This document shows, in pieces, positions 1 through 34,767 of a DNA stretch of 34,767 bases; within the stretch, counting starts at the first letter, position 1, and every line of letters begins with the position of its first letter. The DNA is taken from the NCBI GenBank assembly GCA_003648765.1, contig QMPV01000012.1, positions 1 through 34,767 on the forward strand, read 5' to 3'. Both the position numbers and the translations under genes were made by a program. The DNA is from Candidatus Aminicenantota bacterium. GTDB lineage: Bacteria; Acidobacteriota; Aminicenantia; Aminicenantales; Aminicenantaceae. The notes beneath the pieces are model-generated. The model was not told where the DNA came from. It saw only the letters and a list, made by a program, of their open reading frames with translations, and did not search any database.

Positions 1-70
1 AGGCTTACTTCACTATCATTTTTCTTCCAGTAAAAACTCAAAGACCGGCATTATATGGCAATTCCTCCTT

Positions 71-150
71 AAAATTGGAGCCAATTTTGGAGACACAAAG
101 GGTCAGAGAAAAATAAGATGACATTTTTTTAAAAAATTGGGGCCAATTTT
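71..150. repeat. Two near-identical palindromic units (AAAATTGG-AG-CCAATTTT at 71-88; AAAATTGG-GG-CCAATTTT at 133-150) with similar 3' flanks (GGAGACAC / GGCCACAC ... AAAGGG)
   Basis: Direct reading: 8-bp arms, 2-nt centre, duplicated about 62 bp apart with shared 3' flank. Confidence 0.6.
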
Positions 151-492
151 GGCCACACTTAAAGGGATGATTATTTGAGGAGAAATTTGAGGCTAGGCCT
201 TCCCTTTTTAGCCTTGAATAACCAAGATTTTAGTCGTTTTTGGTTAGTCTAAACGAAGAACTTCTTCCCCTCGATGGTCCTCAACCTTATCCAAGGAGAG
301 GGTCAAATAAGAAAAAATAATAAAATAAGAAAAAGAGGGCAATTTAAAATCAACTTATCAAAAACTCCTATTCGAGGCAGCTGCCTTTCCCCGCTTAAGT
401 GAAAGGTAGAGACTCAAACCCCATTCAATTTATCTTCTCAAATAATCCCCAATCTCTTTGTTTTTCCCCTCCATTAGGGAATGTTTAAAAGA

Positions 493-538
493 TTTTTCAG
501 GGCAGCCTAGCCAGCCAGCGGCGGCTAGCCCAGAAAAA
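493..538. other. GC-rich imperfect hairpin in AT-rich intergenic DNA
   Basis: TTTTTCAGGGCAGCCTAGCC ... GGCTAGCCCAGAAAAA; arms complementary with a small bulge. Confidence 0.35.
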
Positions 539-694
539 CTCCTTTACTTTATTATAAATTTTTTGCATATTAAAAAGTAAGATGATGGATTCCTTTTTCA
601 CCCCACATTCCTTTTCTATTAGTTTCGCGGCCAATTCCTGGCGGCTTCCTAATAAAAATCAGCGCCCCCTAAATTATCGAGGAGATTCAAAACA

Positions 695-2077
695 ATGACC
701 TCTTCGGACAAAACAAAAGTTCTCCTAGTGGAGGATGAAGTCATCATCGCCCGCGACATTCATCACATGCTCACCAATACCGGTTACGACGTTGTGGCCG
801 TGGTCAACACCGCCTCCGAGGCCATCGAGAAGGCTAAAGAATTAAAACCGGATGTGGTGCTGATGGACATTATGCTGGAAGGCAAACGAGCCGGAGTAGA
901 AGCGGCTTCCTACATCTATTTCAATCTTAATATTCCGATTATTTATATGACCGCTTACACTGACCAGATCACCGTGGAACAGGCCAAAAAATCAGAGCCC
1001 TTTGGTTATCTCTTAAAGCCTTTCGAAGAAAGAGAATTGCGGACCACCATTGAAGTGGCCCTGTATAAATTCAAAATGGAAAACCGGTTGAAAGAAAGAG
1101 AACAATGGCTCTCTACTATCTTAACCAGTATCCGCGAGGGCTTAATTGCTACTGATGCTCAAGGTCGGATAACCTTCATGAATCCCTTAGCGGTTAAATT
1201 AACCGGTTGGCCCGAAGACAAAGCCCTGGGGCAATCTTTAAATAAAGTGGTGAAAATAATCGATGAAAACAAACAAAAAATAATTAAAATCCCTCTCAAA
1301 GATCTTCACTCAGGCTCACAATTTGTCTTTCCTCCCCGGTGTCTTTTAGCTAACCGAGAAGGGCATTTGATTCCCATTGCTCCCCTAATTTCACCTATCG
1401 AAAATGAGAAACAAGTCATCAGTGGAGTGGTTCTGACCTTAGCTGATATAACCGCCCAAAGAAAAGCAGAAGAAGAACAGCTGAAAAGCTTGGAGAAAAT
1501 GACGAAAGCCATGATTGGGACTATTCAAGCTTTAGCCTCGACAATTGAAATGCGTGACCCCTACACCGCCGGACATCAACGCCGAGTGGCTCTTCTCTCG
1601 GCAGCTATAGCTGAAAAGATGAGACTTCCTCAGGAAACAATCGAAGCTATCAAATTAGCCGCGGAAGTTCACGATATAGGTAAAATCCACATCCCAGCTG
1701 AAATTTTGAGTAAACCTGGGCAGCTTTCTGAGTTAGAATACAACATCATTAAAACTCATCCTCAGGTAGGATACGAAGTTCTCAAAAATATTGAATTTCC
1801 CTGGCCGATCGCCGAAATTGTTCATCAGCACCATGAACGTCTTGATGGCAGTGGGTATCCCCAAGGACTAAAAAACGATCAAATTCTTCTTGAAGCCCGC
1901 ATTATTGCTGTGGCTGATGTGGTCGAGGCCATGGCTTCTCACCGGCCTTATCGTCCAGCCAAGGCCATCCAGGAAGCGCTTCAAGAAATCCAGAAAAACA
2001 AAGGCAAACTCTATGACCCGGAGGTAGTTGAGGCTTGCTTATCTCTTTTCAAGGAAGGATACATCCTTCAGGCCTAA
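695..2077 (+). CDS. Response regulator: REC-PAS-HD-GYP (putative c-di-GMP phosphodiesterase)
   Basis: REC (VLLVEDE...VVLMDIML...YMTAY...LLKPF), PAS, and HD-GYP motifs (AGHQRRV, HDIGKIHIP, HHERLDGSGYP). Confidence 0.92.
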   Translation: MTSSDKTKVLLVEDEVIIARDIHHMLTNTGYDVVAVVNTASEAIEKAKELKPDVVLMDIMLEGKRAGVEAASYIYFNLNIPIIYMTAYTDQITVEQAKKSEPFGYLLKPFEERELRTTIEVALYKFKMENRLKEREQWLSTILTSIREGLIATDAQGRITFMNPLAVKLTGWPEDKALGQSLNKVVKIIDENKQKIIKIPLKDLHSGSQFVFPPRCLLANREGHLIPIAPLISPIENEKQVISGVVLTLADITAQRKAEEEQLKSLEKMTKAMIGTIQALASTIEMRDPYTAGHQRRVALLSAAIAEKMRLPQETIEAIKLAAEVHDIGKIHIPAEILSKPGQLSELEYNIIKTHPQVGYEVLKNIEFPWPIAEIVHQHHERLDGSGYPQGLKNDQILLEARIIAVADVVEAMASHRPYRPAKAIQEALQEIQKNKGKLYDPEVVEACLSLFKEGYILQA

Positions 2078-2492
2078 AAATTTTCTCCGGAATTGATTAA
2101 TCCCTAAATTATTAAAGGAGGAAGTACCCAAAAATAACAAAAAGCGCTAATTCTCTTTTTAGTTCACGGTACTAATGGATACCTGCTAAGAGGGACGCTT
2201 TGCGGGCAAGTCCTCACCTTTCACCTTGGATCTCAAGGAAAACCTCTTAAGCGAAGAAGTTATGGGTGAGCGGGTTTAAATTATCCCTCTTTCTGCTATC
2301 TTGTTTAACATTTTTAGGTTATTTAACATTCTCTCGCTCTGGTAAAAGATTGGTTTCGGGAAAGAGTTCTTAGATTAGATAGGCTAAGGAATGACAAAAA
2401 ACCTTCGTTATTCAAAGGTGAAGGGTGAAGACCTGATTTTAATTTCGCAAACCCCCTTTTTTATTTTCTCAAATTTTATAAAATGAGGTTTG

Positions 2493-2711
2493 ATGTTAAA
2501 TCTGCATAAATTTCTCAGTTCTCTCTTCTTGGTGCTTTCCATAATTTTCTCTATTCTGGGAATTGCTTTTTTTCTTTTTCTCTTTCTCCCCGAATTCAAC
2601 ATTTACTGGCTCATTCTTGCCCCTGTAATTCTCACCATTTATCAATTGCCGGCTGTTGGCCTTTTCTGGCTCCACAAAAAATTCAAAAATGAGCACAAGC
2701 CTTCTCTTTAA
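2493..2711 (+). CDS. Small hydrophobic protein with two predicted TM helices
   Basis: ATG preceded by GAGG; two hydrophobic stretches (FLSSLFLVLSIIFSILGIAFFLFLF; IYWLILAPVILTIYQLPAVGLFWL). Confidence 0.5.
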   Translation: MLNLHKFLSSLFLVLSIIFSILGIAFFLFLFLPEFNIYWLILAPVILTIYQLPAVGLFWLHKKFKNEHKPSL

Positions 2712-2797
2712 ATCCATATTGACCTTTCGTCGGGGAATTGATAAGATTCAGCCGCTTTCCATGGTCATCAAACCTTTTACTTAGAAGGGAGTCTCCA

Positions 2798-5700
2798 ATG
2801 AGAAATTCCATTCGTCTTATTTTGGGCATCTTTCTAACTTTACTTATTATTTCTCTCCCTTTTCAGGCCCAGGAATCTCAAAAAATTCAACATCTTATTC
2901 AGGAATTTGAGAGTCTGATCGATGCCTCCATTCCCTTCTGGAAAGTCTCTTGTCAAGATTTCCCCTCAGCGGCCTCTCCTTCTTACGATGATTCCTCTTG
3001 GGAAACTCGCCCCCGTTCCTTGACTTTACGTGAAAAAAAGTTCATCTGGCTTCGTCACCAAATTACTATTCCCTCTCACTTTGCTGCAATTCCTACCGCC
3101 GGTCAGGAAGTATCTCTCCGTCTGATTTTTCGGGGCCTAGGAATATTCTCCGGCCAAATTTTTCTTAATGGACAATTACTTCAGAATTTCACTCTAGATT
3201 TCGGCAATTCAGCCCGCAGCCTAACTAAAATCTTTCCTTTGGTTGATCAAGCTAACCCCCAAGCGAGTTACCTTATTGCTCTTCGGCTGGAAAACAAAGG
3301 TCGCTTGCCATTGCTCTCTCGGAAACAAGCTGAGCCTGGTACCTTCCTTCAGCTCCAGACAGCTCGTCTCGTCTATCCCCGGGCCATTGAGGCTGAAGAA
3401 AAACTTAATCGCTGTCTTCTAGACTTAAAATTAGGAATGAAACTACTCGAACTTGCCCCCCAACCACCCTTGCCTCCCCATCGTCTCCGGCCCCTGTCTC
3501 CAGTTTACCGGAAAAGAATAAATTCTAAGGAATTCAAAAAAATCCTCGCCGCCTTCTATAAAGCAACTCGTCAAATTAACCTTCAAGCCCTCAAAGAAGG
3601 AAATTATTCCCAAGTAGAAAACAGTCTAAAGAAATTCTATTTCGAACTTCAGCCCGTTATTAAATACGCTAAAAATTTTACTATTTATGTCGGTGGCAAT
3701 TCTCATATTGATCTAGCCTGGCTATGGAGATGGTTGGAAACAATTGAAGTGGGGCGGGCTACCTTTGAAACTATCCTTCAAAATATGGAGGAATATCCCG
3801 AAATCATTTATATCCAAAGCCAGGCCCAGCTTTATGAATGGATCGAAAAAAAGTACCCCCAACTTTTTGAGAAAATCCGCCAAAAAGTCCGCGAAGGGCG
3901 TTGGGAAATCGTCGGAGGGATGTGGGTCGAACCTGATTGTAATCTTATTGATGGAGAATCTTTTGTCCGCCAAATTCTCTATGGGAAACGTTACTTTAAA
4001 GAAAAATTTGGAGTCGATGTGACTATTGGTTGGAATCCAGATTCTTTTGGTTACAACTGGAATATGCCCCAATTTCTGGTTAAGTCAGGATTTAAGGCTT
4101 TCGTGACTCAAAAAATTTTTTGGAACGACACCACTTCTTTTCCCTATTTTCTTTTCTGGTGGGAAGCTCCAGACGGTTCCCGAATTCTTACTTATTTTCC
4201 ACCCACGGGTTATGTCGGAAGTCTGCGGGCCGAGAGGATGATTGAAGGCTTGAAAAATTTCGAGCGGAATACTGGGCTTCAACAAACTTATATTCTTTAC
4301 GGCCTGGGAGACCACGGTGGCGGTCCTAATCGGGAAATGCTCGACCGGGCCCGTAACCATGAAAAACAGGCCCTCTTTCCTCAATTAATCCATAAACCTT
4401 TCCACGAATTTATTCAGAAAATTCAGAAAAAAGCTGCCTCGACCATTCCACTGTGGAAAGATGAACTTTATCTGGAATATCATCGGGGAACTTACACTAC
4501 TCAAGCTAAAACCAAAAAATGGAACCGTCGTTCAGAAGTCTGGCTGACCGAAGCCGAAAAAATTGCCTCTCTGGGTTTTCTCTGGGATAAAGACTATCCC
4601 CAAAAAGCCTTGACCCGAGCCTGGAAAAATGTCCTCCTTAACCAATTTCATGATATTCTCCCCGGCTCCAGTATCCATCCAGTCTATCGGGATGCCGAAG
4701 AATTCTACCAGCGAGCGGCCCAAGTGACGCGGAAGGTCATCAATCAAGGCCTTCTTTTCCTCGCCCAAAAAGTCAAAATCCCGCCGACTCTCAATGATTC
4801 CCCTTTATTGGTTTTCAATTCCCTTTCCTGGAAAAGAGACGGCCTGGTAAAAGTGGCTCTTCCCCGGCATTTAAGTTCTCAGGAAAATCTAGTCGTGGAA
4901 AACCACCGCGGCGAGATAATTCCTTCTCAATTAATCACCACCAGAGGCAGAAAATTAATTTGTTTTCTAGCCAAAGATATTCCTCCTCTAGGCTACAAAC
5001 TATATCAGATCCGGCCGGCTCCAGCACTTTCTTATAGAAGTAACCTCAAAGTGGAAAAGTTCACTCTGGAAAATAAATTTTTTAAGATTGTCCTTCACCC
5101 CGAAACCGGCAACATAATCAGTATTTTCGATAAACAGGCTAAAAGAGAGGTAATTTCCCACCAGCAGCCAGCCAACCAATTACAACTTTTTGAAGATATC
5201 CCAGAAAGATGGGACGCCTGGAACATCGGTTATACCGGCCGGAAGTGGACTCTCGACAAATATGACCGCCTCGAGGTAGTCCACCAGGGCCCCGTGCTAG
5301 CCTCCATCAAAATTTCTAAAAGCTTTCTTGGCTTGGCTAAGGCCCGGCGAGAACCCACTACTGACTTTCCCTCTTCCTTTTTCAATCAAGAAATTATTCT
5401 CTACAACGATCTCCCTCGCATCGACATCAAGATGAAGGCTGATTGGTGGGAAGAGCATACTTTGCTTAAAGTAGCTTTCCCGGTTGAAGTAGACAGCCAA
5501 CAGGCCACTTATGAAATTCCCTATGCTTTTATTCAACGGCCGACAGCGAGAAACACTCCCTGGGAAAAAGCTCGTTTTGAAGTTTCAGCCATCCGTTGGG
5601 CCGATCTCTCCGACGGCGATTACGGAGTCAGCCTGCTAAATAACTGTAAATATGGTCATGATATTGAAAAGAACGTTATGCGTTTAACTCTCCTGCGTTC

Positions 5701-6151
5701 CCCTACCTGGCCTGATCCTCTAGCCGACCGAGGAAAGCACGAATTCGCCTATGCTCTCTATCCCCATCAAGGTGATTGGCGTCAAGCAGACACAGTGCTG
5801 CGGGCTTACGAATTCAATGTCCCTCTCCGAGCAATATGGCTGGAAAAGAGTTCCGGGATGAAAAACACTCAACCAACTCTTCCTCCCAAAATGTCGTTCT
5901 TTAAAGTCACTCCCACCAACATTATTCTGGCAGCTATCAAAAAAGCTGAGGATCGCCCCACCCTAATTCTTCGCCTTTATGAAGCAGAAGGTCTTTCCAC
6001 AGAAGCAACTCTGGAATTCTTCCAACCTCCCCGTCAGGTTTATGAAACCGATTTAATGGAAAATCGTCTCAAGAAACTATCCTGTCGGGGTCAAAAGCTT
6101 AATTTGGCTTTTGGAAAAAATGAAATAAAAACTGTCGAGGTCGGCTTCTAA
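2798..6151 (+). CDS. Secreted alpha-mannosidase, glycoside hydrolase family 38
   Basis: Signal peptide MRNSIRLILGIFLTLLIISLPFQAQ. GH38 motifs GGNSHIDLAWLWRWLET, GRWEIVGGMWVEPDCN, GWNPDSFGYNWNMPQ. Start at 2798 preferred over track start 2738 because of the signal peptide and AGAAGGGAG upstream. Confidence 0.9.
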   Translation: MRNSIRLILGIFLTLLIISLPFQAQESQKIQHLIQEFESLIDASIPFWKVSCQDFPSAASPSYDDSSWETRPRSLTLREKKFIWLRHQITIPSHFAAIPTAGQEVSLRLIFRGLGIFSGQIFLNGQLLQNFTLDFGNSARSLTKIFPLVDQANPQASYLIALRLENKGRLPLLSRKQAEPGTFLQLQTARLVYPRAIEAEEKLNRCLLDLKLGMKLLELAPQPPLPPHRLRPLSPVYRKRINSKEFKKILAAFYKATRQINLQALKEGNYSQVENSLKKFYFELQPVIKYAKNFTIYVGGNSHIDLAWLWRWLETIEVGRATFETILQNMEEYPEIIYIQSQAQLYEWIEKKYPQLFEKIRQKVREGRWEIVGGMWVEPDCNLIDGESFVRQILYGKRYFKEKFGVDVTIGWNPDSFGYNWNMPQFLVKSGFKAFVTQKIFWNDTTSFPYFLFWWEAPDGSRILTYFPPTGYVGSLRAERMIEGLKNFERNTGLQQTYILYGLGDHGGGPNREMLDRARNHEKQALFPQLIHKPFHEFIQKIQKKAASTIPLWKDELYLEYHRGTYTTQAKTKKWNRRSEVWLTEAEKIASLGFLWDKDYPQKALTRAWKNVLLNQFHDILPGSSIHPVYRDAEEFYQRAAQVTRKVINQGLLFLAQKVKIPPTLNDSPLLVFNSLSWKRDGLVKVALPRHLSSQENLVVENHRGEIIPSQLITTRGRKLICFLAKDIPPLGYKLYQIRPAPALSYRSNLKVEKFTLENKFFKIVLHPETGNIISIFDKQAKREVISHQQPANQLQLFEDIPERWDAWNIGYTGRKWTLDKYDRLEVVHQGPVLASIKISKSFLGLAKARREPTTDFPSSFFNQEIILYNDLPRIDIKMKADWWEEHTLLKVAFPVEVDSQQATYEIPYAFIQRPTARNTPWEKARFEVSAIRWADLSDGDYGVSLLNNCKYGHDIEKNVMRLTLLRSPTWPDPLADRGKHEFAYALYPHQGDWRQADTVLRAYEFNVPLRAIWLEKSSGMKNTQPTLPPKMSFFKVTPTNIILAAIKKAEDRPTLILRLYEAEGLSTEATLEFFQPPRQVYETDLMENRLKKLSCRGQKLNLAFGKNEIKTVEVGF

Positions 6152-6196
6152 GCTTTTAAAAGAAGCGAATAGAAATTCTTTCGAGAAAAAGAAGAG

Positions 6197-6271
6197 CGCC
6201 CCCGACGGGATTCGAACCCGTGTTGCCGCCTTGAAAGGGCGATGTCCTAGGCCTGGCTAGACGACAGGGGC
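6197..6271 (-). tRNA. tRNA-Glu (anticodon TTC)
   Basis: Cloverleaf folded by eye: acceptor GCCCCTG/CGGGGGC, anticodon arm TCGCC-CTTTCAA-GGCGG, T arm ACGGG-TTCGAAT-CCCGT. CCA not encoded. Confidence 0.93.
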
Positions 6272-6278
6272 GCGTGAA

Positions 6279-6353
6279 TGGTGAGCCGTGCTGGACTCGA
6301 ACCAGCGACACCCGGCTTAAAAGGCCGGTGCTCTCCCTCTGAGCTAACGGCCC
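6279..6353 (-). tRNA. tRNA-Lys (anticodon TTT)
   Basis: Cloverleaf: acceptor GGGCCGT/ACGGCTC, anticodon loop CTTTTAA, T loop TTCGAGT, encoded CCA. Confidence 0.95.
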
Positions 6354-6455
6354 GTTTATTTGGGGATGCTTATTTATAAACTAATTGGCAAAATGTGTCA
6401 ATAGACTTAAGACTTTCTTCTAATCAGAAAGCAGGTTTTTTTAATGAAAATTAAA

Positions 6456-7148
6456 TTATTTTACTTCTTCAATCCTTTCAATAATCCAGCGGCCACGATA
6501 ATGCCGACCCAGAGATTCATCGGTTAAATCATATTTTCTTAAATAAAAACGGTAAGTCTTGGATTCACCATCTTTTTGCTTGACGGCTACATCAACCGTC
6601 TTAAACCTAACTTTACCAGTAAAGGTTCTAATGGTCGGCAATTCCCCGGTCCCCAGAGAAAAAGTAGCAATTTCTTCTTCACGAGCGGCAGCTGCTTTAG
6701 CTTCGTTATATTCTTTCTGGAGGTTCTTATGCTTTTCATATTGTTCATCGTACTTTTTCTGCATTTCTTCAACTTTCTTTCGAGCGGCCCGCCGGGCAGA
6801 ACGTGTCCGGGCGTTTTCCAACTCAAACTTGGCCTCATCTAAAGCGTCTCGAGCATCTAAAGTAATACCTACCGACTCTTCCACCTTTTTCTTGAGTTCC
6901 TGCTCCTTTTTGTCCATCTCAGGCAATTTGAAAGGTTCTACTGTTTCTTCACCAATAGCTATAATTTCCCAGCTGGCGAAATCGATGCTGACTGGTTCCA
7001 AAGCCATAGTTGACATTGTGGTTGTATCCCTAAGAGAAACTGCATCAAAATATCTCTTTAAAAGAGTTCGTTCTGGTTTAGAGGCGCAACTCTGGAACGC
7101 CAGAAAAATAATTAAGACACCAATAATGGAAAGAACTTTCCGATTCAT
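6456..7148 (-). CDS. Predicted lipoprotein with central charged coiled coil
   Basis: Lipobox-like signal (MNRKVLSIIGVLIIFLAFQSCASKPE); long E/K/A/R-rich helical middle. Confidence 0.7.
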   Translation of the reverse strand: MNRKVLSIIGVLIIFLAFQSCASKPERTLLKRYFDAVSLRDTTTMSTMALEPVSIDFASWEIIAIGEETVEPFKLPEMDKKEQELKKKVEESVGITLDARDALDEAKFELENARTRSARRAARKKVEEMQKKYDEQYEKHKNLQKEYNEAKAAAAREEEIATFSLGTGELPTIRTFTGKVRFKTVDVAVKQKDGESKTYRFYLRKYDLTDESLGRHYRGRWIIERIEEVK

Positions 7149-7160
7149 TCTTCCTCCTTC

Positions 7161-8609
7161 CTAAATTATTTTATTATATTCTTTTCTAAATTCTACTTTT
7201 TTTTCTAGTAAAAAAGCAAGTCTAAACAACTGTGATTCTTGAAAAAAATCTCCGATAATCTGCAGACCTATGGGTAAACCCTCCTTGGTCATCCCTACTG
7301 GGATAGAAATAGCCGGCACCCCGGCTAGGTTAGCGGTCACGGTAAATATGTCTGATAAGTACATGGCAAGGGGGTCAGCTTTAGCTCCGAAGCGAAAGGC
7401 TGGCTCAGGCGTGGTCGGGGTAAGAATAAAATCCACCTTTTTCAGGGCTGAAGAGAACTCGCGGGCAATTAAATGGCGAGCTCGGGTAGCCTGACCATAA
7501 TACGCTTCATAATAACCAGCACTCAGAGCAAAAGTGCCCAAGATTATCCGACGCTTGACTTCTGGTCCAAAGCCTTTGGTCCTTGTTTTTTCATACATAG
7601 CTCGGAGTTGATTGACTTTCTGGTCCCGAAAGCCATAACGGACACCATCATAACGCGCCAAATTGGAGCTGGCTTCAGAAGGAGCAATAACATAATAGCA
7701 GGGAAGAGCTATCTTCCACGAAGAAAATTCTATCTCTTCAAATTGAGCGCCCTCTTTTTCCAAATAATTGATAATTCTCTCAAAAGCTGTTCCTACTTCA
7801 GGATCAATGCCTTCTAAAAGTTCCCCCGAGATAAGACCAATTCTCAAAGAAGTCAAAGGTTGGGCTAATTCGGTTAAATAATCGGGGACCGGTTGAGCGG
7901 CAGTGGTTGAATCTCGATGATCCTGGCCGGCAATAACCTGAGTCAAAAGAGCACAATCTTCCACTGAACGGGTTAAAGGGCCAATCTGATCAAGCGAAGA
8001 GGCAAAAGCCACTAAACCATAACGCGAAACCCGGCCATAGGTAGGCTTAAGTCCCACCAGACCACAAAAAGCTGCTGGCTGGCGGACTGATCCCCCAGTA
8101 TCAGACCCTAAGGCCAGGGGTACTTCTCCCGCCGCTACGGCCGCCGCTGAGCCGCCACTGGAACCACCAGGCACACAATCTAAATTCCAAGGATTTCGGG
8201 TAGGGAAAAAGGCCGAATTCTCAGTGGAAGAACCCATAGCAAACTCATCAAGGTTGGTCTTACCAATAATAATAGCTCCCGCTCTTTTTAATTTCTCGAC
8301 AACAGTGGCCTCATAAGGGGGATAAAAATTTTCCAAAATGCGGGAAGCACAGGTAGTGCGAATTCCTCGAGTGACAATGTTATCTTTTACTGCTACAGGA
8401 ACTCCCGCTAAGAGTCCTTGCCGAGCTGGAGCACCCTTATCTAAGGCTTGGGCTTGAGCCAGAGCTTCTTTCTCACAGACCGTAATAAAAGCTCTCAACT
8501 GCTCATCTTTTTCTTTTATCCTGTGGAGAAAATACTCCACCACTTCTTGAGCTCGGAGCTCTCCCGTCCGGATGAGATGGGCCAATCTGACAGCTGAGTC
8601 AGGTATCAT
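7161..8609 (-). CDS. gatA: Asp-tRNA(Asn)/Glu-tRNA(Gln) amidotransferase subunit A
   Basis: Amidase signature GGSSGGSAAAVAAGEVPLALGSDTGGSVRQPAAFCGLVGLKPTYGRVSRYGLVAFASSLDQIGP. Confidence 0.97.
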   Translation of the reverse strand: MIPDSAVRLAHLIRTGELRAQEVVEYFLHRIKEKDEQLRAFITVCEKEALAQAQALDKGAPARQGLLAGVPVAVKDNIVTRGIRTTCASRILENFYPPYEATVVEKLKRAGAIIIGKTNLDEFAMGSSTENSAFFPTRNPWNLDCVPGGSSGGSAAAVAAGEVPLALGSDTGGSVRQPAAFCGLVGLKPTYGRVSRYGLVAFASSLDQIGPLTRSVEDCALLTQVIAGQDHRDSTTAAQPVPDYLTELAQPLTSLRIGLISGELLEGIDPEVGTAFERIINYLEKEGAQFEEIEFSSWKIALPCYYVIAPSEASSNLARYDGVRYGFRDQKVNQLRAMYEKTRTKGFGPEVKRRIILGTFALSAGYYEAYYGQATRARHLIAREFSSALKKVDFILTPTTPEPAFRFGAKADPLAMYLSDIFTVTANLAGVPAISIPVGMTKEGLPIGLQIIGDFFQESQLFRLAFLLEKKVEFRKEYNKII

Positions 8610-8905
8610 TCCTTGCCTTCGATCACCTGGGGTACTTTAAAGAATTCTTTGTCTCTCTCTGGGGCATTACTCAATGCTTCTTCCACTCCAAAACTTGACT
8701 GGACCACATCCGCTCGCATAGGAGCTGGAAAATCTACGGCTGGATAAGCAGCTTCTTCTGTTGGGGACAAATCAACCTGAGCTATTTGCCTCACCCACTC
8801 CACTATTTTTTCCAATTGGGGAGCCAACTCTTCCTTTTCTTTTTCAGTCAAACGAAGAGCTGCCAAGAGACAAACATGGTCGAGATCAATAATTTTGGAA
8901 GCCAT
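8606..8905 (-). CDS. gatC: Asp-tRNA(Asn)/Glu-tRNA(Gln) amidotransferase subunit C
   Basis: MASKIIDLDHVCLLAALRLTEKEKEELAPQLEKIVEWVRQIAQVDLS..., 4-bp overlap with gatA. Internal ATG at 8905 preferred. Confidence 0.92.
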   Translation of the reverse strand: MASKIIDLDHVCLLAALRLTEKEKEELAPQLEKIVEWVRQIAQVDLSPTEEAAYPAVDFPAPMRADVVQSSFGVEEALSNAPERDKEFFKVPQVIEGKE

Positions 8906-9289
8906 TAGTGGGAGGATTATAAAAAAAACCAGGAGAAAATTCAAATATAATTCCTCTTAAGAAGAATAAAAAAATTGGAAAAAGGTCATGGCCTCAGGTT
9001 TTATTCTTCTAGGATCACCCTTACTAAACTTCCAGAATCCATTTGAAGATTATCTCCTCCCCACCTTGAACCTAAAAATTCTGTATAAAAGGGGCAACAA
9101 GAGCTCAAGTAAGAAAAACTTCGGGTAAGCTCTCGAGTGAAGGAAAACTCAGAAAAACTTTTAATACTTTAGGTTGGACTTGGCGCGGCTAAAAAGTTGA
9201 TTTGAAATTTTTTCTCTGGAATTGCTCTCCACCTTCCTCTCCCAGCCCTTTCGCCAATATTTAATAATTCTCTCCACCCTCGTCTGCCT

Positions 9290-11239
9290 TCAAAAATCAT
9301 TATTTTCAATAATCAGGCCATTTTCTGTCCATCCCTGAAGACGATAATAGACATCAAGAATCTTCTGCTGGAACTCTGGATCCACCGCCCGGCCGCGGTA
9401 AGGACCTTCCTTGAGAGGCACCCTAAATTTAGGAGGAATAAAGGCATCATAATCTCGGCTTCTTCCTTGGATATTGTTAATTTTTCTTTCCAGCTGATAA
9501 ATCCTCCGGCCACAGTCTTTTAGGGACTCTATCTCATAGGTCAGGCCGGTCAGGGACCGATATAATTCTAAAAACAGGTCCGAAAAAATATCACCGCTAA
9601 AAAAATCACAGAGTCCCAGCGAATCAATCAAGGCTTTGCCTACCTGAGATTGAACTACATAAGCCGCCAATTCCTCGGGCTGGGCCAAACCGGCTTCCTC
9701 CGCTTGGATTGTCCAAGCGTAGGTGTGATCGCCACGTCCTCGATTGGAGGTGCTATAGGCCGTAAACATCCCTGGAAAGACCTTGGGCTCAATCCCGGCG
9801 TAGCCCAGGCCTCCATAGGACTGGGTGAAACAAAAAATAATCTCCTTTTCATCAGCCGGTGGAAACCGGGCCATCAATTCATCAATGATTTTATCAGGAT
9901 ATTGAGCAAAAAGACGTCCGAGAAGAGACGATCGATAAGCCACACTTTCCAAGAAATTGAGCATTTCTTCAGCTTCTCCAAAACGCAATTTACTTTGTTC
10001 CTCCCCTAGGTATCCTTTTTCCGTCAGCTCCATCGCTGTGGCTGTTAAACTGCCGAAACTCATGGTATCCACACCTAATTCGTTGGCTCTTTTATTCAGA
10101 TAAAAAATAGCTTCCCGGTCTACCAGGCAACAATTAATCCAGAGGGCGATGGTTTCAAACTCGGGTCTGACACCCTCTCCCCGAAAACGACCGCTCTCTA
10201 CCCGAGCCCGGCGGGCACAAAAAATATGTCGACAACGATGACAAACCTGATGTCGGCCAGCTATGGCCAAGAAAACCGCTGTGGAAACCCGATCATAAAG
10301 AGCCGGGTCAAAATAACCTTCATCAAAATTATGCCAGGGCAAATACCCACCTTGATCACCCTCAAAATCTCCTCGGAAAGCCCGGTCCAACCACCAAGTA
10401 GTCCCTGTTTCCGGACGAAAAGAGACGGTCTTTTGAGGATCAGCCACATCAGCTTCAATCTGCTCATCCAGCTGGCGAGCTAAGGCGGTAAACTTGGAGG
10501 GATCAAAAACCCTCACTGGCTTATTCCCCCAAACTGTTACAGCGACAAGATTCTTAGAGCCGAAGACAGCACCTCCGCCGCCCCGACCGAAATTCCGATG
10601 GTAATCTGTGGTTAAATTGGCATAAGGCACTAAATTCCATCCGGCTGGCCCCAAACAGAGAGTAGAGGAACCAGGATACTTTTTCTCTAGATAATTAATA
10701 ATGGCTGAAGTCGGGCGAACGACCACCTGACCATTAATTTCTTCAAAAAGATCCGGCTCGGCCTCCAAAATTTCTACATTTCCTTCAGCCACCACCAATC
10801 TTACGGGGCGGTTGGCTCGACCATCAATAATAATTTGGTCAAATCCAGCTCTTTTCAAGCGATTGGGAAAATGCCCTCCGCAACTCGAATGAGTAATTAA
10901 TCCATAAAGAGGTGGATATTGGCCTAAACCAGCTGGCGGACGGGGTGAATAAGTCAGAGGACTGATAAAAGAACACGAACCCCGGCCGGCCGTGGGCACT
11001 GGAGTGTCGTTTAAAGGGGAATTACCGATAATAACCCTATTATCTGAGCTAAGAGGATCTTGGAGAAAGCCAATGTCTCGGATTTTTTCCCAGAGGAGGG
11101 CAGCCTGGACGCCGCGTCCGCCAATATATTTTTGATAAAGCTCCCAAGAGGGTAGCGTGACTCGAACCTGGCCCCTAGTTAAATCAACCCAGGCCCACCT
11201 TCCTTGGTAACCATAAAAGCCATTACTAGCTGACTTCAT
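9290..11239 (-). CDS. Aldehyde:ferredoxin oxidoreductase (AOR family, tungsten/molybdopterin)
   Basis: AOR N-terminal domain (GGRGVQAALLW..., THSSCGGHFPNRLKRAGFD, RNFGRGGGGAVFGSKNLVAVTVWG), [4Fe-4S] motif CHRCRHIFC plus distal GLCDFF. Confidence 0.93.
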   Translation of the reverse strand: MKSASNGFYGYQGRWAWVDLTRGQVRVTLPSWELYQKYIGGRGVQAALLWEKIRDIGFLQDPLSSDNRVIIGNSPLNDTPVPTAGRGSCSFISPLTYSPRPPAGLGQYPPLYGLITHSSCGGHFPNRLKRAGFDQIIIDGRANRPVRLVVAEGNVEILEAEPDLFEEINGQVVVRPTSAIINYLEKKYPGSSTLCLGPAGWNLVPYANLTTDYHRNFGRGGGGAVFGSKNLVAVTVWGNKPVRVFDPSKFTALARQLDEQIEADVADPQKTVSFRPETGTTWWLDRAFRGDFEGDQGGYLPWHNFDEGYFDPALYDRVSTAVFLAIAGRHQVCHRCRHIFCARRARVESGRFRGEGVRPEFETIALWINCCLVDREAIFYLNKRANELGVDTMSFGSLTATAMELTEKGYLGEEQSKLRFGEAEEMLNFLESVAYRSSLLGRLFAQYPDKIIDELMARFPPADEKEIIFCFTQSYGGLGYAGIEPKVFPGMFTAYSTSNRGRGDHTYAWTIQAEEAGLAQPEELAAYVVQSQVGKALIDSLGLCDFFSGDIFSDLFLELYRSLTGLTYEIESLKDCGRRIYQLERKINNIQGRSRDYDAFIPPKFRVPLKEGPYRGRAVDPEFQQKILDVYYRLQGWTENGLIIENNDF

Positions 11240-11771
11240 TAACCCTCCTGAAATTTAAGTTTGAAGTCACTTTTTTCTTTAAAACTAGAATCTTTTTCTT
11301 GCTGACCAATTTTGCTGCTATTCATTTCTTACCTCTAATATCTTCTTTTCCCGGACAACCAGGTCTTTGAAGATGAACCGGAGATTAATTTTACGCCAAT
11401 AAATATCCAAGGCGATCAATATTCAAGGAATTTTGGCGGCACTCTTCTCTCGAAGGCGAGTAAGGTATGTTCGAATTTCCCAAAAACCTGCCCATCCAAT
11501 CTTTTTAACCTTTTTCTCAATCTTGATCTTGTCTTTTTCCCGATTACCCAAAGCCTCGGTCAAAGCTGGCCGCTAAAGGACCACTACCAAAATTGCCCTT
11601 GGACAATCTCCCCTTCATTACTGCTTCTCTTTACTTGAACAAGATAAACACAACTCTTTTGTCTGCCGGCAAAAAGCCCTGGGCCACTCCTCTCCTCCCT
11701 AGTTTCAAAATTCACCACTCCGACAAAAGAAGTGAGCCCTCCGAACCGTTCAAAGCCTCTTGCCTTCCCAA

Positions 11772-11806
11772 TTCTCAACTTGAGAACAGAACGGTGCACT
11801 GTTCTG
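11772..11806. promoter_or_regulatory. Two abutting palindromes in the AOR / ABC-F divergent intergenic region
   Basis: TTCTCAA-C-TTGAGAA (11772-11786) immediately followed by CAGAAC-G-GTGCAC-T-GTTCTG (11787-11806). Confidence 0.4.
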
Positions 11807-12029
11807 AAAATCTCCTTAGGAAATCAGCTGGAGAGGTTATTGGAAATATAGAGGAAAAAGCATTGAATTGGGCTCCTTGGATCTGACAAGAAGCCACTTT
11901 CAGTTTGAGCACCGTCTTGATTATACAAAATTATTTACTTCCTTAGAAGTGTTTTTCTTAGCTCTTAAGTTGGCAATTGCTGCCAGCTTGGTTATCATAA
12001 AATCTGCTCTCTCTTGAAGGACGTCTTCA

Positions 12030-14066
12030 ATGGTGACCCTCAGAAATGTCTATTACTCGATCGCTGGGCGGAAAATTCTCTCAGGTGTTTCCTGGACAAT
12101 TCCCCCTGGAAAACGATTGGCTTTGGTTGGGGCCAATGGCTCGGGGAAGACGACCCTTCTCAAGCTAATCGCTCAAGAACTAACTCCTCAAGAGGGCGAA
12201 ATAATCGTTCCTCGGAATTTTCGCCTGGGCTATCTCCCTCAAGAAATTCTAAACTTCCCTCATTCAAGCGTTTTAGAACACGTCCTCCAGGGACGGCCCG
12301 AAATCCTCAAATTGGAACAAGAAATTCAAGAGCTCCATAACCAACTGACCACGCCAGGTGAAAAAACCAACCAATTACTCAGCCAACTTGGGTCACTGGA
12401 AGAAAAATTCCAAGCTCTGGCTGGCTATCAAGTTGAATCTCAAGCCAAAATTTATCTCTCCGGCCTGGGTTTCTCTCCCCATGATTTCCATAGGCCTTTA
12501 TCAACCTTCAGCGGCGGTTGGACGATGCGGGCCTATCTGGCTCGACTCCTCCTCCAAGCACCCGATCTACTGCTTCTTGACGAACCCACTAACCATCTTG
12601 ATCTAGTGGCTCTAGAATGGTTGGAACAATATTTGTTGGAGTTCAAAGGAGCTGTGGTCATTGTTTCGCACGACCGTTATTTCATTGACCGCTTAGCTGA
12701 TGAAATTTATGAGCTGGAAAATGGCTTATTAACTAAATACCCGGGCCGATACAGTCTCTATCTTGAGGAAAAAAGAAAAAAGATCGAGATTCAAAGAAAA
12801 AAATATGAAGAACAGCTAGCTGAACGGGAAAGAATTCTGAGGTTTGTCCAAAAATACAGAAGTGATAAAAAAAGGGCCCGTCAAGTTCAAAGCCGGCTGA
12901 AACTTCTAGAAAAGATGGAACCGCTCACTCCTTCACCATCTCTGCCCCGGCTCAATTTTCGCCTATCCATCACCTCCCCCAGTTATAAAGATGTGTTGAT
13001 AATGGAAAAGGTTTGGTTTCGCTTTGACCCAGGAGATTGGCTCTTTCGCGACCTGGAACTCCATTTGACCCGGGGAGCAAAAACAGCCTTGGTCGGACCC
13101 AATGGCTCAGGCAAAACAACTCTCACCCGACTGATCACAGGGGAATTGAAGCCCCAAAAAGGCCGAATTCGCCTTGGACCCAGAACTCAGATTGGCTATT
13201 ATTCCCAACAACCTACTAGTACCCTCAATCCAGAATCTTCCGTCTATGAAGAAGTCATAGCCTCCACGCCTCTGGACCGCTTACTTTATGTGCGGGAAGT
13301 TTTGGGCATTTTTCAATTCAAAGGCGAAGAAATAAATAAAAAAATCGGTGTTCTCTCTGGGGGCGAAAAAGCCCGAGTTTCTCTAGCAAAAATTCTGCTC
13401 TCCTCGGCCAATTTTCTAATAATGGACGAACCTACTACTCATCTGGATTTAATCGCCCGCGAAGCTCTGGAAGAAGCCCTCCGGTCCTATGAAGGAACTC
13501 TACTTATCATTTCCCATGATCGGTATTTCCTCGATCGCATCGTCCACCAAGTCATTGAAATAAATAACAAACAATTAATTCCCTATCCAGGCAATTACAC
13601 TTATTACTCAACTAAAAAGAAAAGCATCCATCAGCAATTTGTGCTGGCTGAACAAAAACAAAAGGAGTCCTCCACCTTGAAATCCTCTTCTTTTTCTTCC
13701 GAGCCATCTTCATCTTCCACTTTTACCACCGCTAAAACTCCTTCACCTCCGGGAAGAAAAACAAAGGAACAACGCCGCCGAGAGGCTGAAGCCCGGCAGG
13801 CTATAAGTCAAAAAAGAAGAAGCCTCCAACTCAAAATTAAAGAAATAGAAGAGAGAATCATGTCTTTAGAAAACAGAAAGAAGGCTTTAGAAGAAATTCT
13901 GGCTAACCCTCAAACCTATCAAGAAAAAGGAGAGGTCATTGCTCAAGTTAGTCAAGAATATTCCCAACTCCGGCGTCATCTAGACCAGTTATATTCGGCT
14001 TGGGAAAAAGCTGGGCAAGAGTTGGAAAAACTTCTGGCTAACCTTCCTTCAATAAGCAAAAAATGA
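12030..14066 (+). CDS. ABC-F family ATPase (Uup/EttA-like, tandem ATPase domains, C-terminal coiled coil)
   Basis: Two Walker A motifs (GANGSGKTT, GPNGSGKTT), two signatures (FSGGWTMRAYLA, LSGGEKARVSLA), DEPTNHLD/DEPTTHLD, no TM domain. Confidence 0.95.
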   Translation: MVTLRNVYYSIAGRKILSGVSWTIPPGKRLALVGANGSGKTTLLKLIAQELTPQEGEIIVPRNFRLGYLPQEILNFPHSSVLEHVLQGRPEILKLEQEIQELHNQLTTPGEKTNQLLSQLGSLEEKFQALAGYQVESQAKIYLSGLGFSPHDFHRPLSTFSGGWTMRAYLARLLLQAPDLLLLDEPTNHLDLVALEWLEQYLLEFKGAVVIVSHDRYFIDRLADEIYELENGLLTKYPGRYSLYLEEKRKKIEIQRKKYEEQLAERERILRFVQKYRSDKKRARQVQSRLKLLEKMEPLTPSPSLPRLNFRLSITSPSYKDVLIMEKVWFRFDPGDWLFRDLELHLTRGAKTALVGPNGSGKTTLTRLITGELKPQKGRIRLGPRTQIGYYSQQPTSTLNPESSVYEEVIASTPLDRLLYVREVLGIFQFKGEEINKKIGVLSGGEKARVSLAKILLSSANFLIMDEPTTHLDLIAREALEEALRSYEGTLLIISHDRYFLDRIVHQVIEINNKQLIPYPGNYTYYSTKKKSIHQQFVLAEQKQKESSTLKSSSFSSEPSSSSTFTTAKTPSPPGRKTKEQRRREAEARQAISQKRRSLQLKIKEIEERIMSLENRKKALEEILANPQTYQEKGEVIAQVSQEYSQLRRHLDQLYSAWEKAGQELEKLLANLPSISKK

Positions 14067-14276
14067 AATTTTTTCACTTTACAATTCAGATAAAATTTTT
14101 CCAGATTCACCTAAATGAAAACTCAATTTCAGTGGCTAATTATCTAGAATATAAAGAAATAATAAAACCAGCCATGTTTAGTATATTAATATATTTCTAT
14201 ATAATTTGAATAAAATATTCATTTTTCGAGCAGCTAAATTCGTTAAAATTTCTTAAATAAAAATTAAAATTTTCTG

Positions 14277-14305
14277 TTGACAGAACCCAAAAGAATAAAT
14301 AAAAT
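14277..14305 (+). promoter_or_regulatory. Sigma70-type promoter TTGACA-N17-TAAAAT upstream of the Hdr/Hnd/Mvh operon
   Basis: Consensus -35 at 14277-14282; TAAAAT (5/6) at 14300-14305; 17-nt spacer; on the coding strand of hdrC. Confidence 0.7.
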
Positions 14306-14307
14306 CA

Positions 14308-14350
14308 ACTGTAATTATCGGAAGGCTTTGAGTTTTCCGATAATTACAGT
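14308..14350. promoter_or_regulatory. Perfect 16-bp inverted repeat (11-nt loop) overlapping the predicted TSS
   Basis: ACTGTAATTATCGGAA (14308-14323) / TTCCGATAATTACAGT (14335-14350). Outer ATCAACT (14304-14310) / AGTTGAT (~14357-14363) extend the pairing around a bulge. Confidence 0.85.
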
Positions 14351-14521
14351 AAAAATAGTTGATGCAGGAAGTTCATTACTCGCCCAATTATTGGTAAGCC
14401 GATTTTTATCTCTTTTTAAAGGCATTATTTTTGATAAAAATAGGGCATTATCTGCCAACCCTCAGTAATTTACACCCCCCAAATACACCTTCCTTTTTTA
14501 AATTTTCCATAAGGAGGACTC

Positions 14522-15103
14522 ATGGAAATCCAGAGAAAAATAAAATTTGAGGGAGAGCTTTCGCGGGATTTTCTTGACGAAATTAAAGAGATGTCCCATT
14601 GCGATGAAATCGATCGCTGCATTCAATGCGGCACCTGTAGCAGTTCCTGTCCTATGGCCATCTATATGGATTACCCTCCTCGAAAAATTATCGCCTTTGT
14701 GAAAAATGGATTCAGGGAAGAAGCCTTAAAAAGTTTTACTATCTGGCTCTGTTCCTCCTGCTATACCTGTCAGGTTCGTTGTCCCGCTAAAATTAAAATC
14801 ACCGATGTCATGTATGCCTTGAAAAGGAAAGCTATTCAGGAAAAAGTTTATCCTGGGCAATTTACTATCCCTGTCCTTGCCCGGGAAATGTATCGAATGA
14901 TTGCTAAAAACGGGCGTAGCTCCGAACTCTGGCTCATTCTCAATCTTTACTTAAAATCATGGAATCCCCTGGGTCTTATGAAGATGGCTCCGACAGGAAT
15001 AAGCCTGCTCAAAACAGGACGGATGAGCTTCAAGAAAGAAAAGATCAAGAATACTAGTCAACTTCAGAAAATCTTAAAAGCCGTCAAGGAGGATGGACAA
15101 TGA
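14522..15103 (+). CDS. hdrC: Heterodisulfide reductase subunit C-like
   Basis: Two cluster motifs CIQCGTCSSSCP and CSSCYTCQVRCP; AAGGAGG upstream. Confidence 0.92.
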   Translation: MEIQRKIKFEGELSRDFLDEIKEMSHCDEIDRCIQCGTCSSSCPMAIYMDYPPRKIIAFVKNGFREEALKSFTIWLCSSCYTCQVRCPAKIKITDVMYALKRKAIQEKVYPGQFTIPVLAREMYRMIAKNGRSSELWLILNLYLKSWNPLGLMKMAPTGISLLKTGRMSFKKEKIKNTSQLQKILKAVKEDGQ

Positions 15104-15978
15104 AAGATTATGCCTATTATCCCGGTTGCTCACTCAAGGGCAATGCTAAACACTACGAAGAATCCATCCTGCCTGTTTTTAAAGAACTGGGATTTGCTCT
15201 TGAGGAGCTGGAAGACTGGAATTGTTGTGGAGCTACGGCCTATTTTGCCGTTGACGACCGCATGGCTGCAGCTATTTGCGGCCGAAATTTAGCGCTGGCG
15301 GAGAAAGAAGGCAAAGATATTCTGGCTCCTTGTGCTGGTTGCTATTTAACTTTAAGGAAATCAAATCAATATCTAGCTAATGGCTCAGAAGAAGCCCAGA
15401 AAATTCTGGCCGTTCTCAAAGATGTAGATTGTGAATATCATGGGCAGGTCAAAGTGAAACACCCTTTAGAAGTTCTCATTCAAGACGTAGGGCTGAAAAC
15501 CATCCAAGCCAAAGTTCAAAATCCTTTGGTCGGTCTAAAAGTCGCCTGTTATTACGGCTGTCAATTAGTCAGACCTTTCACTGAATTCGATGATCCTGAC
15601 TACCCCGTGACTTTGGACCAAGTAATGGCGGCTATTGGAGCTACACCGGTTGAATATTCGGCCAAAACTAAATGTTGTGGCGGTTCTCTCACAGGAACAA
15701 TTGAAGAAGTAGGCACTCAGCTCAATTATGTTCTCCTTAAAGAAGCTAAAAGAAAAGAAGCTGATGTGATTGTGACTATATGTCCTCTGTGTCAATTTAA
15801 TCTGGAAATAATCCAGAATAAAGTAGCCCACAAATTTAAGGAAAAATTTGATATTCCCGTCCTCTATTTTTCCCAGCTAATGGGCCTGGCCTTTGGCCTG
15901 AATAAATATGAACTGGGGTTTAAACGTTCCATTATTCCTTTGAGCCCGCTGTGGGAAAAAATTCAGAGAGGAGGATAA
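15100..15978 (+). CDS. hdrB: Heterodisulfide reductase subunit B-like (two CCG domains)
   Basis: YYPGCSLKG...WNCCGATAYF...PCAGCY and ACYYGCQLVRP...KCCGGSL...CPLCQFNLE; ATGA overlap with hdrC. Confidence 0.95.
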   Translation: MKDYAYYPGCSLKGNAKHYEESILPVFKELGFALEELEDWNCCGATAYFAVDDRMAAAICGRNLALAEKEGKDILAPCAGCYLTLRKSNQYLANGSEEAQKILAVLKDVDCEYHGQVKVKHPLEVLIQDVGLKTIQAKVQNPLVGLKVACYYGCQLVRPFTEFDDPDYPVTLDQVMAAIGATPVEYSAKTKCCGGSLTGTIEEVGTQLNYVLLKEAKRKEADVIVTICPLCQFNLEIIQNKVAHKFKEKFDIPVLYFSQLMGLAFGLNKYELGFKRSIIPLSPLWEKIQRGG

Positions 15979-15979
15979 G

Positions 15980-16831
15980 ATGAACCAAAATGGTCAGCCT
16001 AGAATAGGTGTTTTTGTCTGTCATTGTGGCACTAACATTGCCGGCAAAGTAAATGTCTATGAAGTGGTCGACTTCTCTTCCAAACTCGACCATGTGGTCA
16101 TCGCCAAAGAATACAAATTCATGTGTTCTGATCCCGGGCAGGAACTTATCAAGCAAAGCATCCTAGAATACAAGCTTAACCGGGTTGTAGTAGCCTCCTG
16201 TTCTCCTTTAATGCACGAACCCACTTTCCGCGCTGTTACGGCGGAGGCTGGTCTTAATCCCTTCTATTTCCAGATGTCCAATATCCGGGAGCATGTCTCC
16301 TGGGTGACAGAAGACCCGGAGAAAGCCACCAAAAAGGCTAAAGCTCTTATTTCAGCAGCTGTCCGCCGGGTGGCTTTACATGACCCTCTCTTTAAAAAAG
16401 AAGTTCCGGTCCGACCCGAAGTCCTCATTGTTGGCGGAGGCATCGCCGGTATCCATGCCGCCCTGACTTACGCCAATTCAGGGAAAAAGGTCTATCTGGT
16501 GGAGAAGGAGCCCTCAATCGGAGGACATATGGCCATGCTGGACAAAACTTTTCCCACCCTTGACTGCTCCGCCTGTATTTTAACTCCTAAAATGACCGAA
16601 GTAGGTAAACATCCTAACATTGAGCTTTTAACTTGGAGTGAGATTGAGGAAGTTTCCGGATATGTGGGCAATTTCAAAGTCAAAATCAAGAAAAAAGCCC
16701 GCTATGTTGACCTGGATAAGTGTAATGGTTGCGGAGCTTGTTGGGAAAATTGCCCGACAGTCATTACTCCTTCTGAAAGGATAATCCGGAAAGGAAAAAC
16801 CATCATTAAAATTGTCGAAAAAGAACATTGA
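15980..16831 (+). CDS. hdrA: HdrA N-terminal half only (N-terminal domain, FAD GxGxxG, first inserted ferredoxin cluster)
   Basis: GVFVCHCGTNI, EVLIVGGGIAGIHAALTYANSGKKVYLVEKEPSIGGHMAMLDKTFPTLDCSACILTPKM, CNGCGACWENCP; ends at 283 aa, shortly after the first ferredoxin motif. Confidence 0.92.
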   Translation: MNQNGQPRIGVFVCHCGTNIAGKVNVYEVVDFSSKLDHVVIAKEYKFMCSDPGQELIKQSILEYKLNRVVVASCSPLMHEPTFRAVTAEAGLNPFYFQMSNIREHVSWVTEDPEKATKKAKALISAAVRRVALHDPLFKKEVPVRPEVLIVGGGIAGIHAALTYANSGKKVYLVEKEPSIGGHMAMLDKTFPTLDCSACILTPKMTEVGKHPNIELLTWSEIEEVSGYVGNFKVKIKKKARYVDLDKCNGCGACWENCPTVITPSERIIRKGKTIIKIVEKEH

Positions 16832-16832
16832 A

Positions 16833-17207
16833 ATGACTCTTCAACAAATTAAGGAACTTCTTCAAGCTGAAGTCATCTTTGGAGACCACTATCTGGATAG
16901 AGAAATTACTTTTGCTGGCGGGTCAGATCTGATGAGTGATGTTTTAGCTTTTGGGCAACCAGGAATTCTTTTGCTCACTGGTTTAACCAATCTCCAATCC
17001 GTCCGTACCGCCGATATTATCGAAGCTAAAGCCATCATCTATGTAAGAGGAAAAAAGCCGGATGCCCAAACTATCAAATTTGCCCGAGAAAAAAATATTC
17101 CCATATTATCCACCCCCTTAACGATGTATGAGGCCTGCGGGATTCTTTATCAAGCTGGGCTACCGGGAGTAGGGAGCTTACGTCCCACAACAACCTCTAA
17201 TGAATAG
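16833..17207 (+). CDS. DRTGG-domain protein (copy 1)
   Basis: AGGSDLMSDVLAFGQPGILLLTGLTN...IIYVRGKKPD...ARE.NIPIL. Start at 16833 follows the hdrA-N stop. Confidence 0.8.
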   Translation: MTLQQIKELLQAEVIFGDHYLDREITFAGGSDLMSDVLAFGQPGILLLTGLTNLQSVRTADIIEAKAIIYVRGKKPDAQTIKFAREKNIPILSTPLTMYEACGILYQAGLPGVGSLRPTTTSNE

Positions 17208-17646
17208 ACATGATGAATTTATCCAAACATTTACCATTTTGGGTAGAGATTTCAGCCGAGCCGGCAGCGTCTCGACTGAAATTAAAGAAATCCTTCAAGA
17301 AATCGGTGTGCCTTCATCCATCATTCGGCGGGTGGCTATTGCTTCTTATGAGGCAGAAATGAATGTAGTTATGTATGCTCAAAAAGGAGAATTAACTCTA
17401 ACGCTTAACCCGGAGACCATTAAAATAGAAGTGGAGGATGAAGGCCAGGGCATAGAAGATATTGAACTAGCTATGCAGGAAGGTTACTCCACTGCTACAG
17501 AAGAAATGCGGGAAATGGGCTTTGGAGCTGGTATGGGTTTACCTAATATCAAGAAGAATGCCCATATCTTTATTATTACTTCCTCGCCTGGAGTAGGCAC
17601 ATATTTAAAAATGATCTTTTACTTGGACGAGGAGAGGGCGGCCTAA
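17200..17646 (+). CDS. Anti-sigma-regulatory-like HATPase (RsbW-type)
   Basis: YEAEMNVVMYA (N box), VEDEGQGIEDIE (G1), GFGAGMGLPNIKKNAH (G2). Confidence 0.85.
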   Translation: MNRHDEFIQTFTILGRDFSRAGSVSTEIKEILQEIGVPSSIIRRVAIASYEAEMNVVMYAQKGELTLTLNPETIKIEVEDEGQGIEDIELAMQEGYSTATEEMREMGFGAGMGLPNIKKNAHIFIITSSPGVGTYLKMIFYLDEERAA

Positions 17647-19022
17647 TGGAATATTTTCATACTATTCGCATTGACCCTGACAAATGCCAGGGCCGCATGA
17701 GCTGTCTCCGCGTTTGCCCTACCCAGGCCATTCGAGTCAGAGGAGGTAAAGCCCGCATGCTGGAAGATAGATGTATTGATTGCGGGGAATGCATTACGGC
17801 CTGTAAAAACGGAGCCATTCGGCCACTCACCGATCCAGTAGGTGAATTAACCAAATTCCGCTACACTATAGCCATCCCCACTCCTGCCTTATATGCCCAA
17901 TTCGGCCAAGAAATTCTTCCAGGAAAAATCCTCAGCGGCCTCCGTCGGCTTGGTTTTGATGATGCCTACGATCTAGCTTACACTTGCGGGGAAGTAAGTC
18001 TTGTCATCCAGGAATATCTACGGGAAAATAAAGGCCCCCGACCGATTATTTCCAATGTCTGTCCTACGGTGGTCCGACTCATTCAGGTTAAATATCCATC
18101 TCTGGTGGACCACGTCACTCCCATTGACATCCCTCGGGAAATAGCCGGCCGGGAAATAAAAAAGAAAAAGGCCCAACAACTTGGACTGAAAGAAAAAGAA
18201 ATCGGTGCTTTTTATATCACTCCTTGTCCAGTTAAAATGCTTTCGATTAAACAGCCAGCGGAAAAAGTCAAGTCTCATCTCGACGGGGCTATTTCGATTG
18301 CTGATATTTACGGTCCCCTCCTCTCAGCCATGGAAACTCTGGATAAATCAGAAGAAAACAACTCCCTGGAAAATATCTGTCTCCTGGGTTTGGGCTGGGC
18401 CATTGCCGGTGGCATTCGGCGGACCTTAAAGCTGAAGAATTCCTTGGCTGTCTCAGGCATCACCGAGATAATTAAAGTCTTTGAAGATATAGAAAGAGGC
18501 AAATTAAAACATATCGATTTTATTGAAGCTTATTCTTGTCCTCAAGGTTGTGTGGGTGGCTCTCTAACCGTGGAGAACCTTTACATTTCTTATAATAAAA
18601 TCCTTCAACTCTTGGAAACATTGGAATTCGAAAAAATAAAAGCCTGCCCGGACATTGTTAAAATCCGCCGTCGTTATCGCTCCGGTTACTACTTCATCGA
18701 AGGTAAATTAAAACCCAGACCACTAAAACCCCTATATGAAGACCTTTCTCTAGCCATTCAGAAAAAGAAGGAAAAAGAAGAGATCTATGCCCGACTCCCC
18801 AAAATAGATTGTGGCGTTTGCGGCTCCCCTACCTGTCAGGCATTCGCCGAAGATGTGGTCAGAGGGGAGGCCGAGTTAACTGACTGTTTCGCCATGATTC
18901 CGGAGAAATTTCAGGAACTTTCTCAGGAATTAATTAAACTTTTAAAGAAAACCGCCCAGGCCTTCTCCTCAAAAATCCCCAAGAAGCAAACCCTTTCTAA
19001 GGAAAAAAAGAGGAAAAAATGA
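17646..19022 (+). CDS. [FeFe]-hydrogenase-like sensor protein (2x[4Fe-4S] ferredoxin + degenerate H-cluster domain + C-terminal Fe-S domain)
   Basis: CQGRMSCLRVCP, CIDCGECITAC; H-cluster motifs SNVCP, TPCPVK, EAYSCPQGCVGG; C-terminal CGVCGSPTCx16C (4Fe-4S domain). Confidence 0.88.
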   Translation: MEYFHTIRIDPDKCQGRMSCLRVCPTQAIRVRGGKARMLEDRCIDCGECITACKNGAIRPLTDPVGELTKFRYTIAIPTPALYAQFGQEILPGKILSGLRRLGFDDAYDLAYTCGEVSLVIQEYLRENKGPRPIISNVCPTVVRLIQVKYPSLVDHVTPIDIPREIAGREIKKKKAQQLGLKEKEIGAFYITPCPVKMLSIKQPAEKVKSHLDGAISIADIYGPLLSAMETLDKSEENNSLENICLLGLGWAIAGGIRRTLKLKNSLAVSGITEIIKVFEDIERGKLKHIDFIEAYSCPQGCVGGSLTVENLYISYNKILQLLETLEFEKIKACPDIVKIRRRYRSGYYFIEGKLKPRPLKPLYEDLSLAIQKKKEKEEIYARLPKIDCGVCGSPTCQAFAEDVVRGEAELTDCFAMIPEKFQELSQELIKLLKKTAQAFSSKIPKKQTLSKEKKRKK

Positions 19023-19360
19023 CTTTACAAGAAATTATCAAGGGTTTAAATCTCGAAGTTATTACTGGAGGAGATAATTTAAATCTCGAGGTAAAAGATG
19101 GGTACACCAGCGACCTCCTCAGCGATGTGATGGCCAATGCTCAACCTGCCTGCCTTTGGATCACTCTCCAGACCCATGTCAATATTGTGGCCGTAGCCAA
19201 ACTAAAAGACTTGGCCGGGATTATTATTGTTAACGGCCGTCAGCCCGACAAAGAAACCCGTCAAAAGGCGCAAGAGGAAAACCTGCCTCTTCTCCTGAGC
19301 AAGGAGACAGCCTTTCAGGTCTCGGGGCGACTTTATCAACTTCTGGGAAAGGGAAAGTGA
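19019..19360 (+). CDS. DRTGG-domain protein (copy 2)
   Basis: TSDLLSDVMANAQPACLWIT...GIIIVNGRQPDKETRQKAQEENLPLL; same layout as copy 1; ATGA overlap. Confidence 0.75.
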   Translation: MTLQEIIKGLNLEVITGGDNLNLEVKDGYTSDLLSDVMANAQPACLWITLQTHVNIVAVAKLKDLAGIIIVNGRQPDKETRQKAQEENLPLLLSKETAFQVSGRLYQLLGKGK

Positions 19361-20094
19361 AGGTGCTTCGAACTTTTAAAGCTGATCTCCACATTCATAC
19401 TTGCCTTTCTCCCTGCGGTGAACTTTCTATGTCGCCTCGCAATATCATCCTCCGCGCTGTGGAGGAAAAAATTGATATCCTCGGCATTTGTGACCACAAC
19501 TCCGCTGAAAATGTCCCGGCCCTTTTGGCCATAGCCAAAACATATCCCGTGACTATTTTCCCCGGCATGGAAATAACCTCCCAGGAAGAAATCCATATCC
19601 TGGGACTTTTTGATAATTTAGAGGCCGTTCTCCAGCTCCAGGAAGAAGTCTATCATCATCTCCCGGGAGAAAATGATGAAGAAGCTTTTGGGCTTCAGGT
19701 AGTGGTCAATGAACAGGGAGAAGTTTTACGCTTCAATCCTCGATTACTTATTGGTGCTTGCAACCTCTCTCTCAACCAGATTGTCGATTTAATTCATTCC
19801 TTTAAGGGCCTAGCCATCGCTTCCCATATTGACCGGGAATCATTCAGCTTGATCAGTCAGTTAGGTTTCATTCCCTCTGATATCATTCTGGATGCTTTAG
19901 AAATTTCTCCTTCCATTTCTTACTATCAGGCTCTCAATCGTTTTGCTCCTCACCTGCCGTTGGTCTCCTTTTCCGATGCCCACCGGCCCGAGGAAATAGG
20001 ACAAAGCTTCACCCGCTTCCTCATCCAAGAGGCCTCTCTAACTGAGATTCGCCTGGCTCTCCGAAACCAACAAGGCAGGAGGATAATTCATTAA
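19357..20094 (+). CDS. PHP-domain metal-dependent phosphoesterase-like protein
   Basis: ADLHIHTCLSPCG, ILGICDHNSAENV, FPGMEITSQEEIHILGLF, ASHIDRE, SFSDAHRPEEIG. Confidence 0.9.
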   Translation: MKVLRTFKADLHIHTCLSPCGELSMSPRNIILRAVEEKIDILGICDHNSAENVPALLAIAKTYPVTIFPGMEITSQEEIHILGLFDNLEAVLQLQEEVYHHLPGENDEEAFGLQVVVNEQGEVLRFNPRLLIGACNLSLNQIVDLIHSFKGLAIASHIDRESFSLISQLGFIPSDIILDALEISPSISYYQALNRFAPHLPLVSFSDAHRPEEIGQSFTRFLIQEASLTEIRLALRNQQGRRIIH

Positions 20095-20095
20095 A

Positions 20096-20629
20096 ATGGA
20101 GGATTTATCCTTGCACATTCTTGATGTGGCCGAAAATTCTCTGGCGGCCAAAGCTACCCGGGTAATTATCCGTCTTGAAGAGGATACCCAGGCTAAAACC
20201 CTCCGACTGGTTATTGAAGACAATGGTCAGGGGATGGATAAAGAGACTTTGAAACGGGCTGTTGATCCTTTTTTCACCACCAAACAGACCCGTCGAGTGG
20301 GCTTGGGACTTTCTTTACTGGCTCAAGCGGCCCACGCCACGGGGGGACAGTTTTCTCTGGAATCAAAGCCTGGTTGGGGAACAAAAGTGACAGCCACTTT
20401 TAAAACAGATCATTGGGACTTGAAACCCCTCGGCGACATTAGTCAAACCTTATTGACTCTTATTCTAGGCCATCCTGAAGTGGAGTTGATTTTTATTCAC
20501 CGCCGGGACAATCAAGAAGCTATCTTCTCTACCGAAAAGGTTAAAGCCGAGCTTAACGGATGGCTACTTAATTCTCCCCAGGCAATTCCATTAATCATGG
20601 ATCATATAAATAAAGCTATGAACTTATAA
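20096..20629 (+). CDS. Stand-alone histidine-kinase-type HATPase (no DHp domain)
   Basis: LVIEDNGQGMDKETLKRAVDPFFTTK...GLGLSLLAQAAHATGGQFSLESKPGWGTKVTATF. Confidence 0.85.
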   Translation: MEDLSLHILDVAENSLAAKATRVIIRLEEDTQAKTLRLVIEDNGQGMDKETLKRAVDPFFTTKQTRRVGLGLSLLAQAAHATGGQFSLESKPGWGTKVTATFKTDHWDLKPLGDISQTLLTLILGHPEVELIFIHRRDNQEAIFSTEKVKAELNGWLLNSPQAIPLIMDHINKAMNL

Positions 20630-20640
20630 GGAGGGAAACC

Positions 20641-21093
20641 ATGGAGGCTAAAGTTTCCGAAATACTCCAACGATATGAACCGGAACAAAGCTCTATCATC
20701 GCTATTTTGCAGGACATCCAGGAAGCCTATGGCTATCTTCCCCGAGAGACACTAGTTGAAGTAGCCCAGGAACTCAATATTCCGCTAAGTCGTGTTCTCA
20801 GTCTAGCCACCTTCTTCCGAGCTTTTAGTTTAAAGCCCAAAGGTAAACATCCTATCCACGTCTGTATGGGCACCGCCTGCCATGTTCGAGGCGCTCAACT
20901 CGTCTTGGAAAAGTTCGAACGTGAACTGGGCATTAAAACCGGAGAAACAACTGAAGATTTCACTTTTTCTTTAGACGCCGTTCGCTGCGTGGGTTGTTGT
21001 GGTTTGGCCCCAGTGGTAATGGTCGGGGAAGAAGTCCACGGTAAGGTTTCTCAAATGAAAGTTCCGGGAATTATTAAAAAATATAAAAAATAA
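20641..21093 (+). CDS. hndA: NADH-oxidising module, NuoE/HndA-like [2Fe-2S] thioredoxin-like subunit
   Basis: LQDIQEAYGYLP...VCMGTACHVRGA...VRCVGCCGLAPVVMV. Confidence 0.93.
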   Translation: MEAKVSEILQRYEPEQSSIIAILQDIQEAYGYLPRETLVEVAQELNIPLSRVLSLATFFRAFSLKPKGKHPIHVCMGTACHVRGAQLVLEKFERELGIKTGETTEDFTFSLDAVRCVGCCGLAPVVMVGEEVHGKVSQMKVPGIIKKYKK

Positions 21094-21104
21094 AGAGGTG
21101 CAAA

Positions 21105-21494
21105 ATGCCTAAACTGACAATAGAAGAATTGGAAAAATTAAGGGAGAGGGCGAAAAAGGCAACATTTCTCCGAGAAACCACTGATTATCGGGCCAAGATA
21201 ACGGTTCACATGGGCACCTGTGGGATCGCGGCTGGCGCCAGAGAAATCATGAATGCCTTTCTTCAAGAGCTTCAAGCAAGAGATATCACTGATGTTCTTC
21301 TCACCAACTCAGGTTGTGCTGGGCTGTGCAGTCGTGAACCTATGGCCACTATAGAAATTAAGGGCCAGGCTCCAGTGAAATATGTTGATCTAACCCCGGA
21401 AAAAGTTAAGCAAATATTCGAAAAACATGTTCTCGGAGGCGAAATAGTTCAAGACTACGCCCTCGGCATCGGTAGCGAAAAAACTGACTATTAA
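21105..21494 (+). CDS. hndB: HndB-like [2Fe-2S] thioredoxin-like protein
   Basis: VHMGTCGIAAGAREIM...LTNSGCAGLCSREPMATI. Confidence 0.88.
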   Translation: MPKLTIEELEKLRERAKKATFLRETTDYRAKITVHMGTCGIAAGAREIMNAFLQELQARDITDVLLTNSGCAGLCSREPMATIEIKGQAPVKYVDLTPEKVKQIFEKHVLGGEIVQDYALGIGSEKTDY

Positions 21495-21506
21495 AGGAGG
21501 GCCGAT

Positions 21507-23339
21507 ATGGAAGAGAAAACTACTCCGACAAGATACCGGCTACATCTCATGGTCTGTGCCGGGACAGCCTGCGTCTCCAACCGCTCTTTTGAAATAAAAG
21601 AAGCTTTGGAGAAAGAGCTCAAAAAACAGGGCTTAGAAAATGAAGTCCTGGTCGTGACCACGGGCTGCAATGGCTTCTGTGAAAGAGGACCTCTCTTAGT
21701 GGTGCAACCTGGTAATATTTTCTATCAACAACTGACAGTTAAAGACATTCCTTACCTAGTGGAAGAACACTTTCTGAAAGGACGTCCGGTTCAAAAATTA
21801 ATGTATACTCCGCCTGAAGAAAAAAAACCCATTCCTGTCCTCAACGATATAGACTTCTTCAAAAAACAAGTTCTCATTGCTCTTCGGAATCGAGGTTTAA
21901 TTGATCCCGAAAAAATCGAAGATTATATCGCCCGAGATGGCTATCGAGCTCTAGTTAAAGCCCTCACCCAGATGACTCCCGAAGAAATAATTGAAGAAAT
22001 TAAGAAATCAGGGCTTCGAGGTAGAGGCGGGGCCGGCTTTCCAACCGGCCTTAAATGGGAATTTGTCCGGCTAGCCAGTCCTGCCAATGGCGGCCTAAAA
22101 TACCTGGTTTGTAATGGCGACGAAGGTGACCCCGGGGCTTTTATGGACCGGAGTATTCTAGAGGCCGATCCCCATTCAGTTATCGAAGGAATGGTTATTG
22201 GCGCTAAAGCCATTGGCGCTCAACAGGGTTATGTTTACATCCGCAATGAATACCCTCTAGCCCTCAAGAGATTAACTCTGGCGCTGGAGCAAGCCCGTGA
22301 ATATGGACTTCTCGGCAAAGATATTTTAGGAACGGGCTTTGATTTTGATATCAAAGTGGCTCGCGGGGCTGGCGCCTTTGTCTGCGGTGAAGAGACGGCC
22401 TTGCTAGCCTCAATTGAAGGCCGTCTGGGTGAACCTCGACCTCGTCCACCTTACCCCGCTCAACGTGGCCTCTACGGCCAACCAACCTGTATCAATAATG
22501 TTGAAACCTGGGCGAACGTGCCGGTGATAATCAATCGTGGAGCTGAATGGTTTTCCAAAATCGGCACCAAGACCAGTAAAGGAACCAAAGTATTTTCTCT
22601 GGTCGGTAAAATCAACAACACCGGTTTGGTCGAAGTTCCCATGGGGATAACGCTCCGGGAAATTATTTTTGAAATAGGCGGAGGAATTCCCGGAGGCAAA
22701 GAATTTAAGGCCGTCCAGACAGGCGGCCCTTCGGGTGGGTGTATTCCTAAAGAAAAACTTGACCTGCCTATCGACTATGAAAGTTTAACCGAAGCCGGCT
22801 CCATGATGGGCTCTGGGGGTATGGTGGTTATGGATGAAGACACCTGTATGGTGGATGTGGCCAAATACTTCCTTTCTTTTACTCAAGACGAATCCTGCGG
22901 CAAATGTACTCCTTGTCGGGAAGGAACCAAGGCTATGTTGGACATTCTGGAGCGCATCACTAAAGGGGAAGGCACCGAAGAAGATTTACAGCTTCTAGAA
23001 GATTTGGCGGTCTCCATTAAGGAAACCGCCCTCTGTGGGCTAGGAAAAACTGCTCCCAATCCGGTGTTGACAACTCTCCGTTATTTCCGGGACGAATATT
23101 TAACCCACATCCGCGACAAGAAATGTCCAGCTCATGTTTGTCGAGATCTTAATGTCTACACTATTGACGAAAAAATTTGTCTGGAAGTGGGTCATGGCTG
23201 TGACGTGTGCCGACGCAATTGTGCTTCTGAGGCTATTATTGGCGAAAAAAATCAACCTCACCGGATAATTCAGGAAAAATGCATCAAATGCGGCGTGTGC
23301 TACGATGTTTGTAAATTCGGCGCCGTGAAAGTTGATTAA
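21507..23339 (+). CDS. hndC: NuoF/HndC-like NADH-binding flavoprotein with N-terminal [2Fe-2S] and C-terminal ferredoxin domain
   Basis: CAGTACVSNR...TTGCNGFCERGP; GLRGRGGAGFPTGLKWEF, NGDEGDPGAFMDRSILE; CGKCTPCREG; C-terminal CIKCGVCYDVC. Confidence 0.95.
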   Translation: MEEKTTPTRYRLHLMVCAGTACVSNRSFEIKEALEKELKKQGLENEVLVVTTGCNGFCERGPLLVVQPGNIFYQQLTVKDIPYLVEEHFLKGRPVQKLMYTPPEEKKPIPVLNDIDFFKKQVLIALRNRGLIDPEKIEDYIARDGYRALVKALTQMTPEEIIEEIKKSGLRGRGGAGFPTGLKWEFVRLASPANGGLKYLVCNGDEGDPGAFMDRSILEADPHSVIEGMVIGAKAIGAQQGYVYIRNEYPLALKRLTLALEQAREYGLLGKDILGTGFDFDIKVARGAGAFVCGEETALLASIEGRLGEPRPRPPYPAQRGLYGQPTCINNVETWANVPVIINRGAEWFSKIGTKTSKGTKVFSLVGKINNTGLVEVPMGITLREIIFEIGGGIPGGKEFKAVQTGGPSGGCIPKEKLDLPIDYESLTEAGSMMGSGGMVVMDEDTCMVDVAKYFLSFTQDESCGKCTPCREGTKAMLDILERITKGEGTEEDLQLLEDLAVSIKETALCGLGKTAPNPVLTTLRYFRDEYLTHIRDKKCPAHVCRDLNVYTIDEKICLEVGHGCDVCRRNCASEAIIGEKNQPHRIIQEKCIKCGVCYDVCKFGAVKVD

Positions 23340-23351
23340 GGAGGTGAGACT

Positions 23352-25109
23352 ATGATTCATCTAACCATAGACGGTAAAAAGTTAGAGGTAGAAGAAGGAA
23401 CTACCATCCTCCAAGCGGCCGAAAAAGCTGATATCCATATTCCCACCCTTTGCTTCCATCCTCTCCTAGAACCCTACGCCTCCTGCCGGGTCTGCATTGT
23501 CGAAGTTGAACATCAAGGTAAGAAAGAATTATTGACTTCCTGCAATACCCTGGTTCGTGAGGGAATGGTGGTTGAAACAGCTTCTGAACGGGTCCTGCGA
23601 GCCAGAAAATTGAATGTGGAAATGCTCCTGGCCCGGGCTCCGGCAGCTGAGCCCGTCAAAAAAATTGCCCAGGAGCTGGGTATTGAGAAACCTCGTTTTG
23701 AAATTAAGGATCCCCAAGAAAAATGTATTCTCTGTGGACTTTGCGTCCGGGCCTGTGAGGAGGTAGTAGGAGCCAATGCCATCAGTTTTATTAATCGAGG
23801 CCAAGAACGAGAAGTGGCTCCGCCTTTTGGAGAACCGAGCGAAGCTTGTATCGGTTGTACAGCCTGTGCTTTCTTCTGTCCTACTGGAGCTATCACTTAT
23901 GAAGATCTCTATGGACGCCAAGTCATCCATGAAGAACTTAATCTCGGGCCAGCTACAGCTATTCGGGTGCCTATTCGGCAAGCTGTGCCCATGGTACCTT
24001 TTATCGACGAAGACGCCTGCATTCATTTTAAGACGGGCAACTGCCAGCTGTGCGTCAAGGTCTGCGAAAAGGAAGCCATCAACCACGATATGAAAGAAGA
24101 AGAAATAGAAATCGAAGTGGGCTCCATCATCTTGGCCTCAGGTTTCAAACCCTTTGACGCCCGACGAATTCCAGCTTATGGTTACGGAAGATTTCCCAAC
24201 GTCATTACTGCTCTGGAATTTGAAAGATTGGTTAATGCCTCTGGACCTACTGGAGGAAAAATCCTTCTGGCGAATGGCCAAGAACCAAAAGCCGTGGGCA
24301 TCATTCATTGTGTGGGCTCACGAGATGAAAATTACAATGAGTATTGTTCCCGAGTCTGCTGCATGTACTCCCTCAAATTTGCTCATCTCATTAGAGAAAA
24401 AACTGAGGCTGATATCTATGATTTTTACATCGACATGCGGTGCTTTGGAAAAGGTTACGAAGAATTCTACCATCGTCTCCTTCACGAAGGGACTAAATTC
24501 ATCCGAGGCCGCGTGTCTGAAATTACTGACATTCCTTTAACCCCAGAAGAAGAAGGTAAACTTATCATTCGGGTTGAAGACACTCTGGTGGGCACTGTCA
24601 GACGAATCCCCGTCGACATGGTGATTTTAGCTACTGGACTTGAACCTAGTCTCGATCATAATGAGATTGCTCATATTTTCAATATTTCTTGCAGCCAAGA
24701 TACCTTCTTTCTGGAAAGACATCCCAAGCTCGCGCCGGTTTCCACTTTCTCTGATGGCATCTTTCTAGCCGGGACCTGTCAATCTCCCAAAGATATTCCT
24801 GATACAGTTGCCCAGGCTGGAGCTGCTGCTTCTGAAGCCCTGGCTTTGGCTGATAAGGGTACTTTTGAGCTCGAGCCCATAACTGCCGAAATAGATGAAA
24901 AACTCTGTGCAGGCTGCCAAATCTGCGTTTCTCTTTGTCCTTTCAATGCTATCACCTACAACAAAGAAAAGCATATTTCCGAAGTCAACGACGCCCTGTG
25001 CAAAGGTTGCGGAACCTGTGTCTCAGCCTGTCCCTCCGGGGCCGCCCAACAGAAACACTTCCGCGATCTACAGATAATGGCGGAGATTGAAGGACTTTTC
25101 ATTGACTAA
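23352..25109 (+). CDS. Chimera: NuoG/HydA-type Fe-S N-terminus ([2Fe-2S] + 2x[4Fe-4S]) fused to HdrA C-terminal half
   Basis: N-term CFHPLLEPYASCRVCIVEVEHQGKKELLTSC, CILCGLCVRAC, CIGCTACAFFCP. Then HdrA-like IRQAVPMVPFIDEDACIHFKTGNCQLCVKVC, EVGSIILASGFKPFDA, GIIHCVGSRDENYNEYCSRVCCMYSLKFAHLI, DFYIDMRCFGKGYEEFYH, DMVILATGLEPS, FLAGTCQSPKDIPDTVAQAGAAASEAL, and two C-terminal ferredoxin motifs. Confidence 0.93.
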   Translation: MIHLTIDGKKLEVEEGTTILQAAEKADIHIPTLCFHPLLEPYASCRVCIVEVEHQGKKELLTSCNTLVREGMVVETASERVLRARKLNVEMLLARAPAAEPVKKIAQELGIEKPRFEIKDPQEKCILCGLCVRACEEVVGANAISFINRGQEREVAPPFGEPSEACIGCTACAFFCPTGAITYEDLYGRQVIHEELNLGPATAIRVPIRQAVPMVPFIDEDACIHFKTGNCQLCVKVCEKEAINHDMKEEEIEIEVGSIILASGFKPFDARRIPAYGYGRFPNVITALEFERLVNASGPTGGKILLANGQEPKAVGIIHCVGSRDENYNEYCSRVCCMYSLKFAHLIREKTEADIYDFYIDMRCFGKGYEEFYHRLLHEGTKFIRGRVSEITDIPLTPEEEGKLIIRVEDTLVGTVRRIPVDMVILATGLEPSLDHNEIAHIFNISCSQDTFFLERHPKLAPVSTFSDGIFLAGTCQSPKDIPDTVAQAGAAASEALALADKGTFELEPITAEIDEKLCAGCQICVSLCPFNAITYNKEKHISEVNDALCKGCGTCVSACPSGAAQQKHFRDLQIMAEIEGLFID

Positions 25110-25116
25110 AAAATAG

Positions 25117-25145
25117 TGGATAATCATTTTTAATTTGTCTATAAT
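25117..25145 (+). promoter_or_regulatory. Possible internal promoter before mvhD (TGGATA-N17-TATAAT)
   Basis: Perfect TATAAT at 25140-25145; weak -35 (4/6); lies in one of the longer gaps within the operon (86 nt). Confidence 0.4.
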
Positions 25146-25195
25146 ACAAAGTTTCGCGTCGGCATAGACCGAAAAAACATGGAAGGAGGCCAACT

Positions 25196-25627
25196 ATGAG
25201 TCAGCAAGCCTTCGAACCCAAGCTAGTTGGCTTCTTGTGTAATTGGTGTTCCTATACCGGGGCTGACCTCGCCGGAACAGCCCGGATGACCTACGCTCCC
25301 AATCTCCGGATAATCAGGGTCATGTGTAGTGGCCGAGTGGATCCTCAATTTGTGCTCAAAGCTTTTCAGGAAGGAGCGGATGGAGTTCTTATCTCCGGCT
25401 GCCATCCCGGCGATTGCCATTACCAAGAAGGCAACTACAAAGCCCTCCGAAGGCACCGCCTACTATCCAAAATGTTGGAACAATTTGGCATCGAAAAAGA
25501 ACGTTTTCGTCTGGAATGGGTTTCCGCCGCAGAAGGTGCTAAATTCCAGAAAGTCTGTAATGAATTCACTGAACAAATCAGAAAATTAGGACCATTGTCC
25601 TGGAATGGAGGAAAAAAGAATGAGTGA
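25196..25627 (+). CDS. mvhD: F420-non-reducing hydrogenase iron-sulfur subunit D-like
   Basis: [21 protein letters not shown]...[11 protein letters not shown]-like ([38 protein letters not shown]). Confidence 0.95.
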
Positions 25628-26600
25628 TCAGAAGCCAAAAGTAGCTTTTTACTGGTGTGCATCCTGCGGAGGATGCGAAGAAGCTGTGATTGACCTGGCC
25701 GAAGATATCCTCAAAGTAGTGGAAGCTGTTGATATTGTTTTCTGGCCGGTAGCTCTCGATTTCAAGAAAAGTGACGTTGAAGCAATGGAAGACGGGTCAA
25801 TCGCAGTGAGTTTTATCAATGGAGCTGTGCGCCTCTCGGAACAAGAAGAGATGGTTAAATTGCTCCGCCGAAAATCTCAATTAGTCGTGGCCTTTGGCAG
25901 CTGCGCCCATTTGGGAGGAATTCCCGGGTTGGCTAATTTCTGGGACAAAGAATCCATTTTTAATCGAGCCTATCATACGACTCCTTCCACTGATAATCCT
26001 GAAGGGGTGGTTCCCCAAGAAAAATGCACTATTGACGGGAAGGAGTTATACTTACCAAGTTTTTTTAATACTGTTTATGCTCTTGATCAGGTTATCGATG
26101 TGGATTATTACCTCCCGGGATGTGCTCCTCCTCGAGACCTCATTATGAATGCTGTTCAGGCCATTCTTGAAGGTAACCTCCCTCCTAAGGGATCCGTGCT
26201 CTCTCCCAACAAAGCCCTCTGTGAAGACTGCGACCGCAATGACACCAAACCCGAAAAATTAGCCATCAAAGATATTAAACGTCCTTGGGAAGTTATTCTC
26301 GATCCCGAAGTTTGTTTCTTGGCTCAAGGGGTCATTTGTCTTGGCCCGGCCACCAGAACAGGTTGCGGCCAACGCTGCATTAGCGCCAACATGCCCTGTC
26401 GTGGTTGCTTCGGACCAACCGACCAAGTTATTGATATGGGAGCCAAATTCCTGGCAGCCTTTGCTTCTATTTTGGATGCTGATGACGAAAGCGAAGTGGA
26501 AAAAATTGTCGAGACAATCGTGGATCCTGCTGGCACCTTTTACCGCTTCAGTCTGCCAACATCCATTCTCAGACGACGTAAAATGGAGGAAAAACGATGA
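25620..26600 (+). CDS. mvhG: [NiFe] hydrogenase small subunit, group 3c (MvhG-like)
   Basis: [57 protein letters not shown]. Start at 25620 preferred (GGAGG upstream). Confidence 0.94.
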
Positions 26601-28057
26601 GTCAAAGAATTACAATTGATCCCATAACTAGGTTAGAAGGCCATGGCAAAATAGAAATATTTTTGGACGATAAAGGCGATGTTGAACGGGCTTTTCTCCA
26701 GATTCCTGAACTCCGGGGATTCGAACAATTTGCCGTAGGTCGACCTGCCGAAGAAATGCCCCGGATCACTCCTCGAATCTGCGGTGTCTGCCCCACGGCT
26801 CACCATATGGCTTCCACTAAAACTCTGGATGATCTCTTTAAAGTAGAGCCCACCCCTGCAGCCCGGATGATTAGAGAGTTAATTTATAACGCCTTCCAAT
26901 TTGAAGACCATACGCTTCATTTCTTTTTTCTAGGCGGACCGGACTTCGTTGTTGGTCCCAAAGCCCCCAAAGCCGAACGCAATATACTCGGCGTAATCGG
27001 CAAAGTTGGTCTGGAAATTGGGGGAAAAGTTATCCGAGCTAGAAGGGAAGCCCGAGACATTATCAATTACCTTGGAGGTAAAGTAATTCATCCCGTTTGT
27101 GGCCTTCCTGGTGGTGTTTCCAAACCACTGGATGAAGAACACCGACTCCAATTTTTGGAAACCGCCAAATTCATCCGGGAATTTGCCCTCTTTGCTCTCC
27201 AGATCTTTGATGATGTCGTTCTCAAAAATAAAGAATACGTCGAACTAGTCACTGGTGATGCCTATAAGATGGAAACTTATTATATGGGACTGGTGAATAA
27301 AGATAACAAAGTTGACTTTTATGACGGCGACGTTCGGGTAGTTGATCCCGAAGGCAAAGAATTTGCCAAATTTAAACCCCATGAATATCTTGATCATATT
27401 GCCGAACATGTGGAACCTTGGACCTATATCAAATTCCCCTTCTTAAAGAAAGTCGGTTGGAAAGGTTTTGTTGAGGGTAAAAATAGCGGCATTTTCCGAG
27501 TGGCTCCTCTCGCTCGACTAAATGCTTCTGATGGGATGGCTACGCCCTTGGCTCAGGAAGCCTATGAAAAAATGTACGAAACACTGGGGGGCAAACCTTC
27601 CCACCACACCCTCGCCTTTCATTGGGCTCGCCTTATTGAAGCTCTCCAGGCAGCGGAAAAGATGGTTGAACTTCTGGAAAATAAAGACATCACTGATCCC
27701 AATATTCGGAATATTCCCACAGAAACTCCCACAGAAGGAATAGGTATTGTTGAAGCTCCTCGAGGAACTCTTATTCACCACTACAAAACAGATGAAAGAG
27801 GTATCATTACCGAAGCCAACCTAATTGTGGCCACTGTTAACAACGCGGCGGCCATAACCATGTCCATCGAAAAAGCAGCCAAAGCCTTTATTAAAGGGGG
27901 CAAAGTAGACGAGGGAATTCTCAATCTGGCGGAGATGGCCTTCCGACCCTATGATCCCTGTCACGCTTGCGGAACTCACGCCCTACCTGGAGATATGCCT
28001 CTTGAAATCCGGATTTACGATCACGAAGGGGAACTAGTCAAGAAACTGAAAAAATAA
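26597..28057 (+). CDS. mvhA: [NiFe] hydrogenase large subunit, group 3c (MvhA-like)
   Basis: DPITRLEGHGKIEIFLD, RICGVCPTAHHMA (L1), DPCHACGTHA (L2); ATGA overlap with mvhG. Confidence 0.96.
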   Translation: MSQRITIDPITRLEGHGKIEIFLDDKGDVERAFLQIPELRGFEQFAVGRPAEEMPRITPRICGVCPTAHHMASTKTLDDLFKVEPTPAARMIRELIYNAFQFEDHTLHFFFLGGPDFVVGPKAPKAERNILGVIGKVGLEIGGKVIRARREARDIINYLGGKVIHPVCGLPGGVSKPLDEEHRLQFLETAKFIREFALFALQIFDDVVLKNKEYVELVTGDAYKMETYYMGLVNKDNKVDFYDGDVRVVDPEGKEFAKFKPHEYLDHIAEHVEPWTYIKFPFLKKVGWKGFVEGKNSGIFRVAPLARLNASDGMATPLAQEAYEKMYETLGGKPSHHTLAFHWARLIEALQAAEKMVELLENKDITDPNIRNIPTETPTEGIGIVEAPRGTLIHHYKTDERGIITEANLIVATVNNAAAITMSIEKAAKAFIKGGKVDEGILNLAEMAFRPYDPCHACGTHALPGDMPLEIRIYDHEGELVKKLKK

Positions 28058-28072
28058 GGTGGTGATTCTCTC

Positions 28073-28105
28073 AGGCCCTTTCTCTGGAAAGAAAGGGCCT
28101 TTTTC
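28073..28105 (+). terminator. Rho-independent terminator closing the Hdr/Hnd/Mvh operon
   Basis: AGGCCCTTTCT-CTGGAA-AGAAAGGGCCT followed by TTTTCTTG; 11-bp perfect stem. Confidence 0.92.
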
Positions 28106-28599
28106 TTGTAAAAATCCTGTTTCTATATCTTAGAACTAAAAAGAAGATCTTAATCATACTTTTTCTCGCCTAGAGAGGGAATCTTTAATCCCTAAAAAAT
28201 CATAGCTAAATTTCCTCTTCTCACCGGAGCAATTAAGGAGAAGAATTTACATTAGGTAAGCCAGCTGGAAAAGAGCTCTTAACTTAGTTGAAGAAACGCT
28301 TGCTTTTACCCAGGCACCCCGTCTAACTTTGGCTCTTACCAGAACCCTCCATCCAATTTGAAAATTAAGTCTAAAAACCATTAACTTGTCTCACGAGGCT
28401 GCTGGAAAATAGAAAATATGAGGAGATAATCATTAACTAAGAACATGGGGACAATGAGATTGAAATTCCAAAGGAGAGCCTTTTAGCCCTTATTTCACCA
28501 AAGATTTCTTTAGGTGAGGAATTTTTCCCTACTTTAGCTTGATATCTTCATTAAAGTGCTTTAAAATGAAGCCTATAATTAAAGTTCCATTGATTTAAC

Positions 28600-30591
28600 A
28601 TGAATCCACCACAGCTCTCCTTAAGAACAAAATTAATCCTTAGTTTCCTAGTGGTCATAATTTTTGGTGGTCTAATTTCCTTGATTATCGGCTGGCGCAT
28701 AGTAAAAAACACTCTTATCAGTCAAGCTCAACTAAAAGTTAAACATGACCTTTCAGCTGCCTGGATGGTCTTTAATGAACGCCTTAACGACATTAAAGAC
28801 ATTATTGCTCTGACTTCCGCCCGGGAAAGCCTTCACCAGGCGCTTCAGGAAAAGCGCCAAGATATTCTTCTTAAGTACCTCCAAAGAGTCCGTCAGGGAT
28901 ACGCTCTCGACTTTCTCAACCTGACCGATGCTCGAGGGCAAGTGGTCATTCGGACCAGAAATCCAGCTCATACCGGTGACGATCAGTCGAATGATGAATT
29001 AGTCTCCCGAGCTCTTCAAGGAGTTACCGTAGCTGCGCCTCAAATAATTCCCCGGAAAGAACTTCTCAAAGAAGGTCCTGATTTAGCTGAAAGAGCCAAG
29101 ATGAAAATTTTACCCACCCCTAAAGCCGCCCCTCGGGAGGAAAACATCGAAACGCGAGGCATGGTGTTAAAAGCCGCCGCCCCCCTTATTGATGAAAGTG
29201 GCCAAATATTGGGCGCTCTTTATGGGGGTTTGCTTTTGAATCGCAATTATGAAATTGTCGACCGAGTCAAAGGTATCGTTTATAAAGACGAAAAATACAA
29301 GGGTCGAGAAATTGGTACAGCCACTATTTTCCAGCACGACCTGCGCATCTCCACTAATGTCCGCAATAAAGATGGCAGCCGAGCCATCGGTACCCGGGTC
29401 TCCCGAGAAGTTAGTCAAGCCGTTTTGAAAGAAGGGCAACCTTGGATTGATCGAGCCTTTGTAGTCAATGATTGGTATATTACCGCCTATGAACCCATTC
29501 GCAACATTGAAGGACGCATTATCGGTATGTTGTATGTCGGCATGCTGGAAAAACCCTATTTGGACACTACTAATCGCGTGATGCTTACCTTTACCGGAAT
29601 GGCCTCTCTCTGTGTAGTAGTTCTTCTAATTATCCTCTATTTCTCCACGACCAGGATTATCAATCCCCTCCAAAAAATGGTGACCGCCACTCAATGGATT
29701 GCCCAAGGTGACCTCTCCCATAAAGTAGATGTGACTTCTAGCGATGAAATCGGCCAATTAGCTGCTTCCTTCAACGTGATGGTGGACAATCTTAAAGAAG
29801 CCAATCGAAAACTTATTGAATGGGGCAAAACTCTGGAAAAAAAAGTAGAAGAAAGAACTAAAGAATTATGCGCTATGCAAGCCCATCTGATTCAATCTGA
29901 AAAATTAGCTTCCCTCGGAAAATTAGCGGCAGGCATTGCGCATGAAATCAATAATCCTTTGGGCGGCATTCTAATTTACAGCCATCTTCTCTTGGAAGAT
30001 ACCGATAAAAATAGTCCTCACTATGAAAATTTAAAAAAAATCGTTAAAGAAACAGCCCGATGTAAAGAGATTGTCAAAAGGCTTTTGGAATTCGCGCGAC
30101 CCAAAGAACCGGAATTTACCTTGATCGATATCAATGAAATTGTCGAGAAATCCCTCTCTATCGTGGAAAGACAGGTGCTTTTCCAGAATATCAAAATCAT
30201 CAAAGATTATGATCCTCATCTCCCTAGAACAGTAGCTGACGGAGCTCAATTACAACAGGTGTTTACCAATATTATTATTAATGCGGCTGAAGCAATGAAT
30301 GGCCAAGGAACTCTCACGATTAAAACCTACCGAGATCCGGAGGATAAATATCTCCACATTTCCTTCGCCGACACCGGCCATGGCATAAGCGAAGAGGATA
30401 AAAGAAGAATTTTTGAACCCTTTTTCACGACGAAGGAGGTTGGCCAAGGCACCGGTTTAGGACTGGCTATAAGCTACAGCATAATCCAAAAACATCAAGG
30501 AACTATTGAAGTTATTAGTCAACCCCAAGAAGGAGCCACTTTTATTGTTAAACTTCCCATTAGGAAAGACGGGGATGAAGAAAAAACATAA
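28600..30591 (+). CDS. Membrane sensor histidine kinase (Cache-like periplasmic domain, HAMP, HisKA, HATPase)
   Basis: N-terminal TM, large extracytoplasmic region, second TM, HAMP, GIAHEINNPLGGIL H box, DTGHGISEEDKRRIFEPFFTTK..GTGLGLAIS. Confidence 0.93.
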   Translation: MNPPQLSLRTKLILSFLVVIIFGGLISLIIGWRIVKNTLISQAQLKVKHDLSAAWMVFNERLNDIKDIIALTSARESLHQALQEKRQDILLKYLQRVRQGYALDFLNLTDARGQVVIRTRNPAHTGDDQSNDELVSRALQGVTVAAPQIIPRKELLKEGPDLAERAKMKILPTPKAAPREENIETRGMVLKAAAPLIDESGQILGALYGGLLLNRNYEIVDRVKGIVYKDEKYKGREIGTATIFQHDLRISTNVRNKDGSRAIGTRVSREVSQAVLKEGQPWIDRAFVVNDWYITAYEPIRNIEGRIIGMLYVGMLEKPYLDTTNRVMLTFTGMASLCVVVLLIILYFSTTRIINPLQKMVTATQWIAQGDLSHKVDVTSSDEIGQLAASFNVMVDNLKEANRKLIEWGKTLEKKVEERTKELCAMQAHLIQSEKLASLGKLAAGIAHEINNPLGGILIYSHLLLEDTDKNSPHYENLKKIVKETARCKEIVKRLLEFARPKEPEFTLIDINEIVEKSLSIVERQVLFQNIKIIKDYDPHLPRTVADGAQLQQVFTNIIINAAEAMNGQGTLTIKTYRDPEDKYLHISFADTGHGISEEDKRRIFEPFFTTKEVGQGTGLGLAISYSIIQKHQGTIEVISQPQEGATFIVKLPIRKDGDEEKT

Positions 30592-31951
30592 AATTCTGAT
30601 TGTCGATGATGAGGAGGCAATTCGCGACTCTTGCAGTCAAGTTCTCCGCCGGGCCGGTTACTGGGTTAAGACAGCTGTCGACGCCCTGGAAGGTTTAAAC
30701 TTGATCACTCAGGAAACTTTTGATGTTGTTCTACTCGATTTAAAGTTACCTCGACTTAATGGCCTGGAAGCTCTTCCCCAGTTCAAGAAAAAACAACCTG
30801 AATTGCCAGTCATCATTATTACTGGTTATGCCACTATAGAATCTGCGGTGGAAGCTATCAAAAAAGGGGCCTTTGATTATTTGGCCAAACCTTTCAGTCC
30901 CCAAGAACTTCGGGTTATCATTAAAAAAGCCCTGCAGGCCAAAAGTTCTATTCTCTCTCTCCCTGAGTTGGAAAAAGGTGAATTTCCGGAGGATTTCTCC
31001 GATTTTGATATGGTCGTTGGCGCTAGCCCAGTTATGAAGAAAGTTTTAGAAATTGTTCGGCGAGTCAGCCCAACTGATAGCACCGTGCTTATTACTGGAG
31101 AAAGTGGCACCGGTAAAGAACTTCTAGCTCGAGAAATACACAAACACAGTCCCCGCCGCCAAGCTCCTTTTGTCGTGGTTGACTGTGGCGCCCTGGTGGA
31201 GACTTTGTTCGAAAGCGAACTTTTCGGGCATGTTAAAGGATCTTTTACCGGCGCTTATGCTACTAAACATGGCCGTTTCGAAGTGGCCAATGGCGGAACA
31301 ATCTTTTTAGACGAAATCAGTAATATTTCTCTTAATATTCAGGCTAAGCTTCTCCGGGTAATCCAAGAAAGGGAAGTAACTCGCATCGGTAGTTCTCGAC
31401 CGATTAAAGTAGATGTTCGCATCATTGCGGCCACCAACCAAGATCTGGCTGCCTGTGTGCGACAAGGAACGTTTCGGGAGGACCTCTTTTACCGGCTAAG
31501 TGTGGTCCCAATTCACCTGCCCCCTCTTCGGGAAAGAAAGGAAGACATTCCTTACTTAATTGACTATTTTCTCCAAAAATATTGCCAGAAAGCGAAAAAA
31601 AGACTCAAAACCATTCCGCCTCAAGTTAAAAAAGCTCTTATGAATTATGATTGGCCAGGAAATATCCGCGAGCTAGAAAATACTATTGAAAGAGCTGTGG
31701 TTCTCGCTCAAGGCGACGAACTGGAAATGGCCGACTTAATCTATCATGGATTAGGAACTAGATACTCATCTTTTCCTCCCGGAGGCGAATTTAAATCATT
31801 AGAGGAAATAGAAAAAGAATATATCAAACTAGTGCTGCAAGCCCAGGGAGGCAATAAAAGCAGAACAGCAAAAATTTTAGGGATTGATCGCAAAACTCTT
31901 TTGGCGAAAATAAAAAAATATAATCTAGGAGAAAAAGTCGACTCTGACTAG
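30575..31951 (+). CDS. Sigma54-dependent NtrC-family response regulator (REC-AAA+-Fis HTH)
   Basis: [27 protein letters not shown] (Walker A), GSFTGA (GAFTGA loop variant), GGTIFLDEI, Fis-type [28 protein letters not shown]. Start moved to 30575. Confidence 0.95.
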
Positions 31952-32000
31952 GTCAAAAATGGACAGAAGTGGGGAAAAATTCTCCTGAAAGCAAAGGGGG

Positions 32001-32047
32001 ATCTTTTAGATAGGGAACATGGCTCATGCTTTTACTATCCTAAAGAT
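32001..32047. promoter_or_regulatory. Candidate enhancer/UAS: imperfect inverted repeat upstream of the sigma54 promoter
   Basis: ATCTTTTAGATAG (32001-32013) / CTATCCTAAAGAT (32035-32047), 11/13 complementary. Confidence 0.45.
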
Positions 32048-32100
32048 AATAAATAAATTACAGATAAATATCTCTTACTAAGCCAGCCTCATTATTAAAT

Positions 32101-32116
32101 AGGCACAATTCTTGCA
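32101..32116 (+). promoter_or_regulatory. Sigma54 (RpoN) -24/-12 promoter of the group 3b hydrogenase operon
   Basis: AGGCACAATTCTTGCA: GG (32102-32103)-N10-GC (32114-32115); close to TGGCAC-N5-TTGCA; directly downstream of an NtrC-type activator. Confidence 0.82.
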
Positions 32117-32125
32117 ATCTATTCT

Positions 32126-32177
32126 TTTCCGAAAGGTCATATCTGTACATAATATTTTCTAACCCACCTTTCGGAAA
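32126..32177. promoter_or_regulatory. 12-bp perfect inverted repeat in the 5' leader of the hydB operon
   Basis: TTTCCGAAAGGT (32126-32137) / ACCTTTCGGAAA (32166-32177), 28-nt spacer. Confidence 0.75.
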
Positions 32178-32206
32178 GAAAAAGATTTTAAAAAAGGAAG
32201 ATAGCC

Positions 32207-33268
32207 ATGAAAATTGTCAAGCTAAAAAAAGAAAATCTCCATCCCTTTCTTCAGGCTGTCTCACAAGATGCCGAACTCTGGGCGCCTGTTCGCCTGAGTA
32301 ATAACAAACATTCCTTCCAGTTGATTGACGACTTTTCTAAAATCGACTTGGATTATACCCGAACCATTCTTCCCCCCAGAAAACTTTTTCTGCCTCCCGA
32401 GTTCAACATGTTTCAAGCCTCATTCCAGGGCTACCAAGAAGACTATTCCCATGTTACTCCCAAAGTTCTCTTTGGTGTCCATCCCTGTGATCTTCATGGA
32501 CTCTTAATTTTCGATCAGTTCCACCGTCAGGCTTTTGAAGACCCTTATTACCTAAAGGCCCGAGAGAACACCCTAGTTTTTGGCCATTCTTGTTGGCCTG
32601 ATGAATACTGTTTTTGCCAATCCACCCATACTCATATTATTGAAGAAGGCTATGATCTCTTCTTCTCCGAACTGGATGACTATTATCTGGTCTGGATAGG
32701 TTCGAGTGAAGGCGATGATTGCCTCCGCCTCACCCCGGAGTTATTCGAGGAATCCATCAGTGAAGAAGACATTAAAAGTTATATTGCCTGGCAAGAGAAA
32801 AGAAATCGAGCTTTCCAACTCCATATTAACTTTGTTTCTATGCCGGATCTGATGGAGCTTCGCTATCATCATCCTCTATGGGAAGTCCTCGGTCAGGCCT
32901 GCCTTTCCTGTGGCTCCTGCAGTATGGTCTGTCCCACCTGTAACTGTTACAACGTCAACGATCACCCCGTCTTGGGTAAAAATTATTCAGAAATTCACCG
33001 CTGTTGGGACTCCTGCATGCTGGAAAATTATTCAGCGGTAGCTGGAGGGGAAAACTTTCGGGAAAAACGTTCTCAACGACTAAAACTCTGGTACACCCAT
33101 AAACTGCAAGCTTACATCTCCAAATATGGTAAGCCGGCCTGTGTCGGCTGCGGACGGTGTCTTGTCACCTGCCCGGTAGACATCAATATTTACACTGTCT
33201 CCCGGGCTCTAGAAGGCGAGCAAGTTGACGCCTTCTGGAATCGCTTAGCCAATGAGGTGAAACAATGA
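32207..33268 (+). CDS. hydB: Sulfhydrogenase/sulfite-reductase-like beta subunit with 4Fe-4S dicluster domain (group 3b-associated)
   Basis: FGVHPCDLHGLLIFD, CLSCGSCSMVCPTCNCYNV, CVGCGRCLVTCPVDI. Confidence 0.9.
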   Translation: MKIVKLKKENLHPFLQAVSQDAELWAPVRLSNNKHSFQLIDDFSKIDLDYTRTILPPRKLFLPPEFNMFQASFQGYQEDYSHVTPKVLFGVHPCDLHGLLIFDQFHRQAFEDPYYLKARENTLVFGHSCWPDEYCFCQSTHTHIIEEGYDLFFSELDDYYLVWIGSSEGDDCLRLTPELFEESISEEDIKSYIAWQEKRNRAFQLHINFVSMPDLMELRYHHPLWEVLGQACLSCGSCSMVCPTCNCYNVNDHPVLGKNYSEIHRCWDSCMLENYSAVAGGENFREKRSQRLKLWYTHKLQAYISKYGKPACVGCGRCLVTCPVDINIYTVSRALEGEQVDAFWNRLANEVKQ

Positions 33269-34125
33269 AAGTTGTCAATAAAACCAACCAGACAAAAAAT
33301 CCATTCCTGCCTGAACCCGCCCGAATTGTCAGGATGTACCCTCTAACGGAAGATGTCAAATTTTTCCAGGTCCGGTTAGTTGATATAGAAAAATCTTTAT
33401 CTTTTCAATACCGTCCTGGTCAATTTGCTATGATTTCGGTCCTGGGTGCTGGCGAAGCCCCATTTTCCATTTCCTCCACCCCATCGCGGCCCGGCTTGCT
33501 TGAATTCTGTATTCGTCAAACGGGCACTGTAACTAGGGCGATTTTCAATTTAAAGGAAAATGACCTGATTGGGGTTCGTGGACCTTACGGCAATGGCTTT
33601 CCTATCGAAAAAATGGAAGGCAAAGACATCCTGATTGTCATGGGCGGTCTGGGAGCGGCTCCTCTGCGTTCGGTTCTCCTTTATTGTCTTGACAACCGGG
33701 ATCTTTTTGGTCGAGTTATTCTGCTTCATGGAGCCAAACGCCCCGCGGAAATGATTTTCCTTCAAGAATTTCTCGATCTAAAAAAACGTAGCGATCTGGA
33801 GTGCTATTTAACAGTCGATCAGGATGATACTGGTCAATGGGTGGACAACGTTGGGGTAGTCACTACCCTTTTCCCCCAATTGAAAGAAATTAATCCCAAC
33901 CAAACTGTGGCGCTGGTTTGTGGCCCCCCAGTCATGTACAAATTTGTCATCCAGGAACTTTTAAAACTCAACATCCCAAAAGACCAGATCCTAATGACTT
34001 TGGAAAGACGGATGAAATGCGGCGTGGGTAAATGTGGTCATTGTGCTATTGACTACATTTATACCTGTCTTGACGGTCCTGTATTTACTTACTGGGATGT
34101 TATTCATATGAGAGAGTTAATCTAA
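33265..34125 (+). CDS. hydG: Hydrogenase gamma subunit: FAD/NAD(P)-binding oxidoreductase with C-terminal [2Fe-2S] site
   Basis: RPGQFAMISVLGAGEAPFSISS, GVRGPYGNGFP, VMGGLGAAPLRSVL, CGPPVMYKF, MKCGVGKCGHCAID...TC. Confidence 0.93.
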   Translation: MKVVNKTNQTKNPFLPEPARIVRMYPLTEDVKFFQVRLVDIEKSLSFQYRPGQFAMISVLGAGEAPFSISSTPSRPGLLEFCIRQTGTVTRAIFNLKENDLIGVRGPYGNGFPIEKMEGKDILIVMGGLGAAPLRSVLLYCLDNRDLFGRVILLHGAKRPAEMIFLQEFLDLKKRSDLECYLTVDQDDTGQWVDNVGVVTTLFPQLKEINPNQTVALVCGPPVMYKFVIQELLKLNIPKDQILMTLERRMKCGVGKCGHCAIDYIYTCLDGPVFTYWDVIHMRELI

Positions 34126-34135
34126 GGGGGAGATA

Positions 34136-34767
34136 ATGGACAACAGAAAATTGAAGATCGGCATTTATGAATTAACTGGATGTGCAGGTGATGCCTTAAT
34201 GATTCTTAACTGTGAAAAAGAACTCTTGGATATCTTTCAGGCAGTAGACATCCAATCTTTCTTGATGGCTAAAAGCGACAATATCGAGGGCGAACTGGAT
34301 GTAGCCCTGGTCGAAGGTTCAGTGACCACTGAAAAAGAAATAGAAGAATTAAAAGATATAAGGCAACGCTCTCGGATAGTAGTGGCTCTTGGTTTATGTG
34401 CCACGGTGGGCGGTATTCAAGCGCGTTTTCAAAACCCTCAGGAGTGGCAAGAACATTTCCGCAAAGTCTATGGCGATACGTCTATGGAGCTCAAGGCCAC
34501 TGTCTCCAAACCTATTGATGCCTATGTCAAAGTTGATTTCTATCTACCTGGTTGTCCCATAAGTAAAGAGCAGTTTCTTCACTTTTTCACCCGGATTGTC
34601 AAAGGTACTCCTCCTGAAGAATATCCGCGTCCGGTCTGTGTCACCTGCAAATACAAAGAAAACGACTGTCTCTTGAAAAGAGGCCTTCTCTGTCTTGGGC
34701 CCTTAACTAGTGACGGATGTGGGGCTGTGTGCCCCAGCCATAACCTCCCCTGCGTAGGTTGCTGGGG
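34136..34767 (+). CDS. hydD: [NiFe] hydrogenase small (delta) subunit, group 3b-like; truncated by window end
   Basis: KIGIYELTGCAGDALMILNCE, VALGLCATVGGIQA, FYLPGCPISKEQF, CLGPLTSDGCGAVC, LPCVGCWG; no stop before the window end. Confidence 0.9.
   Translation, partial: MDNRKLKIGIYELTGCAGDALMILNCEKELLDIFQAVDIQSFLMAKSDNIEGELDVALVEGSVTTEKEIEELKDIRQRSRIVVALGLCATVGGIQARFQNPQEWQEHFRKVYGDTSMELKATVSKPIDAYVKVDFYLPGCPISKEQFLHFFTRIVKGTPPEEYPRPVCVTCKYKENDCLLKRGLLCLGPLTSDGCGAVCPSHNLPCVGCW

Follow-up and report, generated by a model that had tools for sequence, protein, structure and literature searches.

A group D-type [FeFe]-hydrogenase homolog encoded among [NiFe]-Hdr genes of an Aminicenantota bacterium probably senses redox state through its Fe-S clusters and not hydrogen

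What does an H-cluster-like sensor protein detect when it is encoded among the genes of a [NiFe] enzyme complex? The question is raised by a 458-aa ORF of an uncultured Candidatus Aminicenantota bacterium (GCA_003648765.1, contig QMPV01000012.1), found in a stretch of 34,767 nt that is called the window below. An initial annotation had proposed that this protein lies in a [NiFe]-Hdr operon and may sense H2 or the redox state on behalf of the [NiFe] complex. The operon context was confirmed, with genes for HdrABC and MvhADG around that of the sensor. The operon runs from the HdrC-like gene (14522) to the gene of the [NiFe] large subunit (28057), in the following order:

14522..15103, + strand: HdrC-like protein (Fer4_8, 48 bits)
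15100..15978, + strand: HdrB-like protein with two CCG domains (PF02754, 101 bits)
15980..16831, + strand: N-terminal part of HdrA (HdrA2 positions 1-258) as a separate gene (NF040770, 383 bits)
16812..17207, + strand: DRTGG-domain protein 1 (PF07085)
17200..17646, + strand: RsbW-like ATPase of the anti-sigma/serine-kinase type, its gene immediately preceding that of the sensor (PF13581, 34 bits)
17646..19022, + strand: the sensor, a group D (M2e)-type [FeFe]-hydrogenase-like (HydS-like) protein of 458 aa (Pfam PF02906, PF04060, Fer4)
19019..19360, + strand: DRTGG-domain protein 2 (PF07085)
19357..20094, + strand: PHP-domain phosphoesterase-like protein (PF13263 above its cut-off; PF02811 just under it, 26.3 versus 26.4 bits)
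20096..20629, + strand: histidine-kinase-like ATPase (HATPase_c; PF02518, 62 bits)
20641..21093, + strand: NuoE/HydC-like [2Fe-2S] subunit (PF01257, 171 bits)
21105..21494, + strand: [2Fe-2S] thioredoxin-like ferredoxin (NCBIfam NF041612, 49 bits, under the cut-off of 150)
21507..23339, + strand: NuoF/HydB-like NADH/FMN subunit (profile search)
23352..25109, + strand: fusion of a NuoG/HydA-type N-terminal domain with HdrA positions 263-639 (profile search)
25196..25627, + strand: MvhD/FlpD (PF02662, 195 bits)
25605..26600, + strand: [NiFe] hydrogenase small subunit, MvhG-like (profile search)
26597..28057, + strand: [NiFe] hydrogenase large subunit, MvhA-like, with the Ni ligand motifs RICGVC and DPCHAC (profile search, sequence)

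The sensor ORF overlaps both of its neighbors by 1 to 4 bases and is thus translationally coupled to them. HdrA is split between two genes (15980-16831 and 23352-25109) on either side of the regulatory cassette, a layout conserved in some 20 loci. The AT-rich gap upstream of the operon contains a perfect 15-bp inverted repeat, CTGTAATTATCGGAA / TTCCGATAATTACAG, with an 11-base spacer and no T-run (14309-14349), which is possibly an operator or a terminator. Near the operon lies a gene for another ferredoxin-linked enzyme, an aldehyde ferredoxin oxidoreductase-like protein (9290-11239, - strand); the window also has tandem tRNA-Glu and tRNA-Lys genes (6196-6353, - strand). Directly after the [NiFe] large subunit gene come genes for an sCache/HAMP histidine kinase and a sigma-54-type response regulator (28600-31951), the kinase being kept at the same place in many relatives. 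Sigma-54 control through this downstream HK/NtrC pair was considered and rejected, as -24/-12 matches were not enriched (11 found, 12.3 expected).

Pfam analyses of the sensor detected Fe_hyd_lg_C (PF02906) at 99.5 bits against a cut-off of 22.1, the C-terminal Fe-S domain PF04060 at 52 bits and a Fer4 dicluster at the N terminus. Its AlphaFold2 model, built with 48 homologs, had a mean pLDDT of 93.3, and the best PDB matches were [FeFe] hydrogenases, apo forms among them. These Pfam scores, the model and the conservation of cysteines among the 48 homologs (C139, C194 and C302 invariant, C298 conserved in at least 90%) rule out an artifact or chance ORF. The protein has 18 cysteines in total, and its motifs are located as follows:

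17685..17804, + strand: ferredoxin-like F-domain, C14 to C53, with Arg at the Cys17 position, 17694-17696 (sequence, alignment)
18051..18065, + strand: L1 motif SNVCP, with C139 and V138 at the relay Cys position (sequence)
18219..18236, + strand: L2 motif TPCPVK, with C194, K197 and T192 at the M353 position (sequence, alignment)
18534..18551, + strand: L3 motif SCPQGC, with C298 and C302; Y296, just upstream, is at the M497 position (sequence, alignment)
18810..18887, + strand: C-terminal Cx2Cx4Cx16C Fe-S motif, C389-x2-C392-x4-C397-x16-C414 (PF04060, 52 bits; sequence)

The cysteines that the initial annotation had assigned to the H-cluster are thus all present in the H-domain (C139, C194, C298 and C302), the relay Cys (C299) is replaced by Val directly before C139 as it had stated, and the C-terminal motif lies exactly as claimed. 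Loss of the relay Cys and replacement of M353 by T192 are both as in group D (M2e), and no PAS domain, a group C (M2f) trait, was found by Pfam after the C-terminal Fe-S motif. The domain plan is therefore group D-like, in agreement with a sensory rather than catalytic profile. The first ferredoxin-type motif, a feature overlooked in the initial annotation, reads C14-x2-R17-x2-C20, so that one usual cluster ligand is absent and the F-domain has seven cysteines instead of the usual eight. A decaying relic was ruled out because the cysteines of the F-domain, the H-domain and the C terminus, except at position 17, are kept across phyla.

The group D (M2e) protein TamHydS of Thermoanaerobacter mathranii has the same arrangement of F-domain, H-domain and C-terminal Cx2Cx4Cx16C motif and likewise no PAS domain (PMC8163306, PMC13104023). 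Further likenesses are the loss of the relay Cys, the change of M353 to Ser/Thr, the conserved R30/R32, a C-terminal Glu-Asp pair (E402/D403 in the sensor, E392/D393 in TamHydS) and a histidine-kinase-like ATPase as neighbor. In contrast, TamHydS can take up the H-cluster and catalyzes H2 turnover, whereas the window's genome lacks HydEFG and its protein has Arg at Cys17 and Tyr at the M497 position. TmHydS, RaHydS and HfsB of group C (M2f) are also putative sensory H-domain proteins with a C-terminal Fe-S motif and a link to the regulation of another hydrogenase, but they have a PAS domain. A tree computed by a quick method from 91 group D-type proteins (TamHydS not among them) and three group C outgroup rows placed the group C rows outside the group D-type clade and the sensor with clostridial group D-type proteins. 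It belongs to a 65-member clade (SH-aLRT 100) that spans several phyla and is nested inside clostridial diversity.

A complete H-cluster requires HydE, HydF and HydG, and [NiFe] enzymes require HypD. We searched the assembly (92.3% complete, 288 contigs) with profiles, on which all gene absences in this genome rest. The sensor was the only PF02906 protein. Hence the earlier statement that the window has no catalytic [FeFe] hydrogenase is true of the whole assembly, and such an enzyme elsewhere in the genome, named beforehand as counter-evidence, was not found. A check for hydE/F/G had also been proposed: HydG was not found, the best HydE candidate was a radical-SAM match of 23 bits against a cut-off of 254.6, and HydF gave generic GTPase matches only (93 bits against 325.6). 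HypD was recovered at 445 bits.

Given 288 contigs and 92% completeness, the maturase genes could have been lost to incomplete assembly, and the protein would then be an ordinary group D hydrogenase that senses H2 in the usual way. We surveyed the class, taking PF02906 scores above 250 bits as group A-like. A PF02906 protein was present in 83 of 142 genomes. HydG was detected in 10 of the 12 with a group A-like protein and in 1 of the 71 without (G250, a fragment match), an association with a Fisher p of 2.9e-10 over the 83 genomes. None of the 33 genomes of at least 90% completeness with PF02906 but no group A-like protein had HydG, and two single-contig genomes (G151 and G152) have the sensor but neither HydG nor HydE above cut-off. 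The maturases would thus have to be missing from all of these, as well as from a genome that yielded HypD. Incompleteness is largely refuted by this survey as the cause, and we regard it as highly implausible.

The relatives of the sensor behave likewise. A scan of 84,980 species genomes yielded 80 homologous loci, the close relatives being mostly Candidatus Aminicenantes (67-72% identity). Of 50 genomes tested from homolog loci, 26 lacked HydG. Of the closest relatives, 15 genomes were tested (L071 to L086, minus L073): none had HydG and 14 had no other PF02906 protein. HydF, for which the searches covered a sample across the phylum and chosen relatives, exceeded its cut-off in one of the 15 (G281). 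Some genomes (G289, G306, G295, G302, G310, G315, G316 and G325) have a group A-like protein above 330 bits and no HydG above cut-off, most of them also without HydF; here either the assembly has gaps or a group A enzyme truly occurs without its maturases. Because of such genomes, missing maturases are not strict proof of a missing H-cluster. In the literature searched, all that we found on group D proteins without HydEFG was a general remark of 2011 that [FeFe] genes occur without maturases in a few species (PMC3226654); a group D clade that spans several phyla and is dissociated from HydEFG was not described in the papers searched.

We next considered the [2Fe] pocket. In hydrogenases, K358 contacts a cyanide of the [2Fe] site and M497 frames the diiron site; apo [FeFe] hydrogenases bear the [4Fe-4S] cubane without the [2Fe] part. 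Where the genome has neither HydG nor a group A protein, the sequences retain all four H-cluster cysteines in 54/54 cases and K358 in 53/54. As apo enzymes carry the cubane, the cysteines are compatible with a lone [4Fe-4S] cluster, which leaves K358 as the main feature still favoring a [2Fe] site. TamHydS expressed in Escherichia coli without HydEFG was isolated as an apoenzyme with its Fe-S clusters (PMC13104023). At the M497 position, the window's subclade has Tyr in 25/25 rows and the clostridial group D rows have Leu or Gln in 21/26, and the S232 position is Ala in 23/25 as against Ser, Ala or Thr in the clostridial rows; these counts are only descriptive, since the rows are related, two pairs being identical, and do not represent independent events. 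The sensor quite likely lacks the [2Fe] subcluster.

In another subclade, the C298 (C499) position is His in 4/14 rows, read directly in L062 and L063, both from HydG-positive genomes, and deduced from the subclade tally for L085 and L111; judged from the alignment, this is further erosion of the clade's H-site. Separately, locus L029 (241-2394, - strand; genome G064, without HydG) encodes a 717-aa fusion of a HydS-like N-terminal part with a histidine kinase, with CKGC (Cx2C, not Cx3C) as L3 motif and Arg at the K358 position. Several HydG-lacking Aminicenantia genomes have PF02906 matches of similar score (130-142 bits) in ORFs of about 700 aa.

The retention of four cysteines and K358, in an operon for an H2-metabolizing [NiFe] enzyme, might instead denote a true H2 sensor whose complete H-cluster comes from an unrecognized HydEFG-free route or from very divergent maturases. 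HydG is, after all, also missing from some genomes with group A-like proteins. The matches to HydE, HydF and HydG, however, are far under cut-off, and the pocket is changed by the Tyr at M497; in CpI, M497L blocked proper [2Fe] integration (PMC10055695), although Leu, Gln and Ser are tolerated in sensory enzymes. Moreover, relatives serve complexes without a hydrogenase subunit. We therefore consider a true H2 sensor quite improbable. Because the cysteines are strictly kept together with K358, we also entertain, as a long shot, that a functional cofactor, organometallic or of another kind, is assembled at the clade's H-site without HydE, HydF and HydG; if true, H-cluster-type sites could be made or filled by a second route.

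Group D genes often share an operon with a separate group A hydrogenase (PMC8163306). The sensor's operon has none, and NuoEF-HdrA-MvhADG stands in its place. The initial annotation was thus right that no [FeFe] partner is present but inexact in speaking of a missing partner domain, the usual partner being a separate group A enzyme (PMC8163306). In the flanking DNA, which was short for a few loci, no group A [FeFe] hydrogenase lies beside any of the 65 clade members, and for 56 of them the genome lacks HydG. Outside the clade, most of the 26 clostridial rows adjoin a bifurcating [FeFe] HydABC where the flank is sufficient (e.g., L094), and 19 come from HydG-positive genomes.

Within the clade, the catalytic partner differs among loci: it is NuoEF-HdrA-MvhADG, or a two-subunit [NiFe] hydrogenase accompanied by a protease-like gene, or NuoEF with a molybdopterin NuoG/FdhA-like subunit and Nfn-like flavoproteins, this last having no hydrogenase subunit. 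NuoEF was rejected as the universal partner, as some Aminicenantes loci (L036, L038 and L039) lack it, the cassette there adjoining the two-subunit [NiFe] hydrogenase and protease-like gene. In our view, it is this swapping of the catalytic partner that speaks most strongly against H2 sensing as the function for which the protein is conserved. Common to the differing complexes is a ferredoxin- or NADH-linked redox state. Of the two proposed signals, redox state is thus the better half; H2 sensing through an H-cluster is unsupported, with HydEFG absent and the relatives' cassettes beside hydrogenase-free complexes, and it would need a cofactor that the organism apparently cannot make.

The protein might, alternatively, be an electron-transfer or assembly subunit of NuoEF-HdrA-MvhADG, its H-domain serving as an Fe-S scaffold. 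The shared operon, the translational coupling and the 18 cysteines fit such a role, and there is a precedent in the NiFe-HydABCSL of Acetomicrobium mobile (Bfu family), in which a NuoEF-type core is likewise joined to a [NiFe] hydrogenase and HydA has an Fe-S cluster in place of the H-cluster (PMC8880783). The extra operon genes of A. mobile, HydD, HydP and HisK, are assumed to act in maturation or regulation (PMC8880783). Unlike that enzyme, the window's core is fused or adjoined to HdrA/HdrBC/MvhD, and the consulted passages on the Bfu classification name no Hdr-Mvh type of NuoEF enzyme (PMC9304861). Against a subunit, NuoF is present in 70/80 wide, well-flanked loci and missing around the other 10, and the catalytic partner swaps completely between loci. 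Among the 110 loci whose flanks are long enough, on the other hand, 109 have the RsbW-like gene immediately before that of the sensor, and 102 have an upstream DRTGG gene. The constant partner is thus a putative kinase and not an oxidoreductase subunit, and a subunit role appears rather unlikely.

The constant pairing supports a regulatory role, whose output would be the RsbW-like protein. Across 116 sequences, its ATP-site residues (E51, N55, D80, G82, G84, G107-G113 and T134) show more than 90% conservation, and the N, G1 and G2 boxes are intact as in RsbW-type partner-switching modules. Unlike those modules, the cassette has DRTGG and PHP proteins instead of a sigma factor or STAS antagonist, and no sigma factor, antagonist or direct target is encoded within it. 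Adjacency of genes is not proof of regulation; with that reservation, the conserved pairing makes it likely that the sensor exerts a regulatory effect via the RsbW-like protein.

We thus propose that the sensor is probably an Fe-S redox sensor and not a hydrogen sensor, because the cofactor genes are absent, a kinase gene is adjacent and a nickel or molybdenum enzyme complex is usually nearby. The H-domain would hold only a [4Fe-4S] cubane on its four H-cluster cysteines, without [2Fe], as in apo forms. Low-potential electrons from reduced ferredoxin or from the NuoEF-HdrA-MvhADG complex would load the F-domain clusters and the H-site cubane, and the redox state of the clusters would cause a conformational change read by the RsbW-like kinase encoded immediately upstream. 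The kinase would act on the DRTGG, PHP and HATPase proteins, which may adjust how strongly the associated bifurcating complex is expressed or how active it is. We infer the cubane-only state, the direction of signaling and the target, and we give the whole reading, a cubane-only redox sensor acting via the RsbW/DRTGG/PHP cassette on electron-bifurcating complexes, about even confidence.

A redox regulator could also work through another cluster, either at the three-Cys F-domain site created by Arg17 or at the C terminus, the H-domain being structural only. The window's subclade has R, K, H or L at position 17 in 25/25 rows, a fixed loss of Cys that contrasts with 26/26 Cys in clostridial group D; the C-terminal motif is conserved throughout. 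However, the C-terminal cluster of TamHydS was unresponsive to H2 (PMC13104023), and the H-domain cysteines are kept as strictly as the others, except for the change of C298 to His in four sequences of the other subclade. We consider this version unlikely and prefer the H-site cubane as part of the redox-sensing device.

The means to make an H-cluster belongs to the definition of a hydrogenase, and the search for the genes gave none; for this reason we file the protein as a group D-type homolog and not as a hydrogenase. By its gene context and genome content, it is probably one uncoupled from [FeFe] chemistry. All groups have been argued to share the H-cluster from the conservation of HydEFG, and group D proteins have been discussed as H2 sensors on that assumption (PMC8163306). 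Our genome comparisons suggest that the window's clade is an exception: in a large group spanning several phyla, the sensor and its cassette persist mostly without maturases and without a neighboring [FeFe] hydrogenase, attached instead to [NiFe]-Hdr, molybdopterin or Nfn-like complexes. The RsbW-like kinase can be named as the likely direct output of the sensor. Counting such genes as a sign of [FeFe] hydrogen metabolism in Aminicenantes would mislead. The clade also makes testable an old question, namely whether "sensory hydrogenases" are conserved for H2 or for the low-potential electron pool.
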